Under the pieces are notes generated by a model, which saw only the letters and a list, made by a program, of their open reading frames with translations, made no database searches and was not told where the DNA came from. Position numbers and translations under genes: made by a program. DNA of 64,000 nucleotides from a virus, in the IMG/VR virus record IMGVR_UViG_3300044846_003474, positions 1-64,000 of that record; one strand, written 5' to 3'. The first letter of the stretch is position 1, and each line of letters starts with the position of its first letter. Positions 1 through 64,000 of the stretch are shown piece after piece.

Positions 1-2626
1 CGTCTGTACCGCTTGACCCTGATGTTCCTGAAGAACCACTTGTTCCGTCAATACCACTTGAACCTGAAGTTCCTGAGCTACCGCTAGTTCCACTTGAACC
101 ACTAGTTCCACTTGAACCTGAAGTTCCTGAGCTACCGCTAGTTCCACTTGAACCTGAAGTTCCTGAAGAACCACTTGTTCCATCAATACCACTTGAACCT
201 GAAGTTCCTGAAGAACCACTTGTTCCACTTGAACCTGAAGTTCCATCTATTCCACTGCTACCGCTAGTTCCTGAAGAACCTGAAGTGCCGTCTGTACCGC
301 TTGACCCTGATGTTCCTGAAGAACCACTTGTTCCGTCAATACCACTTGAACCTGAAGTTCCTGAGCTACCGCTAGTTCCACTTGAACCACTAGTTCCACT
401 TGAACCTGAAGTTCCCGAAGAACCACTTGTTCCGTCTATACCGCTAGAACCTGAAGTCCCTGATGAACCACTTGTTCCATCAATACCACTTGAACCTGAT
501 GTTCCCGAAGAACCACTTGTTCCGCTTGATCCTGAAGTTCCCGAAGAACCTGATGTTCCACTTGATCCTGATGTTCCTGAAGTTCCTGATGAACCCGAAG
601 TTCCTGAAGAACCCGAAGTTCCTGATGAACCACTTGTTCCGCTAGTTCCTGAACTTCCACTTGTACCATCTATACCACTTGAACCTGATGTTCCTGAAGA
701 ACCACTTGAACCTGATGTACCATCTGTACCTGAACTACCACTAGTTCCTGAAGATCCACTTGTTCCACTTGAACCTGATGTTCCTGATGAACCCGAAGTC
801 CCTGATAAACCCGAAGTCCCACTTGAACCTGATGTTCCATCTATACCGCTAGAACCTGAAGTCCCTGATGAACCACTTGTTCCATCAATACCACTTGAAC
901 CTGATGTTCCCGAAGAACCACTTGTTCCGCTTGATCCTGAAGTTCCCGAAGAACCTGATGTTCCACTTGATCCTGATGTTCCTGAAGTTCCTGATGAACC
1001 ACTTGTTCCGCTAGTTCCTGAACTTCCACTTGTACCATCCGTACCACTTGAACCTGATGTTCCTGAAGAACCACTTGTACCATCTATACCACTTGATCCT
1101 GATGTTCCACTTGAACCTGATGTACCTGAACTTCCTGATGTTCCTGAAGTTCCTGATGAACCACTTGTTCCGCTAGTTCCTGAACTTCCACTTGTACCAT
1201 CTATACCACTTGATCCTGAAGTTCCCGAAGAACCACTTGTACCATCTATTCCTGAACTACCACTAGTTCCTGAAGAACCACTTGTACCATCCGTACCACT
1301 TGAACCTGATGTTCCACTTGAACCTGATGTTCCACTTGAACCAGATGTTCCCGAAGAACCACTTGTTCCGCTTGATCCTGAAGTTCCCGAAGAACCACTT
1401 GTACCATCCGTACCACTTGAACCTGATGTTCCTGAAGAACCACTTGTACCATCTATACCACTTGATCCTGATGTTCCACTTGAACCTGATGTACCTGAAC
1501 TTCCTGATGTTCCTGAGCTACCACTAGTTCCTGATGTACCACTTGAGCCTGATGTTCCAGAAGAACCACTTGTACCATCTATACCTGAGCTACCACTAGT
1601 TCCTGATGAACCACTTGTACCATCTATTCCACTTGAACCGCTAGTACCTGAAGAACCACTTGTTCCGTCAGTTCCTGAGCTACCACTAGTTCCCGAAGAA
1701 CCACTAGTGCCACTTGTTCCGCTAGTACCACTTGATCCTGATGTTCCACTTGAACCGCTTGTACCATCTGTGCCTGAACTTCCTGATGTACCATCTGTAC
1801 CACTTGAACCTGAAGTTCCTGAAGAACCACTTGTTCCATCTATTCCACTTGAACCTGACGTGCCTGAACTTCCGCTAGTACCTGAAGAACCGCTAGTTCC
1901 GTCTGTTCCTGAGCTACCACTAGTCCCTGAAGAACCACTTGTACCATCCGTACCACTTGAACCTGAAGTGCCATCGGTTCCTGAACTTCCTGATGTACCA
2001 TCCGTACCACTTGAACCTGATGTTCCCGAACTACCTGATGTACCATCTATACCTGAACTACCGCTAGTTCCTGAAGAACCACTTGTACCATCTGTTCCTG
2101 AAGAACCGCTTGTACCATCTATACCTGAACTACCACTAGTTCCTGAAGAACCACTTGTGCCGTCTGTTCCTGAACTTCCTGATGTTCCATCTGTTCCTGA
2201 AGAACCACTTGTTCCTGAAGAACCTGAAGTTCCGCTAGTACCTGATGTTCCTGAAGAACCACTTGTACCATCTATTCCACTTGAACCACTTGTACCATCT
2301 ATTCCACTTGAACCTGATGTTCCGTTTATACCTGAACTACCGCTAGTTCCTGAAGAACCACTAGTTCCACTTGTTCCTGAAGTACCACTTGAACCTGATG
2401 TTCCGTTTATACCTGAACTACCACTAGTTCCACTTGAACCTGAAGTACCATCTATTCCACTTGAACCGCTAGTTCCTGAAGAACCACTAGTTCCTGAGGA
2501 ACCTGAAGTACCACTTGTTCCTGATGTTCCGTCTGAACCTGAAGTACCACTTGTTCCTGATGTTCCATCTATACCTGAGCTACCACTAGTTCCTGAAGTA
2601 CCTGAAGTACCTGAAGTACCAACACT
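1..2626. repeat. Nine-base Gly-X-Y coding repeat with larger duplications
   Basis: The DNA is a degenerate 9-bp repeat (plus strand units such as CCTGAAGTT and CCACTTGAA). Larger near-identical direct copies sit inside it: about 435-595 matches 840-1000 (offset 405 bp, 45 triplets), and about 1032-1147 matches 1401-1516 (offset 369 bp, 41 triplets). All offsets are multiples of 9, which keeps both the frame and the glycine register. This fits growth by unequal recombination or slippage under selection for the triplet register. Confidence 0.9.
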
Positions 2627-2779
2627 ACCAATAACTGAAGCAAGTTGAGCTAAACTAGCCTTATAAGATGATCCGGCAGGATTTTGAGATGTGTCACCTG
2701 TAATGACAATATGTACTATATCATTTACAGATATAGTTGGTGCTAATACTCTATCCGTCAGTCTTTGATAATTTGGCAT
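1..2779 (-). CDS. Collagen-like fibre protein, 3' end outside window
   Basis: The minus frame stays open from the ATG at 2779 to the left edge, so at least 926 residues are present and the C-terminus is missing. The first ~52 residues form a non-repetitive head (starts MPNYQRLTDRVLAP, ends near SLAQLASVIGSVG). After it nearly every third residue is Gly, in triplets such as GTS, GSS, GTD, GID and GTSG, about 285 Gly-X-Y triplets in the window. X and Y are almost only Ser, Thr, Asp, Ile, Val. Gly-X-Y of this kind forms collagen-like triple helices in phage fibres and bacterial surface proteins. A TATTTATA motif and AAAAGAGG lie just before the start. Inferred role: trimeric tail or head fibre. 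Proline is almost absent, so helix stability would have to come from elsewhere, for example glycans. Confidence 0.85.
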   Translation of the reverse strand, partial: MPNYQRLTDRVLAPTISVNDIVHIVITGDTSQNPAGSSYKASLAQLASVIGSVGTSGTSGTSGTSGSSGIDGTSGTSGTSGSDGTSGTSGTSGSSGTSGSSGTSGSSGIDGTSGSSGTSGSSGINGTSGSSGTSGTSGTSGSSGTSGSSGINGTSGSSGIDGTSGSSGIDGTSGSSGTSGTSGTSGSSGTSGSSGTDGTSGSSGTDGTSGSSGTSGSSGIDGTSGSSGTDGTSGSSGTSGSSGIDGTSGSSGTSGSSGTDGTSGSSGTDGTSGSSGTDGTSGSSGTSGSSGTDGTSGSSGTSGSSGTSGSSGIDGTSGSSGTSGSSGTDGTSGSSGTDGTSGSSGTSGSSGTSGTSGTSGSSGTSGSSGTDGTSGSSGTSGSSGIDGTSGSSGTSGSSGIDGTSGSSGTSGSSGTSGTSGSSGTSGSSGTSGSSGTSGSSGIDGTSGSSGTSGSSGTDGTSGSSGTSGSSGTSGSSGTSGSSGTSGSSGTSGSSGTDGTSGSSGTSGSSGIDGTSGSSGTSGSSGIDGTSGSSGTSGTSGSSGTSGTSGSSGTSGSSGTSGSSGIDGTSGSSGTSGSSGTDGTSGSSGTSGTSGSSGTSGTSGSSGTSGSSGTSGSSGTSGSSGTSGSSGIDGTSGSSGTSGSSGIDGTSGSSGTSGLSGTSGSSGTSGSSGTSGSSGTSGSSGTDGTSGSSGSSGTSGSSGIDGTSGSSGTSGTSGSSGTSGSSGTSGSSGTSGTSGSSGTSGSSGTSGSSGTSGSSGTSGSSGIDGTSGSSGTSGSSGIDGTSGSSGTSGSSGTSGSSGTSGSSGTSGSSGIDGTSGSSGTSGSSGTDGTSGSSGTSGSSGIDGTSGSSGTSGSSGTSGSSGIDGTSGSSGTSGSSGTSGSSGTSGSSGTSGSSGTSGSSGTSGSSGIDGTSGSSGTSGSSGTD

Positions 2780-2790
2780 CCTCTTTTACT

Positions 2791-2798
2791 TATAAATA
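2791..2798 (-). promoter_or_regulatory. Phage TATTTATA motif
   Basis: TATTTATA on the coding strand, 11 bases before the start of the collagen-like gene. It is one of a series found before structural genes in this window. Confidence 0.5.
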
Positions 2799-2810
2799 TT
2801 AAAAATTTTA

Positions 2811-3116
2811 TTATTGGTCCTCAAAAATATAAATATTTCCATCCATGAATAAGAATACCTCCGCTGATTGGAATATTTTACCCTTGGCATCCCCACAATA
2901 TATGATTCCAAATTCTTCACAACCATTTGCATCAATTATTTTAAGACCAATTGCAGGAACATTATTAAATTGAGATGGTACGTTTAATGTTATTGATGGT
3001 GGAATCGGAGTGTTTATTGTTGCCAAAATTGCACATTGATTACCATAGACATCGCAGACATATAAAACGTAGGGTGCGGTAGCACCTGTTATTCCATCAA
3101 TTTGTAATATTAACAT
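2811..3116 (-). CDS. Hypothetical small virion-type protein
   Basis: 101 residues, not recognised. The sequence is beta-type, with the start MLILQIDGITG, single cysteines spread along it (VCDVYGNQC, GCEEFGIIYCGD) and no signal peptide or membrane segment. It lies between the collagen-like gene and a Thr-Pro-rich gene, all on the same strand, and has a TATTTATG variant of the phage motif before its start. The Cys-containing turns (NGCEEF, YCGD) resemble the style of the larger neighbour at 3685-7977, so it may be an accessory fibre or tip protein. That is inference from position only. Confidence 0.6.
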   Translation of the reverse strand: MLILQIDGITGATAPYVLYVCDVYGNQCAILATINTPIPPSITLNVPSQFNNVPAIGLKIIDANGCEEFGIIYCGDAKGKIFQSAEVFLFMDGNIYIFEDQ

Positions 3117-3149
3117 ATACCATAAATAGTTTGATAATAAAAAAACAAA

Positions 3150-3650
3150 CTACGGTAGTATTGGACAATATCCATTTGTTACCGTTAATGTTGGTGTCCT
3201 TGTTGGTTTAGGCGTTCTACTTGGTGATGGACAACCACACGGATTTGTACACGTAGGGTGAGGTGTGGGAGTTAGTGTTTGAGTCATTGTTTGTGTTACC
3301 GTAATTGTTGGTGTTGGTATACAAACATATTTAGTTTCAGTCGGAGTAACCGTTTGAGTTGGTGTTGGCGTAGGTGTTTTTGTTAATGTTGGTGTAGGTG
3401 TTGGTGTAGGAGTTGGTCTAACAACATTTAATATATTAGGGCAATCACTATCAAGACATTGATCGTTTAATACTAATATAGTATAAGTACCATATATTTC
3501 TCTTGGTGGTGTTAACAACGAAGGGTTAAACGTACAAGGTAAAGTTACATCACCTAAATTAATTACAATATTATCATTGTCAGGTTTAAATATTATATTT
3601 GCAACCTCACCATCGTAATTAACACTTTGTATTATTATAGTTTGACTCAT
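3150..3650 (-). CDS. Thr-Pro repeat protein, probable fibre component
   Basis: 166 residues in three parts: a beta-type head (1-80, with CTFNPSLLTPP and DQCLDSDCPN), a mucin-like stretch of Thr-Pro repeats (about 82-130, VRPTPTPTPTPT and similar), and a Cys- and Pro-rich tail (PTCTNPCGCPSPSRTPKPTR) ending NGYCPILP. No membrane segment. The same TPTPT linkers occur in the 1430-residue neighbour, so the two are likely related in use. TATTTATA lies 11 bases before the ATG. Thr-Pro linkers are typical stiff spacers and classic O-glycosylation targets; glycosylation here is inference. Function otherwise unknown. Confidence 0.65.
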   Translation of the reverse strand: MSQTIIIQSVNYDGEVANIIFKPDNDNIVINLGDVTLPCTFNPSLLTPPREIYGTYTILVLNDQCLDSDCPNILNVVRPTPTPTPTPTLTKTPTPTPTQTVTPTETKYVCIPTPTITVTQTMTQTLTPTPHPTCTNPCGCPSPSRTPKPTRTPTLTVTNGYCPILP

Positions 3651-3661
3651 CCTTGTTTACC

Positions 3662-3669
3662 TATAAATA
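3662..3669 (-). promoter_or_regulatory. Phage TATTTATA motif
   Basis: TATTTATA on the coding strand, 11 bases before the Thr-Pro protein start at 3650. Confidence 0.5.
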
Positions 3670-3684
3670 CAATCTGAAATTATT

Positions 3685-6600
3685 TTATAAAAAATAATTC
3701 GGATCAACAACATGACCACTAGGGTACAATGAATTAACCTCATAAACTAATGTACCAGTAGGGTTAAGATATCTTAATTCATAGTATGTTGGGTTAGTTA
3801 TATCAGTCAAAACTATAAAGTACTGATAGAATGTATTTGTAAAATATTGTGATTCATTTCCAGTTAATATATCAATTTGATTTTCAAACGTCATCCAACT
3901 AAAATTACAAGTTGTTGCGGATAAACTTGGTATAAATGTTAATGGACTACCGGAATATGGTAATGTTCTTGTTGAATAATAAGGAATACTTAATCTAGAA
4001 TCTCCCAAATACGATACCGGTGTTGGTGAATTAATTTCCATTTTATATCTACCGTTAAATGGGTTTTCATATCTTAATGCAATATTTGACGTTTGGTTAA
4101 TGTTAGGATAATTAATTGTTGAGTTAATTGTTGAAGTAATGTCTTCCGCAACAAAATAACAATCATCACAAGTACTTTGTGGATATTGATTTGTTATGGT
4201 CGCTAAATTTATTGTTAAAATATATGAACCAGGACCACCACTTGGTGTTACAGTTGAACTTGGATGTATATCATACACAAAGGTGTTATATTGACCATCA
4301 CCGCAAGTACTATTAACCGATAAAGGTTCAATATTTTTAAAAGTAATATATTGATAATAATCAATATTAGTTGGAGATGGGGGTGTTGGGGTCCATCCAT
4401 TTAATAAATTAAATTGTGTTTGATATGAGTTATAAAACGCATCTCTATCCGTAATAGATGAACAAGTTATTGTTATTACGGAACCAACTTTTACCACATT
4501 TATTGTTTGTCCAATAGTTGTTTGACAAACATCATCTTCTATAACACCTGTAAAATCACATCCTTGATTAAATGATACGTTAGCAGACATTGTCCCACCA
4601 TTTAATCCCTGATAAAGAGATTGAGGAGTTTGAGTGTAGAATGTTGTATCTAAAGAAGGGTTTGATAATGAGTGCATATATTTGAAGATATCCTCATTTG
4701 TTAATCCAGATTGTGGACACCCTATAATGTTAGCACTAAACGATAATATATCACAAGGAGATATTAATGAGTTTGTAATTGTAGTTTCGTCAATTTTAAA
4801 TAATGGGTTTGTTTCTAAACAACTATCACAACTAAAACTTTCTAAACAAGTGAAATATAAATCCCAACTTGTTTGAATAATATTGGAGTTTGGTATCAAT
4901 TCCAAAATTAAATAATCACCATTGTTAATTATAAAATTAGTTAAGTTAATTGGTTTACTATAGTAGGAATTTGAATTATTTGTGGCAATTCGTTTAGGAT
5001 TTGTGGAAACTCTATAGTCTGTTCCACCATTAACAGATTGACCAATTTCTAAATATTCAACAACAATTGGATCACTATAATTAGTACCATCTTGGTTTAT
5101 AAATGTTATTTTTAATGTGTCAGATACTGTATCCCCCTTAATTGAATATGCAAAATACGGTTGTGTTGGATCCAATTCAAACGTTGTTGATAATGAACCT
5201 GGAAGTACTTGAGATCCTGGTGTTGTTGTGTAAGTTTTTCTACATTTATAATTACCAACTTCTGTGCAGTTCTCACAACTATAAGATAATACCGTAATAT
5301 TAATATCACTTAAACAATCTAAATTTGCTTGTGTTGTTCCTTCCGCACCTGTTGATGTATATGTTACTCCGTCAATTACTATTGATTGTAAAACAGGTGT
5401 ATATTGTCCCGCAGGTATTGGAGGCGCAAAATTTGATGTTAATGGGTGAGTCACAGTATAAACTGTAAATCCTGGTATTAACGGTCCATATCCACTAACT
5501 AATTGTATGTTTCCTAATGAATCGTACCAATAAATAACATACGATGTTATTGAACCACACCCACCTGTTAAACTACCAACAACTAATTGCCCAATAGTAT
5601 TTGAACTATATGTGTCAAATCCTAAACTACATGGTGGTGAACATAAATTTTCACTGTATACCGATGTTGAGGTTGGAGTTGGTGTTGGAGTTATTGTTAG
5701 TGTTGGAGTTATTGTTAGTGTTGGTGTTGGTATTATAGTTGTAGTAGTTGTTATTAATGGATGAGTTGTAGTTGTTGTTTCAATTTCATATGTGAAATCA
5801 TTTACATCACAAACAAATACATCACAATCAGGACAATCGTAATCAAACATATCAAAAGTACCTTTCAATACGTTAAAGTTATGTTTAACCTCAGCCGATG
5901 ATAATGGTGTCACATACATTCTAAATTGAGATATACCTCCTTCAAATGTTCCACCAAAATTTTGTTCCAATAAAATATTTGTTTTCATTCCCGCAAATGT
6001 TGTTCCACTAAGAATATTCACAGGGAATAATTCAGGATCCTGAATATAATTGTTATAAGGATAAGTTGTTGATGAGAAAGTTAAGTTCTCATGTAGTCCT
6101 TGAGTACCCCCACCCCACGAAATGTTGAATGGAACCCCAAGTTGTCTTTCTTTATCTGTATTAAGTGCTCTTGGAATAATTTCTTCAAAGTCTTCAATAG
6201 TGTAAAATGGTTTACCATTAACATAGATTCTTAATCTACCCATTCTATATTTTTTATCATCCAACCATTTTTGATTTAGATTAACAAGTTCAACCATTTC
6301 AGGTTCCTTTTTACCATTAGTAATTGGAACGGTAATTAATTTTGTTGTGTCATTTGCAAGTGAATCAAGATATTCACGTTTTGTGATATCATCTAACCCA
6401 CCTCTATATTTTAAATCACAAGTATCTAAATATGTATACCTACTCCATACAACATTAATATTAACCCATTTCTCTACATCAAAGAATGGGGCACATTTGT
6501 CAACACAATAATCGTATATACCATTTGGTGAACAATATTCGGATATAGTATAACCCGTTACATAAGTTTGACCGGTAATACAAGTTCCTGATGTTTGGCA

Positions 6601-7977
6601 ATCACCTGTAATTTTTAATACTTTAACACCAATCTTTGGATTTTTTGGATCACCACATAATTTTAATGAGAACGCATTTGATAAAGAATCAAATAAAGGA
6701 TCTTTTTCACAAGTATCTTCTATTGAAGTATATCCTGTTGTTGAACAATCAAGACAATCATAACAAGTCTCACAACCCGCACAACTTGGTGTACACACAG
6801 GTGGTAATAAACAATTCTCAACAGTTAGTGTTGGAGTAAATGATGGTGTTGGTGTAGGTGTGCAATAACAACCCTGTTCTACCGTTGGTGTTGGAGTTGG
6901 TGTTGGTGTAACAAAAATTGTAGGACAAATATGTGTCTGACATTCCCAACCACAAGTGTCACATCGTTCTTCACCACAATTACAACCACAAGTTAATTTT
7001 TTATCTTTATCTCCACCACATAAATTACAACCATAATTTAAATGGTTATCGTGTTTATTATCAACGGATCTTGGTGGGTAAACGTAAATACATCTACTAT
7101 TATTAGTGTAAGTGTTACAACACGCACAAGTTTCAACTTTTGTTAAACCAGATGTGACTCTTGTGTATCCTGTAAAACAATTTGGTGAACCATCTGCGTG
7201 GTGATAAAATTTATTTTCAGCTCTTGTACCAAAATAAAAAAATGTGTTTTTATTATCGGGATATATTTCATTTAATGTTGTCTCATCAGGATCAGGAAAA
7301 TATTGATCAATCAATCTAGGTTTAATTACCATTTCAACTGACCAACCTTTATTCATTCTCTCAGGGAAAATGTCATAATCATACCCAAATAGTTTGTAGA
7401 ATCCTTGATAAAAACCACCATATAATTCGTGATATTTACCAAAAGTTGGGTCTGTCTTACTAACAACCTCATATAAAGTTGTTTTTGGTATTCCCGAAAA
7501 CCTATGATTAGTTTCAGTATAACCGGTAACTTGAAACATTTTTAATCTTCTATCAAAATGTAATCTATCAAATTTTAAACTATCATCATATAAACCATTT
7601 GTAAAATAAATTGTTTCTCCTGACATTTTTGTTACCAACCCATTATCAATACCAGTTAAACCAATATCACAAGCCGTTGATGATGAAAAACAAGTTAAAT
7701 CTAAATTTTTTGGGTTATAGTAGTTTTGTGATACAAAAACATTATTGGTGTTATAATTTTTATAGGTTAGCGTTAAATCTTGTGCGCTTAATGGGTCACT
7801 AATATTAAAATTAATTGGTAAACGATCACCATATGTTTGGGCAATTAAAAACGGAGAAAAAATAACTTCTTGATTATAATCTTTTTCATCAGAAGTCAAC
7901 GACATATCCATACTATCGGACTCAAGATTTATCCTGTACTTCTTATAAACATATTGATTAATATTTTGTTCCGCCAT
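3685..7977 (-). CDS. Large Cys-rich fibre or adhesin with LamG-like domain
   Basis: 1430 residues, the largest complete gene here. Residues about 200-270 and 510-720 read like one LamG/concanavalin-like jelly roll split by an insert: GWSVEMVIKP, then WVNINVVWSRY, GRLRIYVNGKPFYTIEDF and GGISQFRMYVTPLSSAEV. The insert (about 280-420) is rich in cysteine pairs (CACCNTYT, CGCNCGEERCDTCGWEC) and Thr-Pro linkers. Another Thr-Pro linker (LTITPTLTITPTPTPT) near 760 leads into beta-type modules with regular Cys. No signal peptide. LamG folds commonly bind glycans, so a tail fibre or receptor-binding role is likely. Paired cysteines suggest metal binding or late disulphide formation. It begins the minus-strand fibre run and is divergent from 8101. 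Confidence 0.7.
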   Translation of the reverse strand: MAEQNINQYVYKKYRINLESDSMDMSLTSDEKDYNQEVIFSPFLIAQTYGDRLPINFNISDPLSAQDLTLTYKNYNTNNVFVSQNYYNPKNLDLTCFSSSTACDIGLTGIDNGLVTKMSGETIYFTNGLYDDSLKFDRLHFDRRLKMFQVTGYTETNHRFSGIPKTTLYEVVSKTDPTFGKYHELYGGFYQGFYKLFGYDYDIFPERMNKGWSVEMVIKPRLIDQYFPDPDETTLNEIYPDNKNTFFYFGTRAENKFYHHADGSPNCFTGYTRVTSGLTKVETCACCNTYTNNSRCIYVYPPRSVDNKHDNHLNYGCNLCGGDKDKKLTCGCNCGEERCDTCGWECQTHICPTIFVTPTPTPTPTVEQGCYCTPTPTPSFTPTLTVENCLLPPVCTPSCAGCETCYDCLDCSTTGYTSIEDTCEKDPLFDSLSNAFSLKLCGDPKNPKIGVKVLKITGDCQTSGTCITGQTYVTGYTISEYCSPNGIYDYCVDKCAPFFDVEKWVNINVVWSRYTYLDTCDLKYRGGLDDITKREYLDSLANDTTKLITVPITNGKKEPEMVELVNLNQKWLDDKKYRMGRLRIYVNGKPFYTIEDFEEIIPRALNTDKERQLGVPFNISWGGGTQGLHENLTFSSTTYPYNNYIQDPELFPVNILSGTTFAGMKTNILLEQNFGGTFEGGISQFRMYVTPLSSAEVKHNFNVLKGTFDMFDYDCPDCDVFVCDVNDFTYEIETTTTTHPLITTTTTIIPTPTLTITPTLTITPTPTPTSTSVYSENLCSPPCSLGFDTYSSNTIGQLVVGSLTGGCGSITSYVIYWYDSLGNIQLVSGYGPLIPGFTVYTVTHPLTSNFAPPIPAGQYTPVLQSIVIDGVTYTSTGAEGTTQANLDCLSDINITVLSYSCENCTEVGNYKCRKTYTTTPGSQVLPGSLSTTFELDPTQPYFAYSIKGDTVSDTLKITFINQDGTNYSDPIVVEYLEIGQSVNGGTDYRVSTNPKRIATNNSNSYYSKPINLTNFIINNGDYLILELIPNSNIIQTSWDLYFTCLESFSCDSCLETNPLFKIDETTITNSLISPCDILSFSANIIGCPQSGLTNEDIFKYMHSLSNPSLDTTFYTQTPQSLYQGLNGGTMSANVSFNQGCDFTGVIEDDVCQTTIGQTINVVKVGSVITITCSSITDRDAFYNSYQTQFNLLNGWTPTPPSPTNIDYYQYITFKNIEPLSVNSTCGDGQYNTFVYDIHPSSTVTPSGGPGSYILTINLATITNQYPQSTCDDCYFVAEDITSTINSTINYPNINQTSNIALRYENPFNGRYKMEINSPTPVSYLGDSRLSIPYYSTRTLPYSGSPLTFIPSLSATTCNFSWMTFENQIDILTGNESQYFTNTFYQYFIVLTDITNPTYYELRYLNPTGTLVYEVNSLYPSGHVVDPNYFL

Positions 7978-7987
7978 TCTTTTTATT

Positions 7988-7995
7988 AATAAATA
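7988..7995 (-). promoter_or_regulatory. Phage TATTTATT motif
   Basis: TATTTATT on the coding strand, 10 bases before the start at 7977, a one-base variant of the motif seen before other structural genes. Confidence 0.4.
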
Positions 7996-8090
7996 CCATA
8001 AATGAAAGTATTTATATTAAAAAAAGTTTTTATGATTAACTTTAATACAGAATATTTTAAAAAACCATATTATTTCTTTCTGAAAGACAA

Positions 8091-8095
8091 AGGAG
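8091..8095 (+). promoter_or_regulatory. Strong Shine-Dalgarno site
   Basis: AGGAG five bases before ATG 8101 (AAAGGAGATAAAATG). It decides the start: the open frame extends upstream to 8002 but only this ATG has a ribosome site. Such sites are rare in this window. Confidence 0.7.
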
Positions 8096-8100
8096 ATAAA

Positions 8101-9183
8101 ATGTCATTGTATTACTCAGTTTCAGAAAATTTAAATGAGGCTAAACAAATAGATAGTAGAATGGATTTTGATAAATCAGAAGAAAAAAATATTAAAACTT
8201 TTATTAGTGTAATACTATCTGAAGGTAAAAAAATGAGTACTGGTGAAATTACAGGTCGTTTAAAGAAATATAAAGATGGTATTACTAAAGAATTTAAAGA
8301 AACAAAATTATTAATTAAAATTATTTTGTCTTCAGCAAAAAATTATATAAAAGATAAAGATTTTGAATTATCAAAAGAAGAAAAAGATTTTATTAAAGAC
8401 CAATCTGGTGATATTGCTAAGTTAATTCCATTAATTGTTTTACAACTATTACCGGGATCAACATTGGCAACACCATTTATAATTGAGTTTGGGAAAAAAT
8501 TAGGAATTAAAATGAATAGTAAAATTCCTGAAAAATATAAAGAAAAAGAAATTGAGGGTGAGGGTGAGTTAGCAGAATTTGTTGATGCCGATGGTACATT
8601 ATTAGGATCAAATATTCCAATGTTAGACCAACAAATGCATCCACACAAAACATTAGATCAAACGATTAAAATGGCAAGAGCAAATCAATGGCCTTATTTT
8701 AAACGTTATTATGGTGAATCTATAGAAAATAATATTAAAAATTTACTTGATGAGGTTGATCAATCTGAATCATTTGGATTTGAAGAAACTGAAGATGTTT
8801 CAACTTACGATGAGGCAGATGAAATTTTCAAAGATGAGTTAGGTGTTGAGGATGATATGGAACGTGAAGAAAGAGTTAAACGTTTAGGTTTTGATAGAAA
8901 CTTAGATAAACAACTTAAGAACGAAAAGAAAAAAGGAATGTGTAGAAATTGTTTTACTAAAAGACGATTGTCTGAATTAGAAAAACAAAAAATGACAGAT
9001 CTTATTGATGAAATATTAGTAAAGAAAAAGAAAAAAACTAACGATGTAGTACCTAAAGATGACTCTGAAGATTCTCCCGTTAGTAAAATATTAATAAGAA
9101 ATATTGAATCTATTAAAAAAATTGCAGACAAAGAAGGTATTAGTATTAATAAATTAATCAAACATTTAAAAGAAGGTGAATAA
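8101..9183 (+). CDS. LETM1-like domain protein
   Basis: 360 residues from the ATG with the AGGAG site. The N-terminal third is helical and charged. Around residues 95-140 it has IAKLIPLIVLQLLPGSTLA followed by TPFIIEFGKKLGIKM, a hydrophobic P-L-PGS-P pattern like the LETM1-like domain seen in Bacteroidota proteins. The rest is acidic, then Lys-rich with a CxxC (MCRNCFTKRR), and ends in a helix-turn-helix-like SINKLIKHLKEGE. A possible prohead-protease site (LNE|A) lies near the N-terminus. The next gene starts inside its last codons. The LETM1 link is by eye; function in the phage is unknown. Confidence 0.6.
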   Translation: MSLYYSVSENLNEAKQIDSRMDFDKSEEKNIKTFISVILSEGKKMSTGEITGRLKKYKDGITKEFKETKLLIKIILSSAKNYIKDKDFELSKEEKDFIKDQSGDIAKLIPLIVLQLLPGSTLATPFIIEFGKKLGIKMNSKIPEKYKEKEIEGEGELAEFVDADGTLLGSNIPMLDQQMHPHKTLDQTIKMARANQWPYFKRYYGESIENNIKNLLDEVDQSESFGFEETEDVSTYDEADEIFKDELGVEDDMEREERVKRLGFDRNLDKQLKNEKKKGMCRNCFTKRRLSELEKQKMTDLIDEILVKKKKKTNDVVPKDDSEDSPVSKILIRNIESIKKIADKEGISINKLIKHLKEGE

Positions 9184-9646
9184 AAATTTATATGGTAAAT
9201 TGATTTCATTACCGAAAGAAATTACCGAATACTTAGGTAAGTGTTTTGATTATATACCAAATTCAGATCCATCAATTGAAGGTCATAAACGTAATATTGA
9301 TTTACGAGATAAAGGTCATGTTTCTTACCAACAATTAGGTAGAATGAAAAATTGGTTTGATAATTATGATGGTGATGGTACTGACGCACCTTTTATATTA
9401 AATGGTGGTGAATACGTAAAAAATTGGACTAATGACACAATCACTCAATTAAGAAAGGGTGATGAGCAAAATACTGAGGTACATAGAGATTATATGCCAT
9501 CTGACGTTAATCAAGATTTAGTTGATGATATGGGTTGGTTGGCAGATATGAATAGACCATCAAAAGAACATAGTTCTACTAATGATGATATAAAAATAAC
9601 AGAAGCCCTAAAAAGGATAAACGACATAATGAAAAAAATAATTTAA
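9176..9646 (+). CDS. Hypothetical protein, GTG start
   Basis: 156 residues, not recognised. It starts with GTG overlapping the stop of the previous gene, a sign of translational coupling. The protein has a globular N-terminal part (CFDYIPNSDPSIEGHKRNIDLRDKGH, then YQQLGRMKNWFDNYDGDG, which looks like a loop rich in Asp/Gly), and a helical tail (ITEALKRINDIMKKII). The next gene starts two bases after its stop, so 8101-10944 is probably one operon. Confidence 0.65.
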   Translation: MNKNLYGKLISLPKEITEYLGKCFDYIPNSDPSIEGHKRNIDLRDKGHVSYQQLGRMKNWFDNYDGDGTDAPFILNGGEYVKNWTNDTITQLRKGDEQNTEVHRDYMPSDVNQDLVDDMGWLADMNRPSKEHSSTNDDIKITEALKRINDIMKKII

Positions 9647-9647
9647 T

Positions 9648-9935
9648 ATGGCAACAAGTGAAAGATTAGATTTTAGTCAACCTAATAATGAATTAGGACA
9701 AATCGCTGAACAACAAAGACAAAAGTTAATCCCAAAAAACGATTACAAGTCGGTTAACCCTTATTCCTCAACTAACAAAGATGCAATATCTGATGGTGAT
9801 GAATTTGGTAAAGGTACAGGAGTATTTTTGGATACCGCCAATGGTGGTTCATCTGTGGATACAATTGAACGTATTAGTGAGATAAAAATTAATGAATATC
9901 AAAAAAACAAACCTTACACAACTCCGTCAGCATAA
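9648..9935 (+). CDS. Hypothetical hydrophilic protein
   Basis: 95 residues, polar and probably largely disordered, with many Asn, Gln, Lys, Ser and Asp (KNDYKSVNPYSSTNKDAISD). It has no motif that I recognise. Its stop overlaps the next start (TAATGA), which argues for coupled expression within the 8101-10944 operon. Confidence 0.6.
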   Translation: MATSERLDFSQPNNELGQIAEQQRQKLIPKNDYKSVNPYSSTNKDAISDGDEFGKGTGVFLDTANGGSSVDTIERISEIKINEYQKNKPYTTPSA

Positions 9936-10339
9936 TGAAACTTTACAATACATTAAAAGGTCTTATTGTTGAAGTAGCATCAATTGAATCAGTAGTTGAT
10001 GCTATTAAGAAAAAAAGACGCGTTGTGATTTATTATAATGGTCGTGAGCCGGGAGGTAATGGTTTAAGAACGATTGAACCTGTATGTTTTGGTTATAGTA
10101 AAAGTGGAAATCCTGTATTACGAGCTTGGGACATGGAAGGTGCTTCCCACAGAGCGTACTTAGGTGAAAAACCTTTACCAAGTTGGAGAATGTTTAGATT
10201 AGACAAAGTTCAATTTATCAGACCAACGGCAGAAACATTTAATGAACCAAGACCAAACTATAATCCTAACGGAGATAAAAGTATGACTAAAGTTATTATT
10301 AACGCAGTCTTTGATAACACTGAAGAAAATTTAGCATAA
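9935..10339 (+). CDS. Single WYL-like domain protein
   Basis: 134 residues. From about residue 20: AIKKKRRVVIYYNGREPGGNG, then RTIEPVCFGYSKSGNPVLRAWD, then SWRMFRLDKVQFIRP. This order (xVxIxY, R.IEP..., YL.A/RAWD, R.FRLDRI) is the WYL domain, a ligand-sensing SH3-like fold found in transcription regulators and in phage defence and counter-defence control. There is no DNA-binding domain in the protein, unlike most bacterial WYL regulators. The N-terminus MKLYNTLKGLIVE is a short helix ending in an IVE| pattern like a prohead-protease site, so the protein may be packaged; that is inference. Confidence 0.65.
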   Translation: MKLYNTLKGLIVEVASIESVVDAIKKKRRVVIYYNGREPGGNGLRTIEPVCFGYSKSGNPVLRAWDMEGASHRAYLGEKPLPSWRMFRLDKVQFIRPTAETFNEPRPNYNPNGDKSMTKVIINAVFDNTEENLA

Positions 10340-10341
10340 CT

Positions 10342-10944
10342 ATGAATTCAGAACAAGATTTAATACAAAAATTAATGATCTCAAAAAAGATCATGGAAAA
10401 ACACAATGACATGGGTAGAAATGGTATTCAGTCATCAGGGGGATCATCATCACCAATGGTAGAAGATTACCAACCTATTCAAGCAACTTACAATTTACCA
10501 CAAGAATTTTTATCGGAACAAGAAGTTGCAAAACCAATTAATAATGGACCAATGACAACTGATAGAATTTTAGGTTCTAAATTACCTGATGAAATTAAAA
10601 AATTAATGATGGAACATCCAATACAACAACCTACAATGGGTGCTGGTAGTGGAACATTATCAAATGAGTTGGTTGAAAAGGCAAGTAGGTTAATGAATAT
10701 AAATGCAAAAGGAGAATTGTTAGAGAACAAACAACCACAAAGACAACAACAACCACAACAATCTAATGTTGGTGTAGATGCAAATGTGATAAGAGACATT
10801 GTTAGAGAAACAGTACAAGATGTTCTTAGAGAAAATGGGTTATTAACTGAATCTGAAACTAAGAGTAATGAAGTTTTTAAATTTAGAGTTGGTCAACATA
10901 TTTTTGAAGGTAAGTTAATTAGAGTCAAAAAAATAGCAAAATAA
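10342..10944 (+). CDS. Hypothetical protein with Gln-rich linker
   Basis: 200 residues. The N-terminal part is helical and polar; residues about 130-150 hold a Gln-rich linker (NKQPQRQQQPQQSN). After it comes a helix (IRDIVRETVQDVLRENGLL) and a small beta C-terminus (FKFRVGQHIFEGKLIRVKKIAK). The helix plus FRVG.H.FEGKL ending looks like a recurring tail module of phage structural proteins, but I cannot name a family. It ends the operon and is followed by a strong terminator. Confidence 0.6.
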   Translation: MNSEQDLIQKLMISKKIMEKHNDMGRNGIQSSGGSSSPMVEDYQPIQATYNLPQEFLSEQEVAKPINNGPMTTDRILGSKLPDEIKKLMMEHPIQQPTMGAGSGTLSNELVEKASRLMNINAKGELLENKQPQRQQQPQQSNVGVDANVIRDIVRETVQDVLRENGLLTESETKSNEVFKFRVGQHIFEGKLIRVKKIAK

Positions 10945-10965
10945 TTTAATTTAAAATAAAAAAGG

Positions 10966-10994
10966 AAACCTCAATCAATGATTGGGGTTTTTTG
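10966..10994 (+). terminator. Rho-independent terminator
   Basis: An 11-bp hairpin (AAACCTCAATC / GATTGGGGTTT with a 3-base loop) followed by a T run closes the 8101-10944 operon. It also shows that the glycosyltransferase frame opening at 10992 must start further in, at 11052. Confidence 0.9.
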
Positions 10995-11051
10995 TTTTTA
11001 TGGGTTGATATTTCTATAGAATTAGATTATATTTCTATTATTATTATAACT

Positions 11052-12266
11052 ATGGAAAAAATTAATGTATTAGTATTGCCCTCAGACACATCAGGTGTTG
11101 GGAAATTTAGATCGGTAGATCCACACGTAAAATTACAAAATATATATCCTAACGACTTTCACGTTGATATTGATTACACACCTAAAATTCAAGATGACAA
11201 CTATTGGAAAAAATATCAAATAGTTCATTTCCACCGTAGTATTGGACAAGACTATGACTCATGTCCTGCTTTGATTGAGAAATTAAAAGGTATGGGAATT
11301 GTTGTTGTTGGTGACATTGATGACTATTGGTTACCAACAAAGGAACATCCTATTCATCAATTAATTATGCAAAATAAATTACATGAGAAAATCATTAAAA
11401 ATTTAAAAGTTTGTTCGTATGTTATTACAACAACAGAAATTTTTGCAGATGAGATTCGTAAATTTAATAAGAATGTTGTTGTATTCCCAAATGCTATTGA
11501 CCCAAATGAATCACAATTTAAAGAACCAACATTATCATCAGATAAAATCAGAATTGGTTGGTTAGGAGGTTCTTCACATTTACACGATTTAAAGTTAATG
11601 GATGGTACAATTTCTAAATTATCACCATTACAAGATAAATTACAATATTTTGTTTGTGGTTTTGACATTCGTGGAACTGTTACCGAATTAAATAAACAAA
11701 CGGGAGAAAAAACCCAAAGACCAATAAAACCTGAAGAAACAGTTTGGATTAAATATGAGAAAATTTTTACAAACGATTATAAAATTATAACACCAAAGTA
11801 TAAAGAATTCTTAGATAAATTTGAAGATGGTACATACAATGGTTGGGAAAATGAAAATTATGTTAGAGTATGGACAAAACCTGTTACATCTTACGCTAAA
11901 AATTATTCTAAATTTGATATATCGTTAGCGCCAATTCAAAATCATATTTTTAATAGAATGAAATCTCAATTAAAAGTTATTGAGGCGGGATTTTATAAGA
12001 AAGCATTAATTGCGTCAAATGTTGGTCCATATACTATTGATTTGAAACACGCTTTACATCAAGGTCAATTTACCGATGGTAATGCTTTATTAGTTAATGA
12101 AAATAATAATCATAGTGATTGGGCAAAAAATATTAAAAAATTGGTTGACAACCCAAGTATGATTGTTGATCTTGGTGAAAGATTATACGAAACGGTAAAA
12201 GACAAATATGACCTTAACCAAGTCACTAAAACAAGATCAGAATTTTATAAATCTTTAATTAAATAA
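11052..12266 (+). CDS. GT-B type glycosyltransferase
   Basis: 404 residues from ATG 11052 (MEKINVLVLPSDTSGVGKF). The N-terminal Rossmann half begins with a Gly-rich loop (SDTSGVGKFRSVDP), and the C-terminal half has IRIGWLGGSSHLHDLKLM and a donor-site region (FDISLAPIQNHIFNRMKSQLK then VIEAGFYKKALIASNVGPY). This is the usual GT-B/GT4 arrangement, where the E of xxEA contacts the nucleotide sugar. The upstream frame (10992) overlaps a terminator and is rejected. First gene of a long glycan cassette; the cytidylyltransferase follows after one base. Substrate unknown. Confidence 0.8.
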   Translation: MEKINVLVLPSDTSGVGKFRSVDPHVKLQNIYPNDFHVDIDYTPKIQDDNYWKKYQIVHFHRSIGQDYDSCPALIEKLKGMGIVVVGDIDDYWLPTKEHPIHQLIMQNKLHEKIIKNLKVCSYVITTTEIFADEIRKFNKNVVVFPNAIDPNESQFKEPTLSSDKIRIGWLGGSSHLHDLKLMDGTISKLSPLQDKLQYFVCGFDIRGTVTELNKQTGEKTQRPIKPEETVWIKYEKIFTNDYKIITPKYKEFLDKFEDGTYNGWENENYVRVWTKPVTSYAKNYSKFDISLAPIQNHIFNRMKSQLKVIEAGFYKKALIASNVGPYTIDLKHALHQGQFTDGNALLVNENNNHSDWAKNIKKLVDNPSMIVDLGERLYETVKDKYDLNQVTKTRSEFYKSLIK

Positions 12267-12267
12267 C

Positions 12268-12726
12268 ATGAACAATAAAAAAGGAATAATAGGTTTTACG
12301 GCAGGTAACTTTGATTTGTTACATCCAGGTTACATATACACATTTGAAACCGCAAAAGAAAATTGTGATTATTTTATGGTATTCTTACAAAGAGATCCAT
12401 CTGAAACAAGATTCACTAAATATAAACCAGTTATACCTTTGTATGAAAGGTATAAAACTTTGATGTCAATAAAATACGTTGATGAGGTTGTAACATATCA
12501 AACCGAAGAAGATCTTATTAAGTTAATTGAATTTTACAAACCTGATGTAAGAATTTTAGGTGATGATTACATAGGTAAACGATTTACGGGTGATCACCTA
12601 CCTATTGAGGTTATTTACACAACTAGGTCACATAATTGGTCAACAACCAAAATAAAAGACCTTATTACAATACAAACTTTAAAACAAAATCCAGATTTAA
12701 TAAAAAATTTAGAATCAAATGATTAA
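12268..12726 (+). CDS. TagD/RfaE-like cytidylyltransferase
   Basis: 152 residues, the usual size for glycerol-3-phosphate or related nucleotidyltransferases. It has the N-terminal FTAGNFDLLHPGY (HPGY standing for HxGH), the RYKTLMSIKYVDEV segment, LGDDYIGKRFTG and the C-terminal STTKIKDL (the ISSTxI-type motif). Known family members make CDP- or other NDP-activated polyols or sugars in the cytoplasm. Here it probably supplies an activated donor to the neighbouring glycosyltransferases. The stop overlaps the next start by 8 bases. The HPGY change from HIGH-type is conservative. Confidence 0.85.
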   Translation: MNNKKGIIGFTAGNFDLLHPGYIYTFETAKENCDYFMVFLQRDPSETRFTKYKPVIPLYERYKTLMSIKYVDEVVTYQTEEDLIKLIEFYKPDVRILGDDYIGKRFTGDHLPIEVIYTTRSHNWSTTKIKDLITIQTLKQNPDLIKNLESND

Positions 12727-13420
12727 TATTCCAATTACAAAAATTTTATTCCTTGACATTGAAACTGTGGGAATAACAAAAGATTATCAAACTTGTGTAA
12801 AAGAATACCCAAGAGTTGCCGAACAATTTGTGAAATATATTGATTGGTTTCACAAAAGATTTCCTGAGGACTCACAATCATCTTTGGATGAAATTTTCAC
12901 AAGAAGAACCGCATTAGTTCCTGAGTTTGCAAAAATAGTTTGTGTTAGTGTTGCATTTGTTATGGATAACAATGAAGTTAAAAAACAAACATTCTCAAGT
13001 GATAATGAGGGTGAACTATTAAAAGATTTACAAACGTTATTAAATCGTTGTGGTAAATTGGATTTTTACTTATGTGGTCACAATTTAAAAAACTTTGACA
13101 TTCCAATGATTGCAAAAAGAATGATCATCAATGGATTAAAACCATCTTCAATTCTACCATCCTATGACACAAAACCTTGGGAAGTTAAAGCAATTGACAC
13201 AAAGGATGTGTGGCAATACGGAGCATACACCGCAATTGGGTCATTAGATTTAATGTGTTCTTGTTTAGATATACCAACACCAAAAGGTGGTGACGTAACT
13301 GGTGACAAAGTTCATGATTGTTATTGGAACAAAGGTATGTTAAAAGAAATTGGAGAGTACTGTGAGAGAGATGTTGAGGTACTAATTGATGCAATTATTA
13401 AATTAAAAGAATTAAAATAA
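12719..13420 (+). CDS. DnaQ-fold 3'-5' exonuclease (PolB-related)
   Basis: 233 residues. Exo I ILFLDIET, Exo II CGHNLKNFDIPMIAKR, Exo III EYCERDVEVLIDAI give the DEDDy set of catalytic residues (D, E, D, then Y/D). The length and the long insert after Exo I (TRRTALVPEFAKIVCVSVAFV) fit the predicted PolB-like 3'-5' exonuclease family. It would act on DNA (or RNA) ends in the cytoplasm, for repair or nucleotide recycling. It sits between the cytidylyltransferase and dUTPase, coupled to both by overlap. Confidence 0.8.
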   Translation: MINIPITKILFLDIETVGITKDYQTCVKEYPRVAEQFVKYIDWFHKRFPEDSQSSLDEIFTRRTALVPEFAKIVCVSVAFVMDNNEVKKQTFSSDNEGELLKDLQTLLNRCGKLDFYLCGHNLKNFDIPMIAKRMIINGLKPSSILPSYDTKPWEVKAIDTKDVWQYGAYTAIGSLDLMCSCLDIPTPKGGDVTGDKVHDCYWNKGMLKEIGEYCERDVEVLIDAIIKLKELK

Positions 13421-14001
13421 TGGATGACGTTACAAAATTAATAAAACAATTAGAAGAATTAGATTCAATGTTTGGTGAAGACATGAATGAAATGAACTAT
13501 GATGAAATTATAGATAAACATGGGTTGGATCTTTTTGAACTTGAAAAAGAAATGGAATCTTATCAACCAACAATGAAATTAGAGTTTTCATCAAAAAAAT
13601 ACGATCCTAATTTTGCATATCCAACTGATTCAGGTATGGATTTATATTCAATGGAATCATTAACTATTGAACCATTTGGTAGAATATTAATACCAACGGG
13701 AGTTAATTTTGATGTTCCCGAAAATTATGAAATTCAGATTAGATCAAAAAGTGGGTTAGCAATTAATCAAGGTCTAATGGTATTGAACTCACCAGGAACC
13801 GTAGATCAAGGATACACAGGTGAAATTAAAGTTATATTATTCAACACAACAAATAGTCCTGTTGAGATTAAAGAAGGTCAAAAAATTGCTCAAGCGGTTG
13901 TGTGTCCTGTGGTATGTGGAAAATGGTTGGATTTAATAAAAGTTAACACAATAAAGAATAAAGACAGATCTGATAATGGATTTGGTAGTACTGGATTATA
14001 A
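13420..14001 (+). CDS. dut: dUTPase with N-terminal extension
   Basis: 193 residues. All five trimeric dUTPase motifs are present: PTDSGMDLYS, IRSKSGLA, SPGTVDQGYTGEI, EGQKIAQAV and RSDNGFGSTG. The enzyme hydrolyses dUTP to dUMP and pyrophosphate, keeping uracil out of phage DNA. An extra ~48 residues at the N-terminus (acidic helices, LEELDSMFGEDMNEMNYDEI) precede the core and are not part of the enzyme family; their role is unknown. The start overlaps the exonuclease stop (TAATGG). Confidence 0.95.
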   Translation: MDDVTKLIKQLEELDSMFGEDMNEMNYDEIIDKHGLDLFELEKEMESYQPTMKLEFSSKKYDPNFAYPTDSGMDLYSMESLTIEPFGRILIPTGVNFDVPENYEIQIRSKSGLAINQGLMVLNSPGTVDQGYTGEIKVILFNTTNSPVEIKEGQKIAQAVVCPVVCGKWLDLIKVNTIKNKDRSDNGFGSTGL

Positions 14002-14007
14002 ACGAAT

Positions 14008-14841
14008 ATGAAAAAAGTAGACGTATTAATACCAATTTATGGGAAACCTTGGCAAACTTTATGTACATTAAAAAGTTTAATGAGTCATTCGGGAGAACAC
14101 ATTGATAAAATATTTTTCATAAAAGAACCAACACATCCTTTTAATGATAATGTTGATTGGGTTACGGATTATTTTGATAATTTATTAATTTACGAAAGAG
14201 AAACTTCTTTTATATATAAATTAAAAGATATACATAACCAAAACGATAGACTTAAACTTTTTGCTCAATATGGTTTTGAGCATAGTGATAAAGAATTTAT
14301 TTTTATAACTCACAATGATGTTTTATATACGGGAGACATTATTGGTAATATGCTAGAAAATATAAAAGATTCTATAGGTATTGGAGAAATTGGTCAGTGT
14401 TGGAATTGTCCGGCAAAAAATGCAAATTTATGTAGTGGTGAAAAATTTTATGATTGGAACCCAACTTATGAAGAAGTTCTATCATTAGAGTTACCATATT
14501 CAAGAACTAACAAAGAAAATATTGACCCAATAAACCCAAAACCATTACCCGAATGTAGATTAAATGAATGGGCATGTTTAATTAATCGGGAAATGTCTAA
14601 TAAAGAAACATACCCAAATGGTAACACTCCATTTTTTGGTGTGTTTGGGCCAGATGCCGGTGTCCCTTGGTTTAAAAGTTTACATTTAAAAGGATATAAA
14701 TTTGTGGATTATAGGAAAAATTTTACACATTCATTTTGGTCAGAATTATCAAGTGGTTATCAAACCGTTCAGAGTGAACATCATTATGTAAAATCAGAAG
14801 AAAATGCAAAAAAATACTACAATGAAAATTTTTTAACATGA
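14008..14841 (+). CDS. GT-A type glycosyltransferase-like protein
   Basis: 277 residues. It begins VDVLIPIYGKPWQTLCTLKSL, the usual GT2 start, and has FIFITHNDVLYTGDI in place of the DxD motif. Later there is a Cys pair (CWNCPAKNANLC) and GVFGPDAGVPWFKSLHLKGYKF, the area that positions the acceptor in GT2 enzymes. The single D of HNDV could bind the metal. It is the first of a run of coupled genes that extends to 22681. Sugar and acceptor unknown. Confidence 0.7.
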   Translation: MKKVDVLIPIYGKPWQTLCTLKSLMSHSGEHIDKIFFIKEPTHPFNDNVDWVTDYFDNLLIYERETSFIYKLKDIHNQNDRLKLFAQYGFEHSDKEFIFITHNDVLYTGDIIGNMLENIKDSIGIGEIGQCWNCPAKNANLCSGEKFYDWNPTYEEVLSLELPYSRTNKENIDPINPKPLPECRLNEWACLINREMSNKETYPNGNTPFFGVFGPDAGVPWFKSLHLKGYKFVDYRKNFTHSFWSELSSGYQTVQSEHHYVKSEENAKKYYNENFLT

Positions 14842-16349
14842 TAACGATTATCTACTCAACACATAAGGATCAAGAATATAATAACAAATTTAAACAACAT
14901 TTGTTACAAACAGTTGGTGTTAAAGATGTTCAAATATTAGAATATGTGAACCATAACCAATATTCATTATCGGAAGTTTATAACAGTGGTGTTACACAAT
15001 CAATTTATGATATTGTTGTATGTTGTCACAACGACATTAAACTTGAAAAGAATTGGGGTAAAAAATTATTAGAAGATTATTCTAATAACCCCGAATTCGG
15101 TATAATTGGAAAAGCCGGATCTTGTTATTTTCCTGAAACAGGCGTTTATTGGGATAGAATGAAACAAACAATGGTTGGTCAAGTTTATCACCATCCTGAC
15201 GGACAAAAAAAATGGTTAAACAAGTATTCACCTAAATTACCATTTTTAATTCCTGTCGTTACAATTGATGGTTTATTTATGTCATTTGATAAAACAAAAA
15301 TTAAACATAGGTTTGATGAAACAATTGGTAAATTTCACTTTTACGATCATCTTTTTTGTCTTCCAAATTATTTAGATGGGATTAAAATTGGGGTTACCTC
15401 ATCCTTTGAAATAACTCACCAATCTATAGGTAAACCAAATCAGGAATTTTGGGAGAGTAAAGAAAAATTTGTTGAGAAATGGGGTAGTATGTTACCTTTA
15501 GATTTAAAACCTTCGTTTATTTACGCTCCAGACATAAAAAGAAAAGAATTTAAAAAATTTGGTAAGATTGCAATTATAATACCAACTAAAGGTAAAGTTG
15601 AAATGTTATACGAATGTGTTAAATCATTTCACGATCATTGTGATTATAAAATTTTTGATGTCTACATTGCGGACACAGGGTCAACTGAAGAAGAAAAAAA
15701 TTGGATTAAGGATAATATATTACCTTTTGGGAATGTTAAATTAATTGAGTATGATTACTATAATTTTGCAAAGATTAATAATGATGTTGTAAAAAACTTA
15801 CCTAAAGATGAATATGAATTTTTATTATTCTCTAATAACGATATAAAAATAATGAATGACGTTATTACTGGAATGTTGTCAGTATTTGAAAAAAATAGGA
15901 TGACAGGTACCGTTGGAGCTAGACTTCATTTTGAGGATAACACAATACAACATGATGGAATCTTAATGTTCATTCGTAAAATAGATAATAAAATTGGAGT
16001 AACACATTTAAATTTAAAAAACTATTACAATTATTCTAACTCAACAAAAGAAGTTTTTGGTAACACGGGTGGTCTAATGATGGTTAGAAACTACACTTTT
16101 GAAAAATATGGAATGTTTAATGAAAATTATGTTTCTTGTTTTGAAGATGTTGAAGTTAATATGAATCTTTTATCCTCAGGTTTTAAAAACTATATATGTA
16201 GTGAATGTGTGTCATATCATTATGAATCCCAAACAAGAAATGAAGATCCAAAAAATTTGGTAAAATTAAATTACGATTACCACAATAATCTACTTCCATC
16301 TATTAAAAATAACATAGACAAAATAAAAAATAACATTATAATTATATAA
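14838..16349 (+). CDS. Two-domain GT-A glycosyltransferase
   Basis: 503 residues with two GT-A units. The first (1-230) opens ITIIYSTHKD and has IVVCCHNDIKLEKNW and, later, TIDGLFMSFDKTKI and FHFYDHLFCL. The second (about 240-500) opens KIAIIIPTKGKVEMLYECVKS, then IADTGST, LFSNNDIKIMND, GNTGGLMMVRNYTFEKYG, and ends with a CFEDVEVNMNLLSSGFK acceptor motif (the ED of GT2 catalysis) and YHYESQTR. The second unit is a complete rhamnosyltransferase-like GT2; the first is more divergent. The pair could add two sugars in turn. It overlaps the previous stop (ATGA). Confidence 0.8.
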   Translation: MITIIYSTHKDQEYNNKFKQHLLQTVGVKDVQILEYVNHNQYSLSEVYNSGVTQSIYDIVVCCHNDIKLEKNWGKKLLEDYSNNPEFGIIGKAGSCYFPETGVYWDRMKQTMVGQVYHHPDGQKKWLNKYSPKLPFLIPVVTIDGLFMSFDKTKIKHRFDETIGKFHFYDHLFCLPNYLDGIKIGVTSSFEITHQSIGKPNQEFWESKEKFVEKWGSMLPLDLKPSFIYAPDIKRKEFKKFGKIAIIIPTKGKVEMLYECVKSFHDHCDYKIFDVYIADTGSTEEEKNWIKDNILPFGNVKLIEYDYYNFAKINNDVVKNLPKDEYEFLLFSNNDIKIMNDVITGMLSVFEKNRMTGTVGARLHFEDNTIQHDGILMFIRKIDNKIGVTHLNLKNYYNYSNSTKEVFGNTGGLMMVRNYTFEKYGMFNENYVSCFEDVEVNMNLLSSGFKNYICSECVSYHYESQTRNEDPKNLVKLNYDYHNNLLPSIKNNIDKIKNNIIII

Positions 16350-16350
16350 T

Positions 16351-16992
16351 ATGGCACAAGGAGTACACAAAATAACTGAAGACTTTGAAAAGAAATTATC
16401 TCACTATACGGGAGCAAAGTATGTTGTTACCGTTGACAACCAAAGTAATGCGTTATTCTTGGCATTAACTTATGAAAAAATAAAAGGAATGACCATTGAG
16501 ATTCCGTCAAGAACATACCCTTCGGTACCTTGTGAGATTATTCATGCAGGAGGTAAAGTTAAATTTACACCTGTTGAGGGTGACACAATAAAAGGTGCGT
16601 ATCAATTATATCCAACAAAAGTATGGGATAGTGCTTTAAGATTTACATCTAATATGTATGTCCCTAATACACATATGTGTTTGTCTTTTACCGGCCCTTA
16701 TAAACACCTAAAATTAGGTAAGGGAGGTGCAATTCTAACTGACGATGAACAAGCTTATAAATGGTTCAAAAAAGCAAGGTTTAGTGGTAGAGACGAATGT
16801 AGTTATCACGATGATGATTTTGACAACAACCCAGTTGTTGGGTGGAACTTTTATATGATGCCGGAGATATCCGCAAGAGGGCTGCTATTGATAACTCAAT
16901 TTTACGAAACAAAAACAGGTAAACCTAAAGAAAATGATGATTTAGAATTATCTTATCCCGATCTTTCAAAATTTAAAGTGTATGGACAATAA
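16351..16992 (+). CDS. Short DegT/DnrJ-type sugar aminotransferase
   Basis: 213 residues, while the family usually has about 370. It keeps the N-terminal anchor and PLP core: YVVTVDNQSNALFLAL, EIPSRTYPSVP, WDSALRF and the Schiff-base lysine region SFTGPYKHLKLGKGGAILTDD. It ends soon after MPEISARGLLLI, so the C-terminal small domain is missing. DegT enzymes aminate NDP-ketosugars. A frame fusion is not visible and the next gene overlaps by 11 bases, so the short form looks intended, or at least stable. Activity is uncertain without the small domain. Confidence 0.8.
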   Translation: MAQGVHKITEDFEKKLSHYTGAKYVVTVDNQSNALFLALTYEKIKGMTIEIPSRTYPSVPCEIIHAGGKVKFTPVEGDTIKGAYQLYPTKVWDSALRFTSNMYVPNTHMCLSFTGPYKHLKLGKGGAILTDDEQAYKWFKKARFSGRDECSYHDDDFDNNPVVGWNFYMMPEISARGLLLITQFYETKTGKPKENDDLELSYPDLSKFKVYGQ

Positions 16993-17677
16993 CATTACGA
17001 TTGGGATAATGCAACCCTACTTTTTCCCTTATATTGGGTATTTTCAATTAATTAATGCGGTTAATTTATATGTTAATTTAGATCACGTTAGTTTTATGAA
17101 AAGAAGTTATATGGTAAGAAATAAAATAAAAAGTGACACTCAAATAAACATTCCTGTTATAAACGGCAGTCAAAATAAAAAATGTACAGAAGTTAACGTT
17201 TTATTAAATGAAGATTGGTTTAATAAATTTGAACAAAAACTTTCTCAACTTTATAAAAAAGACGAGTATTACAATGATGTAATTGATAACATAATACATC
17301 CATGGAAGAATGAAATTTTATCTATAGGTGATAATGTCAGTATTTCAAATTTTAATTTTACATCAATTAAATATGTTTGTAATTATCTGAACATAAAATG
17401 TAATTTAATATCAACTAGTTGTGGAATCACAGATAGAAAAAAAAATGAAGGGTTACAAGATATTGTTAAACATTTTAATGGTAACAAGTACGTAAATGCA
17501 ATCGGGGGTCAAAAACTTTACAATAAAGAAGATTTTAATTTAAACGATATTGAACTTAATTTTATAAAAATGGGAGACGTTAATTTTGACAATCCATACA
17601 ATTCAATATTAGATATTTTATTTAGATACCCAAAAAACACAATAATAAAAGAATTAAACAATTACACTTTAATATGA
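16982..17677 (+). CDS. WbqC-like family protein
   Basis: 231 residues. The opening IGIMQPYFFPYIGYFQLINA followed by LDHVSFMKRSYMVRNKI is the signature of the WbqC-like family, found in O-antigen and glycan gene clusters and thought to act in sugar modification. The later GNKYVNAIGGQKLYNKEDF and FRYPKNTIIKEL also fit. The ATG overlaps the aminotransferase stop, and its own stop overlaps the next ATG, so all three are co-translated. Exact reaction unknown. Confidence 0.85.
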   Translation: MDNNITIGIMQPYFFPYIGYFQLINAVNLYVNLDHVSFMKRSYMVRNKIKSDTQINIPVINGSQNKKCTEVNVLLNEDWFNKFEQKLSQLYKKDEYYNDVIDNIIHPWKNEILSIGDNVSISNFNFTSIKYVCNYLNIKCNLISTSCGITDRKKNEGLQDIVKHFNGNKYVNAIGGQKLYNKEDFNLNDIELNFIKMGDVNFDNPYNSILDILFRYPKNTIIKELNNYTLI

Positions 17678-18288
17678 ACTATTTAAAAATTGCCGAACAT
17701 TATAAAAAGTGTTTTGAGGATCATGGGGATAATCACTTGGGGGTCGATTGGCCAAAATATGAAGATACATTAACAAGATATAAAGTTATGTTAGATCTAA
17801 TAAATGAAAACAATAAATCATCATTACTTGATTTTGGGTGTGGTTTAGGTCATCTTTATAAATTTATTTTAAACGAAAAAAAAGAAAACGAAATCGTTTA
17901 TAGTGGTTTAGATATAAATGAAAAATTTTATGACCATTGTATAAAAAAATACCCTGAAGTTAATTTCTTTTTAAAGGATATTAATATTAACGATGAAATA
18001 CCTAATTTTGATTATATTGTTTGTAATGGTACTTTTACCGAAAAAAGAGATTTAAGTTATGAAGAAATGTTTGATTTTATGTCAAATACTCTAAAAACTC
18101 TTTGGTTAAAAACAAACAAAGGGTTATCCTTTAATGTGATGTCAAAATTAGTTGACTGGGAAAGAGATGATTTATTTCATGTATCAATGGATGAGATTGG
18201 CTTATTTCTTAAAAATAATTTATCTAAGAATTTCGTTATAAGAAATGATTATAAACTTTATGAATATACAATATATGTCTACAAATAA
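17674..18288 (+). CDS. SAM-dependent methyltransferase
   Basis: 204 residues. Motif I SLLDFGCGLGHLYKF (the SAM-binding Gly loop), an acidic end of strand 2 (YSGLDINEKFYDHC), then FDYIVCNGTFTEK (motif IV). This is a compact class I methyltransferase. Given its place between WbqC-like and PglD-like genes it may methylate a sugar. The ATG overlaps the previous stop; the next gene starts 14 bases before its end. Confidence 0.85.
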   Translation: MNYLKIAEHYKKCFEDHGDNHLGVDWPKYEDTLTRYKVMLDLINENNKSSLLDFGCGLGHLYKFILNEKKENEIVYSGLDINEKFYDHCIKKYPEVNFFLKDININDEIPNFDYIVCNGTFTEKRDLSYEEMFDFMSNTLKTLWLKTNKGLSFNVMSKLVDWERDDLFHVSMDEIGLFLKNNLSKNFVIRNDYKLYEYTIYVYK

Positions 18289-18952
18289 AATAATAATTTT
18301 TGGAACTTTAGATTTAGCTGAGTTGGCTCACTATTACCTTTCTAAAGACACTGATTACGAAGTAATTGGTTTTACGGTTAATAAAGAATATTTAACCAAA
18401 GATTTTTTCACCCCAAGAGGATCCTCAACTAGTTATCCTGTTTTTGAATTTGAAACTTTAGAAACTATTTTCCCTCCATCAGAATACTTGTTATTTGCTC
18501 CAATGACCGGATCAAAAATGAATATGGTTAGAAAAAGAATTTACGAAGAAGGTAAACGTAAAGGATATAATTTTATTTCATATGTATCACCAAAGGCAAC
18601 GGTATGTGATAATAAAATTGGTGAAAATTGCTTTATTCTTGAAGATAATACGTTACAACCATTTACTGAAATTGGTAATAATGTTATGATGTGGAGTGGT
18701 AACCATATTGGTCATCATGGTAAAATAGATGATCATGTATTTTTTACGTCTCATGTGGTTTTATCGGGTCATTGTCACGTTAAAGAACGGTCTTGGTTTG
18801 GAGTTAACTCAACGATCAGAGATTTTGTCACAATAGGTGAAGGTTCATTAATCGCAATGGGTAGTATGATAACAAAATCCACAGATGACAATGGATTTTA
18901 TATGGGATCACCAGCAAAAAAACAAGATAAATCACCATTAGATGTAATGTAA
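18275..18952 (+). CDS. PglD-like sugar acetyltransferase
   Basis: 225 residues from ATG 18275 (MSTNKIIIFGTLDLAELAHYY). The N-terminal Rossmann-like part binds the sugar nucleotide in PglD/NeuD relatives. The C-terminal half is a left-handed beta helix of hexapeptide repeats (VSPKATVCDNKIGENCFI, then TEIGNNVMMWSGNHIGHHGKI, with the catalytic-type His in GHH, and SWFGVNSTIRDFVTIGEGSLIAMG). It ends in YMGSPAKK. Such enzymes N- or O-acetylate amino sugars, a natural partner for the DegT-like gene. The longer frame from 18245 lies inside the methyltransferase and is less likely. Confidence 0.85.
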   Translation: MSTNKIIIFGTLDLAELAHYYLSKDTDYEVIGFTVNKEYLTKDFFTPRGSSTSYPVFEFETLETIFPPSEYLLFAPMTGSKMNMVRKRIYEEGKRKGYNFISYVSPKATVCDNKIGENCFILEDNTLQPFTEIGNNVMMWSGNHIGHHGKIDDHVFFTSHVVLSGHCHVKERSWFGVNSTIRDFVTIGEGSLIAMGSMITKSTDDNGFYMGSPAKKQDKSPLDVM

Positions 18953-18958
18953 AATAAT

Positions 18959-19855
18959 ATGTGGGATAAAAAAGGTAACATTTTTAACGATCATCATTCT
19001 CAAGTACCTGTGGTTGATGAATATGATAATTTCTATCGTATTTATTATTCCACAAGAATCGAAGGGAAAAGTAATCCGATGTTTGTTGATGTTGATAAGG
19101 AAGACCCTAATAAAATTTTAAACAAATCAAACGACCCAATCCTTAAACTTGGGGAAAAGGGTAGTTTTGATTGGGCGGGTATTATGCCAACAGAAATAGT
19201 AACGGTAGGTAATAAGAAATTTCTTTATTATATTGGTTGGTCATTAAGAATGGATGTTCCGTATCATAACAATTTAGGGTTAGCAATAAGTGATGATAAT
19301 GGTAAAACATGGGAAAAATTTTCTAAAGGACCTGTTTTAAGTACATCTTATAAAGAACCTGGTTATATCGGAACCGTAAGTATAATGATAGAAGATGGGT
19401 TATGGCGTATGTGGTATCTTTCATGTTTAGATTGGGTTGAGTCGGAATATGGTATGGAACCAACATACGATATAAAATATGCAACATCCACAAATGGAGT
19501 TGATTGGAACCCAACAGGAATAACTTGCATACCATTAGATGGTGATGAAGGTGGGATATCCGCAACAAGAGTTTTAAAAATTAATAATGAGTATCAAATG
19601 TGGTATTCAATACGTAATAAATTAGACTATAGGGATAATATTAATAATTCATATAGAATAAAAAAATCAACATCTAAAGATGGGATTAATTGGATTAAAG
19701 ATAATTCAATTGAATTAGATATTAGTGAAAATAACGAATGGGAAAATATAATGGTATGTTACCCTTATATTTTAAAAACAAAAAATAAACTTATAATGTT
19801 TTATAATGGAAATGGATTTGGTAAAACCGGAATTGGTTACGCAGTTAAAGAATGA
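18959..19855 (+). CDS. GH43/GH32-like beta-propeller protein
   Basis: 298 residues. Repeated blades of the five-bladed propeller type are visible: SQVPVVDEYDNFYRIYYSTR, PTEIVTVGNKKFLYYIGWS, LAISDDNGKTWEKF, IEDGLWRMWYLSC, IKYATSTNGVDW and KSTSKDGINWI. The SxDGxxW turns are typical of glycosidase and related sugar-binding propellers. I do not see a full catalytic triad with confidence. No signal peptide, so it acts inside the cell or on the particle. It could trim or bind the glycan made by this cassette. Confidence 0.7.
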   Translation: MWDKKGNIFNDHHSQVPVVDEYDNFYRIYYSTRIEGKSNPMFVDVDKEDPNKILNKSNDPILKLGEKGSFDWAGIMPTEIVTVGNKKFLYYIGWSLRMDVPYHNNLGLAISDDNGKTWEKFSKGPVLSTSYKEPGYIGTVSIMIEDGLWRMWYLSCLDWVESEYGMEPTYDIKYATSTNGVDWNPTGITCIPLDGDEGGISATRVLKINNEYQMWYSIRNKLDYRDNINNSYRIKKSTSKDGINWIKDNSIELDISENNEWENIMVCYPYILKTKNKLIMFYNGNGFGKTGIGYAVKE

Positions 19856-20573
19856 ATTACATGAAAATGGATTTATAATAATTAAAAATTTCTTTAATAA
19901 AGAATATATTAATAACTTACGAAATAAGGCGGAGGAAATATTTAAAATTCAATTTAATAAATACGGTTACACGGGTGATTTTACTGAAAATATGGTTAAA
20001 TTATTTCAGAACCACGAAGAAGTTTTTATTAATTGCGGCAAAATAATTCAGTCTGGATTAATAGAATTATATAAACTTCCAGTTGAAGATAAGTTATTGA
20101 GTTTGATAAATGGTTTAGGTTTATCATTCCCTAATTTATGTACTAGACCTGTATTATTTTTTAACCACCCTAAATTAGCAAAAGAAGAACACTATTATAA
20201 AACCCCACCTCATCAGGATTGGTTATCTATGGAATCAAGTTCCGACTCAATAGTTTTATGGGTACCATTGGTAGATGTTAATAAAGAAAATGGTTCTATT
20301 CTTATTTGGCCAAAAACACATAAATTAGGTCCATTACCTTATAAATCAGTTGGTGGATTTGCATCTGTAGAAATAAGTGGAGACCACATTCAACCGGAAC
20401 TTGAGATTGGGGATATTGCAATATTTTCAACTTTTCTAATACACTCATCTGGTGATATTTTTAACAACACAATAAGATGGTCATGTCATTTTAGATATAC
20501 TAATATGGTAGATCAAGATTTTATTGATAGAGGGTTTCCTAACCCATACATTTATAAACCCACAACAAAATGA
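19806..20573 (+). CDS. PhyH-family Fe(II)/2-oxoglutarate dioxygenase
   Basis: 255 residues. Begins ELHENGFIIIKNFFNKEYI, then the metal ligands HQDW (HxD) and FLIHSSGDI (distal His), followed by RWSCHFRY with the Arg that binds 2-oxoglutarate. WVPLVDVNKENGSILIWPKTHK is the typical PhyH core. Family members hydroxylate small molecules, sugars or protein side chains. The start overlaps the propeller gene by 50 bases; ATG 19812 is an alternative. In a cassette beside collagen-like fibres, hydroxylation of a fibre residue or of a sugar is possible, which is inference. Confidence 0.85.
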   Translation: MEMDLVKPELVTQLKNELHENGFIIIKNFFNKEYINNLRNKAEEIFKIQFNKYGYTGDFTENMVKLFQNHEEVFINCGKIIQSGLIELYKLPVEDKLLSLINGLGLSFPNLCTRPVLFFNHPKLAKEEHYYKTPPHQDWLSMESSSDSIVLWVPLVDVNKENGSILIWPKTHKLGPLPYKSVGGFASVEISGDHIQPELEIGDIAIFSTFLIHSSGDIFNNTIRWSCHFRYTNMVDQDFIDRGFPNPYIYKPTTK

Positions 20574-21280
20574 TTAATTTTAGTATAGTTATAACAACTT
20601 ACCAAAGAAAAGATGGTAACACCCCAAAATATTTAAAAAGAGCATTACAGAGTATATTTGATCAAGATTATCATCTATTTAAAATTTATGTGATTGGAGA
20701 TAAATATGAAAATAATGAAGAGTTTGAGTCTATTTTTAATGAATTCCCAAAGGATAAAATATATTTTGAGAATCTACCTATTGCACATGAAAGAGATAAA
20801 TATACTGACAAAACATTAATATGGAAATATGGTGGGTGTTTTGCAAATAATTATGGTATTAATAAATCAATATCAGATGGTTATGAATATGTTTGCCATT
20901 TAGATCATGATGATGAGTGGTACCCAAATCATCTTTCATCATTAAACGATGCCATAATAAAAACAAATTCATTATGGTTATGTACTAAATCAGAATACGA
21001 ACATTTTATGGAATATCCAATGATAAATAGTGATTTGGAGTTAGTAGAATTTAATCCAACACCTGAAGGTTTAATACATTCATCAACTTGTATAAATTTT
21101 AAAAAAATACCACTTAGACATAGAAATGTCTTTGAAGAAACAGGATTTTCAGGATTACCTGGTGATGCCGATTTATGGTATAGGATAAGAGAATATTTTA
21201 ATAATAATAATTTGAAGGGTGTTTTAGTTAATAAAGTTACGTGTAAACATATTGAAGAGGGTTATGAAAAAACACATTGA
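20570..21280 (+). CDS. GT2 glycosyltransferase
   Basis: 236 residues. Opens FSIVITTYQRKDGNTPKYLKRAL, the GT2 start, then YEYVCHLDHDDEWYPNHL with the DxDD metal site, and later TGFSGLPGDADLWYRI in the acceptor region. A short, single-domain GT-A enzyme, cytoplasmic. It overlaps the dioxygenase stop (ATGA). Substrate unknown. Confidence 0.85.
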   Translation: MINFSIVITTYQRKDGNTPKYLKRALQSIFDQDYHLFKIYVIGDKYENNEEFESIFNEFPKDKIYFENLPIAHERDKYTDKTLIWKYGGCFANNYGINKSISDGYEYVCHLDHDDEWYPNHLSSLNDAIIKTNSLWLCTKSEYEHFMEYPMINSDLELVEFNPTPEGLIHSSTCINFKKIPLRHRNVFEETGFSGLPGDADLWYRIREYFNNNNLKGVLVNKVTCKHIEEGYEKTH

Positions 21281-22013
21281 TAATGTTAAACTAAAAATTG
21301 GAACTTACATAGATAGATCTAATATTATTTCCGATATTTTTATTGACTACTACTTAAAATTTTTTAATTACAGTGAGTTTCATTTTTTAATTTTAGATAA
21401 AAATTTTGATGTGGTTTCAGATTATTTAAAAACTAAAGGGTTTTCTGAAGATTCTTTTGAAATGGTTAAGAACTCACACATAGGTGTTCCAATTTTATTA
21501 GGTAAACAAAACTCATTTGTTGATCACTACATATCAAAAGGATTTATTACAATATATGTTGATATTGATGAGATTTTATATCACACAGATTTACGTAATT
21601 ACATTATTAATAATGATTCGGATTTTATAACACCTAAAGGTGTGGTCATAATACCCGACATAACCGAGAACATTATTAATAAAGACGATAAAATTTTAAA
21701 CCAAAGGTCTTTTTGTGTTTTTGATGATGAACACCATTCAAAAGTAACCGTACTAAAAAGTTATTATACGTGGGATGGAGGAAGACATAATAAAAATGGT
21801 AATAAAATTTCAGATAATATTTTTTTAATTGATATTGGTAAATGTTGTCCTATGATTATGGTGAATAATAATATTATTAGTAATAACTTATATTCTAAAT
21901 CAACAGACAGGTATTCAATGACAGACGAAAAAAAAATAAACGATATTTTAAATGACTGGAGAAACTCCTTAACTAAATTACCTGAATATATTACAGATAG
22001 TAAATTATTTTAA
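21264..22013 (+). CDS. Glycosyltransferase-like protein
   Basis: 249 residues from ATG 21264 (MKKHIDNVKLKIGTY), preceded by AAGAGG; a TTG at 21252 is less likely. The middle has FITIYVDIDEILYHTDLRNYI, an acidic DxDE like the donor metal site of glycosyltransferases of the GT92/GT2_4 type, and a His-rich CVFDDEHHSKVTV. The N-terminal half (FHFLILDKNFDVVSDYLK) fits the same fold. Position within the cassette supports a role in glycan assembly, but the family call is tentative. Confidence 0.6.
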   Translation: MKKHIDNVKLKIGTYIDRSNIISDIFIDYYLKFFNYSEFHFLILDKNFDVVSDYLKTKGFSEDSFEMVKNSHIGVPILLGKQNSFVDHYISKGFITIYVDIDEILYHTDLRNYIINNDSDFITPKGVVIIPDITENIINKDDKILNQRSFCVFDDEHHSKVTVLKSYYTWDGGRHNKNGNKISDNIFLIDIGKCCPMIMVNNNIISNNLYSKSTDRYSMTDEKKINDILNDWRNSLTKLPEYITDSKLF

Positions 22014-22015
22014 TA

Positions 22016-22681
22016 ATGAAAGTAACCGCACTATTATTAAATTGGAAACGACAAGAAAACATTGTTAAAGTAATTCAATCCATACGGGATCAATCAATTG
22101 ATGTTGATATATGGTTATGGAATAATAATATTGAGGATAAGACATCTTATGATGTAGATGTTCAAATTAATTCGTCAAATAATTTTAAATGTTGGCCAAG
22201 ATGGTTAGTTGGATCAATGGTTGATGAAGGTTTTATTTTTACATTAGATGACGATATAATGTTTAATAAAACAGATGTGATTGAAAATTGTTTAAAGACA
22301 TATAAGACTATAGGGAAAAATAGGACATTCCCAATAATTGGTTATTCGGGTGTCGTTTTAAATAAGGAAAAAGATTATTGGGAATCAAAACACATAAATA
22401 AACCCTATGATGATACCGATGTTATAGTTGATGTTATTAAAGGTAGATTTATGTTTATGGATAGTAAAATTTTAAAAAATGTTTTATTAGAGAATGAACC
22501 CACTTGTGAAGATATAAAAATATCTTCCTATTCAAATTACAAGATTATCCCATCTTTAATATCAAATGGATTAATCAACTTGGATGAGGGTCGTGAAGCA
22601 TTACACTCAAGTTTAGAACAAAGAAAAAAAAGAACTGAGGCAACCAAAAAGTATTTTATTAAAACCTTAAAATATAGTTAA
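22016..22681 (+). CDS. GT-A glycosyltransferase
   Basis: 221 residues. Starts VTALLLNWKRQENIVKVIQSI, then IDVDIWLWNN, and GFIFTLDDDIMFNKTDV with a DDD metal motif. Later YSGVVLNKEKDYW and EDIKISSYSNYKIIPSLI match the acceptor half of small GT-A enzymes. It closes the contiguous block 14008-22681 and is followed by a 50-base gap with a promoter-like motif before phoH. Confidence 0.75.
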   Translation: MKVTALLLNWKRQENIVKVIQSIRDQSIDVDIWLWNNNIEDKTSYDVDVQINSSNNFKCWPRWLVGSMVDEGFIFTLDDDIMFNKTDVIENCLKTYKTIGKNRTFPIIGYSGVVLNKEKDYWESKHINKPYDDTDVIVDVIKGRFMFMDSKILKNVLLENEPTCEDIKISSYSNYKIIPSLISNGLINLDEGREALHSSLEQRKKRTEATKKYFIKTLKYS

Positions 22682-22689
22682 TTATTTAT

Positions 22690-22697
22690 TATTTATA
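22690..22697 (+). promoter_or_regulatory. Phage TATTTATA motif
   Basis: TATTTATA on the coding strand 34 bases before phoH, further from the ATG than at most other sites. Confidence 0.4.
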
Positions 22698-22731
22698 AGT
22701 TGGTTTTATATTTAAGTTAAATAAAAAACTT

Positions 22732-23478
22732 ATGGCAATTAGAAAAAAACCAATTTTAAAAGACGATACAACGTCAACTACTCAACCACAAATTTCAAGA
22801 AAAGAGTTAATTAACTCTGTAATCAAAAGAAAACAAAAAAGTAAATTTTTATCAGAAAATCAAAAAGACTATTATGATATTTTAATTAATAATCAAATTA
22901 CAATTTGTTCAGGACCGGCAGGTGTTGGTAAAAGTTATATTTCAATGAAGGCAGCGGTAGATTTATTAATAGATCCAAACAATTCATACGAAAAAATTAT
23001 TATTGTTAGACCTGCGGTTGAGGCTGAAGAAAAGTTAGGATCCCTTCCGGGAAATTTAGAAGAAAAATTAGATCCTTATATTTTCCCATCTTATTACTTA
23101 CTTAATAAAATAATTGGTAAAGAGGCAAGAGAGAAGTTAAAAGAGTATGAGGTAATTGAAGTTTTTGCTTTGGCTTATATGAGAGGAATGAATATTGATA
23201 ATTCAATTTTAATTTTTGAGGAGGGTCAGAACTCAACCCCAAATCAAATGAAATTATTATTAACAAGAATTGGATACAATAGTAAATTTTTTATATCAGG
23301 TGATTTAGAACAAACAGATAGATATAAAGACAAAAAACAATCAGGTCTTTACGATGCATTACAAAGATTCAGTGGTATACCAGATATTGGTATTTATGAC
23401 TTTAAAAATGCCAAAAATGTTAGAAACCCATTAATTAGTGAAATATTAGTTAAGTACAATGAAGAAAATAGGGATTGA
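22732..23478 (+). CDS. phoH: PhoH-like ATPase
   Basis: 248 residues. Walker A CSGPAGVGKSYISMKA, then RPAVEAEEKLGSLPG (PhoH hallmark), LAYMRGMNIDNSILIFEEGQN (Walker B with E), and FFISGDLEQTD. Length and motifs match the PhoH family common in T4-like phages, where its role is still unclear but is tied to RNA or nucleotide metabolism under stress. The N-terminal 40 residues are basic. The next gene begins inside its last codons. Confidence 0.95.
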   Translation: MAIRKKPILKDDTTSTTQPQISRKELINSVIKRKQKSKFLSENQKDYYDILINNQITICSGPAGVGKSYISMKAAVDLLIDPNNSYEKIIIVRPAVEAEEKLGSLPGNLEEKLDPYIFPSYYLLNKIIGKEAREKLKEYEVIEVFALAYMRGMNIDNSILIFEEGQNSTPNQMKLLLTRIGYNSKFFISGDLEQTDRYKDKKQSGLYDALQRFSGIPDIGIYDFKNAKNVRNPLISEILVKYNEENRD

Positions 23479-24136
23479 GATTAATGGTGTTTTAAGAGAC
23501 ACAATTAGTAAATTTACTGAATTATATGAAAAACATTTAGTTGATAGTCATTTGAATGAGTCGGCGGATAAAACATATGAAATTGAATTTTCAGGTGATA
23601 CAGATGAGGTTATTGAATTTAATGAAACCATAGAGGTTAATAATTTTGAATATAAAGTTTTAAGTCCTGTTACATCATTAGATTTAGGATCACATTTTTC
23701 ATTTCCATCTAAAGATGATTTATATTCATTTATGTATGAAGAATACACAATGGAGTTATTTGGTCATGCGCCATCAACAGAGATGTTATCATTTAATATA
23801 TTAAACGATATTTACTATAACTTAAGAGATACTTATGACTTAATGATTGTTTCTGATGAAATAGGTAGATCTAAACCATCGTCACTTTTTTTCTTATCTA
23901 AATTTGGTTGTTTAGTGGAAAAAGTATTTTTCTATAGTGAAATAACAAAAAATGATATGTTAAATGAGGTAGACATTTTACTTACGGCTAATCCTGACCT
24001 ACTATTAAATAAACCTGATAATAAAATCATTATAAAATTTATTACAGATTATAATAAAAACATCAAATCAGAATACGAAATTTCTTCTTTATCTGATTTG
24101 GAATTAACTATTAAAAAAATAGAAGAGAATGTTTAA
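23459..24136 (+). CDS. HAD-like fold protein, divergent active site
   Basis: 225 residues. The start KKIGIEINGVLRDTI has the position of the HAD motif I (hhhDxDGT) but with E-x-N instead of D-x-D, so classic phosphatase chemistry is unlikely. LRDTYDLMIVSDEIGRSKPSSLFFLSK resembles motif II to III, and DILLTANPDLLLNKPDNKIIIKF the C-terminal part. Between them is a long insert (residues 35-95). Probably a HAD-derived protein of unknown role, coupled to PhoH by overlap. Confidence 0.55.
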   Translation: MKKIGIEINGVLRDTISKFTELYEKHLVDSHLNESADKTYEIEFSGDTDEVIEFNETIEVNNFEYKVLSPVTSLDLGSHFSFPSKDDLYSFMYEEYTMELFGHAPSTEMLSFNILNDIYYNLRDTYDLMIVSDEIGRSKPSSLFFLSKFGCLVEKVFFYSEITKNDMLNEVDILLTANPDLLLNKPDNKIIIKFITDYNKNIKSEYEISSLSDLELTIKKIEENV

Positions 24137-24383
24137 TGTGTTTGGAGAAAACTATTATATTGATTTAGATAAATTAGAGGACTTTGTCCAGTATAGTGGT
24201 ACAAGTGGTGAAACTCAAATCCACGTAGTAAAATATGAGTCAGTTAAAGCAATGGTTGATACTATTTTAACCGAAATAGGAGAAGTTGATGAAAATTTAG
24301 GTATGAAAAATAATGACGTTACTATTCCCTTTAAAATTGCCTTTAATACACTTTTAATGAAAAAAATAATAAATAAAATATAA
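24129..24383 (+). CDS. Hypothetical protein
   Basis: 84 residues, not recognised. Two segments are visible: an N-terminal beta part (YYIDLDKLEDFVQYSG, IHVVKYESVKAMVDTIL) and a helical C-terminus (FNTLLMKKIINKI). It overlaps the HAD-like gene by 8 bases and ends 3 bases before the next gene, so it is part of the same transcript. No membrane segment is clear. Confidence 0.6.
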   Translation: MFNVFGENYYIDLDKLEDFVQYSGTSGETQIHVVKYESVKAMVDTILTEIGEVDENLGMKNNDVTIPFKIAFNTLLMKKIINKI

Positions 24384-24386
24384 AAC

Positions 24387-25448
24387 ATGAACCAAGAACA
24401 AATTTTAAAACTAGAAGAATCCATTCAGAAAATGAGGGATAAGAAGTCAAGAATTTATTTTATAGTACAGGACACTAAAGGAAATGCAAAAGCGTCAATA
24501 CGTTACATTTACGAAATGGCTATGTCACTAAAAAATAATGGATTTAATGCCATAATACTACATGAAACCCCTGAATACTTTGGTGTTACAGATTGGTTAG
24601 GTGAGGAATATATGACAAATTTAGATCACAAATCTATTGAAGGAACTAATTTAGAAATCTCACCTGAAGATTTAATTGTTATTCCAGAAATTTACGGATT
24701 CATAATGGATCAAATAACTAAACTACCTTGTGGTAAAATTGTGTTATCACAATCATACGATTACATTTTTGAAACGTTACAACCTGGACAAACTTGGACT
24801 CAACTTGGATTTCATAAATGTATTACAACATCAGAAAAACAAAAAGAATATATTTCGTCAACAATGAGGAGTGTCTCAGTTGATGTTATTGAACCAACAA
24901 TTTCTGAAGTTTTTGAAAAACAAAAATTTCCACCTAAAACAATTATTGGTGTACACACAAGAGATCACAGAGATACGGTAAATTTAATTAAAACTTTTTA
25001 CACTAAATTTCCACAATACAGATGGATTACATTTAGAGATTTAAGAGGGTTATCTCAAGTTGAGTTTACAAACGCAATGAAAGAAAGTTTTGCATCCGTA
25101 TGGATTGATAATATTAGTTCATTTGGTACATTCCCACTTGAATCTATGAAGATGGGAATACCTGTTATTGGATTAGTACCTAATATTACACCTGAATGGA
25201 TGAATGAAGAAAATGGTATTTGGATCAATAACCAAAATATGATTGTTGATGTTATTGCTGATTTTATACAAAATTGGTTAGAGGACAATCTTAACCCTAA
25301 ATTATACGAAGAAATGGACATAACCATTAATAAACTTTCAACCAAAGAAAAATTTGAATCGGAAGTTGTTGAATTATTTGCAAAAATGATCGACGCAAGA
25401 GCAAATTCTTTTGAGGCTCAATTATCTAAACTTGAAACAACTGAATAA
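24387..25448 (+). CDS. GT-B glycosyltransferase-like protein
   Basis: 353 residues. N-terminal Rossmann half with SRIYFIVQDTKGNAKASIRYI (a Gly-containing loop) and MAMSLKNNGFNAIIL; the C-terminal half has IGVHTRDHRDTVNLI and FGTFPLESMKMGIPVIGLVPN, the PLESMxxGxPVI signature of GT-B enzymes in which the E binds the nucleotide-sugar ribose. Cytoplasmic. It follows the small hypothetical gene by 3 bases. Substrate unknown; it may belong to the glycan cassette despite the PhoH block between. Confidence 0.8.
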   Translation: MNQEQILKLEESIQKMRDKKSRIYFIVQDTKGNAKASIRYIYEMAMSLKNNGFNAIILHETPEYFGVTDWLGEEYMTNLDHKSIEGTNLEISPEDLIVIPEIYGFIMDQITKLPCGKIVLSQSYDYIFETLQPGQTWTQLGFHKCITTSEKQKEYISSTMRSVSVDVIEPTISEVFEKQKFPPKTIIGVHTRDHRDTVNLIKTFYTKFPQYRWITFRDLRGLSQVEFTNAMKESFASVWIDNISSFGTFPLESMKMGIPVIGLVPNITPEWMNEENGIWINNQNMIVDVIADFIQNWLEDNLNPKLYEEMDITINKLSTKEKFESEVVELFAKMIDARANSFEAQLSKLETTE

Positions 25449-25449
25449 T

Positions 25450-26256
25450 ATGGAAAATAATAAAACAATCTCGGTAATATTACCAATTAAAACTGCTAGG
25501 TCCGCAGACTTTGAGGACTTCTTTGATAGATGTATCAAATCAATTAAAAACCAAGGCGAAACTGTAAGTGAATTGGTTATTGTTTATTGTGATGATTCTC
25601 TTTTGGAGACACACATTAACTCTTATGATTTTGATGGATTAAACGTTAAACTTGAAGTGTGGAAAGACGAACCTAATTTTGCTAACCAAGTCAATAGAGG
25701 TGTTGAAATATCAACTTCTAATTGGGTTTCATTAATTGAGTTTGATGATGAGTATTCAAACATATGGTTTAAAAACTCACAAAAATATATGGATATCTAT
25801 AAAGATATTGAAGCATTTTTACCAATTGTTGTTGATGTTAATGATAAAGGAGTATTTGTAGGATTTACAAATGAAGCAACATTCGCAGCAAACTTCACAC
25901 AAGAACTTGGTTATTTAACTAACGAAACATTACAAATGTATCAAAATTTCCAAATTGCTGGAATGGTTATTAAAAAAGAAACTTTCTTAGAATTTGGTAA
26001 ATTTAAATCAAACATTAAATTAACATTTGGTTATGAGTTCTTTTTACGTATGACTCACGCATCTGTTAAATTTTTAACAATCCCTAAAATCGGATATAAA
26101 CATATGAACTTAAGAGAAGGATCTATTTTTTGGAACTACAAAAATGGTGAAGACAGATTAAGTGAAGATGAGGCTAAATTTTGGATTGAGGCGGCCAAGA
26201 AAGAATATTTCTACACCGCACAAAGGGACATAAAATATGAACCACAAGAAATTTGA
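25450..26256 (+). CDS. GT2 glycosyltransferase
   Basis: 268 residues from ATG 25450 (MENNKTISVILPIKTARSADF); the longer frame from 25411 lies within the previous gene. GT2 features: ISVILPIKT, VNRGVEISTSNWVSLIEFDDEYSN with the DDE metal site, and GMVIKKETFLEFGKFKSNIKL plus GYEFFLRMTHAS in the acceptor region. Overlaps the sigma-factor ATG (TGATG). Confidence 0.85.
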   Translation: MENNKTISVILPIKTARSADFEDFFDRCIKSIKNQGETVSELVIVYCDDSLLETHINSYDFDGLNVKLEVWKDEPNFANQVNRGVEISTSNWVSLIEFDDEYSNIWFKNSQKYMDIYKDIEAFLPIVVDVNDKGVFVGFTNEATFAANFTQELGYLTNETLQMYQNFQIAGMVIKKETFLEFGKFKSNIKLTFGYEFFLRMTHASVKFLTIPKIGYKHMNLREGSIFWNYKNGEDRLSEDEAKFWIEAAKKEYFYTAQRDIKYEPQEI

Positions 26257-27005
26257 TGTCCGAAAATGGTAATTTATCAAACGAAGAAATTGAAAAGAAA
26301 AAGAAGGGAAGAAAGCCCACAGTAAATAATTATTTTGACGTAAGAGAAGAAGATGCGGTTAGGGCCTACCTAATCGCAGAATCTTTTGACGAAAAGAACA
26401 AAATTTATAATGAGTTTTTAAAACACCCCTTAGATAAAATGATATCGTCAATTATTAGACGATATAAATTATACAGAAAAGACATGGACTTTGAGGAGAT
26501 CCACATGGATACTCATTCATTTTTAATGACTAAAATAGACAAGTTTAAGCCAGCTAAAGAGAAAAAGGCTTATTCTTATTTTGGAACTATCTGTAAAAAT
26601 TATCTTATGGGGCAAATTTTAAAAGACCAAAAAGAAATGAATAGAAAAATATCTTATGAAGATATTTCGGGTGATGTTCATAATATGCCAGATATGATTT
26701 ATTATATTGATAATGACGATGTAAGTTCTGAAGAAATTATAAAAAAATTCCTTAATGAACTTAAAGATAATATGAATGAACCAAATATATCTGAACAAGA
26801 ATTAAAATTGGGAGAAGCTTTGACTGACATTTTTACAAATTATGGTGAAATTTTCCAAGAAACATCAAATAATAATAAGTTCAATAAGAACATTATCCTG
26901 TTTGAATTAAGGGAAATGACCAATTTAAGTACAAAAGAAATACGTAATTCATTAAAAAGATATAAAAAAATATACTTTCATATCGTAAATGAATTATTAA
27001 AATAG
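26256..27005 (+). CDS. 55: Sigma factor, gp55-like (late transcription)
   Basis: 249 residues from ATG 26256 (ATGA overlap with the previous stop). The core region LDKMISSIIRRYKLYRKDMDF, then EIHMDTHSFLMTKIDKFKPAKEKKA and YSYFGTICKNYLMGQILKD follows sigma region 2 (core binding and -10 recognition), as in T4 gp55. An acidic middle and a C-terminal helix-turn-helix-like NLSTKEIRNSLKRYKKIY follow. It would direct host RNA polymerase to late phage promoters, perhaps the TATTTATA elements listed here. The N-terminus is Lys-rich (KKKKGRKPT). Confidence 0.8.
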   Translation: MSENGNLSNEEIEKKKKGRKPTVNNYFDVREEDAVRAYLIAESFDEKNKIYNEFLKHPLDKMISSIIRRYKLYRKDMDFEEIHMDTHSFLMTKIDKFKPAKEKKAYSYFGTICKNYLMGQILKDQKEMNRKISYEDISGDVHNMPDMIYYIDNDDVSSEEIIKKFLNELKDNMNEPNISEQELKLGEALTDIFTNYGEIFQETSNNNKFNKNIILFELREMTNLSTKEIRNSLKRYKKIYFHIVNELLK

Positions 27006-27025
27006 AATAAAAAATACTTATAGAT

Positions 27026-27400
27026 ATGGGAAGGCCAACAAAAAAAGAAATTAATCTAACTAAGGAATCAATGTTATCTTTAATGCAAGAGATTTATAAT
27101 GAACTTGTTGAACAAAGAAATACCGCAATTAGAATACAAAACAAGATGTTAACAATGATGAAAGAACCAGAAGATATGACTCTTATTGGTCCTGTTATTG
27201 AAAAACAACAAAAGATTATTAATGATTGTGTTGAGAAAAAACTATCGTTATCAAAACTACAAGCTCAAATTTGGCAAAAATCTCAGGAAAAACAAGAAGA
27301 TAATTTTACTTTGTCAGATTTGGATCTTGATGATGACACATTTAAAAGTTTAATTGATAAAGACACCTCAACAGATAATAGTTACAAACTGAATAAATAA
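27026..27400 (+). CDS. Hypothetical helical protein
   Basis: 124 residues, mostly helix: a basic start (MGRPTKKEINLTKES), two long amphipathic helices (ESMLSLMQEIYNELVEQRN, then VIEKQQKIINDCVEKKLSLS) and an acidic C-terminus (LSDLDLDDDTFKSLIDKD). The layout is compatible with a small terminase subunit (coiled-coil core) or with a gp33-type co-activator (acidic, hydrophobic tail next to gp55), but there is no motif that decides. It ends where the next gene starts (TAATGG). Confidence 0.6.
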   Translation: MGRPTKKEINLTKESMLSLMQEIYNELVEQRNTAIRIQNKMLTMMKEPEDMTLIGPVIEKQQKIINDCVEKKLSLSKLQAQIWQKSQEKQEDNFTLSDLDLDDDTFKSLIDKDTSTDNSYKLNK

Positions 27401-29307
27401 TGGCACAGGATACTGAAGATGGTTTTAATGAAGTAGATAAAAAAACAACTATATTAAAAAAATATAAAAAAGTTAATAGTGATATTGAAGATCTACGAAA
27501 AAAGGCTGGAAAAACTTTAGAAAAGAAAAAATCTGAAACTTCCACACAACTTTCTGATGCAAAAAAATTAAAAAACAAATATCAAAAAGAAATTAAAACT
27601 CAATTTGATAAGTTGTTAGACTTAAACTTTTTGTCATTGGGTGCGGGTAAAAGTAGTCAAAGTTATCTTAAAAAAACTTTTACAAAAGCAATTAAAGAAA
27701 TCGTACCAAAATTAGATGATATTTTATTGGAATTAATGTTAACTGCCGTAGGTTGTTCACAAGACCAAGAATTTGTTCCTCAGACGATTTATATTAGAGT
27801 TAAGTCAGTTGACCTACTTAACACATTAAAAGAGGATCCTGCAACAGATGTGGGTAAATTATTATATGAAAAGAAAAGTATTCAATATAGTAGTTTTCCA
27901 TTTTCAATGAATAAGGAATTATATAATAGAACTCAAAATATTAACCAACCATTTAGTGTTCCTGCATCGGGACAAAGTTATAAAGGTACATCAGGTCAAG
28001 AATTATTTGATATTTCATACGTTGAGTCTTACGTTGATCCAACAACTTCACAAACAATACAAGGTAACTTTTTTAAAGTTGATTTAAAAAATAGAATGAC
28101 TACAAATAAAGTTTCTGAATTTTTAAAAGATTATTTTACAACAATAAAACTTTTTGATGAAACTAATTTCTTTGCAAATCTTATGAATCAATTGACAGGT
28201 GCGATATCTATTAAAAAAGGAGATGGTAATGCGGATTTAGACGACTTACAAAAAATACTGTTAATCATGCAAAGAATATTAGGGCTATGTTTTGATAATA
28301 CTAAAGAGATTGATGTGTCCGGAATTGCAAAATTGTCTGAAAATGATAATGTTGACGAATCTTTCTTTGAATTTACAGATATTGATTTACGTTTTATCGA
28401 CTCAAAAGTTTCCGACATAAAAATGGGGGTAGTTGAATTTGAGGAGTGTGATACGGTTAAATTACCTGTTGATTCAGATAGTATAACAAATGCGTTAAAT
28501 AATTTAGTCTTTGTTGATGGTAAAAATAATTCAAATAGTATTGATGACGCAGCTAATTTAACTGATGTTTTAACTAAAAATCCAGGATGGTTTCCATTGG
28601 AAATAAATATTGATTTATCATTCCTTAAAGAGTTTCCAAAGGCAATGGTGGCCACAGTCCTTTCACCTAAAGTTGTTTTACCTTTAATGATTATAACAAA
28701 ATCATTAGGTCAAAGTTTAGATTTACAAATTAGTTCATTTATGGATTTTGCAAGAAGACTTAAATCGTTCTTTATTAAATTTGCATCAAAAGTGGGGGAA
28801 ATTTTTGTTAAAATTTTATTTGATATAATTAAAAAAGATATTTTGAAGTTAGTCCAATCAGTAAATTTAGATGTAATTAGAGGATTAAATAATAAAAGAT
28901 TAAATATAATTTTATCTTTAACTGAATTACTAATTGCAATTGCTAAAATTGTAAAAGATTTTAGGGAATGTAAAAGCGTAATTGATGCTTTATTAAATGC
29001 GTTAAAAATCGCATCAAAAGGATTTGGTGGGGACATCCCATTACCATTATTATTAAGTTCAAAACTTTTAAGTGGTTATTCCTCAGATAGAGCATTTTTA
29101 AATGTTATTGCAAATTTTGAAGAATTGGGGTTACCAACAGGTACGATGCCAGATGGAAGTCCTAACTTAATGTTGGCATCAATAAAAGCGTTATTAGATG
29201 GTTCAGATCAAGAAAATGCGTCAAATGGTAAATCACAAATTGCAATATACCCACTAAGTATAACACCAATTGGACAAACAATACCAATAGTTTGTTATGG
29301 TAAATAA
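27400..29307 (+). CDS. Large hypothetical structural protein, baseplate region
   Basis: 635 residues, not recognised. N-terminal 80 residues are a charged coiled coil (Lys/Glu/Asp-rich). The middle is mixed and includes FVPQTIYIRVKSVDLLN and SYVESYVDPTTSQTIQGNFF. The C-terminal third is hydrophobic and helical (KAMVATVLSPKVVLPLMIIT, FIKFASKVGEIFVKILFDII, IAIAKIVKDFRECK), perhaps a membrane-active or packed helical part. It comes just before the gp5-like gene, so a baseplate or tail role is likely. No enzyme motif seen. Confidence 0.6.
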   Translation: MAQDTEDGFNEVDKKTTILKKYKKVNSDIEDLRKKAGKTLEKKKSETSTQLSDAKKLKNKYQKEIKTQFDKLLDLNFLSLGAGKSSQSYLKKTFTKAIKEIVPKLDDILLELMLTAVGCSQDQEFVPQTIYIRVKSVDLLNTLKEDPATDVGKLLYEKKSIQYSSFPFSMNKELYNRTQNINQPFSVPASGQSYKGTSGQELFDISYVESYVDPTTSQTIQGNFFKVDLKNRMTTNKVSEFLKDYFTTIKLFDETNFFANLMNQLTGAISIKKGDGNADLDDLQKILLIMQRILGLCFDNTKEIDVSGIAKLSENDNVDESFFEFTDIDLRFIDSKVSDIKMGVVEFEECDTVKLPVDSDSITNALNNLVFVDGKNNSNSIDDAANLTDVLTKNPGWFPLEINIDLSFLKEFPKAMVATVLSPKVVLPLMIITKSLGQSLDLQISSFMDFARRLKSFFIKFASKVGEIFVKILFDIIKKDILKLVQSVNLDVIRGLNNKRLNIILSLTELLIAIAKIVKDFRECKSVIDALLNALKIASKGFGGDIPLPLLLSSKLLSGYSSDRAFLNVIANFEELGLPTGTMPDGSPNLMLASIKALLDGSDQENASNGKSQIAIYPLSITPIGQTIPIVCYGK

Positions 29308-29318
29308 AATATAAAACA

Positions 29319-29537
29319 ATGGATAATAAAGTACAATCACAACAAGTTGTGGAAATTATTAAAGAACACAAAGTTAGACCTAATAAAGATCTAATTTTGG
29401 CTATGGAATTTATTAAAAAAGATTTTGATATTACAAAAGAAAATTTAATTAAAATGACAAGTCATTTAGACAAATTAGAGTTGACATATAATACACTATT
29501 AAAAGAATATCAAGCAAGAAATGTGGTTCAAAAATAA
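29319..29537 (+). CDS. Small hypothetical protein
   Basis: 72 residues, helical: VVEIIKEHKVRPNKDLILAME and LIKMTSHLDKLELTYNTLLKEY. It overlaps the gp5-like gene by 17 bases, so the two are co-translated and may form a complex. Not recognised. Confidence 0.6.
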   Translation: MDNKVQSQQVVEIIKEHKVRPNKDLILAMEFIKKDFDITKENLIKMTSHLDKLELTYNTLLKEYQARNVVQK

Positions 29538-31074
29538 AAATTTATTTCCGGGTTATGTAAAAGATAATAAAGATCCAATGATGTTAGGTAGGGTACGAGT
29601 TGTACCTACCCTTGAAAGGTATGAGGATTCTTTACCCGAAGATTGGAATGAAGAAAATGATAAGTGGACGGCAAAAGATCCATTTGTGTTTTTACCGTTA
29701 TTACCATACTACATTAATCAGGTACCAAAAGAGAATGAATATGTTAACCTAATTTATTACGACAATCGTGAAAGATTAGATGCCAATAAATTTTATATTC
29801 AAGGACCAATAACAAGACCCCAAAATAATTCTAAAGAAGATTGGAAAAACTCTCAGTCCATGTTGGCAACTGGAGAATTTTTCAAACAGGCAAATCAATT
29901 AAGAGATCGTAAAACAGGGATTACGGACCCAAAAATTTATGGAATATACCCCGAACCTGGTGACAACGCAATATTAGGTAGAGGAACCGCAGATGTTGTT
30001 GTTAAAGAAAATGATGTGTTAATACGAGCAGGTAAATTAGATCCTCTTAAATCTTCAAGTGCTGATTTTAATATACCCGTACCAAATGATAAAAGATCAT
30101 TTTTACAAATATCCACATCTCCATTAGAAAAAATTAAAGGTGAACCAAAAACAGTTACCGAATACATAAAAGAAAGTAGACAAGTTAAAAATTTGGTTGA
30201 GTGGGAAATTACAAATCTTGCAACAACAGGAACAACTTTTGATGGTAGTGTAAAATTATATAGTTTAATTCCAGTACCTGAAACTTTATCCAATAAAATT
30301 TTCCTTACTTCTGATTTAGATAGTTACAAAGGAACAACTTTATATGAATTAAACTTTACTGGTAAAACTTCTGAAGAATCTTTAACAATAATTAATGATT
30401 TTATTAAAGGTGTTAATATTGGTAAAATAAATATTGATGGTTATCTTTCATACCCATCACAAGATGGAGCTAAATTGGAAAATCAATTTCCATTTGTGTT
30501 TACCCCAACAAAAAGTAATACTGAAATATATTTAAATGCAAGTATTGATACCCCAAATGGTTTAACTGAATTTAATAATATTTTGGATTTTTATTCAAAA
30601 ACTAAATTATCACCTCAAAATAAAGAGTATGGGTTTGGACTTGTTTGGATACAAGATGTTTTGGGTGAACAACTTGAAGTTAAAATAACTAAAGTTGCAA
30701 ATGACACATTTGAGGCAACCCCAACATCATATGGTGTAATGGGTGGAGATTTTCTTTATTTGTTATCACATAAATCAGTTATCCCAAGTAAAGGTACTCC
30801 GATTGATCTAAAAAATACACTATACGGTATTGATCAACCAACGTTAACAGATACGATTTACGGTAAAACAAATTCAATGGTTAGAGGTGAAGAATTAATG
30901 TCATTCTTAAACCTCATCGTTCAATTTATGATAGGTCACGTACACCCATTTCCAGGACTTGCACCAATACAAGAATATCCATCAATACCTGATGGTCCTT
31001 CATCTAAAAAAATACTGGAAATACTTAATAATTCTCAAAATACAATATTAAATCAAAATATTAGGATTAATTGA
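29521..31074 (+). CDS. 5: gp5-like baseplate hub protein
   Basis: 517 residues. The N-terminal NLFPGYVKDNKDPMMLGRV then VRVVPTLERYEDSLPEDW is the OB-fold start of T4 gp5 and other spike-hub proteins, followed by FVFLPLLPYYINQVPKENEYV and LIYYDNRERL. There is no lysozyme domain: none of the gp5 muramidase motifs are seen, unlike T4. The C-terminal part (MSFLNLIVQFMIGHVHPFPG then LAPIQEYPSIPDG) with HVHPFPG is typical of phage hub/spike OB proteins. It would sit at the centre of the baseplate. Confidence 0.75.
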   Translation: MWFKNKNLFPGYVKDNKDPMMLGRVRVVPTLERYEDSLPEDWNEENDKWTAKDPFVFLPLLPYYINQVPKENEYVNLIYYDNRERLDANKFYIQGPITRPQNNSKEDWKNSQSMLATGEFFKQANQLRDRKTGITDPKIYGIYPEPGDNAILGRGTADVVVKENDVLIRAGKLDPLKSSSADFNIPVPNDKRSFLQISTSPLEKIKGEPKTVTEYIKESRQVKNLVEWEITNLATTGTTFDGSVKLYSLIPVPETLSNKIFLTSDLDSYKGTTLYELNFTGKTSEESLTIINDFIKGVNIGKINIDGYLSYPSQDGAKLENQFPFVFTPTKSNTEIYLNASIDTPNGLTEFNNILDFYSKTKLSPQNKEYGFGLVWIQDVLGEQLEVKITKVANDTFEATPTSYGVMGGDFLYLLSHKSVIPSKGTPIDLKNTLYGIDQPTLTDTIYGKTNSMVRGEELMSFLNLIVQFMIGHVHPFPGLAPIQEYPSIPDGPSSKKILEILNNSQNTILNQNIRIN

Positions 31075-31082
31075 TATTTATA
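31075..31082 (+). promoter_or_regulatory. Phage TATTTATA motif
   Basis: TATTTATA on the coding strand, 12 bases before the 31095 start. Confidence 0.5.
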
Positions 31083-31094
31083 TTAAAAACGTAA

Positions 31095-32552
31095 ATGTCA
31101 ATAAATAATTCATATTTCAGTAGGAATAATACTTTAATATCTAATAGTCTTGTTAATTCAGGGAGAAATCCTGTTACCGAATTATTTTATGGTGATGGAA
31201 GTCTTTTAAACCCAATTGGATTTACACGTTTTATCTTTGATTTAGACCTTACTTTATTAAATGAAAAATACCAAAATGGTGTTATAAGTGTGGGGTGTAA
31301 TTTAGATACAACTCATACCTTAAGAATGACTAATACAAGTTATTTTGATAAAGAATTATTAAACACTTCAACATCTCAAGGTAGACTAAGAGCAACGTCA
31401 TTTGATTTAATATTATTTAGAATACCTCTTAATTCCTTATCGGGAACTTCTCAGAATTGGGATGAGGGTGTTGGTTATGATTACTATGATCAAGTAACTG
31501 GTATACCAAGTGATAAGAACTATTCAGATAGACCATCAAATTGGTTGGAAACCACAACAATTACGGATTGGCAAGAACCAGGAATTTATAGTAACACAAA
31601 TACAGGATTATTTAATTATAATCAATTACAAATTATTGACACACAACATTTTGAATTTGGTGATGAAAATGTAGAGTTTGATATGACAAATGAAATAAAC
31701 TCTATTTTAAATGGATCACTAACAGGTGTAACGGGTTGGGGAATTGCTTACTTACCTCAAGTTGAAAACTTAACAGGAACAACAGGTAATTATTCTGTTG
31801 GATTTTTTACAAGACACACTCAAACATTCTACGAACCATTCTTAGAAACAAACTATAATGATTCAATTGAAGATGATAGAAATTCATTTTCATTAGGTAA
31901 AATTAATAAACTGTACTTATATATCTTTGAAGATGGGGATTTTCAAAACTTAGATAATAATCCTTTGGTTACAATTGGTGATCAAACAGGAACTCCAATA
32001 CCGGGTCTTATTAATTTACCATCTTGTCAGGTAACAAAAGGTGTATATGAGATAACAATACCACCATTACTTGGATATAAAACACCATGTATCTTTACTG
32101 ATACTTGGTCAAACATTTTATTAAATGGTTTTTCATTACCTAATGTAATTAATGAATTTGTAATATACCCATTACAGAAATCAATTCAAATAGGAACAAC
32201 AACTAATGATCCTGCGGTATATGGTTTTGATTATTATGGAATTAAACAAGATGAAAAAATATTAAATACCGATATTAGAAAAGTTGGTGTTATAATCAAG
32301 AAAGCATATACGACCAATCAACAATTACCAAAAATTGAAGGTCAATATAGAGTGTATGTTAGAGAAGGTCAAACCGAAGTACAAGTACAAGATTGGACCA
32401 AACTTAATAGAACTCCAAATGAGTACTATTTTATATTTGACACAAGGGATAAGATTCCAAATGAATATTATATAGATTTAAAAGTCATTTCTAGTGGAGA
32501 AGTAAATACTTATAAGAGACAGATTAAATTTCAAATCGTAAATAAAAAATAA
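31095..32552 (+). CDS. Hypothetical virion protein, beta-rich
   Basis: 485 residues with no recognised family. The N-terminal part (ELFYGDGSLLNPIGFTRFIF, DLTLLNEKYQNGVIS) and the repeated beta signals (FEFGDENVEFDMTNEINSIL, VTGWGIAYLPQVENL) suggest a multidomain beta protein, and the C-terminus (EGQYRVYVREGQTEVQVQDW) reads like an Ig-like module. Preceded by its own TATTTATA motif. Position after the hub gene suggests a baseplate wedge, tail or neck protein. Confidence 0.6.
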   Translation: MSINNSYFSRNNTLISNSLVNSGRNPVTELFYGDGSLLNPIGFTRFIFDLDLTLLNEKYQNGVISVGCNLDTTHTLRMTNTSYFDKELLNTSTSQGRLRATSFDLILFRIPLNSLSGTSQNWDEGVGYDYYDQVTGIPSDKNYSDRPSNWLETTTITDWQEPGIYSNTNTGLFNYNQLQIIDTQHFEFGDENVEFDMTNEINSILNGSLTGVTGWGIAYLPQVENLTGTTGNYSVGFFTRHTQTFYEPFLETNYNDSIEDDRNSFSLGKINKLYLYIFEDGDFQNLDNNPLVTIGDQTGTPIPGLINLPSCQVTKGVYEITIPPLLGYKTPCIFTDTWSNILLNGFSLPNVINEFVIYPLQKSIQIGTTTNDPAVYGFDYYGIKQDEKILNTDIRKVGVIIKKAYTTNQQLPKIEGQYRVYVREGQTEVQVQDWTKLNRTPNEYYFIFDTRDKIPNEYYIDLKVISSGEVNTYKRQIKFQIVNKK

Positions 32553-32555
32553 AGA

Positions 32556-32563
32556 TATTTATT
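32556..32563 (+). promoter_or_regulatory. Phage TATTTATT motif
   Basis: TATTTATT on the coding strand, 10 bases before the 32574 start. Confidence 0.4.
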
Positions 32564-32573
32564 AAATAAAGAT

Positions 32574-32960
32574 ATGGCAAATTTTATATTAGAACAATGT
32601 TCATCATCAAATCAATTCACAGTTGGTTTTGGTGTAAGTTTTACCCCAATAACGGGACAAACTTATTCATTTAGTAATGGACTAACAGGAGAAACTATTT
32701 GTGGTACCATATTAACTGGCACCACTGGAGCAACAACATATTCGGCAATCACCCAATATGATAATTGTAATGAATGTATTATTGATATACCAAGAAGTGC
32801 AAATACAGCATATGATATATGTGAAGTTTGTTCTGATGAAACAGTAATTACGGTTTATAATTTAACACCACCTCACCCTGTTTATACTGACGGATATGGT
32901 ACTCCAGTCACTCAATTAAACATGGTCGTAATAGGAGGACCTAACGGATTAAATTCATAA
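32574..32960 (+). CDS. Small Cys-containing virion-type protein
   Basis: 128 residues, beta-type, with several cysteines in pairs (YDNCNECIIDIP, YDICEVCSDE). Similar in style to the fibre proteins on the left (2811-7977). Starts ANFILEQCSSSNQFTVGFGV; ends VIGGPNGLNS. No membrane segment or signal. The paired CxxC could bind a metal. Role unknown, probably virion. Confidence 0.55.
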   Translation: MANFILEQCSSSNQFTVGFGVSFTPITGQTYSFSNGLTGETICGTILTGTTGATTYSAITQYDNCNECIIDIPRSANTAYDICEVCSDETVITVYNLTPPHPVYTDGYGTPVTQLNMVVIGGPNGLNS

Positions 32961-32964
32961 TACA

Positions 32965-33447
32965 ATGAAAAGAGTAATAAGATTAAATGAAACGGACATT
33001 ACCAATTTGGTAAAAAGAGTCCTTAATGAACAGAAAAGTGAACGATATATGTTCTTTTCTAATTTAGAACAAATGAGAAGACAATGTGATTTATTATTAG
33101 ATTTTGATCGTAGTACGGTTGAATCTATTTTAGATAATGGACATGATTGGGCTCAAGATCATATTTCTGAAGCTAAAAACAATATGGATCAAGTATTTGA
33201 TTTCATGATGAATGAAACCACAAGAGACGGTATGAAATCATCTACGAATATTGATGATGAAGATATGGTAATGTCGGAAGGAGATAAAAAAGTTGGCACA
33301 CCTCTTTGTGCGAGAGGTATTGCATCCGCAAAATCTAAATATGATGTATACCCTTCAGCATATGCAAATGGACACGCAGTACAAGTATGTAAAGGTACGA
33401 TTAAAGGTCTTGATGGTAAAAAACATTGTTCAGGAGCATATTGTTAA
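32965..33447 (+). CDS. Probable internal head protein
   Basis: 160 residues. The first 22 residues (MKRVIRLNETDITNLVKRVL plus NE) form an amphipathic helix ending VLNE|Q, which fits the capsid-targeting sequences that T4-type phages cut with the prohead protease. After it: helical stretch (FFSNLEQMRRQCDLLLDF), an acidic linker, and a C-terminal Cys-containing part (GTPLCARGIASAKSKYDVYP, VCKGTIKGLDGKKHC). It is followed by a spacer with a host-type promoter. Packaging is inference from the N-terminal pattern. Confidence 0.55.
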   Translation: MKRVIRLNETDITNLVKRVLNEQKSERYMFFSNLEQMRRQCDLLLDFDRSTVESILDNGHDWAQDHISEAKNNMDQVFDFMMNETTRDGMKSSTNIDDEDMVMSEGDKKVGTPLCARGIASAKSKYDVYPSAYANGHAVQVCKGTIKGLDGKKHCSGAYC

Positions 33448-33463
33448 AAATTTTTTAAAAATA

Positions 33464-33494
33464 TTTTTTTATTCAAATAATTTATATATATTTG
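33464..33494 (+). promoter_or_regulatory. Host-type promoter before 33519
   Basis: TATATTTG at 33487-33494 fits the Bacteroidota -7 element; the -33 position, 19 bases before it, reads TTTT, a partial match. Confidence 0.5.
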
Positions 33495-33518
33495 TAGACA
33501 CATAAACTTTATACAAAT

Positions 33519-33947
33519 ATGAAAAACAGAGTAAAAAGATTCTTAAGTAGATTAAAACTTAAATTTTATATTTGGTCAAAAAAATCTTCAAATATTATAC
33601 CAACTTATCAAAATGAAATCCTATCATATGAAAAGACCTGTTTTAAAATATGTCTTAAAATAATTCAACATAAAGATACGGAATTTATGATCGCCCCAAT
33701 GTCTGATAAACGTTATCTTAAAAATGACGATATGAAAATTTTCATAACAATGACAGATCATAGAGTTGAGATCACTAATCACATTTACAATTATAATGTT
33801 AAACTACATGAAAGAGATTGGGAAAGATTAACGTATATTTTTGATCTTGAGGCAGATAAGAGAAGGCTTAATTATGAGGGAGAGGTTAATTCACAGATTA
33901 CTAACTCTCTACACAATATCTTAGACCGAGTTTCTAATTTCAAATAA
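33519..33947 (+). CDS. Hypothetical basic protein
   Basis: 142 residues, not recognised. Very basic N-terminus (MKNRVKRFLSRLKLKFYIWSK), then a mixed part with YEKTCFKICLKIIQHKDTEF and RVEITNHIYNYNVKLHERDW. It has a host-type promoter rather than the late motif, so it is probably expressed early. It runs convergent into 33921-34862, overlapping 27 bases at the ends. No known motif. Confidence 0.6.
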   Translation: MKNRVKRFLSRLKLKFYIWSKKSSNIIPTYQNEILSYEKTCFKICLKIIQHKDTEFMIAPMSDKRYLKNDDMKIFITMTDHRVEITNHIYNYNVKLHERDWERLTYIFDLEADKRRLNYEGEVNSQITNSLHNILDRVSNFK

Positions 33948-34862
33948 AATATTATCAACTAAGGAATCTACGGATTCCTTTTTTGTTTTATATGATGTCA
34001 TAATAGGTTTTTGTCCTTTTCCTGTCTGAGTGTCTTTTTTTTCTGCGGTTCTTTTTTGTTGACAGGCAGATCTTTTTTGTGAATCACTCATTTTACCTGC
34101 AACTCCAGCCGCCCTACATTTAGGGTAAGATCCTTTAGAAGTATCCTGTCGTCCACATGGAGGATGTTTACCGTCAACTTTACTACAAATGTTAACCCAA
34201 GGTCCTTTTGGTTGAGAAGACCCTTTAGGTTTCTTCTTTTTACCAAACCAAACTCCTAAATCTTCATTTATTGTATGAACATCGTGAGTATTAACGTTAT
34301 GAGTTCCATCTTTACCTTTTTCCCAAACACCAACAATTCTTTTTAAATTATTTTTTAAACTTTTTTTAATTGCAATATCATTTAATTTATTGTCTATAAA
34401 TTCGTAAAAAGGACCTAACTCACTTTTACTCCATTTTTTTAAACCTATTTCAATTGGACCACTATATTCACCGGCAGTTATACTTGTACTTGCTTCAGTT
34501 ATTTCAACCCATTCATTTACAGGTACAATTTTTTTATTTTTACCAGGTGTTTGGTTAATATTATTACCATCATCATCACTAAATGTTGAGTTCGGGTGTT
34601 TCTTAATATAATTTGTAACTTTTTTTGCTTTAGACTCTATTTTTTTGATTTGTTTTTTTGTTTCATCCATTGACCCATCATAACTATCAAATTCTAACAT
34701 TGGACTATCGTATTTTGATACAGGTATTGTGAATGGTCCGTTTTGAGAATTTTTAAATTTTCTAACACCTAACTGCATTGGTGCAATATATGAACCTCTA
34801 CTCCCACCACTATCTGAAGTTGCTTCAGATAAAACTTTCTTTATTATTTGATTTAAATCCAT
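33921..34862 (-). CDS. Probable internal head protein with duplicated module
   Basis: 313 residues from ATG 34862 (MDLNQIIKKVLSEATSDSGG); the open frame upstream to 34949 is out of context. The N-terminal helix ends VLSE|A, like a prohead-protease site. A module is present twice: at about 14-50 (EATSDSGGSRGSYIAPMQLG with VRKF...GPF) and at about 123-157 (EASTSITAGEYSGPIEIGLK with KW...GPF), and the second copy is preceded by ITE|A, another such site. The C-terminal third has a Cys-rich, basic part (WVNICSKVDGKHPPCGRQD, YPKCRAAGVAGKM) common in phage and viral proteins of unknown role. Likely packaged and possibly cut into pieces. Confidence 0.6.
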   Translation of the reverse strand: MDLNQIIKKVLSEATSDSGGSRGSYIAPMQLGVRKFKNSQNGPFTIPVSKYDSPMLEFDSYDGSMDETKKQIKKIESKAKKVTNYIKKHPNSTFSDDDGNNINQTPGKNKKIVPVNEWVEITEASTSITAGEYSGPIEIGLKKWSKSELGPFYEFIDNKLNDIAIKKSLKNNLKRIVGVWEKGKDGTHNVNTHDVHTINEDLGVWFGKKKKPKGSSQPKGPWVNICSKVDGKHPPCGRQDTSKGSYPKCRAAGVAGKMSDSQKRSACQQKRTAEKKDTQTGKGQKPIMTSYKTKKESVDSLVDNILFEIRNSV

Positions 34863-34876
34863 AATTTGTCTACTAT

Positions 34877-34884
34877 TATAAATA
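34877..34884. promoter_or_regulatory. Shared phage motif in divergent gap
   Basis: TATAAATA on plus (TATTTATA on minus) lies in the 37-base gap between the divergent genes at 34862 and 34900, and may serve both. Confidence 0.5.
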
Positions 34885-34899
34885 TCAACACAATACAAA

Positions 34900-35142
34900 A
34901 TGGAAGAACAAGAAAATGAATTATTTGGTAACCTGTTTGGAACCATCAATTTACTAAGTGAAGAACATTTAGATGCAATTCTTATATCTATGAATAAAGA
35001 TCACGCATTATATTATTTAATTGAGTCAGTTAAAGCATCACATAAACGTGGAGCGTTTACAATTGGTGAATCTGAAGTTATATCAAAAGCCATTAGAGTG
35101 TTGTCAAAATTGGAAGAACCTAACCAAACTATTGATAAATAA
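34900..35142 (+). CDS. Small hypothetical protein
   Basis: 80 residues, helical and acidic (MEEQENELFGNLFGTINLLS, AIRVLSKLEEPNQTIDK). Not recognised. Divergent from the internal-protein gene and followed by a terminator that also serves the capsid gene. Confidence 0.6.
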   Translation: MEEQENELFGNLFGTINLLSEEHLDAILISMNKDHALYYLIESVKASHKRGAFTIGESEVISKAIRVLSKLEEPNQTIDK

Positions 35143-35144
35143 AA

Positions 35145-35170
35145 AAAGGAGACAAGTAATTGTCTCCTTT
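35145..35170. terminator. Bidirectional terminator
   Basis: AAAGGAGACA / TGTCTCCTTT hairpin with a 6-base loop, A-rich before and T-rich after, between the convergent 34900 and capsid genes. Confidence 0.85.
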
Positions 35171-35192
35171 CTCTTATTCGGTATTTAATTGA

Positions 35193-37022
35193 TTATCTCA
35201 ATTCTCTCAAGTCAAATGTTCTAACTCCATCAACTGTGATACGTCCGTAGAAACGGTTATTAACCATTTTCTTAGCGTATCTTGTCATTATACCTTTGAT
35301 AGGTGTAAAGTTGAATGGATTGTACATTGTAGGTGTCAATTGTAGAGGTACGTACGGTGCGTAGATGTAACCTGTGTCTAACAATGATGTTCCTTTGTGT
35401 CCTACTAACACTGTGTTAGCTGGGAAGTAAGGGTCACGGTAAACTTGGTAACGTCCTGCAAGAGTACCTACTCTTTCAATACCCATGTTATACTGATCTT
35501 GCTCAGGAGATGCGTTAGATACGTGGAAGTATTCTAAGTCATCAAAGATAGCTGAAATCTCAGAAGAAACTACGATCCAGTTAGCTCCACCTCTCAATGT
35601 AGATTTGTGGATTTGTGCTGACAATTGGTTAATCGCAGTAATCAAAGTTTGATTCCAATCTTTTTGAGTGTAAGATGTAGTTAAAGACAATCTTCTCCAT
35701 CCGTTGTAATCCCAACGTAAGTTCCAAGCCGCTCCTTTTCTCAAGTCACGTAAGATCTCACGGTCAATCTCAGCTGCAACTTGCTCAGATAACAATGCAG
35801 TTAACTCAGCTTCAGCGTCAATGTTATGGAATGCAGCAACGTCTTGAGCTAACTCAGGAGACCATTGTGCTCTTAGTTTTCTTTCAGTTACAGAAACAGT
35901 TACTGATTCTAAATCAAAAGAAACCTCACCGATTTTATCTTCAAACTCTAAGTTTTTGTATCTTCTGTAAACCGCAGTAAATGCAGTAGCTTGAGCGATA
36001 GCACTTAAAGTTGTTCCTGTGTATCCGTCTAATGTAGTACCACAAGTAGCACATACAGGACAAGATAAATCAACCTCTAAATAGATACATCCTTCTTCAT
36101 CACAGATATCGTAGTAAGAACCACCATTTCCTGTTGATGCGTAAGAAGTTTGAGCTTGACTACCGTATTTAACGATTCCTTTACCGTAGATTTGAGTAAC
36201 AACTCTAAACAATAATGGTGTTGATGCGTCAACAGTACAAGGTGATGTTTCAGCTACAGTTAAACCTGAACTTTTAATGATTTTAAGGTCAGATAAGAAA
36301 GTTTCAGTATCCATCTCGTTACCATCAGGTCCGATTAATTTACCTTCACCAGCTCTGTTAAAGTCACACATTTTGATAATAACTTTTCTTGTTCCTGTAG
36401 TTGCAGTGTATTGTGAATTATTATCACCCGCATTTTCTAAGGTACTACCACTCCAAACTTGTACGTTTGTTGCCGCAGTAACTGCAGTCCATTGACCTTT
36501 AGAGTAATCAAACAATCCTGGAGGATCTAACGCTGCTTCTGAACCTTCATAAAATAAATCATAAAGATTTTTAGCGTATGATGTACCTGTTCCACCTGGG
36601 TATCCTGCGTTGTCTGCCGGTGCAGGGCCATTTGGTGATCCGATTGGTGAATAATGTTCTCCACCGTTAGCGGTTGAATTATCATATCCTTGGATACGAG
36701 GTACAAAGAAGAACAATTTACCAATTGGTAAGTTCATTGCTTGTACAGAAACGATATCGTTAGCCAACAATTTAGAGAAAACTCTTCTTACGATAGGGAA
36801 AACAACTGTTTCAAATGCTCCGTTGGAACCTTCAGAAGTTGCTTCGTTAATCAAGAAAGAAGCTTGGTTTTCATACAACTGTGCTACGTTTTCTTTTAGG
36901 TGGCCTTTAAGGCCTTCAAGGAATCCTAATTTATCCCATTTGTTAATAGTATCTTCTTTGATAACTTTAAGGTGTTTTAACCCGATGTTACCAACAAGAC
37001 CTGATTCTAATAATGCTCCCAT
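35193..37022 (-). CDS. 23: Major capsid protein, gp23-like
   Basis: 609 residues, larger than T4 gp23 (521). The N-terminus is a helical propeptide (KWDKLGFLEGLKGHLKENVA) ending ENQASFLINE|ATSEG, a clear prohead-protease site after residue 60, close to the T4 cut at 65. After it: FETVVFPIVRRVFSKLLAND, the HK97-fold start in gp23 proteins, then PLGKLFFFVPRIQ-type. A mid-region insert has cysteines (EEGCIYLEVDLSCPVCATCG), absent from T4, then the conserved core (RDLRKGAAWNLRWDYNGW, ASPEQDQYNMGIERVGTLAG, YAPYVPLQLTPTMYNPFNF). Codon use is richer in GC than its neighbours, as expected for a very highly expressed gene. Confidence 0.95.
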   Translation of the reverse strand: MGALLESGLVGNIGLKHLKVIKEDTINKWDKLGFLEGLKGHLKENVAQLYENQASFLINEATSEGSNGAFETVVFPIVRRVFSKLLANDIVSVQAMNLPIGKLFFFVPRIQGYDNSTANGGEHYSPIGSPNGPAPADNAGYPGGTGTSYAKNLYDLFYEGSEAALDPPGLFDYSKGQWTAVTAATNVQVWSGSTLENAGDNNSQYTATTGTRKVIIKMCDFNRAGEGKLIGPDGNEMDTETFLSDLKIIKSSGLTVAETSPCTVDASTPLLFRVVTQIYGKGIVKYGSQAQTSYASTGNGGSYYDICDEEGCIYLEVDLSCPVCATCGTTLDGYTGTTLSAIAQATAFTAVYRRYKNLEFEDKIGEVSFDLESVTVSVTERKLRAQWSPELAQDVAAFHNIDAEAELTALLSEQVAAEIDREILRDLRKGAAWNLRWDYNGWRRLSLTTSYTQKDWNQTLITAINQLSAQIHKSTLRGGANWIVVSSEISAIFDDLEYFHVSNASPEQDQYNMGIERVGTLAGRYQVYRDPYFPANTVLVGHKGTSLLDTGYIYAPYVPLQLTPTMYNPFNFTPIKGIMTRYAKKMVNNRFYGRITVDGVRTFDLRELR

Positions 37023-37055
37023 TTTTTTGGTTTTTTATTTTTTTTTAGTTTATTT

Positions 37056-38507
37056 TTATTTTATTTTTACCATTAAATCTTTCATTCTCAAGAACTGAGG
37101 ATTCTCATAAGTTTTAGATTCAATCAAATTAACGGCCGATCCTGATACAGGAGTTTTAGTGACCGATTTTTCGAATGACTCATTAATAGAGTTTTCCTTA
37201 GTTTTTTCAGATGAGAATTCATCTTTTAATGATTTGTAAAGACTTTTAGATTCTTTAAGTGTTTCAACATTGTCGAATCGTCTAAGTATATTTATTTTTT
37301 CTTGTTTTGTTGTTGAATGTTCTGTAAACAGTCTAGTTGCGTAAGCCAAATTAGAGTTAAAGATTGCTACTTCATTTAATTTAGTTCTGAAAAGATTCAA
37401 AGCCTTTCTGTACTCTTCATTTTTAGACTTTAGTAATTCCACTTCAGTCTCACTAATGTGTTGAGGAGCTGCTTTTGGTTTTGGTAAACCTTTTCTTCCA
37501 AATTTTGTTCCCGCACCTAATGTACGTGAAGCTTCTGTAGTTTCTCTTCTCTTTTTAATTGGTCTGTATTCACCATCTAAATTTTCTCCATCTTTATAAG
37601 AGAATTTTTTAGCACTTCCTGTATTGATCATTTTTTTACCTTCTTTTTGTTTGGTAGTTTTATAATCCATAACTTGTCCGTACTTGAATTTAGGTGAACC
37701 CATTCCAACGCCTTTAGCTTTAAATTTTGATTCCATTACATGATCCAAATCTTCTTCATCTAATTCTTCATATTCTTCTTCATCAGACATACCGAAGTCA
37801 TCCATTTCAATTTCATACAAAGTTTCATCAACATTAGTTTCGTACATTGGAGTTTCATACATTTCTTCATTATGTCTACGACTCATGCGTCTTGGTCTTT
37901 CTTCAAAATCCATTTCTTCATCTTCATCTTCATCGGACATACCGAAGTCGTCCATTTCAATTTCGTACAAAGTTTCGTCTAATGTAAGATCTTCATCTTC
38001 ATATTCATCTTCATATTCATCTTCTTCATCAAGTTCATCTTGATATTGTTCAGAAAGTTGGATGAAATAATCGGCTCCTGTTTCACTATCCGATAATGTA
38101 ATGTTATTACTCGCATCTCTCTTTACGATAACTCCATCTTCGTCATCCATAGATTTGAAAACTTTAATTACATCTGACATATCTGCTCCAGTCATGTCAA
38201 TTGCATCATCATCATCCGTACCCATGTCAATGTCTTCCATGTCGTCATCTTCCATGTCATCATCAGTATCCATAGGTTCTGCACCTAAATCTACATCCTC
38301 GACATCATCTACTTGACCTTCAGGTTCAACAACCTCTTCTTCGTCTTCAACGTCAATCTCTTCTTGTTCTCTAAGAGATTCTTTTACTAATGAGCTGATT
38401 TCATTCTTCATTGTAGAAGAAAGTATTCCTTTTGCATTTTCTTTAAGAGCTTCTTCCAAACTTTGAATTTGGAATAATGCGTCTTCAACAACTGATTTTT
38501 TGTTCAT
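37056..38507 (-). CDS. 22: Prohead core scaffold, gp22-like
   Basis: 483 residues. The middle (about 50-260) is a long acidic stretch with Asp/Glu runs and repeats of DETLYEIEMDDFGMSDE (twice). The C-terminal half is helical: KSKNEEYRKALNLFRTKLNE, VAIFNSNLAYATRLFTEHST and EKINILRRFDNVETLKESK. Lying directly upstream of the capsid gene and downstream of the protease, it is the gp22 equivalent: scaffold that is cut up by the protease after assembly. LNE|V and FTE|H are possible cut sites. TATTTATA is 18 bases before its ATG. Confidence 0.85.
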   Translation of the reverse strand: MNKKSVVEDALFQIQSLEEALKENAKGILSSTMKNEISSLVKESLREQEEIDVEDEEEVVEPEGQVDDVEDVDLGAEPMDTDDDMEDDDMEDIDMGTDDDDAIDMTGADMSDVIKVFKSMDDEDGVIVKRDASNNITLSDSETGADYFIQLSEQYQDELDEEDEYEDEYEDEDLTLDETLYEIEMDDFGMSDEDEDEEMDFEERPRRMSRRHNEEMYETPMYETNVDETLYEIEMDDFGMSDEEEYEELDEEDLDHVMESKFKAKGVGMGSPKFKYGQVMDYKTTKQKEGKKMINTGSAKKFSYKDGENLDGEYRPIKKRRETTEASRTLGAGTKFGRKGLPKPKAAPQHISETEVELLKSKNEEYRKALNLFRTKLNEVAIFNSNLAYATRLFTEHSTTKQEKINILRRFDNVETLKESKSLYKSLKDEFSSEKTKENSINESFEKSVTKTPVSGSAVNLIESKTYENPQFLRMKDLMVKIK

Positions 38508-38525
38508 CTATAGTTTGTTTTACAA

Positions 38526-38533
38526 TATAAATA
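38526..38533 (-). promoter_or_regulatory. Phage TATTTATA motif
   Basis: TATTTATA on the coding strand, 18 bases before the scaffold start; it lies after a terminator, so the scaffold and capsid genes have their own promoter. Confidence 0.5.
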
Positions 38534-38574
38534 GTAGGTAAATTAAAAAAATTCATTTTTTCTAATTTTTAAGC

Positions 38575-38607
38575 AAAAAAAATGGGTACAACTAATGTCA
38601 TACCCAT
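38575..38607 (-). terminator. Terminator after 38627 gene
   Basis: Hairpin ATGGGTA / TACCCAT with a 12-base loop and then an 8-base T run on the minus strand, between the DUF-type gene and the scaffold. Confidence 0.8.
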
Positions 38608-38626
38608 CTTAAAAATTAATTAAAAA

Positions 38627-38842
38627 TTAACCAATCACCTCATCAATTTTACTTTCAGTGATTGACGTAATTCTCCAATCCATAGTATAGTGTTCATACA
38701 CTTTAGTTACTTTTGCCTCAACATCAGTTGGTGTATAACCCAATACTAATTTTTCTTCTCTTGTTTTTTTTACTTTGCCTGATTCAGTATCTAATAAATC
38801 AGATGTGATTTTAGCCACAAAATACTTTTCTCCTTGTTCCAT
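38627..38842 (-). CDS. DUF4494-like small protein
   Basis: 71 residues: KYFVAKITSDLLDTESGKVK, EEKLVLGYTPTDVEAKVTKV and DWRITSITESKIDEVI. The order (transfer of K.t..., Y.V.A.sxTEAE..., I.si..sk..Ei) resembles the DUF4494 family of Bacteroidota and their phages. Role unknown; it sits between the protease and scaffold genes, where T4 has small core proteins, but that is only a positional hint. Confidence 0.65.
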   Translation of the reverse strand: MEQGEKYFVAKITSDLLDTESGKVKKTREEKLVLGYTPTDVEAKVTKVYEHYTMDWRITSITESKIDEVIG

Positions 38843-38850
38843 AGTTTTTT

Positions 38851-39579
38851 TTATTTATCTAAATAATCGGTTAATCTTTTCATTAAGTCAAGTGATTTGT
38901 TACCACTTTCACCAACATTTCTTTCTACCGCTATTTTTTTGTCTTCTTCTAAGCTTTCCTCATATTTCATTCTATCGTTCTTATCTTGGAAAAGATAAGC
39001 ACCAGGTGTTGATGGTGAGGACACTAAGTCAAAACAAATAAGTTCAAAATCATCTTGTACTTCATTTTGTTCTCCAACTTTTTTAAGGGATCCTACACCA
39101 CGAGAAGATATACCTAAAGTAACTCCTTGTCGTAAGTAGTTTGCTGCCAAATCACCTTTAGTAGAAACAATCCCTCTTTCATGAAAACCAGGACTTGTTA
39201 ACAATTTAAGTTTACCTAACAATACAGGACCTTCCCACCATATATCTGTTATTAGGTGTGATACACGATCTAAATCAATTAAAGAAGACTCAGGGTGGTT
39301 TAATTCAGATAATGAGGTTCCTTTCTCAATCATCTTTCTATAATTTTCTGATTCTCTCTTTAATATCTTCTCAGGGTATACTCTACCATTTCTGTTAGGT
39401 GTATTGTATTTTTGTAGAACGGCATAAAATTCAAATGGTTTTGAATGGTCCAAATGATTTGATGATTCTTTTAATATCTCGTAATTACGACCTTCTTTTG
39501 GGTTAATATATCCTGCATCGTACTCAATAAGAATTCCTTTACCTGTATCTCTAGGTCCTAAAATTTTATATTCACTCAT
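38851..39579 (-). CDS. 21: Prohead protease, gp21-like
   Basis: 242 residues. FYAVLQKYNTPNRNGRVYPE (the start of the phage prohead-protease fold), ELNHPES with the catalytic His, and LGISSRGVGS with the Ser nucleophile, then FELICFDLVSSPSTPGAY with an acidic partner. T4 gp21 acts inside the immature head and cuts after (L/I)xE. The capsid cut site INE|A in this window fits this specificity. It is placed between the portal side and the scaffold, as in T4. Confidence 0.92.
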   Translation of the reverse strand: MSEYKILGPRDTGKGILIEYDAGYINPKEGRNYEILKESSNHLDHSKPFEFYAVLQKYNTPNRNGRVYPEKILKRESENYRKMIEKGTSLSELNHPESSLIDLDRVSHLITDIWWEGPVLLGKLKLLTSPGFHERGIVSTKGDLAANYLRQGVTLGISSRGVGSLKKVGEQNEVQDDFELICFDLVSSPSTPGAYLFQDKNDRMKYEESLEEDKKIAVERNVGESGNKSLDLMKRLTDYLDK

Positions 39580-39592
39580 AATAAGTTTTAGT

Positions 39593-39600
39593 TATAAATA
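39593..39600 (-). promoter_or_regulatory. Phage TATTTATA motif
   Basis: TATTTATA on the coding strand, 13 bases before the protease start. Confidence 0.5.
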
Positions 39601-40068
39601 TTAGGCCGTTTCCGTTTTTACTTTAATTGGTTTAACATTACCTGTTTTTGTTAAATAAAATTTAAAATTAGGGTTGTTTATCAAAACATCTGAATAAATT
39701 TCTTTTACTAATAATTTAAGTGTTTTCTTTAATTTTAAGGATTTGAAATCTATTGGTTCATTTAAAAATAGATTAATTTCTAAATTCATAAATGATTTCT
39801 TTTTTAGGTGTAGACCGCTTGTTCTAAGATCTAAGTCTACTATAAATTTATCGTCAAACATTGTCTTATCTAATTTGTGATAGACCGTATGTTTAATTGA
39901 TCTGCTCATATTAAGGACAACTCTTGTCCAATTTTCGGAGTCTTTTTTTGGTTCAACCCAAGTTTGGATGTTTAGGTAAAGAGATTTAAACTCTTTTGAA
40001 TCTACCGTCCCATAGACTATTTTAGATGTTCTAAAGCCATTGATTTTTTCGGTTTTGCCTTTTTTCAT
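39601..40068 (-). CDS. Hypothetical basic protein in head module
   Basis: 155 residues, basic, beta-alpha mix: INGFRTSKIVYGTVDSKEFK, WVEPKKDSENWTRVVLNM, IDFKSLKLKKTLKLLVKEIY. No recognised family. It lies between bS21 (divergent) and the protease. Possible role in head assembly or in DNA binding is unknown. Confidence 0.6.
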   Translation of the reverse strand: MKKGKTEKINGFRTSKIVYGTVDSKEFKSLYLNIQTWVEPKKDSENWTRVVLNMSRSIKHTVYHKLDKTMFDDKFIVDLDLRTSGLHLKKKSFMNLEINLFLNEPIDFKSLKLKKTLKLLVKEIYSDVLINNPNFKFYLTKTGNVKPIKVKTETA

Positions 40069-40112
40069 AAATTTTTTTCATACTGATATTGTTTATTTTA
40101 GATAATAATAAC

Positions 40113-40120
40113 TAATTTTG
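40113..40120 (+). promoter_or_regulatory. Possible host-type -7 element before bS21
   Basis: TAATTTTG fits TAnnTTTG. A TTG lies about 21 bases upstream, so the spacing is slightly long. It would give a leader of about 30 bases before the bS21 start. Confidence 0.35.
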
Positions 40121-40158
40121 TAGTATATATCAAATATATAAACTAATAACAAAAAAAT

Positions 40159-40347
40159 ATGCTGATCGTAAAAGTTAATAAAAATGGGGGGATTGAAAAA
40201 GCTCTAAAAGAATTAAAAAGTAAAGTTATTAAAACAAGACAAAACACCCATCTTAATAACAGAAAAGAACATACAAAAAAATCTGTCCTTAAGAGACAGA
40301 TTTTAAATAAAGCTATTTACAGACAAAAACAAATACTTAACAATTAA
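40159..40347 (+). CDS. rpsU: Ribosomal protein bS21
   Basis: 62 residues. Begins MLIVKVNKNGGIEKALKELK, then KVIKTRQNTHLNNRKEHTKK and SVLKRQILNKAIYRQKQ, which is the bS21 pattern (IxVKV..GEsIekALkrfKrkv...R.r..yeKPS.kR...KA.yr). bS21 is a small subunit protein at the mRNA exit, next to the anti-Shine-Dalgarno end of 16S rRNA. In Flavobacteria bS21 is reported to help hide that end; the Tyr in AIYRQ (residue 54) lies in the C-terminal segment concerned. A lone plus-strand gene in a minus-strand module, with a host-type promoter. Phage bS21 could replace the host copy and change start selection. Confidence 0.93.
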   Translation: MLIVKVNKNGGIEKALKELKSKVIKTRQNTHLNNRKEHTKKSVLKRQILNKAIYRQKQILNN

Positions 40348-41060
40348 ATGTTTTCATTTAATTGTTTTAATTTGAAATAATTTAATTTGTCGTAATTTTC
40401 TATTTGTAATTTTTCTATTGTTTCGTTAATTTTTTGATTAGTTTCGGAATCTTCATTTTTAGATAATAAAGTTTCTAATTTTTCAATCACATCTTCTTTA
40501 AGAAATCCATATTTTTGATTAAGTTTTTCATCGGAAGTGTTTAATAAAATATTAAGTTGTTTTTTCTCACCTTCGGTTAAACTATCAATATGTGATTTAA
40601 TTGTATTGTTAGCCACCTCAACCATAGATTTTAATGGAACCTCAATCACTTTTTTTTCTTTTGATGGATCTTTTTTAAGATTTTCAGAAATAGTTTTTTT
40701 ACTTCTTAATTTTTCTTCGATTGTAGATGCGTTAGATGAAAATAAATTATCAATGTCTTGATACCTATTTTCTGAAACAATATGACCTACCCACATATTA
40801 AGATCTTTAAGGTCGTTTTTTTCTACCTTAGAGATTGTATTTTCAAATAATATAATACTTTCGTTAATATATTCATTTATAAAAGATTCATTTAAACCTT
40901 TGTTTTTACTAAGTTCATCATATAAAAAATAAAGTGTACTTAGAGATTTGTTTTTTAATACAAGTTCTTCAAAAACAAACATATTTTTTTTTAGAGAATC
41001 TTTTCTATAAGATTCAACTAAACAATCTTCAATCCTTGATTTTAATATTCCAAATTTCAT
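40344..41060 (-). CDS. Hypothetical helical protein, possible internal head protein
   Basis: 238 residues, almost all helix and Lys/Glu-rich. The N-terminal MKFGILKSRIEDCLVE|S resembles a capsid-targeting helix with a VE| end. Later helices: NMFVFEELVLKNKSLSTLYF, SEKKTISENLKKDPSKEK-type and KLNQKYGFLKEDVIEKLETL. Lies right after the portal, where T4 has gp67 and gp68 (core proteins). So a prohead core function is likely but not shown. TATTTATA is 13 bases before the start. Confidence 0.6.
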   Translation of the reverse strand: MKFGILKSRIEDCLVESYRKDSLKKNMFVFEELVLKNKSLSTLYFLYDELSKNKGLNESFINEYINESIILFENTISKVEKNDLKDLNMWVGHIVSENRYQDIDNLFSSNASTIEEKLRSKKTISENLKKDPSKEKKVIEVPLKSMVEVANNTIKSHIDSLTEGEKKQLNILLNTSDEKLNQKYGFLKEDVIEKLETLLSKNEDSETNQKINETIEKLQIENYDKLNYFKLKQLNENI

Positions 41061-41073
41061 AATTTTTTTTTAT

Positions 41074-41081
41074 TATAAATA
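41074..41081 (-). promoter_or_regulatory. Phage TATTTATA motif
   Basis: TATTTATA on the coding strand, 13 bases before the 41060 start. Confidence 0.5.
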
Positions 41082-42893
41082 TCAATCATTTAGTAATTTG
41101 TTTAATTGATCTTCCATAGATCCCAAAGAATTTCTACCTTTTGATAAATCAATAAACGTATCTCCCAATATATTATCATTTTCCAATAGTATATTTAAGT
41201 TATCTTTTTTTGATTCTCCTACAGGCATTTCACCTCCCATATCAGGTGGTGGTGGTGGCATTGCTCCTCCCATATCAGGTGCCGCACCAGGTGCAGGTGG
41301 TGCTCCTCCCGCATTTTGTGTTGCTCCTGTTGATGTGTGATAAAGTTTATCAACATTATCAAATAACCCCGTATGTGTGATTATAGTTGCGGTGTTATCT
41401 AACTCAGCAGATACCGCTCTTTCTAATCTTATTTGTTGTACTTCAAGTTTAATATCTTCATCAGAGAAACCAAATATATGTTTCTTAGCCCAAGTAGCAG
41501 ATGTTGGTTGAATTGATTTAGCAATCTCAGTAACCATATCCTTATACAATGTTACTTTTTCTTTCCATACGTCAATCATTAATAGATCGGCTTGTTTAGA
41601 TGGATTTGTTAAACCTAAGGTAAAGTTGTGTAATTCATCCTCAAACCCTAATAAGAATAGGTGAATAATTGCAATTTTATTTAATTCGGCAATAATTGCC
41701 TTTTGTATTTTATTGATTGTTCTTGCAAATCTAATGTCCAATAAAGATAGATTTTTACCATCACCAACAACTTCCTCAAACCCTAAATACGCTTTTGGAA
41801 TTCTTAGTGCGGTTAATAATTTCTTTTGGATGTACTCAATATCGGCAATCTCCGATAAGTTTTGAGCTCCCGCCAATGTCTCAATAGGCATTGTTTGGGC
41901 CACATCACGAACAGGAACAAAATAATCTTGATCTACCGCCATTTGATTGAAACGTAAATCCACATTACCTGTTTTACTATCCACAACTTGTTCTCTTTTA
42001 AACTTGTTTGCAACACGTTGTACATATGCCTCAACATCTTTGTCATCCATGTTACCAACAAACACTTTGAAAACTCGTCTTTCAGGTGCTCTTGATGTTC
42101 TATAGATTAACATTGCATCTTCAGCCAATACCAATTGTTTCCAAATACGACGAGCCTTTTCTAACATTGATGTACCATAAGGTAATTTTCTATCATCACC
42201 AAGTAATCTAAAGTGCGCAATTTCCCAAGTATTAAATTCCATGTCTTTTACTTTCCAATTGAATCTTAATCCTTTGTCGTTTGGATTTGGAGTTGCATTT
42301 ACGGTTCTTGATTCCATACCCCTCTCTAATCTTTCAATTTCAATATTAGGTAATTGGATACATCCCGTAACACCTTTTTCGGTATCTAATTTAAGGTAAA
42401 CAAAGTTGTCACCATATTTACAAGTATTTCTAACCCACATAGGTAAGTTAGTATTGATATCTAAGTTGTTAACAAATAAATCAACCAAGATACTTTTAAT
42501 TCTTTTTGATTCGGAGTAAATTTGTAATAAATAACCATCTTGATTAGGTGTTGTAGATTCTTCAGAATAAATGTCTAATGCCGTTGAAATCTCAGGTGTA
42601 AATTCCATTGATTCATAATCATAGAATGAGGCAATTCTATTTGGTTCATAATAAATTGCTTGAGTATATAAATTGTTTTCAATTTTTGCCCATTGATTAT
42701 TTAAAAATACTGATTGTTGATATTGTAGTTTTTCTTTTTCGTACTCTTTCTTATCAGTAGTTTTAAGAAGGACTTGTTTGTCCAACTTATATGTTGGATA
42801 ATCCATCCCTAATAACGAGTTAGGTCCAAAAGTCTTTGATAACCTCTGCCATATCGTTAAATTATTCATGTTGTTATTATTATTTTGTTCCAT
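41082..42893 (-). CDS. 20: Portal protein, gp20-like
   Basis: 603 residues. FYDYESMEFTPEISTALDIY with SEESTTPNQDG, then YGDNFVYLKLD, LPNIEIERLERG, and RAPERRVFKVFVGNMDDKDV with AEAYVQRVANKFKR-type, are strong gp20 features; ADIEYIQKKLLTALRIPKAY and LGFEEVVGDGKNLSLLDIRF complete the clip/stem core. The C-terminal tail is Pro/Gly/Met-rich (PPAPGAAPDMGGAMPPPPPD). The 12-subunit ring sits at the head vertex and starts prohead assembly. A 13-codon micro-ORF (MSEMFSIDKKLLDF) ends just before its ATG and may couple translation. Confidence 0.95.
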   Translation of the reverse strand: MEQNNNNNMNNLTIWQRLSKTFGPNSLLGMDYPTYKLDKQVLLKTTDKKEYEKEKLQYQQSVFLNNQWAKIENNLYTQAIYYEPNRIASFYDYESMEFTPEISTALDIYSEESTTPNQDGYLLQIYSESKRIKSILVDLFVNNLDINTNLPMWVRNTCKYGDNFVYLKLDTEKGVTGCIQLPNIEIERLERGMESRTVNATPNPNDKGLRFNWKVKDMEFNTWEIAHFRLLGDDRKLPYGTSMLEKARRIWKQLVLAEDAMLIYRTSRAPERRVFKVFVGNMDDKDVEAYVQRVANKFKREQVVDSKTGNVDLRFNQMAVDQDYFVPVRDVAQTMPIETLAGAQNLSEIADIEYIQKKLLTALRIPKAYLGFEEVVGDGKNLSLLDIRFARTINKIQKAIIAELNKIAIIHLFLLGFEDELHNFTLGLTNPSKQADLLMIDVWKEKVTLYKDMVTEIAKSIQPTSATWAKKHIFGFSDEDIKLEVQQIRLERAVSAELDNTATIITHTGLFDNVDKLYHTSTGATQNAGGAPPAPGAAPDMGGAMPPPPPDMGGEMPVGESKKDNLNILLENDNILGDTFIDLSKGRNSLGSMEDQLNKLLND

Positions 42894-42940
42894 ATTAAAA
42901 ATCTAATAATTTTTTGTCAATACTAAACATTTCACTCATT

Positions 42941-43111
42941 TTACTTTTTATCAGTATTATTTGTGGTATTAGGTTGTTTACCATTACTTTTATCCCCCTT
43001 ACTATTAAATGCCGGATCATTTACTTTTACATTATAAATAGGTTGGCCGGTAACCACAAGTCGTGATCCTCCAATTATATTCCCTGATTTTTTTCTTGTA
43101 GTAAGTCCCAT
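42941..43111 (-). CDS. Small protein between terminase and portal
   Basis: 56 residues: MGLTTRKKSGNIIGGSRLVV, then TGQPIYNVKVNDPAFNSKGD, and a polar tail KSNGKQPNTTNNTDKK. It is preceded by a phage TATTTATA motif. Too short for family assignment. Strand, spacing and start context support a real gene. In T4 this region holds tail genes, so the small gene is specific to this lineage. Confidence 0.6.
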   Translation of the reverse strand: MGLTTRKKSGNIIGGSRLVVTGQPIYNVKVNDPAFNSKGDKSNGKQPNTTNNTDKK

Positions 43112-43114
43112 GTC

Positions 43115-43122
43115 TATAAATA
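43115..43122 (-). promoter_or_regulatory. Phage TATTTATA motif
   Basis: TATTTATA on the coding strand only 3 bases before the ATG of the small 43111 gene, inside the terminase stop region. Confidence 0.4.
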
Positions 43123-44892
43123 TTATCTATTACCAAATAACCAATTATATTTAATATAATCATCTTTAGATGGTCCTGAATCTCTTGACCATCTGTCATT
43201 TCTTACATTATTATTTGGGATAAGTGGGTCAAAATGTGTTTGTTGTCTTGCCGTGTTATCATTAACTACCGTCCAAGATTCTAACATTATTTTTGTTCTT
43301 TCAACAACCTTTTCTAATTTATTAAAAGATGACTCCCCAACATATATTGCCATAGAAATACCCATAATAAGGTCATCATGTTGACCTCTTTGGTGGTCAG
43401 GTCTACCATTAAGGTAAATAAAAGTGTTCATTTCGTTATATAACCTTACACTACGTATCTTAAACTTATGTCTCACATATTCTTCAAATGCCGCAATAAT
43501 CTGCACACGTTTATTGTTAAAGTTTAATCCCGGTATTTTATCCGCCAATTTTGCATTGTATGACCATATACTTGTAGAATCAATTCCCTCAATGTATAAA
43601 TTTTTATATCCAAGTTCTTGTAGTTTTCTAACTGTTGTAATACCCATACCACCAGTTATATCCACAACAATGAATGCGTTATACATCATTCCCCATTTAT
43701 ATGCAATTTCAGCAAGAGCGTCAGGTGGAATTTTTCCAACATATTCAAATACTTGTTCTCTATCGTCAAAATCAATAATTTGTATGGAAGAAAAGTCTTC
43801 ACTATCCCCACGAGAAACGTCAACACCCATAATATACTTATGTTCAGGTATAGGTTCTTTCCACATCCATAATGAATTACCCATCAATTTACCTGTTGGG
43901 TCCATAAGGGTGTTATTTTTAATATATTCTAATTGTGTATTCTCAAATACGTTATCACCCGAACCTAAAAATTCACAATTTAACTCTTGGTTAATCTTTC
44001 TTTTATCGTATTTAAGTTTTTTAACCATTTTCTCATACCAAGTAGAACATGGTTTATATCCTTTCTTGAAATATGAGTCTAATTCATCATAATCCCTTTT
44101 ATATGGGTCAATGTGAGCAAAGGATATGTGTTTACTCTCATCCTGTTCTTCTTTATTAAGAAGATATTTAACTAAATCTTCAGTTGGAACTAAAAATAAA
44201 TCTTTTGAATATCTTGGATCTCTATACCAAAACATCTCAGAGATTTTGAAGTTATTCATTCCCTTTAATGCTTGATCATATATATCATAATAAATCGGGT
44301 CATAACCATTTGGTGTTGAAACCACAATTACTTTACCCCCTGTGGATAAAGACGCCATACAAGCCGCCCAAAAATCACCATCCGCTTCAATAAATGCGGC
44401 TTCATCAAATACAAGAATTGTGGGGGTAAAACCACGCAAGGCATCTTTTGATGTTGCTACCGCCTTTACCTCAGACCCATTTGTTAATTTATAGTGTTTT
44501 TGTGAATTTTTATCATTTGAGAATCCCGCACCAACCCAACTTGGCCATTGATCAACAAACGTACGTATTTTATTTGCCATTTCCATTGATGTATCCAATT
44601 TGTTGGCAATAATAAGGATTTTTTCAGGTTGTGTTTTTTTAGCAAATACCAACCTTTTTGATATCCACGCACCTGTTACCGTAGACACACCCGCCTGACG
44701 ATATTTTAACGCAATATTCTCTTCATATTCCTCATAGTCATTTAATAACGATATCTGATCGGGAAATAACTCCAATGGTACGTATTTTGAAACTGTATTA
44801 TCGTATGTTTGTAGATATGTTTTTAATGCGTATGGAGTATCTTTCATACACTTCACATATTCCAACATTACCTGTTCTTTAGTTAAACCCAT
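43123..44892 (-). CDS. 17: Terminase large subunit, gp17-like
   Basis: 589 residues from ATG 44892 (MGLTKEQVMLEYVKCMKDTP); the first in-frame start at 44916 overlaps the promoter motif. Packaging ATPase: KYRQAGVSTVTGAWISKRLV (Walker A-like), PTILVFDEAAFIEADGDFW (Walker B plus catalytic E), VIVVSTPNGYDPIYYDIYDQ (motif III). Nuclease: HKYIMGVDVSRGDSEDFSSI with its D, FIVVDITGGMGITTVRKLQ, and HDDLIMGISMAIYVG. It packs DNA into the prohead and cuts headful lengths. Length and order of motifs match T4 gp17. Confidence 0.97.
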   Translation of the reverse strand: MGLTKEQVMLEYVKCMKDTPYALKTYLQTYDNTVSKYVPLELFPDQISLLNDYEEYEENIALKYRQAGVSTVTGAWISKRLVFAKKTQPEKILIIANKLDTSMEMANKIRTFVDQWPSWVGAGFSNDKNSQKHYKLTNGSEVKAVATSKDALRGFTPTILVFDEAAFIEADGDFWAACMASLSTGGKVIVVSTPNGYDPIYYDIYDQALKGMNNFKISEMFWYRDPRYSKDLFLVPTEDLVKYLLNKEEQDESKHISFAHIDPYKRDYDELDSYFKKGYKPCSTWYEKMVKKLKYDKRKINQELNCEFLGSGDNVFENTQLEYIKNNTLMDPTGKLMGNSLWMWKEPIPEHKYIMGVDVSRGDSEDFSSIQIIDFDDREQVFEYVGKIPPDALAEIAYKWGMMYNAFIVVDITGGMGITTVRKLQELGYKNLYIEGIDSTSIWSYNAKLADKIPGLNFNNKRVQIIAAFEEYVRHKFKIRSVRLYNEMNTFIYLNGRPDHQRGQHDDLIMGISMAIYVGESSFNKLEKVVERTKIMLESWTVVNDNTARQQTHFDPLIPNNNVRNDRWSRDSGPSKDDYIKYNWLFGNR

Positions 44893-44904
44893 AAGACATT
44901 TATA

Positions 44905-44912
44905 TATAAATA
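44905..44912 (-). promoter_or_regulatory. Phage TATTTATA motif
   Basis: TATTTATA on the coding strand, 12 bases before the terminase start at 44892. Confidence 0.5.
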
Positions 44913-44914
44913 TC

Positions 44915-44948
44915 AAAACCCCCAGTTATTTTAATAAAAGGGGGTTTT
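44915..44948. terminator. Bidirectional terminator
   Basis: AAAACCCCC / GGGGGTTTT stem with a 16-base AT-rich loop closes the 46337 gene before the terminase promoter. Confidence 0.8.
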
Positions 44949-44966
44949 AAGTATTTGTAGTTTAAT

Positions 44967-46337
44967 TTAGAAACCTAATTTAGATAAGATATCATCATCT
45001 TCATCCTCATCTTCATAGTCTTCATCGTCCCCATCACCTTTATATTTTTTGTAATCTTCTTTCGCCTTAACTAATAATTCATTGAATTTTCGTTTTGCTT
45101 TATCATTATCTCTTGGGTCTTCAGAAACAACATTAGCCATAATTTCTTTTAAGAATTCTTCAGCAGGAACTGCATAAAGTAATCTTTCAAAGAATGGTAA
45201 TAAATCTCTATTTTCAATATTTATCGTTAAATCGTCAGGTAAAAGGAATCTTAATTTTGTGATTAATTCTCCACCTACTCTAAATTGCATTGGTTCATTT
45301 GAAAATACATCTGTTTGTCCCATCACATCTTGAGCCTTTCCTGGTTCCATACCTCTCCATTGTTCTCTTGTTGGTATTGCGGCAAAACCTTTAACTAACT
45401 CATGTAATAAAATAGGAAATATAACACCATTTGCAATAACTAAGTCTTTGTCTTCATCTTCACCATCTTCATCAACACCTGATGATCCAGCGGCACTACC
45501 ACCCATAGCTTCAATTAAATCCTCATCGGTAAAATACATTAAGTCATTTGCCGACATAATTTTATTATAAAGTGGGTATAAACGAGGATCAATTTCATCT
45601 AATCTATCTTTAAATGCTTGGAAAGCAAATTGACCTTTTTTACCTTTACCTTGAATAATTGCGTTAATAACATTTCTTTTTTCAACCTCAAGTTGGAATT
45701 CTTCTTGTGGAGTTAACTCATCAACATCAAACGAGAAATTTGAAGGAATTTCAAATTCAGGCTCCTCTTCCTTTTCCATTTGGAATTCGTTAGGGTTAAT
45801 TCTTTTTTCGTTTAAAAATACCTCAACGTTAATAAATTCAAATTTATACTTTGTTCCAGCTCCGTTTGATGGTTCTTTTTCAATCAATCCCTCATCCATT
45901 GCATCTTCCAAAGTTTTACTATATGGTAACCAACCTTCTTCTTTAGCCGAAATTTCTAAGGCTAAATCTTTTAATTCGTCTTTTTTAGGTGATTCAATTC
46001 CCATAACTTCTCTTACCGCATTCAATTGTTCAACTTGAATCCCGTGTTTAACTCTTGGATCAGTAATATTAATACCCTTATTTGGTCTACCTTGATCATC
46101 AACCATACCATAATAACGTTTAACGTAATCTACAATATCTTTAAATCGTTTTGATGTTATTTTTTCAACATCAGACGTACCACCTCTAAAGGCTTTATTT
46201 TTACCATATAAGTTTTTTTCAGGATTCTCAATATTACTTTGAGTTTTTGGATCCATTCTTTCAGGATAATCTCCATAATCAACAGGAGCTTCTTTAATAA
46301 CCTTATTAATTAAATGTTGTATATATTTATCTTTCAT
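44967..46337 (-). CDS. Hypothetical structural protein, possibly packaged
   Basis: 456 residues. The N-terminal 16 residues MKDKYIQHLINKVIKE|APVD form a helix ending in IKE|A, like other candidate capsid-targeting sequences here. The rest is acidic with helical parts (NVINAIIQGKGKKGQFAFQA, RLYPLYNKIMSANDLMYFTD) and LLHELVKGFAAIPTREQWRG; it ends in an acidic tail (DDEDYEDEDEDDDILSKLGF). No enzyme motif seen. It is in an operon with the next upstream gene (2-base gap). Confidence 0.65.
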   Translation of the reverse strand: MKDKYIQHLINKVIKEAPVDYGDYPERMDPKTQSNIENPEKNLYGKNKAFRGGTSDVEKITSKRFKDIVDYVKRYYGMVDDQGRPNKGINITDPRVKHGIQVEQLNAVREVMGIESPKKDELKDLALEISAKEEGWLPYSKTLEDAMDEGLIEKEPSNGAGTKYKFEFINVEVFLNEKRINPNEFQMEKEEEPEFEIPSNFSFDVDELTPQEEFQLEVEKRNVINAIIQGKGKKGQFAFQAFKDRLDEIDPRLYPLYNKIMSANDLMYFTDEDLIEAMGGSAAGSSGVDEDGEDEDKDLVIANGVIFPILLHELVKGFAAIPTREQWRGMEPGKAQDVMGQTDVFSNEPMQFRVGGELITKLRFLLPDDLTINIENRDLLPFFERLLYAVPAEEFLKEIMANVVSEDPRDNDKAKRKFNELLVKAKEDYKKYKGDGDDEDYEDEDEDDDILSKLGF

Positions 46338-46339
46338 TA

Positions 46340-47221
46340 TTATTTAGTTAAAGCCTGTTTAATTAATCCAATAAAATCTTTTTTCATTTCATCCTTAGTT
46401 TTTATTTGTCCTCTTGGTTTTTCTTTTGTACCAGGGTTTGGATTCTTAAATGGATTGTCTCTTCTTTTTGGTGGAGTTTTAATTCCAGGATCTTTTACGG
46501 GAGCCTCTCTTTCTTTAGTATTCTCCTCCATTGTTCCCATAATTGGCATTCCCATTGTTGGTCTTTTCATACGTTTCATTTCAATTCCTGATTCTTTTGA
46601 AAACATAGTATTTTTTAATGGTTTTCTCAATATCATAGAATCTTGTGATTTTTCATTAATAGTACGAATTAAATCACCTTTACTCATTCTAGGACTAATA
46701 TTTTTTTCAATCAATCTAACAATACTTTCTTCTATAAATTTTTCATCAGATTCATTTTTTTCTTTTTTTTCAGGTGTTGTTTCATAGTCGGTTTTTTTAG
46801 AAGATTCTTTTGCCCATTTACACCATTTTTTTTCTGTTTTTGTTTTACCATTACCACATCTTGCGTAGAACAATCTTTGTTGTGATTTGGATTCAAATTT
46901 TTCAAAAATACCCATACCATCTTCGGTAGCATCTGGGTCGTTAACAACATCTAATGTTGCGTCTTCACCAATTTCAGTCGCTTTAACCATTCCAGTTGGG
47001 TCAACTTTTATATTAACATTACCAATATCGGCTCCTGTTGTTTTTGCGGTTTCAGGAGAAATCTCATAAGTTGTTGCCACTTTTTTTGTGACTTGTTCTT
47101 TATTTTCCTCTTTAGAAATTTTCTCAGATAACACTCTTACCTGTGCCTCATTTAATCTTGCAACGGTGTCAAATTTAAACCCGTGAGATAATAAGTTTAA
47201 AACGTGATCTTTAGTTTTCAT
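46340..47221 (-). CDS. Hypothetical protein, possible internal head protein
   Basis: 293 residues from ATG 47221 (MKTKDHVLNLLSHGFKFDTV), with ARLNE|A at residues 21-26. Middle: acidic then a small Cys-containing part (LFYARCGNGKTKTEKKWCKW). C-terminal part: SIVRLIEKNISPRMSKGDLI, and a Pro-rich linker (VKDPGIKTPPKRRDNPFKNP) with MKKDFIGLIKQALTK at the end. Overlaps the upstream gene by 11 bases. Function unknown; the LNE|A site and the operon suggest a head protein. Confidence 0.6.
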   Translation of the reverse strand: MKTKDHVLNLLSHGFKFDTVARLNEAQVRVLSEKISKEENKEQVTKKVATTYEISPETAKTTGADIGNVNIKVDPTGMVKATEIGEDATLDVVNDPDATEDGMGIFEKFESKSQQRLFYARCGNGKTKTEKKWCKWAKESSKKTDYETTPEKKEKNESDEKFIEESIVRLIEKNISPRMSKGDLIRTINEKSQDSMILRKPLKNTMFSKESGIEMKRMKRPTMGMPIMGTMEENTKEREAPVKDPGIKTPPKRRDNPFKNPNPGTKEKPRGQIKTKDEMKKDFIGLIKQALTK

Positions 47222-47618
47222 ATACCACTTTTTTTTCAAATTCAAGAACGATATCTCGTTCATATAGTTTATCTTTTACGTCTTGTTCTGAATCACCAAA
47301 TTTAAATACTAATCTTTTGACGATTGAGAAATCAACATTGTTATTCTCTTTTTCCCACCCTAATGCTAATACACCATCCATTGAGTCTATAACTGAAAAA
47401 ACATCAGAGTCTTGTACTAACTCCAATGTTATCTCCCCGTTAGTCAAAATCCCAACTCGTTTAATATATTCAACATCAGGAGGAAGTGGGTAACCATTTG
47501 CAGGTTTTGACTCCCAATTTTCACCCCAAACTTCTAATGTGTCTGAGAATATAAATTCATAAAGGTTGTCACCCTTATAATTAGGACCCATACCATTTAT
47601 GTAAATTAATTTATTCAT
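47211..47618 (-). CDS. Hypothetical protein, T4-like operon member
   Basis: 135 residues, compact beta-alpha: MNKLIYINGMGPNYKGDNLY, EFIFSDTLEVWGENWESKPA, DVEYIKRVGILTNGEITLEL, VLALGWEKENNNVDFSIVKR. No domain name, but the sequence is complete and looks like a globular protein. It overlaps both neighbours by 4 to 11 bases and is surely translated with them. Confidence 0.65.
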   Translation of the reverse strand: MNKLIYINGMGPNYKGDNLYEFIFSDTLEVWGENWESKPANGYPLPPDVEYIKRVGILTNGEITLELVQDSDVFSVIDSMDGVLALGWEKENNNVDFSIVKRLVFKFGDSEQDVKDKLYERDIVLEFEKKVVYEN

Positions 47619-49066
47619 ATAACTTGTCCGTTTGGTGTTATTCTAAATTCTTTAATTCCTTCTTTAAATACCAAATTTTTCTTAACGGTAGATCCAACTA
47701 AAATTGCTTTTGGATTTTCTTCCATAAACTTTAAAGAAGATCTTTCTTGTTTAATAGATTCTGATAATTTATAAACTTCTTTTTCGTTTAATTTTTTTAA
47801 AGTTTGTTTTTGTTTTTGTTCTTTTATTAATTTTTCATTTTTGTCAACCGAAAAATAGTTTGAAATAATTTTATCTACTTTAGACTCAGTAAAAAGATCC
47901 TCAAATGTTTCTTCATCATCATATCTTCTAAATTTTTCTCTTGATCCGTGTCTTGGGTATTCATTTTCATACTCATTATATTCTTCATCATCAAATTCAT
48001 TCATTAAATTATCTGACATTTTTGATGTGTATGCCGCTCCAAGATAATCATTAAATGCTCCTCCGAAGTTATCATATTCTTCACCCATCTCAGTTTCAGG
48101 TTGTGGTTCAGTTACTTCACCTTCCATTCCTTCTCCTTCTGTGTCCATTTCTTCACCTTCCATTCCTTCTTCCTCACCATCAATTTCTTCTTCTTCACCT
48201 TCCAATCTTGAGATTATATCTTCAACATCATCTTCTTCCAATGTTGTTAAATCAAGTGCCGATAAAATTGAATTGATTACGTATTTTGTATCATTTGAAC
48301 TCATTTCTTCTTGACCAGTATAAGTTCTAATTTTTTGAGCTAATTTACCTGTAAGTTTTTGAATTATTTTAAATGTAACTTCCTCTTCAGTTGCCGGTTC
48401 CTCTTCAGGTATTGGTACTTCATCAGTCATTGGTACTTCTTCAGGTGCAGGTGCCGCAGCAGGATCAGGGGCAGGTGCCGCAGCGGGATCAGGAGCAGGT
48501 GCAGGTTGTGGCGCTAATAAAGGATCTAATGCGGGGTCACCTTGTTCTTCCATTGGTTGTGGAGTTGGTGGTGCCGCAACAGGAGGTGCCGCAACAGGAG
48601 GTGCCGCAACAGGAGGTGCCGCAACAGGAGGTGCCGCAATTGTTGTTGTGGTAGTTGTTACAGGTTGTTTAGATGTGGAAATTACGTATTTAGTGTCTTT
48701 TTTTTTTTCACCCTCTTGTTCAAAAAGAGAAGTACCACTTTCGTTACCGTGTAGTTGATTGAACTCCCTCGCCATCAAGTTCATTTTCTTCAACGCTTGA
48801 GAATAAGAAGAATAATATCTTCTATTTTTCATAGGTGCAATATAATCAGAAACTGATTCAGATATCGTTTGTTTAATAATATACCCTTGTCTTTCTTTAA
48901 TTATTTCATATGTGTTACCATCAGACAAAGACAACTTATATTCAGATGATTTGTCTTCATTTCTTGGTGTTGGTATATTTTCTTTGTATCTGGCAATTTC
49001 CATAATTCTACGGATCTTGTCCATACCGTCTAATTTCTCACTTCCAATAGGTTTTAATCCTCCCAT
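47615..49066 (-). CDS. Hypothetical head or neck protein with Pro-Ala linkers
   Basis: 483 residues. N-terminal MGGLKPIGSEKLDGMDKIRR is well ordered, then SDYIAPMKNRRYYSSYSQAL. The middle has repeats of PPVAA (five copies, 15 bp each in the DNA, 48575-48645) and APDPAAAP, then a long acidic part (EEEEIDGEEEGMEGEE). The C-terminal part has TESKVDKIISNYFSVDKNEK and ends KEFRITPNGQVI. The acidic middle and linkers are like those of the scaffold. Possible core or neck protein; the order (upstream of terminase) gives no T4 match. Confidence 0.65.
   Translation of the reverse strand: MGGLKPIGSEKLDGMDKIRRIMEIARYKENIPTPRNEDKSSEYKLSLSDGNTYEIIKERQGYIIKQTISESVSDYIAPMKNRRYYSSYSQALKKMNLMAREFNQLHGNESGTSLFEQEGEKKKDTKYVISTSKQPVTTTTTTIAAPPVAAPPVAAPPVAAPPVAAPPTPQPMEEQGDPALDPLLAPQPAPAPDPAAAPAPDPAAAPAPEEVPMTDEVPIPEEEPATEEEVTFKIIQKLTGKLAQKIRTYTGQEEMSSNDTKYVINSILSALDLTTLEEDDVEDIISRLEGEEEEIDGEEEGMEGEEMDTEGEGMEGEVTEPQPETEMGEEYDNFGGAFNDYLGAAYTSKMSDNLMNEFDDEEYNEYENEYPRHGSREKFRRYDDEETFEDLFTESKVDKIISNYFSVDKNEKLIKEQKQKQTLKKLNEKEVYKLSESIKQERSSLKFMEENPKAILVGSTVKKNLVFKEGIKEFRITPNGQVI
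48575..48650. repeat. 15-bp repeat encoding PPVAA
   Basis: Five near-perfect tandem copies of a 15-bp unit (plus strand GGAGGTGCCGCAACA) code for the Pro-Ala linker of the minus-strand gene. Confidence 0.9.
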
Positions 49067-49142
49067 ATCATATTTGTTTTTAAAATATTATTTTTCTATA
49101 TAAATATATCGATAAATAGGTTTATTTGTTGGTTTTATTTTA

Positions 49143-49880
49143 TTATTGTTTCATTGATAGTTTTTTATCAATAATTTTAGTTGGTAGGTCGTATAATTTT
49201 TCAATATAACCATTTCTTCTAAGGAGTTTAAATACCAAATTTTCTAAAGACATTTCACCACCTTTTTCTAATCCACAATTTCTAAAATTTTTTAATTTTT
49301 CTTTATATTTTTTTACAATATTTTTTATTTCTTCAGGGTCTTCGTCTTCTATGTTGTCAACAACACCATCAATAATTCTCATCCATTGTTTGGATCTTTC
49401 TTTAATTAATTCTTTGTCTATAGTTTCTTTATTAATTTTTTTAGGTTCATTAATCCACATATCATAAAGAATTGAATATACCCCACTACTAAATGCTTCT
49501 GTGTTTTCATCTTGAACAAAACACTCAACATCATACCCAAACATATTTATATTATGTTTTTGGTTAAAAATAATTTTTTTCAAATCAAAAAATTCTAAAT
49601 ACAAATCTTTGGTGTTTTCAGAAAATTGATTAAAATTTACAACAATATGTAAATCTATATCTGAATATTTTGACCAATTATAGTTAACAAGAGACCCAAT
49701 CATAATTATGTCGGTGATAATAACATCAACACCTAATGAATCAATAAAAATATTTGAGGTTTCTAAAAGTTTTTTTCTAACTTCAGATTTTATAATATAA
49801 GATTTACCATCTTTTTCCCAAACTTTTGAGTTGAGGTTATCTTGTATTTTAAAACTGTTAATTAATTCTGCATCCATCAT
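49143..49880 (-). CDS. Nucleotidyltransferase (pol-beta fold)
   Basis: 245 residues from ATG 49880 (MMDAELINSFKIQDNLN); the track to 49892 begins at a TTG within the motif. VIITDIIMIGSLVNYNWSKY then SDIDLHIVV is the GSxxNYxxxxxSDxDxxV of pol-beta-type nucleotidyltransferases, with the DxD metal site. The C-terminal helices (EELKERSKQW-type and EDPEEIKNIVKKYKEKLKNF) resemble the partner domain of small NTases. These enzymes add AMP or other nucleotides to RNA, protein or drugs. Substrate unknown; not a MNT/HEPN pair that I can see. Confidence 0.75.
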   Translation of the reverse strand: MMDAELINSFKIQDNLNSKVWEKDGKSYIIKSEVRKKLLETSNIFIDSLGVDVIITDIIMIGSLVNYNWSKYSDIDLHIVVNFNQFSENTKDLYLEFFDLKKIIFNQKHNINMFGYDVECFVQDENTEAFSSGVYSILYDMWINEPKKINKETIDKELIKERSKQWMRIIDGVVDNIEDEDPEEIKNIVKKYKEKLKNFRNCGLEKGGEMSLENLVFKLLRRNGYIEKLYDLPTKIIDKKLSMKQ

Positions 49881-49881
49881 A

Positions 49882-49889
49882 TATAAATA
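49882..49889 (-). promoter_or_regulatory. Phage TATTTATA motif
   Basis: TATTTATA on the coding strand directly before ATGATG of the nucleotidyltransferase gene. Confidence 0.4.
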
Positions 49890-49904
49890 CAACGTTATTA
49901 TAAA

Positions 49905-50150
49905 TTAACTTATCTTATTGTACTTGTATTTTTTTGCAATTTGTAAATTAAAGTAATTACCCTGAGATGGTGCGGATCTAAATTCCGTATATGATTGATG
50001 TGGTACATTATCATATTCATACTTAACCCCATTTTTAAATTCCACAATTAATTTTTTTGTTGCGGTATCATATTCACTTCTTACAACATTAGACGATTGA
50101 ACCTCGTTCAATATCTTTGTACCAATATATTCTTCTTTTAAGATTGCCAT
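49905..50150 (-). CDS. KTSC domain protein
   Basis: 81 residues: SSNVVRSEYDTATKKLIVEF, KNGVKYEYDNVPHQSYTEFR, SAPSQGNYFNLQIAKKYKYN. This is the KTSC fold (Y.....L.v.F.nG..Y.Y..VP...y..l..A.S.G.yfn..I...Y). KTSC proteins occur in phages and next to RNA-related or toxin genes; their biochemical role is not settled. Here the K-T-S-C signature itself is not exact. A short leader with AT-rich motif precedes it. Confidence 0.85.
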   Translation of the reverse strand: MAILKEEYIGTKILNEVQSSNVVRSEYDTATKKLIVEFKNGVKYEYDNVPHQSYTEFRSAPSQGNYFNLQIAKKYKYNKIS

Positions 50151-50188
50151 AATATTTTTATTTTAAATATATTTCTATAAATTAAAAA

Positions 50189-50208
50189 ATCCACCCTTTT
50201 GGGTGGAT
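50189..50208 (-). terminator. Terminator after UVR gene
   Basis: ATCCACCC / GGGTGGAT with a 4-base loop then TTTTTT on minus, 5 bases after the UVR gene stop. Confidence 0.9.
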
Positions 50209-50213
50209 CTTAA

Positions 50214-50585
50214 TTATTTTAACTTGTTTATCTGATCACGATACTCAATGGACTTTTCAAATTCTTGATTCTTTATTGATTCGTCTAATTTAGATTGTAG
50301 TTCAAATATTTTTTCTTTATTCTCCTCCAATTTTTTTATCTTATCTCGTAACTCAACAGCTTCCTCAAAATTTTGATCTTCTATTGCCAAAATTAATTTA
50401 TCTTTTAAATCAATCAAATCATCACCTTCAGTTTTACGAGTCATGTAGGTATAGGAAAAAGATCCATCTGAGGATTTATAGGTTTTTTTAGTCCAATTCT
50501 TATCATCTAAAAATGATGAACTTAAACTCATTCGTTCTGAGAACATTTCATTAAAAATTTTATCAAAATTTCTAAAATTAAACAT
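50214..50585 (-). CDS. UVR-domain protein, possible Clp adaptor
   Basis: 123 residues. The C-terminal two-thirds contains two UVR motifs: LKDKLILAIEDQNFEEAVEL with RDKIKKL, and LQSKLDESIKNQEFEKSIEY with RDQINKL. UVR motifs mediate partner binding in UvrB/UvrC and in McsA, the adaptor/activator of ClpC. The N-terminus (RMSLSSSFLDDKNWTKKTYK then SSDGSFSYTYMTRK) is not McsA-like: no zinc cysteines. The gene is divergent from a ClpC-like gene that has its own UVR-type middle segment, so an adaptor role is attractive but inferred. Confidence 0.75.
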   Translation of the reverse strand: MFNFRNFDKIFNEMFSERMSLSSSFLDDKNWTKKTYKSSDGSFSYTYMTRKTEGDDLIDLKDKLILAIEDQNFEEAVELRDKIKKLEENKEKIFELQSKLDESIKNQEFEKSIEYRDQINKLK

Positions 50586-50607
50586 AGTATTATTTTTTAT
50601 AGTTTAT

Positions 50608-50615
50608 TATTTATA
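50608..50615 (-). promoter_or_regulatory. TATAAATA motif before UVR gene
   Basis: TATAAATA on the coding strand, in the orientation of T4 late promoters, 22 bases before the UVR start. Confidence 0.4.
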
Positions 50616-50651
50616 CTTTTTTTTACTAAATATGTGCCAAACCATAAAATA

Positions 50652-50664
50652 TGACAAAATGTCA
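50652..50664. promoter_or_regulatory. Palindromic operator 1, TGACAnnnTGTCA
   Basis: TGACAAAATGTCA, a perfect 5-bp inverted repeat in the divergent UVR-clpC control region. Confidence 0.65.
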
Positions 50665-50682
50665 GTTAGTATTTTTTTACCA

Positions 50683-50695
50683 TGACAATTTGTCA
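50683..50695. promoter_or_regulatory. Palindromic operator 2, TGACAnnnTGTCA
   Basis: TGACAATTTGTCA, the same half-sites as operator 1. The centres are 31 bp apart, about three helical turns, so both face the same side of the DNA. Confidence 0.65.
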
Positions 50696-50747
50696 AAAGG
50701 TATACTTTTTAAACTTGATTTACTATTTTTTAATAAAACAAAAAGAT

Positions 50748-52808
50748 ATGATTGAATTTATGGATGAAAACGATAAAGGTAAAAAAAAGACCGATGGGGG
50801 AACACCAGTTTTAGATAACTTTAGTAAGGACTTAAATAAATTGGCAAGTGAAGGAAAATTAGATCCTGTAATTGGTCGTGAAAAGGAAATTTTTAGAATT
50901 GCACAAGTATTATCTCGTAGAAAGAAAAATAACCCAATAATCATTGGTGAGCCAGGTGCGGGTAAAACTGCAATTGTTGAGGGACTTGCAATGATGATAC
51001 ATAATGGTCAATGTCCAAAAAATTTATCAGATAAAAGAATCGTATCTTTAGATATTAACTCTATTGTTGCGGGTACAAAATATAGAGGTCAATTTGAGGA
51101 AAGAATGAAGATTATCATTGAGGAACTTCAAATGGCCCCAAATATCATCATCTTCATTGATGAGATCCACACAATGGTTGGTGCTGGTAATAGTTCAGGT
51201 TCTTTAGACGCATCTAACATATTCAAACCTGCATTATCTCGTGGTGAACTTCAATGTATTGGGGCAACAACTTTAGATGAGTATCGTAGACATTTTGAAA
51301 AAGATGGAGCATTAGAAAGAAGATTCCAAAAAATTGTTATTGATCCATCTACCAAAGAAGAAACCTTTGAAATCCTTAAACAAAGTAAGGGTAAATATGA
51401 AGAACATCACAAAGTTAACTATACTGATGAGGCATTGTTATTATGTGTAGAATTGGCAGATCGTTATATCACAGATCGTGAATTTCCTGATAAGGCGTTT
51501 GATATTTTGGATGAGGTTGGATCAAGAATGCAAATTGACATTAAACTTCCTGAAATTATTGAAAAATTAAAACAGGATGCTCAAGACATTAAAAAAGAAA
51601 AGGTAAATGTCATTAAAAAACAAAACTACGAACAAGCAGCAGAATTACGTGATAAAGAACGTAAAATTTTAACTGATTTGGAAAACGAAAAGAAAAAATT
51701 TGACAATGAACTTAAAACAAGTAAACGTGGTATTCCAGAAGAGATAATTTATGAGGTAGTTTCAAATATGACTAAAATACCTGTAAGTAAGATAAATATT
51801 GATGAGAAAAATTCTTTAGTTAATTTAGAATCAACATTAAACACTAACGTTATTGGTCAAGAAGAAGCCGTTGGTAAAATATCTAAATCAATTAGAAGAA
51901 ATCGTGTTGGAATTAAAGATCCAAATAGACCTATCGGTTCATTCATCTTTTTAGGGTCTACAGGTGTTGGTAAAACATTCTTAGCAAAACAATTAGCAAA
52001 AGAAATATTCGGTAGTGAGGATAATCTTATCCGTGTGGATATGTCCGAATACCAAGAAAAACACACAATATCAAGATTAATTGGATCTCCTCCAGGATAT
52101 GTAGGACACGAAGAAGGTGGACAACTTACAGAACAAGTTAAAAACAAACCTTATTGTGTTATTTTATTTGATGAGATTGAGAAGGCAAATAAAGATATAT
52201 TTTCAACGTTATTACAGATGTTAGATGATGGACATCTAACTGATGGGTTAGGTAGAAAGATCAATTTCAAGAATTGTTTGATTATCATGACATCTAACAT
52301 TGGTGTTAGAAAATTACAAGACTTTGGTACAGGTGTTGGTTTCAAATCAAGTAACTCAAGTGAAGTTGTCCAAGAAGAACAAAAAAGAGATGTTCTTAAA
52401 AAAGAACTTAGTAAATTTTTCGCCCCTGAATTTTTAAATAGAATTGATGATGTTGTTATATTTAACTCTCTAAATAAAGATAACATTGATAAAATTGTAA
52501 AATTAGAAATTGATATTTTAGTTAAAAGACTAAAATCTATGAAGTATAATTTCACATATGAAAATTCAATAATTGATTTAATTTCAAAAGTTGGTTTTGA
52601 TGAGATATTTGGGGCAAGACCAATTAAAAGAGCAATTCAAAATAAAATAGAAGATTTAATATCTGAAAAAATCTTAACAGGTGAAGTTACAGAAAACAAA
52701 GATTATAGGTTATTTGTTAAAACAGAAAATGATGAACAAATAATTGATCTTGAAGAAAAAGTAATAATGGAACCTAAGAAAAAAGTTAGAAAGAAAAAGG
52801 GAGAATAA
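50748..52808 (+). CDS. ClpC-like AAA+ unfoldase
   Basis: 686 residues from ATG 50748 (MIEFMDENDKGKKK); the frame upstream to 50682 runs through the operators. Two AAA+ modules: D1 with PVIGREKEIFRIAQVLSRRK, GEPGAGKT, IIFIDEIHTMVGAG, and D2 with IGQEEAVGKISKSIRRNRVG, GSTGVGKT, ILFDEIEKANKDIFSTLLQM. Between them a UVR-type segment (EKVNVIKKQNYEQAAELRDK), as in ClpC. No N-terminal Clp-N repeats. D2 has FGTGVGFKSSN at the place of the ClpP-docking loop (VGF). So it could bind host ClpP and redirect degradation. A terminator follows at once. Confidence 0.9.
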   Translation: MIEFMDENDKGKKKTDGGTPVLDNFSKDLNKLASEGKLDPVIGREKEIFRIAQVLSRRKKNNPIIIGEPGAGKTAIVEGLAMMIHNGQCPKNLSDKRIVSLDINSIVAGTKYRGQFEERMKIIIEELQMAPNIIIFIDEIHTMVGAGNSSGSLDASNIFKPALSRGELQCIGATTLDEYRRHFEKDGALERRFQKIVIDPSTKEETFEILKQSKGKYEEHHKVNYTDEALLLCVELADRYITDREFPDKAFDILDEVGSRMQIDIKLPEIIEKLKQDAQDIKKEKVNVIKKQNYEQAAELRDKERKILTDLENEKKKFDNELKTSKRGIPEEIIYEVVSNMTKIPVSKINIDEKNSLVNLESTLNTNVIGQEEAVGKISKSIRRNRVGIKDPNRPIGSFIFLGSTGVGKTFLAKQLAKEIFGSEDNLIRVDMSEYQEKHTISRLIGSPPGYVGHEEGGQLTEQVKNKPYCVILFDEIEKANKDIFSTLLQMLDDGHLTDGLGRKINFKNCLIIMTSNIGVRKLQDFGTGVGFKSSNSSEVVQEEQKRDVLKKELSKFFAPEFLNRIDDVVIFNSLNKDNIDKIVKLEIDILVKRLKSMKYNFTYENSIIDLISKVGFDEIFGARPIKRAIQNKIEDLISEKILTGEVTENKDYRLFVKTENDEQIIDLEEKVIMEPKKKVRKKKGE

Positions 52809-52821
52809 CCTCCCTTTTTTT
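52798..52821 (+). terminator. Terminator at clpC end
   Basis: AGGGAG / CTCCCT hairpin overlapping the stop codon, followed by a T7 run. Confidence 0.85.
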
Positions 52822-52823
52822 AT

Positions 52824-53609
52824 TTAGTGTTTTTCGTAACCTAATTCCTCAATCATCATCTTACCAACTTTAATTCCATTGTAAGTGTCCTCTACGACCA
52901 CATATTCGTTTCTTGTATGGTAGTTGTAGTATCCAATAGATATATTGAAACACGGGATGTTAAACATAGTTCTAATTGGGTAAATGTCTGTGTAAGGATG
53001 TTTGTGATATTTCGTATCAGATGGAAAGTGTTCTGTAATCAATCGTCCACCAACTTCAAAGAATTTACTATCACGATCAAACATACTTCTTCCCATCAAG
53101 AACTCAGAAATCATATTATTCTCAGGAGCGTCAAATTGAATCCCATAACCAACATTTGTGAAAAACTCAGGATCCGCCTTAAATGAACCTTTACAACCTG
53201 TTTCCTCAGATACAAAAAACGCAGCTTTTAAATTAGGTAGTTCATTCAACAATTCCAAACAACCGTACACACCACATTTATCGTCACCACCAATACCTGT
53301 TGGTTCGTCATTGTCGTTATACGCTTTTAATGATAATTTTACATTGCCCTGAGCGTCAGGTAACATTTCTTCAAATACATTAATTGTATCAATGTTATGT
53401 ACCGTATCGGTATGTGCCATCACACAAGGGAAATATGATACGTTTTCATCGGTTTGTTTTGTTGCATAAATGTTTGACATTTCGTCAACATAAAAGGGAA
53501 TATTGTTTTTGGTCAACCAATTTGTGATAAATTGAACCATTCTTTCTTCCTGATAAGTTTTAGTGGGTACAGATAATACCTCCTTCAATAATTCATAATT
53601 TCGTTCCAT
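52824..53609 (-). CDS. M20/peptidase T-like metallopeptidase
   Basis: 261 residues, while peptidase T has about 410. It keeps YFPCVMAHTDTV (metal His and Asp), DDEPTGIGGDDKCGVYGCLE (bridging D), FFVSEETGCKGS (catalytic E and metal E) and IGYYNYHTRNEYV with the last His. The dimerisation (lid) domain is missing, as in single-domain M20/M28-type enzymes. It would be a cytoplasmic amino- or tripeptidase, possibly finishing peptides released by Clp proteases. A host-type -7 element lies only 4 bases before the ATG. Confidence 0.85.
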   Translation of the reverse strand: MERNYELLKEVLSVPTKTYQEERMVQFITNWLTKNNIPFYVDEMSNIYATKQTDENVSYFPCVMAHTDTVHNIDTINVFEEMLPDAQGNVKLSLKAYNDNDEPTGIGGDDKCGVYGCLELLNELPNLKAAFFVSEETGCKGSFKADPEFFTNVGYGIQFDAPENNMISEFLMGRSMFDRDSKFFEVGGRLITEHFPSDTKYHKHPYTDIYPIRTMFNIPCFNISIGYYNYHTRNEYVVVEDTYNGIKVGKMMIEELGYEKH

Positions 53610-53613
53610 AACA

Positions 53614-53621
53614 CAAATATA
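53614..53621 (-). promoter_or_regulatory. Host-type -7 element before peptidase
   Basis: TATATTTG on minus, ending 4 bases before ATG 53609. The -33 box is weak (TTTT at the 19-base spacing). Predicts a leaderless or nearly leaderless mRNA. Confidence 0.5.
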
Positions 53622-53636
53622 GACAATTAATTTGAA

Positions 53637-55010
53637 TTATAAAAATTTTTTTCTTACTATTCTTCTTTCATTAAATAATTCTGGTTGATTGTCCAATTGA
53701 TATAAACCATCAACATCCAAAAGTCTTTGATGGTATTTACCGGTCTTATCGTTATGAACGTTAACTAAAACTTTATTAGTTTCAGGTTGGACCTTTAAAA
53801 TTAAAAATTGTAGGTTTGGATCCTTTTCTGTATGTCTCCATTCATACCCATATGTTTTTTCAACATGATCTAACATTTCATTGTAATCATCAATATTAAT
53901 AAAACGATCATCCTCTTGTACTTTTTCTAACATTGAGTCCAAACTTTTTGAATAATACTCTTGCATAACATTATCGTCCCAATCATCACAATTTACCTCA
54001 TACATTAACTCATTCCAATAACCTCTATCTTTCTTATCATAAAGTTTAATTAATTTATTTAATAACTCACTTAACGTAAATTTATCATTTTCAACATCAC
54101 TATACCAATGTAATAATACTCCAACAGTTGTTTCAAATCTATATCCTCTATGTATTTCTTTTATTCCGAATTTATCAAATGGTTTAGCAATCTCACCTAA
54201 GATTATATCTTTAACCACATCATCAATACAATCTTGCCATTTGGATGCGTACTCATAAATTAAATCATCAACAATTCTTCCAAAGTGTTCACTTAAAATA
54301 GCCGCAATACCTCTTTTACTACTAAGTTCAGCTCTATTTCCATAAAATTTGGCAACTTGGATAGCTTTACGTTGGTTTTCAGTGTTAAAATGGTATTCAA
54401 TAAATTCACCCTCTTTCCATCTATCCTCCTCACCATATGTGTCAGTATCACGACCTGAGTAATTACCAACAAACGTTCTATAAGTATATACATCATCAAT
54501 AGACTCAACATTAATGGTGTCTAAAAAAACTTCATCATCTTCAAATTTAATAATAACCTTAGAATTACTTGGGTTCCTTTCATTGAAGTTTATCCCATCA
54601 ATTATTGGATCGTCACCATTATCATTCCATTTAGGGTCATAACCTTTGGAAACCTCTTTTAAAAATTCATATGTTTTACCACCTTTAATCAACGGTGATA
54701 ATATCTTTAATGAAGATAAAAATGCACGTTTTAAATCGTTTACAGTAACAATTTCATTGTTTTTATTAAGGTCTCTAATAACACTACCATCCTTATCATT
54801 AAAAATAGAATATATATTTTTATCCTTTTTACTAATTATAAAATATAGATCACCATTTCTATAGTGACTATTCCAATTATCATTACCATAAAAATCAGTT
54901 CCAAAATATTGGGCAGATTTTAAATTTAATGTTTTAACAACTTTAACGTTCTCATCATCCTGTATTATATCAACATCCTCATCGTATGGGTTATATTTTC
55001 CCTTTTCCAT
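53637..55010 (-). CDS. Hypothetical acidic protein
   Basis: 457 residues, not recognised. N-terminal half is beta-type (SAQYFGTDFYGNDNWNSHYR, NGDLYFIISKKDKNIYSIFN, a segment like a YopX- or SH3-type module that reports object attributes, and IDDVYTYRTFVGNYSGRDTD). C-terminal half is helical (RGIAAILSEHFGRIVDDLIY, KWQDCIDDVVKDIILGEIAK). No catalytic motif is obvious. It has a TATTTATT motif before the start and lies beside the peptidase. Confidence 0.6.
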   Translation of the reverse strand: MEKGKYNPYDEDVDIIQDDENVKVVKTLNLKSAQYFGTDFYGNDNWNSHYRNGDLYFIISKKDKNIYSIFNDKDGSVIRDLNKNNEIVTVNDLKRAFLSSLKILSPLIKGGKTYEFLKEVSKGYDPKWNDNGDDPIIDGINFNERNPSNSKVIIKFEDDEVFLDTINVESIDDVYTYRTFVGNYSGRDTDTYGEEDRWKEGEFIEYHFNTENQRKAIQVAKFYGNRAELSSKRGIAAILSEHFGRIVDDLIYEYASKWQDCIDDVVKDIILGEIAKPFDKFGIKEIHRGYRFETTVGVLLHWYSDVENDKFTLSELLNKLIKLYDKKDRGYWNELMYEVNCDDWDDNVMQEYYSKSLDSMLEKVQEDDRFINIDDYNEMLDHVEKTYGYEWRHTEKDPNLQFLILKVQPETNKVLVNVHNDKTGKYHQRLLDVDGLYQLDNQPELFNERRIVRKKFL

Positions 55011-55014
55011 ATAA

Positions 55015-55022
55015 AATAAATA
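55015..55022 (-). promoter_or_regulatory. Phage TATTTATT motif
   Basis: TATTTATT on the coding strand 4 bases before the 55010 start. Confidence 0.4.
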
Positions 55023-55031
55023 TCAAAAAAT

Positions 55032-55062
55032 TTTGATTATTGTAGGTTTACACTTATCTTTG
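55032..55062 (+). promoter_or_regulatory. Host-type promoter of tmRNA
   Basis: TTTG (55032-55035), 19 bases, TATCTTTG (55055-55062): an exact match to the Bacteroidota housekeeping consensus, about 31 bases before the mature tmRNA 5' end. Confidence 0.85.
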
Positions 55063-55093
55063 TATTTATAATATAATAAGTTATTTGACATAT

Positions 55094-55503
55094 GGGGGTG
55101 TTTTTGGATTTGACAGGTATTGGCTGAAGACAAAGGGCACGTGGAGACTGAATTAATCTCCTTAAAAACTGATTCACAAAAACAATCGGCGACGTTTTAT
55201 CGAAAATGGAAACTCTTGGTTTACTAAGAGAATCTGAAGTTACTGTAGCCTAAGAGGTTTACGGAAACGGGGGGTCGGTGGACACATAACCTAGCAACAG
55301 AAGTCTTTATGGTGGAATACGATTGAACCATAAATCGAGTCGTCCATTGGTTGTTGATTTACGATGGTGAAGAACAAATCAACTTTGTTTTTGGTCAAAT
55401 TAAAACCAAATATTTTGGGGTATTAGAAAATACCAACCTAAACGTGTAGTCCTTATCTGACAGGATATTATGGACCGGAGTTCGAGCCTCCGCACCTCCA
55501 CCA
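55094..55503 (+). ncRNA. ssrA: tmRNA
   Basis: About 410 nt. The 5' end GGGGGTG pairs with CACCTCC near the 3' end, followed by ACCA, so CCA is encoded. The tRNA-like part shows the T-arm GGAGTTCGAGCCTCC. tmRNA rescues stalled ribosomes by adding a degradation tag. The most likely tag frame starts with GGC GAC at 55188, 94 bases from the 5' end (where the resume codon is expected), and runs to TAA: it begins GDVLSKMETL and ends SEVTVA, about 21 residues. Cellular Bacteroidota tags are shorter and end ALAA-like, so this one is unusual. Own promoter and terminator. Tag frame is by eye. Confidence 0.93.
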
Positions 55504-55508
55504 AATGT

Positions 55509-55537
55509 AAACCTCATCTTCGGATGGGGTTTTTTTA
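55509..55537 (+). terminator. tmRNA terminator
   Basis: AAACCTCATC / GATGGGGTTT stem with a TTCG loop and T run, 5 bases after the mature CCA. Confidence 0.95.
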
Positions 55538-55563
55538 TGTGTTAATATTATATTTTAGTGCAT

Positions 55564-55585
55564 AAAAAAAGGGACTAATTGTCCC
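55564..55585 (-). terminator. Terminator of the large ncRNA
   Basis: GGGAC / GTCCC hairpin followed by seven T on the minus strand, facing the tmRNA terminator. Confidence 0.85.
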
Positions 55586-56525
55586 TGAATGTCTTATATA
55601 TGTTTTAATAAAAAAAACCTGAGATTACAGTTTTCGTAAGTGTCTTTCGAGTCATTATTGGTTCTACTCTTATCCACAGGATTTTGTCCTGTAACACTCA
55701 TTACCGATTGGTTAGACCAATCACTCCTTGACGATACAACTACTCTCTTACTACTCCTGTCTCCCCAAGATTGCGTCCTGGTTCGGTCTTCGACGACCTA
55801 GAGATTTTTCATAAAAATACGGTCAAACTTGCGGTTATCACGTTCCACTGACAGCCAGTGAATAGGTGGGTAACTTCCGTTATATCGTGACGGACACTTT
55901 TGCTTTATAGTTTATAAATGTTACTTCATTAACATTAAAGTTTTTGTGTCGTGGATTGATCAAAGTTGTGGTCCGTCTTAAGCTTCATTATCTTTTGAAT
56001 AACAAAATACCAAACAACTCCGTGAAATGTCCCCATTTCAATATTTCAAGACTACTTCAAGATTAATCTCTTGGTAGAGATTTATCAAGGACAATGTCAG
56101 CACCACCTGTTTGTTGTCATACCTTTCGGTTTTAAGTACCCTATCGTACTGGGATCCGCAATAACAACATTGGAAATATTGATTCTTGCATTATCCCTAC
56201 GAGTTATTCCTATTGGAGTTCCCTCCTCAACAAGATGACCCACATCACCTCGTCATAAAATCACTTTCCCTACACCGTTGGCCTCGGTACTAAAGATCTT
56301 ATGGTATCTCGCCTGTGTACTTGACCTCAATGATCCGAAGATCACTAAGACGCAAACCCGTTACACTTGGGGGTTCACTTTATCCTACTTTCGTAGTTTA
56401 TTTTATGGACTATACACGGCCCAATATCTTTATCAGTTTCACTTTTAAACCCAAAGGTTCTTAACTTAATCCTGAACGGATAATATCTAAAATTTCAAAG
56501 AACGTTATCGGACGTTTCCGATTTG
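55564..56525 (-). ncRNA. Large structured non-coding RNA (GOLLD-like candidate)
   Basis: About 960 nt with no credible ORF, bounded by an exact Bacteroidota promoter and a terminator, and richer in GC than its surroundings. Many local hairpins are visible on the minus strand: CTAC-GAAA-GTAG, ACC-GAAA-GGT (GNRA loops), TGAAAT/ATTTCA, GATTGGT-CTA-ACCAATC, ACAGGA-CAAAA-TCCTGT, CACTG-GCTGT-CAGTG, ATCTCT/AGAGAT and GGTC/GACC. Size, phage setting and nearness to tmRNA and tRNAs fit the giant ornate RNAs GOLLD and ROOL, of which GOLLD (about 800-900 nt) was found in lake phage DNA. I cannot confirm the family without a covariance search. RNase P, rRNA and a group I intron were considered and do not fit. 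Confidence 0.7.
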
Positions 56526-56530
56526 TTTTA

Positions 56531-56561
56531 CAAATATAGGACTTTTTTTTAATTTGTCAAA
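56531..56561 (-). promoter_or_regulatory. Host-type promoter of the large ncRNA
   Basis: On minus: TTTG (56558-56561), exactly 19 bases, TATATTTG (56531-56538). Predicted start near 56525. Confidence 0.85.
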
Positions 56562-56578
56562 TACTTTGTGAATTTTTT

Positions 56579-56725
56579 TTAATGTTTTTCTATGTATACT
56601 GCTTCCGTACCGTAGTAATACGCTCTTGCTTCAGCAAAAGATGAGTTTGGTGTTGTATATTTCTTACCATTATTATCATAATAGTAGAAAGTATAGTTAA
56701 CCAATACTTGAGTTTCATCACTCAT
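56579..56725 (-). CDS. Small hypothetical protein, Tyr-rich
   Basis: 48 residues: MSDETQVLVNYTFYYYDNNG, KKYTTPNSSFAEARAYYYGT, EAVYIEKH. It has its own host-type promoter about 50 bases upstream and ends where the ncRNA promoter begins. Eight tyrosines in 48 residues are unusual. Not recognised; small size makes it easy to miss. Confidence 0.65.
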   Translation of the reverse strand: MSDETQVLVNYTFYYYDNNGKKYTTPNSSFAEARAYYYGTEAVYIEKH

Positions 56726-56774
56726 TTGTGGAGTTTTAAAGGTTAATAAATTAATGAACTTTTTAATTATACCA

Positions 56775-56806
56775 CAAAGATAGTATATTTATTCCGATAA
56801 GACAAA
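56775..56806 (-). promoter_or_regulatory. Host-type promoter before 56725 gene
   Basis: On minus: TTTG, 20 bases, TATCTTTG. It lies between the amidase end and the small Tyr-rich gene. Confidence 0.7.
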
Positions 56807-56818
56807 TGGGTTTAGTAA

Positions 56819-57685
56819 TTATTTTAATAAATTTTTAATTCGTTGTACGTCTTCTTGTATTTTTGACACTTCTTCTTCTTCTTTAAATATACCTCCAAAG
56901 TTTTTAAAAAAGTCAAGAAAACCACCTTTTTTGGGATTAGTTTTATCATCATCATTAGTGGAAGTATCAGTAGTTGTAGTGGTTACATTGTCTTTTTTGT
57001 CTTCTTTATCTTCTTTATCTTTTTGATCTTTTTGATCTTTTTGATCTTCTTTATCTTTTTGATCAACTGATACGTCTACGTTATCATTACCTCCGGGTAA
57101 TTCGTCTTCAGGTGTGTCCCAATACTTAGTAGCGTATGTCTTACATTTTTTACCTTCAGTTGCCTGTTTATTTGTGGATACCTCTCCATGACCAAACACA
57201 TTTGATAGTGAATACCCTAAACTTTTAATTAATAATAATGCCGTTTTACATTGTTTAATTGTAATATCATCATCGTTTAATCCAATAATTTCAACACCTT
57301 CTGAGCTTGAATTATTTATGTGTCCCATACCTGATTTTTGATGGGCAACATGAGCACCCTTAGATCCTTTTGGTAACGCTTGATATAATTTACCATCTCT
57401 ATCTATAATCCATTGAATTCCTAAAGTAGTACATTTTGAACTACCCTTGTAATGTCTACAATTTAAAATTTTAACAACTTGAGAAGGAGTTCCTTTACCT
57501 GCAGTATGATGTATTAAAAAATATTTAGGACTAAATTGTTTTCCTTTGAATTTTGATTCTCCAGATATATTTGTAATTTGTAAAGAAGACTCATTTAGAT
57601 ATTTAGGTCTATTGGGTACATCAGTGGATGAAAGTTTTTGTTGTAAAACTTTTAAATGTTCTAATAAAATAAAATCATTTTTCAT
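56819..57685 (-). CDS. N-acetylmuramoyl-L-alanine amidase (endolysin)
   Basis: 288 residues. Amidase_2 fold at about 45-185: YFLIHHTAGKGTPSQVVKIL (zinc His), IQWIIDRDGKLYQALPKGSK, AHVAHQKSGMGHINNSSSEG, VFGHGEVSTNKQATEGKKCK (third zinc ligand and catalytic Lys region). It cuts the bond between MurNAc and L-Ala in peptidoglycan. A linker of KDQ/KED repeats (9-bp DNA repeats, about 57000-57065) and a Thr/Asp-rich stretch lead to a C-terminal helix (VSKIQEDVQRIKNLL). No signal peptide, so a holin is needed. Confidence 0.92.
   Translation of the reverse strand: MKNDFILLEHLKVLQQKLSSTDVPNRPKYLNESSLQITNISGESKFKGKQFSPKYFLIHHTAGKGTPSQVVKILNCRHYKGSSKCTTLGIQWIIDRDGKLYQALPKGSKGAHVAHQKSGMGHINNSSSEGVEIIGLNDDDITIKQCKTALLLIKSLGYSLSNVFGHGEVSTNKQATEGKKCKTYATKYWDTPEDELPGGNDNVDVSVDQKDKEDQKDQKDQKDKEDKEDKKDNVTTTTTDTSTNDDDKTNPKKGGFLDFFKNFGGIFKEEEEVSKIQEDVQRIKNLLK
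57000..57065. repeat. 9-bp repeat in amidase linker
   Basis: Tandem 9-bp units (plus strand TTTTTGATC and TCTTTATCT) encode the KDQ/KED linker of the endolysin. Confidence 0.85.
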
Positions 57686-57704
57686 AAGTAAGTCATTTTT
57701 TATA

Positions 57705-58319
57705 TTATTGTTCTAAGTGTGTCATAAGAACACCACCCAAAGAGGTTGCGTGAACTTGTAGGTGATTAATAGATTCCATGTCCAATTTCTTCTTACGTTT
57801 TGTATAATCCAAACCTAAAGTTCCAATAAACTTATCGTCAATTGTTTTAATTGCAAATAAATAACCTGATTTACATCCTGTGTCTTCAGCGATATATTTT
57901 AACCCAAAAGTTGCAATAGTTTCGTCTTTATAATCTGAAATTTCAATAATGTCATTACTTAATAATTCATTTATTGATTTTGAAAATAAATTAACGGGAA
58001 TATTATGAAAATTACTTTGTACCGATGGTACTCCAGGATGAACCGTTTCATACATTACTGAGAACTTTGCCATTGATTTACCCGTTGGATAGAAATTACC
58101 ACCATTGTGGAATTGGGTTATCCAAACACGATCGGCATCAAATTCTTCCTTTATGTGTTCTATTTTTGTTGTTACCAACTCACTAACACGAAGAGTTTCT
58201 CTAACCATATCTGGTTTTTCTTTTTTCTTATCTAATTTACTTTTTATGTAAAGTAAAAGGATCGGACCTAAAACACCTGTTATAAACGCAATAATAATTC
58301 CTGTCATATTTTCAAACAT
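57705..58319 (-). CDS. Membrane-anchored GAF-like domain protein
   Basis: 204 residues from ATG 58319 (MFENMTGIIIAFITGVLGPI), chosen because the phage motif sits 6 bases before it; the 58358 start has no support. N-terminal single membrane helix (GIIIAFITGVLGPILLLYIK), then a basic linker and a GAF-like sensor domain: FDADRVWITQFHNGGNFYPT, FGLKYIAEDTGCKSGYLFAI and KFIGTLGLDYTKRKKKL. GAF domains bind small ligands. Next to the amidase it may control lysis timing; that is inference. Confidence 0.75.
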   Translation of the reverse strand: MFENMTGIIIAFITGVLGPILLLYIKSKLDKKKEKPDMVRETLRVSELVTTKIEHIKEEFDADRVWITQFHNGGNFYPTGKSMAKFSVMYETVHPGVPSVQSNFHNIPVNLFSKSINELLSNDIIEISDYKDETIATFGLKYIAEDTGCKSGYLFAIKTIDDKFIGTLGLDYTKRKKKLDMESINHLQVHATSLGGVLMTHLEQ

Positions 58320-58325
58320 ATAATT

Positions 58326-58333
58326 AATAAATA
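58326..58333 (-). promoter_or_regulatory. Phage TATTTATT motif
   Basis: TATTTATT on the coding strand, 6 bases before the 58319 start. Confidence 0.4.
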
Positions 58334-58359
58334 CCCAACAATTTAAAAAAATAACCAAG

Positions 58360-58367
58360 TATTTATT
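58360..58367 (+). promoter_or_regulatory. Phage TATTTATT motif
   Basis: TATTTATT on the coding strand, 3 bases before the 58371 start; divergent from the motif at 58326. Confidence 0.4.
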
Positions 58368-58370
58368 ATT

Positions 58371-59294
58371 ATGAGAAATTTAATCCATGAATGTCTAATT
58401 GAGGAGTTTAGACCTGATCTAATAAAAGAGTGTACAATCGCTGCGGTAAGGTTAGATAATGGTGTTGTTTTAGCGAAAAATAGAGACAGAGGATACAAAT
58501 CAAACGTTGAGGTTATACACGAATTAATAGATGATGTGGAAATTCTTTATTGGAGAGACGTTGACACCGATTGGAGTGAAGGAATGAACGAATATGGTAT
58601 TGGGATTGTTAATTCAAGTCTTATGGTTTCTCAGGACGAAAAAGAAGGTAAAGAAGTGGCAAAAAATAGGAAAGATAAAACCGCAAAAAAAAGACTGTCA
58701 TACGATGGTAATAAAATTAGAAAAGCGTTAACATATAAAACATTACCTAAAGTAATTAAATCAATTGTTGGTTATTCAGGTGAGGATAAGAAAGATGTCG
58801 GTTTAAAAGGAGAAACATTTGTTTCAGATTCAAACAACATATATGTTGTTGAGATGACATCAAAACATTCACCAATAATAAAAAAATTGAAAAAAGAACA
58901 AAAAGTTCTTGTTAGAACAAATCACGGTGTTTACCATAAGGAAGCCGGTTATACAAAAGGTGAGAAAAAAAAATCATCACATTCAAGGATGAATTTAGCA
59001 AAAAAACATTTAAAAGATGTTAAAACACCACAAGAAGTTATTGATAGGTTAAAGGAAAAATATAAAGAGGATCCGTTTTTAAATCCATATAGAACCGATA
59101 ATATGTACCATATGCAAACAACAGGTCAAATTATGATGGATCTTGAAAAAAAAGAAATTGTAATTAGAATGGATAATGAAATGGGGAACTTAGTTGGGAT
59201 CAAGAATAAATTACCTAAAGATTATACTCCCAAATTAAAAGTAAAAATTGAGAACGAAAAAACTCACAATAAAGGTAAAAAATTACCAACATAA
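58371..59294 (+). CDS. Ntn-hydrolase-like protein (C45/acyltransferase type)
   Basis: 307 residues. The first 20 residues MRNLIHECLIEEFRPDLIKE are a helix ending LIKE|C; Cys21 then starts CTIAAVRLDNGVVLAKNRDR, which matches the nucleophile start of C45/penicillin-acylase-type Ntn hydrolases (C-T-x(5)-dG-vvxaxNxDR). Later EGMNEYGIGIVNSSLMVSQD, NIYVVEMTSKHSPIIKKL and RTNHGVYHKEAG with NLA spacing fit the same fold. Family members must expose an N-terminal Cys; here the prohead protease may do so. Plus-strand gene among minus-strand lysis genes. Confidence 0.75.
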   Translation: MRNLIHECLIEEFRPDLIKECTIAAVRLDNGVVLAKNRDRGYKSNVEVIHELIDDVEILYWRDVDTDWSEGMNEYGIGIVNSSLMVSQDEKEGKEVAKNRKDKTAKKRLSYDGNKIRKALTYKTLPKVIKSIVGYSGEDKKDVGLKGETFVSDSNNIYVVEMTSKHSPIIKKLKKEQKVLVRTNHGVYHKEAGYTKGEKKKSSHSRMNLAKKHLKDVKTPQEVIDRLKEKYKEDPFLNPYRTDNMYHMQTTGQIMMDLEKKEIVIRMDNEMGNLVGIKNKLPKDYTPKLKVKIENEKTHNKGKKLPT

Positions 59295-59296
59295 AA

Positions 59297-59319
59297 AAAC
59301 CCACCTTGTGAGTGGGTTT
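59297..59319. terminator. Bidirectional terminator
   Basis: AAACCCAC / GTGGGTTT stem with a 7-base loop between the convergent 58371 and 59324 genes. Confidence 0.85.
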
Positions 59320-59323
59320 AAAT

Positions 59324-60001
59324 TTAAAAATTGTTTACATCTGTACTATTTTCTTCTTCATCTTCTCTTTCTACAGATCCAAGGTTTAAGTCAATAGCTG
59401 GTATCGGAGGAGTTTTAGTGGCAAATGTTGTTTTAGCAAAAGATATTACTTGTAAAGTTGTAAGTGCTATGTTAATCCATTCTTTTACGTTCATTTGGTT
59501 TCCTTTCTTTTCTTCCGCCTTCTGTTTCAGTCCCTGCAATACTAACTGTTGTTGATTTAAAGATTTAAATTTCTCCGTCAACACTTTACATCTTTGTTTA
59601 TTTGCCCTGTCGCCAAATATTTTTAATTTCTGGCATTTCTTGTCTATTTCGTCCGATGTCGTCTGTATATTTTTGACTATTGCTTCAACTTGCATTTTAG
59701 TATTTTCTATTGCCTGTTGTTGTTTAATTGCACTAATATTAGTATTTAGTTCCGATTGAAGCGATTTAATATTCTGTAGTTGTGATTCAAGTTTTGATAA
59801 AATAGTATTATTTTCAGAATTTGAAATCACTGGTGTCGAAATCTCAGGTTCAGGTTCAGGTCCAAGTCCAGGTCCAGATTTTTTAATCGGAACTGGTGTT
59901 GGGTCTGGTGTATTGTATTCAAATAAAAATTCTTTTTTTATTGCATTCCTATGCATCCCCAATATTCTTTCTTTTTCACTTTCGCTAATTATTAAATTCA
60001 T
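59324..60001 (-). CDS. Coiled-coil protein, possible packaged or lysis-linked
   Basis: 225 residues. N-terminal MNLIISESEKERILGMHRNA then IKKEFLFE|Y, a helix with a LFE| end like the other candidate capsid-targeting sequences; SESE...IL.MH is a repeated start in such proteins. A Pro-rich linker (PDPTPVPIKKSGPGLGPEPE) follows, then a long coiled coil (ILSKLESQLQNIKSLQSELN, KQQQAIENTKMQVEAIVKNI). Near the end a weak hydrophobic stretch (WINIALTTLQVISFAKTTFA). Role unknown; either an internal protein or a spanin-like part of the lysis group. Confidence 0.6.
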   Translation of the reverse strand: MNLIISESEKERILGMHRNAIKKEFLFEYNTPDPTPVPIKKSGPGLGPEPEPEISTPVISNSENNTILSKLESQLQNIKSLQSELNTNISAIKQQQAIENTKMQVEAIVKNIQTTSDEIDKKCQKLKIFGDRANKQRCKVLTEKFKSLNQQQLVLQGLKQKAEEKKGNQMNVKEWINIALTTLQVISFAKTTFATKTPPIPAIDLNLGSVEREDEEENSTDVNNF

Positions 60002-60011
60002 TTTTATATTA

Positions 60012-60182
60012 TTACTTTTTTTTGTTTATAATTGACCAAATAGCTCCCGTTAAAGTTAAAATACCACCTGTTAATTCAGTAAACAGACTTTCGTCTATAA
60101 GGCCTTTTGTAATTAAAATACCACCGATAAATGTTAATGAGTGTCTTACAATACCTAAAAGTTGTTCTTTAGAAAATTTCAT
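60012..60182 (-). CDS. Small holin-like membrane protein
   Basis: 56 residues, too short for the usual ORF cut-off. MKFSKEQLLGIVRHSLTFIG, GGILITKGLIDESLFTELTG, GILTLTGAIWSIINKKK: two hydrophobic helices (about 12-25 and 38-52) around a short acidic turn, with a Lys tail. This matches small phage holins of the Pam3 gp28 style. It lies beside the amidase and GAF genes, on the same strand. It would open the inner membrane for the endolysin. Confidence 0.8.
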   Translation of the reverse strand: MKFSKEQLLGIVRHSLTFIGGILITKGLIDESLFTELTGGILTLTGAIWSIINKKK

Positions 60183-60230
60183 AATTTTGTTTTTTATAGT
60201 TTATTTATAACAATAAATATATCAAAAACA

Positions 60231-60323
60231 TTATTTAGACCATTTATCTTTTAAAAATAAATAAGTATATATTGATAATATAATAATTGGAGTAAGGATT
60301 GAGACAATTATTTCTGATGTCAT
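60231..60323 (-). CDS. 30-residue membrane peptide
   Basis: MTSEIIVSILTPIIILSIYT then YLFLKDKWSK: one hydrophobic helix of about 20 residues followed by a basic tail. It sits just upstream of the holin-like gene. Its composition and position suggest a lysis or holin-regulating peptide; very short, so moderate confidence that it is real. Confidence 0.5.
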   Translation of the reverse strand: MTSEIIVSILTPIIILSIYTYLFLKDKWSK

Positions 60324-60450
60324 AATTATTGTTTTTATATAAACGTAAATAAAATTTTAAAGTTTTAGTTAATTAATATTGATGTAAAAATAGTTTTTAT
60401 TAACCAAGCATTAATTAATATTGTGGACCATATGAGATAAAAGCCCTAAG

Positions 60451-60540
60451 TAATCAAAAAAGGATTCGAACCAATACAACCGTTTTTAACTCGGTCTCCC
60501 CAATAAGATGGGTAGCGTCTACCAATTCCGCCATTTGATT
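60451..60540 (-). tRNA. Degenerate class II tRNA (Leu-like)
   Basis: 90 nt. Acceptor AATCAAA / TTTGATT is perfect; the D-arm (GCG GAATTGGTAGA CGC) and the long variable arm (ACCG / CGGT) are of Leu type. But the T-stem (ATTGG / CCTTT) has two U-U mismatches, and the anticodon stem ACCCA/GGGGA pairs at only three positions with no U33 in the 7-base loop TCTTATT. The amino acid cannot be read. Probably a decaying or non-standard tRNA. Confidence 0.6.
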
Positions 60541-60546
60541 ATAACA

Positions 60547-60819
60547 TTATTTTAACTCCTGAACTTGTTCCATAATGTTGGTAACTTCTTCTCGGCTCAA
60601 GTACCCAATAACATCATTTGTTACAGGAGTATCATAAGTTAAGTCACCATCTTTACCAAGAACCGCAATCTCAAACAAACCATTTTTACTACCATATGAA
60701 TGTGTGTGACATACAACAGATACACCGTATCCATTTTCAAACACCATTTTACACTTCACCCCAATTTGGTATGGAGAATCTTTAATTTCTTCAAACTCTA
60801 AATCTTCAAATTTTTTCAT
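60547..60819 (-). CDS. Hypothetical protein
   Basis: 90 residues: FEDLEFEEIKDSPYQIGVKC, KMVFENGYGVSVVCHTHSYG, LFEIAVLGKDGDLTYDTPVT, EVTNIMEQVQEL. A small beta protein with two Cys and HTHS; not recognised. It is 12 bases after the 60832-61356 gene, so they share a transcript, which would continue into the degenerate tRNA. Confidence 0.65.
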   Translation of the reverse strand: MKKFEDLEFEEIKDSPYQIGVKCKMVFENGYGVSVVCHTHSYGSKNGLFEIAVLGKDGDLTYDTPVTNDVIGYLSREEVTNIMEQVQELK

Positions 60820-60831
60820 AATACTTATTTT

Positions 60832-61356
60832 TTATTTTACTAAATATCTGTAGTGTGGTCTTTGGATCTCACCTGATGCGATGATCGTGAATGCTCTTAC
60901 CGTTTTCTCACCGTCAGTCAATGTGGTGTTGATGTTAACACCGATGTGAGAAGTCTCAACAACAAGTTTCTCTACGATCAAACCTTTTTTCTCAATTCGG
61001 TTTGCAAGTTTCACGATAGATCCTTCGTAGTGTAACTCAGCTTTTTTCTCTTCAGCCAACATGAATCCCTCAACACCCATTTGTTTAACTTTTGACGCTT
61101 TGTCTTTGAAGTTATTGTACTCACGACTTTGTTTAGAGTTGTAAAACCCTCTTGGGAATGACTTGAACTCAGAAGGTCTTCCTTCGTTATAAACATCTTG
61201 TGTCAATCCAAAAAAGTTACACCATTGAAGGTTGTCCCAACCTGATCTCACCATAATTGCGTCGAACTGATCTTTCGCCCACTCTTTAGTTTTAGCAATG
61301 TACTGAACTTTTAATGTTTCAGTCTCTGTCTTCAAAATGTTTATCAAGTTTTCCAT
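60832..61356 (-). CDS. Hypothetical protein, well-expressed type
   Basis: 174 residues, not recognised: helical first half (ILKTETETLKVQYIAKTKEW, KDQFDAIMVRSGWDNLQWCN), then IVKLANRIEKKGLIVEKLVV and VNINTTLTDGEKTVRAFTII. Bases are richer in GC at third positions (Arg and Ile codons) than in the neighbours, which may mark strong expression. It has an exact host-type promoter just upstream, and so is probably early. Confidence 0.65.
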   Translation of the reverse strand: MENLINILKTETETLKVQYIAKTKEWAKDQFDAIMVRSGWDNLQWCNFFGLTQDVYNEGRPSEFKSFPRGFYNSKQSREYNNFKDKASKVKQMGVEGFMLAEEKKAELHYEGSIVKLANRIEKKGLIVEKLVVETSHIGVNINTTLTDGEKTVRAFTIIASGEIQRPHYRYLVK

Positions 61357-61376
61357 ATCTCTCGTTGTTTGTTTAA

Positions 61377-61407
61377 CAAAGATATAACTTTTAATTCAAT
61401 TAGCAAT
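61377..61407 (-). promoter_or_regulatory. Host-type promoter before 61356 gene
   Basis: On minus: ATTG, 19 bases, TATCTTTG (61377-61384). About 20 bases before the ATG. Confidence 0.75.
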
Positions 61408-61427
61408 GAAAATTATTCATTATTTTG

Positions 61428-61500
61428 CGGTCCCGACGGGATTCGAACCCGTATCTCGCACCGTGACAGGGTGGAATTGTAACCATTCAACCACGGGACC
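61428..61500 (-). tRNA. tRNA-Asp (GTC)
   Basis: 73 nt. Acceptor GGTCCCG / CGGGACC, T-arm CGGGTTCGAATCCCG, anticodon loop CTGTCAC with GTC and G discriminator. CCA is not encoded. First (3'-most) of the tRNA operon. Confidence 0.97.
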
Positions 61501-61506
61501 AAGTTT

Positions 61507-61522
61507 ATCAGTCTTTCCTGAT
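61507..61522 (-). other. Spacer hairpin with GAAAGA loop (1)
   Basis: On minus ATCAG-GAAAGA-CTGAT, a 5-bp stem just before tRNA-Asp. The loop recurs in other spacers with different stem bases. The rest of this spacer (61523-61580) contains a T-arm-like ACGGG-TTCATA-CCTGT, perhaps a tRNA remnant. Confidence 0.6.
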
Positions 61523-61580
61523 CGTCACCCCTAACCCACAGGTATGAACCCGTATCGTAGTAAAGCTTGGTTGGCTATAG

Positions 61581-61652
61581 TAGTCCCACCGGGAATCGAA
61601 CCCGACTTTCCAGGATGAAAACCTGACGACCTAACCGATAGTCGATGGGACC
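61581..61652 (-). tRNA. tRNA-Glu (TTC)
   Basis: 72 nt. Acceptor GGTCCCA / TGGGACT (first pair G-U), T-arm CGGGTTCGATTCCCG, anticodon loop TTTTCAT with TTC, discriminator A. No CCA encoded. Confidence 0.95.
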
Positions 61653-61660
61653 AAAAATAA

Positions 61661-61725
61661 GGGTAGACACGGGCCTAGCTAGCCATCTTTCAGGAAAGTC
61701 CCTTACGAATATTCTACCCTTTTGT
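61661..61725 (-). other. Structured spacer between Ile and Glu tRNAs
   Basis: On minus a perfect 9-bp stem AAGGGTAGA / TCTACCCTT closes a ~47-nt insert that holds the third GAAAGA loop (CCT-GAAAGA-TGG) and CTAGCTAG. It may be an RNA element or a processing signal. Confidence 0.55.
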
Positions 61726-61798
61726 AGTTAATACTGGACTCGAACCAATGACCTATTCCGTATCAGGGAATCGCTCTAACCAACTGAGCTAATTAACT
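61725..61798 (-). tRNA. tRNA-Ile (GAT)
   Basis: 74 nt. Perfect acceptor AGTTAAT / ATTAACT, T-arm TTGGTTCGAGTCCAG, anticodon loop CTGATAC with GAT, discriminator A. Confidence 0.95.
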
Positions 61799-61803
61799 AT
61801 ATT

Positions 61804-61817
61804 TTCGTCTTTCCGAA
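61804..61817 (-). other. Spacer hairpin with GAAAGA loop (2)
   Basis: On minus TTCG-GAAAGA-CGAA just before tRNA-Ile: same loop as the hairpin before tRNA-Asp, different but still paired stem. Next to it CAATACG / CGTATTG (7 bp) spans about 61818-61862. Confidence 0.6.
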
Positions 61818-61874
61818 GTGTCAATACGGATATTTTGTGTACAATTCAGGACTCTCGTATTGCTTCCTTAGTTG

Positions 61875-62028
61875 TAGTCAGGACAGGAATCGAACCTGTA
61901 TGAACACTTTGAATTTTACCTACGCACTGTGAGGTAGTGTTCTTCATCATTCGCATTGCCTTTTCAAAATGCACTTATTCAAGGATGCCGTGCGTGTCAC
62001 TATGTGTCTACCATTCCACCACCTGACT
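61875..62028 (-). tRNA. Interrupted tRNA-like gene, 154 nt
   Basis: Perfect 7-bp acceptor AGTCAGG / CCTGACT, discriminator A, a Leu/Ser-type D-arm (GTG GAATGGTAGA CAC) and a perfect T-arm (ACAGG TTCGATT CCTGT). Between the D-arm and the T-arm there are 105 nt where a normal tRNA has 25-45. Pairings seen inside: TAGTG with CACTA, GAACACT with AGTGTTC, GCATT with AATGC, ACGCAC with GTGCGT, and CATTTTGAA with TTCAAAGTG; some exclude each other. No anticodon can be read with confidence. It could hold a ~65-nt insertion or intron, or be a tRNA-like RNA with another task. Confidence 0.65.
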
Positions 62029-62038
62029 ATTTCTTTTG

Positions 62039-62112
62039 GGTGAATGGTGGGTTACGATCCCACTACCTTCGGTTCCACAAACCGACACTCTTCCGATTGA
62101 GCTACACACACC
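62039..62112 (-). tRNA. tRNA-His (GTG)
   Basis: 74 nt including an encoded extra G at -1 facing C73, the His identity pair. Acceptor GTGTGTG / CATTCAC has one T-T mismatch. Anticodon loop TTGTGGA with GTG. T-loop is ATCGTAA instead of TTCGANN, so the usual TTC is changed. Confidence 0.9.
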
Positions 62113-62218
62113 ATTTATTTGTGATACATAGTTGACACACACTCTCGTTTCACCATCTTGTGCCAACAGGTTAATGTACTTTACGAGTTTCCCGTTTCTT
62201 ACTCTCACTTGTCTCCTA
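62113..62218 (-). other. Leader of the tRNA operon
   Basis: About 100 nt between the promoter and tRNA-His with no gene. It contains inverted parts on minus (GACA ... TGTC ends; GAAACGGGAAACTC) but no clear single fold. Confidence 0.5.
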
Positions 62219-62250
62219 CAAAGATATGTAATTACTTTTGATTTGCCAAA
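62219..62250 (-). promoter_or_regulatory. Host-type promoter of the tRNA operon
   Basis: On minus: TTTG (62247-62250), 20 bases, TATCTTTG (62219-62226). It would drive His, the interrupted tRNA, Ile, Glu and Asp as one transcript. Confidence 0.8.
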
Positions 62251-62271
62251 CAATTTGTAAAATATTTTTTA

Positions 62272-62769
62272 TTATTTTACTTCAAACGCATGAAGTAATA
62301 TACGTTTTTTCTTGGTTGAATCCTCGTGGTTACCGATCACCACACCATCTTTGATTGTGAAGGCGTGACGGCTAACTAACATAAAGAATGTCCCAACAGG
62401 GTTTTGTTTTGTAAACGTACCCACAGTCATTTTACGGTTAACTTTTTCACCCTTTACGTTAACAGTATACTCCAAAGTGTGTCTACTACGGTAATTGTTT
62501 AATTTACCAATACATTTAACTTTTTTGTAATTTACTTGATTTCTATTTTCTGCAAGTTTGGTCATTTTATCTACGGTACCATACGTCCCTTTACGATCTC
62601 TACGACCAAAATTTTCTCTAACGTATTTGTGAGCGTAATCGTAAGACACATCAAAACAAGATGCAAATGCTCTTACAACACAGTCGTTGGTTTCACGTTT
62701 TGCAATTACGGATTCTTCATAACCTTTGATTGCTTTTTCTGTAGTACAATATGGTAGTGTGTCTTTCAT
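62272..62769 (-). CDS. Papain-like cysteine protease-fold protein
   Basis: 165 residues from ATG 62769 (MKDTLPYCTTEKAIKGYEES). The reading frame upstream (TTG at 62796) overlaps the promoter and cannot be used. ETNDCVVRAFASCFDVSYDY puts a Cys at the start of a helix, as in papain- and C39-type enzymes, and FMLVSRHAFTIKDGVVIGNH has the HA(x)5DG that supplies His and a third residue. The middle holds KMTVGTFTKQNPVGTF. The small size is similar to phage cysteine-peptidase-like proteins of unknown target. Probably early. Confidence 0.7.
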   Translation of the reverse strand: MKDTLPYCTTEKAIKGYEESVIAKRETNDCVVRAFASCFDVSYDYAHKYVRENFGRRDRKGTYGTVDKMTKLAENRNQVNYKKVKCIGKLNNYRSRHTLEYTVNVKGEKVNRKMTVGTFTKQNPVGTFFMLVSRHAFTIKDGVVIGNHEDSTKKKRILLHAFEVK

Positions 62770-62773
62770 ACTG

Positions 62774-62804
62774 TAAAGATACGAAATCTTTTTCAATTGG
62801 CAAA
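62774..62804 (-). promoter_or_regulatory. Host-type promoter before 62769 gene
   Basis: On minus: TTTG, exactly 19 bases, TATCTTTA. It ends 4 bases before the ATG, so the mRNA is expected to be leaderless or nearly so. Confidence 0.75.
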
Positions 62805-62812
62805 ATGGTTAA

Positions 62813-62923
62813 TCATTTTGTTATATATAATTTTTCTTCTGATTCCATCATTTCTTTAATGTATGCTATAAATTCCTCAGAGTTGATAAACTCATTGTGG
62901 ATCTCTTCAAATATATCTTCCAT
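62813..62923 (-). CDS. Small acidic helical protein
   Basis: 36 residues: MEDIFEEIHNEFINSEEFIA then YIKEMMESEEKLYITK. Acidic amphipathic helix. It lies between the terminator at 62941 and the promoter at 62774-62804. No recognised family, short, moderate confidence as a gene. Confidence 0.5.
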   Translation of the reverse strand: MEDIFEEIHNEFINSEEFIAYIKEMMESEEKLYITK

Positions 62924-62940
62924 ATAATTTTATTTAATAT

Positions 62941-62965
62941 AAAAACCCCCATTTTACAGGGGGTG
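62941..62965 (-). terminator. Terminator after DUF2927-like gene
   Basis: CCCCC / GGGGG hairpin with an 8-base loop followed by TTTTT on minus, just past the stop at 62970. Confidence 0.85.
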
Positions 62966-62969
62966 TTTT

Positions 62970-63689
62970 TTAGTTGTACAACATTTGGATCAACTCTTTG
63001 TCAATCTCTGTGTATTCAGTAGTCTCAGTCCACCCTTGAAAGAAGATACTCTCAGGGTAGTCATAAGAGTCGTTACACAAACCCAATGATTGGGTTAACT
63101 CCTCACGTAACAAGTGTTTTTGACCGTCATTAGTACTTGTTCTATTAACATCAACATACATTGTGGCTTTTGTTAAATTTTCACCTCCGTATGCAATAAA
63201 TAAACCTTGATTGTTTTCAGTATATCCAATAGACTCTTTATCGTAGTTGTTATAATCTTGTTGAGACCCAAAAAGAATGAAAAAATTAGCGTCAGACTCA
63301 TTATCCACAATATTGATATTGATAGTAGAAATAAGTCCGTTCAACTCACTAACAATATCGTTTAATTCTGACATCAAATAATCACGTTTTTCACCAACAA
63401 CATAGATATTAATGTCTTGATTCCACTTTTTTAATGAAGTATTTCCACCATCAAACTCACTTCCGTAAGCCACTTTATTGAAGTACTCTTTTGCCTCAGG
63501 AGAAAATTCTTTTGTTTGGTCACCACCAGAACCAACCGAATTATCCTCGGCAAGAGATTTGTTAATTTCTTTAGAAACTTCTTCTTTAAGATCTGAAAAT
63601 TCATGTCTCATACCTTTGTTGACATCACTGTTAACAAAGAAACAATAGATACTGAAGATTGCGATTGAAACGACTAATAATTTTTTCAT
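62970..63689 (-). CDS. Exported DUF2927-like protein
   Basis: 239 residues. N-terminal signal-type segment (MKKLLVVSIAIFSIYCFFVN) with Cys16, then a charged linker and, from about residue 90, WNQDINIYVVGEKRDYLMSE, INIVDNESDANFFILFGSQQ, MYVDVNRTSTNDGQKHLLRE then ELTQSLGLCNDSYDYPESIF, matching the DUF2927 pattern (h.EElTQslGL..D...y..SIF). The EELTQ block resembles a zinc-peptidase HExxH helix but is HLLREE, so catalysis is unsure. The lipoprotein or membrane anchor suggests it acts at the envelope, perhaps against superinfection. Confidence 0.75.
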   Translation of the reverse strand: MKKLLVVSIAIFSIYCFFVNSDVNKGMRHEFSDLKEEVSKEINKSLAEDNSVGSGGDQTKEFSPEAKEYFNKVAYGSEFDGGNTSLKKWNQDINIYVVGEKRDYLMSELNDIVSELNGLISTININIVDNESDANFFILFGSQQDYNNYDKESIGYTENNQGLFIAYGGENLTKATMYVDVNRTSTNDGQKHLLREELTQSLGLCNDSYDYPESIFFQGWTETTEYTEIDKELIQMLYN

Positions 63690-63722
63690 AATTTTTTGGG
63701 GGGGTTTTAAATGAGTACTCTA

Positions 63723-63753
63723 CAAAGATACAAAATTAATTGGGTCTGCCAAA
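63723..63753 (-). promoter_or_regulatory. Host-type promoter before 63689 gene
   Basis: On minus: TTTG, exactly 19 bases, TATCTTTG; the best match next to the tmRNA and ncRNA promoters. Confidence 0.85.
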
Positions 63754-63773
63754 CATATTTTAAAAAAAAATAG

Positions 63774-63847
63774 TACACCCGCCAGGATTCAAACCTGGGG
63801 CCTAATCATTAGAAGTGATTTGCTCTATTCGGCTGAGCTACGGGTGC
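63774..63847 (-). tRNA. tRNA-Arg (TCT)
   Basis: 74 nt. Acceptor GCACCCG / CGGGTGT, T-arm CCAGGTTTGAATCCTGG, anticodon loop CTTCTAA with TCT, discriminator A. It reads AGA, the main Arg codon in this AT-rich genome. Confidence 0.96.
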
Positions 63848-63853
63848 ATATTG

Positions 63854-64000
63854 TTAAACTTTTTTAACTTCGTATTTGTGACCTGAATCGGTATTAGTGT
63901 TAAAAATATTAACCATATCTTGAGCCTTATCTTTATTGTCAAATTCCCACACTTCTCCTTGGGTGTCTAATAGAATTACAGGTAATTTCCTGTCATTATG
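63854..64000 (-). CDS. Hypothetical protein, 5' end outside window
   Basis: The last 48 residues of a minus-strand gene: HNDRKLPVILLDTQGEVWEF then DNKDKAQDMVNIFNTNTDSG and HKYEVKKV. It looks like a small beta-alpha domain with a short sheet and helix. The start is beyond the right edge. Not recognised. Confidence 0.55.
   Translation of the reverse strand, partial: HNDRKLPVILLDTQGEVWEFDNKDKAQDMVNIFNTNTDSGHKYEVKKV

What the first reader, a model, noticed from the sequence alone, without database searches (positions are those of the whole stretch)
55564..56561. A ~960-nt structured RNA with its own promoter and terminator
No credible gene, an exact Bacteroidota promoter (TTTG-N19-TATATTTG), a terminator with T7 tail, high local GC and many GNRA-capped and short hairpins. 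It faces the tmRNA. This is the profile of the giant ornate phage RNAs GOLLD and ROOL, whose roles are still open though they are known to form large multimeric cages. It may be a GOLLD member in a Bacteroidota phage or a new class.
Basis: partly seen in the sequence, partly recalled or inferred. Interest (0 to 1): 0.86.

Follow-up and report, generated by a model that had tools for sequence, protein, structure and literature searches.

The report
Phage GOLLD cage RNA beside tmRNA
The stretch encodes GOLLD, a known giant phage RNA that builds hollow cages of many copies, and in many related phages its gene lies close to, and usually points at, the phage's own tmRNA gene, a clue to a function nobody knows.

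Summary
Confirmed and identified. The minus strand of about 55564-56526 encodes a full-length GOLLD RNA. Its 3' half hits Rfam GOLLD (RF02032) over all 416 positions, 292 bits against a cut-off of 150. Rfam does not model the 5' half; here it forms a second, covarying domain: over 25 copies, 43 of 112 pairs show both-side changes, 27.2 expected by shuffling. A Bacteroidota-type promoter and an intrinsic terminator frame the gene; the record is a T4-like phage. It is not a new RNA class. Two things add to what I found in print. First, the loop that joins half-cages in the solved GOLLD 14-mer carries a palindromic GC or CG in 51 of 53 sequence clusters, CG in the window. Second, of 74 virus records with both GOLLD and a tmRNA, 72 have the tmRNA on GOLLD's 3' side within 3.4 kb, 66 convergent. 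The pairing is not obligatory: 41 GOLLD records and 18 tmRNA-chosen records with at least 4 kb of flank lack the partner. I infer a cage serving the phage's takeover of translation; that role is not shown.

The parts
55564..56526 (-). GOLLD RNA gene, about 960 nt; 5' end inferred from the promoter, 3' end from the terminator
   Evidence: transcript ends inferred, not measured
56531..56561 (-). Bacteroidota-type promoter, TTTG-N19-TATATTTG
   Evidence: in the 25-copy alignment the -7 box fits TANNTTTG in 24 of 25 (L020 reads TAACATTG)
56023..56526 (-). GOLLD 5' domain, the cap of the half-shell in the solved structure; not modelled by Rfam
   Evidence: homologous stretch upstream in 50 of 53 GOLLD clusters, partial in some
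55616..56022 (-). GOLLD 3' domain = RF02032 positions 1-416
   Evidence: 292 bits, cut-off 150
55906..55945 (-). AT-rich variable linker (disordered inside the cage in the env-38 structure); contains no tRNA
   Evidence: alignments; 37-73 nt over 53 clusters measured from a conserved anchor; place in the cage from PMC12286853
55785..55798 (-). hairpin read as L21a; loop GUCGAA with palindromic CG at 55791-55792 (bridge B8)
   Evidence: name assigned by me by position (env-38 residues 656-657 in PMC12286853)
55564..55586 (-). intrinsic terminator of GOLLD
55094..55503 (+). phage tmRNA gene, convergent with GOLLD; no intron here
   Evidence: RF00023, 105.8 bits, cut-off 47
55188..55253 (+). probable tag reading frame of the tmRNA, GDVLSKMETLGLLRESEVTVA-stop; start codon inferred
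   Evidence: 14 of 17 aligned tmRNAs, many of them close copies, keep this frame by machine translation; the other three (L018, L027, L002) keep a related frame, read by eye
55033..55062 (+). Bacteroidota-type promoter in front of the tmRNA
55509..55532 (+). intrinsic terminator of the tmRNA; 37 bp between its stem and the GOLLD terminator's stem
50682..52808 (+). Clp-type AAA+ unfoldase, standing neighbour of the tmRNA
   Evidence: within 5 kb on the tmRNA's 5' side in 30 of 34 loci with GOLLD and 29 of 30 without
52824..53609 (-). peptidase (PHROG 4191; weak M20, below Pfam's cut-off)
   Evidence: near the tmRNA in 30 of 34 and 30 of 30 loci
60450..63847 (-). phage tRNA genes (six), on GOLLD's strand, the nearest 3.9 kb upstream of it

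Best explanation
This is a GOLLD RNA gene of a T4-like phage, probably of a Bacteroidota host. SHOWN: family membership, a covarying 5' domain, a conserved host-type promoter, and a recurrent convergent neighbour, the phage tmRNA. INFERRED, likely (about 0.85): the RNA assembles by itself into a hollow cage like the solved GOLLD 14-mer, because the self-complementary loop that joins half-shells stays palindromic while its sequence switches (CG here, GC in most others). INFERRED, moderate (about 0.35): the cage works in the phage's takeover of translation together with the phage tmRNA, tRNAs and Clp unfoldase, by holding or shielding ribosome-linked RNA or ribosomal particles. tmRNA and GOLLD share a promoter type and lie in one region with tRNA genes and Clp. 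I lowered this last figure from 0.4 on rechecking: the promoters of the tRNA region stand before protein ORFs, not before tRNAs.
For: RF02032 292 bits. 5' domain covariation: 98.3% of cells paired against 34.7-44.6% when slid, 43 both-side pairs against 27.2 shuffled. L21a motif in 51 of 53 clusters, 7 CG and 44 GC, with both states at the same genomic site: window type and L038-L040. tmRNA on the 3' side within 3.4 kb in 72 of 74 records, 66 convergent. In a tmRNA-chosen sample, 12 of the 13 records that also hold GOLLD are convergent within 3.1 kb, distances read by me from coordinates. Host-type promoters before tmRNA and GOLLD. Kretsch et al. 2025 (PMC12286853; abstract, sections 7, 8, 23 and passages read) report the 14-mer and state that ribosomes bind GOLLD in pull-downs.
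Against: No assay of expression, assembly or function. 58 of 132 GOLLD records show no tmRNA over the cut-off, 41 of them with at least 4 kb of 3' flank. 31 of 44 tmRNA-chosen records show no GOLLD; by my reading of the coordinates, 18 of the 31 have at least 4 kb of 3' flank. L010 and G166 hold both genes over 150 kb apart; so does L005, with a tmRNA below the cut-off. GC in most L21a loops lies in CGCAA and could be kept for loop shape rather than for self-pairing. The GOLLD linker does not pair with the tmRNA better than shuffled linkers (-21.7 against -21.4 +/- 3.0). Clp and peptidase sit beside the tmRNA with or without GOLLD, so they argue for a tmRNA module, not for GOLLD.
Confidence: 0.58

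Rival explanations
1. RNA-island hitchhiking: GOLLD is a real cage RNA, but it sits beside the tmRNA only because phage RNA genes gather in one recombining region. The neighbourhood says nothing about function.
For: tRNAs also lie near GOLLD: the up to three nearest listed per cluster are all on its strand. tmRNA alleles within 6% pair with GOLLDs more than 20% apart in 9 locus pairs, and GOLLDs within 4% pair with tmRNAs more than 20% apart in 11 (pairs not independent), so alleles are swapped in place. Group I introns sit at or near the tmRNA in L029 and L022. Mycobacterial tRNA arrays hold a tmRNA and a ~430-nt structured RNA together (PMC5966550, passages read).
Against: Orientation is far from even (66 convergent, 6 tandem of 72). 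21 of 79 locus pairs lie within 250 nt.
Confidence: 0.4
2. Cargo container for tRNAs: tRNAs held in or attached to the RNA are stored in the cage, as Kretsch et al. suggest.
For: tRNA-Met starts 2-16 nt after the GOLLD match on the same strand in clusters L055, L067, L100, L102, L114 and L131, and by eye in L002 and L020.
Against: ARAGORN called no tRNA inside the GOLLD 3' domain, linker included, in any of the 53 clusters. The linker stretch is 37-73 nt, short for a tRNA. The window GOLLD ends at its own terminator with no tRNA attached.
Confidence: 0.15
3. Antisense control: the two convergent transcripts overlap and regulate each other.
For: Convergent layout.
Against: Each gene has its own terminator, the stems 37 bp apart. 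Gaps up to 3.4 kb keep the layout. Linker-tmRNA pairing is at chance, and 17.5% of 40 shuffles of the 3' domain pair with the tmRNA as strongly.
Confidence: 0.04
4. A new giant RNA class, or a missed protein gene.
For: The 5' half has no Rfam match at the gathering threshold or up to E = 1.
Against: The 3' half is GOLLD by a wide margin. The 5' half goes with the GOLLD 3' domain in 50 of 53 clusters. ORFs are short and broken by indels.
Confidence: 0.01

Closest known systems
GOLLD RNA, Rfam RF02032; env-38 solved as a 14-mer cage (PMC12286853)
   Same: Whole 3' domain model; two-domain layout; short variable linker; L21a palindrome; phage gene with tRNAs in the region; about 960 nt here, many members over 800 nt.
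   Different: T4-like phage with a Bacteroidota-type promoter; convergent with a tmRNA; L21a is CG, not the GC of most clusters; 5' domain defined here by its own covariation. The env-38 sequence was not held, so the 5' domains were not compared.
ROOL RNA
   Same: Large phage RNA that forms a cage, often near tRNAs (PMC12286853).
   Different: No ROOL match in the window or in the 18 loci without an Rfam GOLLD match scanned around tmRNAs.
Mycobacterial tRNA arrays with tmRNA and GOLLD (PMC5966550, PMC6582537, PMC9569102; passages read)
   Same: A GOLLD-sized structured RNA, GOLLD itself, and tmRNA are reported among phage-related tRNA genes.
   Different: In the passages I saw, no fixed convergent GOLLD-tmRNA pair is described; those are actinobacterial.

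Membership tests
GOLLD (RF02032) | Covariance-model score above the curated cut-off over the full model | tested here: met
   292 bits against 150, positions 1-416
GOLLD (RF02032) | Second, less conserved structured 5' domain upstream | tested here: met
   mean pairwise identity 79% against 87% for the 3' domain; homologous stretch in 50 of 53 clusters
GOLLD (RF02032) | Short variable linker in the 3' domain | tested here: met
   37-73 nt, anchor included, over 53 clusters
GOLLD (RF02032) | Bridge B8: palindromic dinucleotide in L21a | tested here: met
   CG in the window; 51 of 53 clusters match a GC or CG motif, L047 and L130 do not; loop placed by position
GOLLD (RF02032) | Bridge B7: kissing of L20 with J13/15 | not tested
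   the loop names could not be mapped without the env-38 sequence
GOLLD (RF02032) | Phage or prophage gene near tRNAs | tested here: met
   gp20 and gp23; tRNA genes from 60450 on the same strand
GOLLD (RF02032) | Forms a homo-14-mer cage | not testable with these tools
   needs native gel, mass photometry or cryo-EM
GOLLD (RF02032) | Expression rises during phage lysis | not testable with these tools
   no RNA-seq available
ROOL | Match to the Rfam ROOL model | tested here: not met
   no match at gathering or up to E = 1
OLE | Match to the Rfam OLE model | tested here: not met
   no match at gathering or up to E = 1

The most novel reading that the evidence does not exclude
GOLLD cage and phage tmRNA form one two-RNA machine: a phage trans-translation compartment in which the cage holds ribosomal particles, tmRNA or tRNAs away from host control, while the phage's long-tagged tmRNA and Clp unfoldase process the products with host SmpB and ClpP. 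The kept side and mostly kept orientation, despite swapped alleles, would be the trace of that partnership.
Probability: 0.14. Interest if true: 0.92.

Novelty: new member of a known kind. Interest (0 to 1): 0.55.

Why it matters
GOLLD cages are giant RNA-only complexes without a known function (PMC12286853). A tmRNA that, where present, lies on the 3' side in 72 of 74 records points to translation and ribosome rescue, and makes that testable with one phage, one deletion and one pull-down. The palindrome switch within one phage lineage gives evolutionary support for cage assembly beyond the single GOLLD structure in the paper I read.

Tried and rejected
A protein gene: rejected; no ORF over 56 aa on either strand of the stretch, indels not in threes. 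ROOL, OLE or another large Rfam family: no match. Another large Rfam RNA facing the tmRNA where Rfam finds no GOLLD: none in the 18 such records scanned of the 44 tmRNA-chosen ones. Linker-tmRNA base pairing: at chance. Phage SmpB: 0 of 23 records; phage ClpP: 1 of 23; these records may be fragments, so absence is not proof.

GOLLD in bacterial genomes: the one genome contigs pattern scan gave only Staphylococcus borealis; the pattern was drawn from this lineage and is narrow.

Limits of the counts. Virus records may be fragments. The 132 records are 31 of the 33 (L030 has no GOLLD; L034 has a stub of about 108 nt at its end and was left out), 50, 50 and the window; some GOLLDs in them are cut by contig ends, and GOLLD places in 128 of the 132 come from my HMM search, not from Rfam. 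Loci L048 and L081 were not searched for tmRNA. L005 has a tmRNA below the cut-off (45.1 bits) and was counted as having none. Of the 31 tmRNA-chosen records without an Rfam GOLLD, 13 have under 4 kb of 3' flank or no tmRNA over the cut-off, and one of these, L171, shows 77 nt of a GOLLD 3' end at its contig edge. The chance product of 10^-34.9 for 37 groups assumes uniform placement and independent lineages; it overstates. 'Groups' are 90%-identity GOLLD clusters plus unclustered truncated loci. In one search both genes had to lie in one fetched locus, so its 78 of 79 is not a test of linkage. In one search I counted Clp neighbours by a biased rule; one search replaces it, but 'without GOLLD' there means none in the fetched locus, and loci of one contig may still be counted twice among L146-L237. 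The L21a count asked for the motifs TCGA, CGCA and GGCA. The structure tested came from the same alignment, which favours it over the slid versions.

Full report
WHAT IS THERE. On the minus strand, a promoter of the Bacteroidota type (TTTG-N19-TATATTTG, 56531-56561) is followed by about 960 nt without a credible gene and by an intrinsic terminator (55564-55586). The longest minus-strand ORF wholly inside is 48 aa. cmscan of the whole window finds Rfam GOLLD (RF02032) at 55616-56022, minus, all 416 model positions, 292 bits against a cut-off of 150, E 1.8e-82, and a tmRNA (RF00023) at 55094-55503, plus, 105.8 bits. A permissive rescan of 55000-56900 gives no ROOL, OLE or other large-RNA family up to E = 1. 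ARAGORN does not report the tmRNA. The record is a 108-kb virus record with a single GOLLD; portal and capsid proteins are T4-like gp20 and gp23. The top-ranked terminase relatives are Flavobacterium phages at 27% identity. The host is therefore inferred.

THE 5' HALF IS A REAL DOMAIN. Rfam models only the 3' half. I gathered relatives by a DNA pattern and by the neighbouring 457-aa protein and aligned 25 non-identical full-length copies, the window among them. RNAalifold on the 5' domain gives 112 pairs, 43 with both sides changed in some sequence. Named-structure counts: 98.3% of cells paired against 34.7-44.6% when partners are slid by 1-3 columns (the structure came from the same alignment, which favours it); 43 both-side pairs against 27.2 in shuffles, 263 such cells against 92.4. 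One of the five measures, further pair types, is not above shuffles (99 against 96.9). Against 60 column shuffles the consensus energy is -100.8 versus -31.3 +/- 4.6, and -40.4 for the antisense; the 3' domain gives -65.5 versus -20.8 +/- 5.1, antisense -38.7. The structure belongs to the minus strand. Over a broader sample of 131 near-full GOLLD 3' domains in 53 clusters at 90% identity, 50 of 53 have a stretch homologous to our 5' domain upstream, partial in some (L079, L086); L041 (Staphylococcus), L108 and L130 have none.

PROMOTER. In the 25 copies the -7 box fits TANNTTTG in 24 (L020 reads TAACATTG). Of the 7 matches to TTG-N19-TANNTTTG in the window (2.75 expected), two precede RNA genes, the tmRNA and GOLLD; two in the tRNA region stand before protein ORFs. 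Use of the host sigma factor is an inference; that this motif is the Bacteroidota consensus is from the finding and my recall.

CAGE CONTACTS. Kretsch et al. 2025 (PMC12286853; I read the abstract, sections 7, 8 and 23 and passages elsewhere) solved GOLLD env-38 as a D7 14-mer and report that loop L21a (residues 656-657) pairs with itself between half-shells and switches between GC and CG. I placed L21a on our sequence by position: the Rfam 3' model starts near residue 421, and the loop follows CUCUA. The name is thus my assignment. The loop here is GUCGAA with CG. Over 53 clusters, 7 match CG (UCGA), 44 match GC (CGCA or GGCA) and 2 match neither: L047, where the stretch is mostly missing, and L130, which does not align there. 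Over all 131 sequences the counts are 32, 95 and 4. At the same genomic place, beside the same 457-aa gene (74-83% identical), L038-L040 carry GC while the window type carries CG. GC in CGCAA could also be kept for loop shape; the switch to UCGA is the telling part. This supports self-assembly; it does not show it.

THE tmRNA NEIGHBOUR. Whole records were searched with the Rfam tmRNA model, GOLLD was placed by Rfam and by my HMM, and distances were tallied. Of 132 GOLLD records, 74 have a tmRNA over the cut-off; in 72 it lies on GOLLD's 3' side within 3.4 kb, 66 convergent and 6 on the same strand. The two exceptions are L010 (150 kb away) and L134 (917 nt on the 5' side). 58 records show no tmRNA over the cut-off; 41 of these have at least 4 kb of 3' flank. 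To avoid choosing by GOLLD, I took 44 records by a tmRNA pattern: 42 have a tmRNA over the cut-off, 13 have GOLLD (12 over the cut-off, one truncated), and in 12 of the 13 the two are convergent, 153-3032 nt apart by my reading of the coordinates; G166 has them 174 kb apart. 31 of 44 show no Rfam GOLLD; by the coordinates, 18 of the 31 have at least 4 kb of 3' flank, and one of the others, L171, shows 77 nt of a GOLLD end at its contig edge. So a tmRNA does not need GOLLD and GOLLD does not need a tmRNA, but when both are seen in one record they are nearly always paired. Among 79 locus pairs, GOLLD and tmRNA distances correlate only weakly (Spearman 0.27; no permutation of 2000 reaches the observed correlation), and near-identical partners of one kind occur with far-diverged partners of the other (9 and 11 pairs, not independent): alleles are swapped while the layout stays.

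WHAT ELSE IS THERE. The phage tmRNA looks functional: the G3.U pair of the acceptor is present (read; its meaning for alanine charging is recalled), and one reading frame, GDVLSKMETLGLLRESEVTVA-stop, is kept in 14 of 17 aligned copies, many of them close relatives, with related frames read by eye in the other three. Beside it stand a Clp-type unfoldase and a peptidase: within 5 kb in 30 of 34 tmRNA loci with GOLLD, and in 29 (Clp) and 30 (peptidase) of 30 loci without GOLLD in the fetched stretch. SmpB was found in 0 of 23 records and ClpP in 1 of 23; the host's would have to serve. The up to three nearest tRNAs listed per cluster are all on GOLLD's strand; in six clusters tRNA-Met begins 2-16 nt after GOLLD, and none was called inside the 3' domain, its linker included.

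HOW IT MOST LIKELY WORKS. Shown: GOLLD identity, second domain, conserved promoter, palindrome motif, tmRNA pairing. Inferred, likely: transcription by the host polymerase, folding into two domains, assembly into a hollow cage. Inferred, moderate: a role in translation takeover, since tmRNA, tRNAs, Clp and GOLLD lie in one region, tmRNA and GOLLD share a promoter type, and ribosomes are reported to bind GOLLD in pull-downs (stated in PMC12286853; the primary paper was not seen). Its strongest rival is hitchhiking in an RNA island, and I cannot exclude it.

NOVELTY. A new member of a known family. For the pairing I found no description in the passages I read from the papers that the searches returned: GOLLD alone, GOLLD with tmRNA and phage, ROOL/nanocage, phage-encoded tmRNA with tRNA arrays, phage with tmRNA and group I intron, GOLLD with Bacteroid- (its ten hits look like chance matches of the word beginning), and a spelled-out form (no hits). 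I opened six of the listed papers; of the rest I saw only the listing. The 2009 GOLLD paper and the 2020 mycobacterial GOLLD paper are not held, so I cannot say that it is unreported. PMC5966550 (passages read) reports tmRNA and a ~430-nt structured RNA together in mycobacterial tRNA arrays, the nearest precedent.

Noticed in passing
window 60450-60540 (-); also L004, L032, L035, L040, L084: A conserved 91-nt tRNA-Leu-like gene for which ARAGORN reads a four-base anticodon, CTTA (an enlarged anticodon loop), which could read UAAG or suppress UAA. The Leu likeness is by eye.
   Followed up: partly
window 55188-55253 (+): The phage tmRNA encodes a tag of about 21 residues ending TVA, long by recall, kept in relatives, beside a phage Clp unfoldase whose D2 carries VGF at the usual ClpP-loop place (the loop's place and meaning are recalled).
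   Followed up: partly
L029:3236-3459, L022:118-341; L195 against window 55485-55544: Group I introns at or near the tmRNA's end between tmRNA and GOLLD; L195 is 97% identical to the window nearby but has about 930 nt there where the window has about 60. Introns in tmRNA T-loops are known (PMC11915505, passages read).
   Followed up: partly
record G051 (locus L065): Two GOLLD genes in one 59-kb phage record, only one of them next to the tmRNA.
   Followed up: no
window 50214-50585 (-): A small UVR-motif protein beside the Clp unfoldase, which could be an adaptor of the McsA or ClpC kind (the likeness is recalled).
   Followed up: no
window 285-2648 (+): A 787-aa open frame made almost wholly of repeats of the kind PEVPLEPDVP; possibly the reverse strand of a collagen-like G-X-Y gene rather than a real protein.
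   Followed up: no
L002 and L020, just 3' of GOLLD: A tRNA-Met-like sequence follows GOLLD directly, seen by eye and not called by ARAGORN.
   Followed up: no
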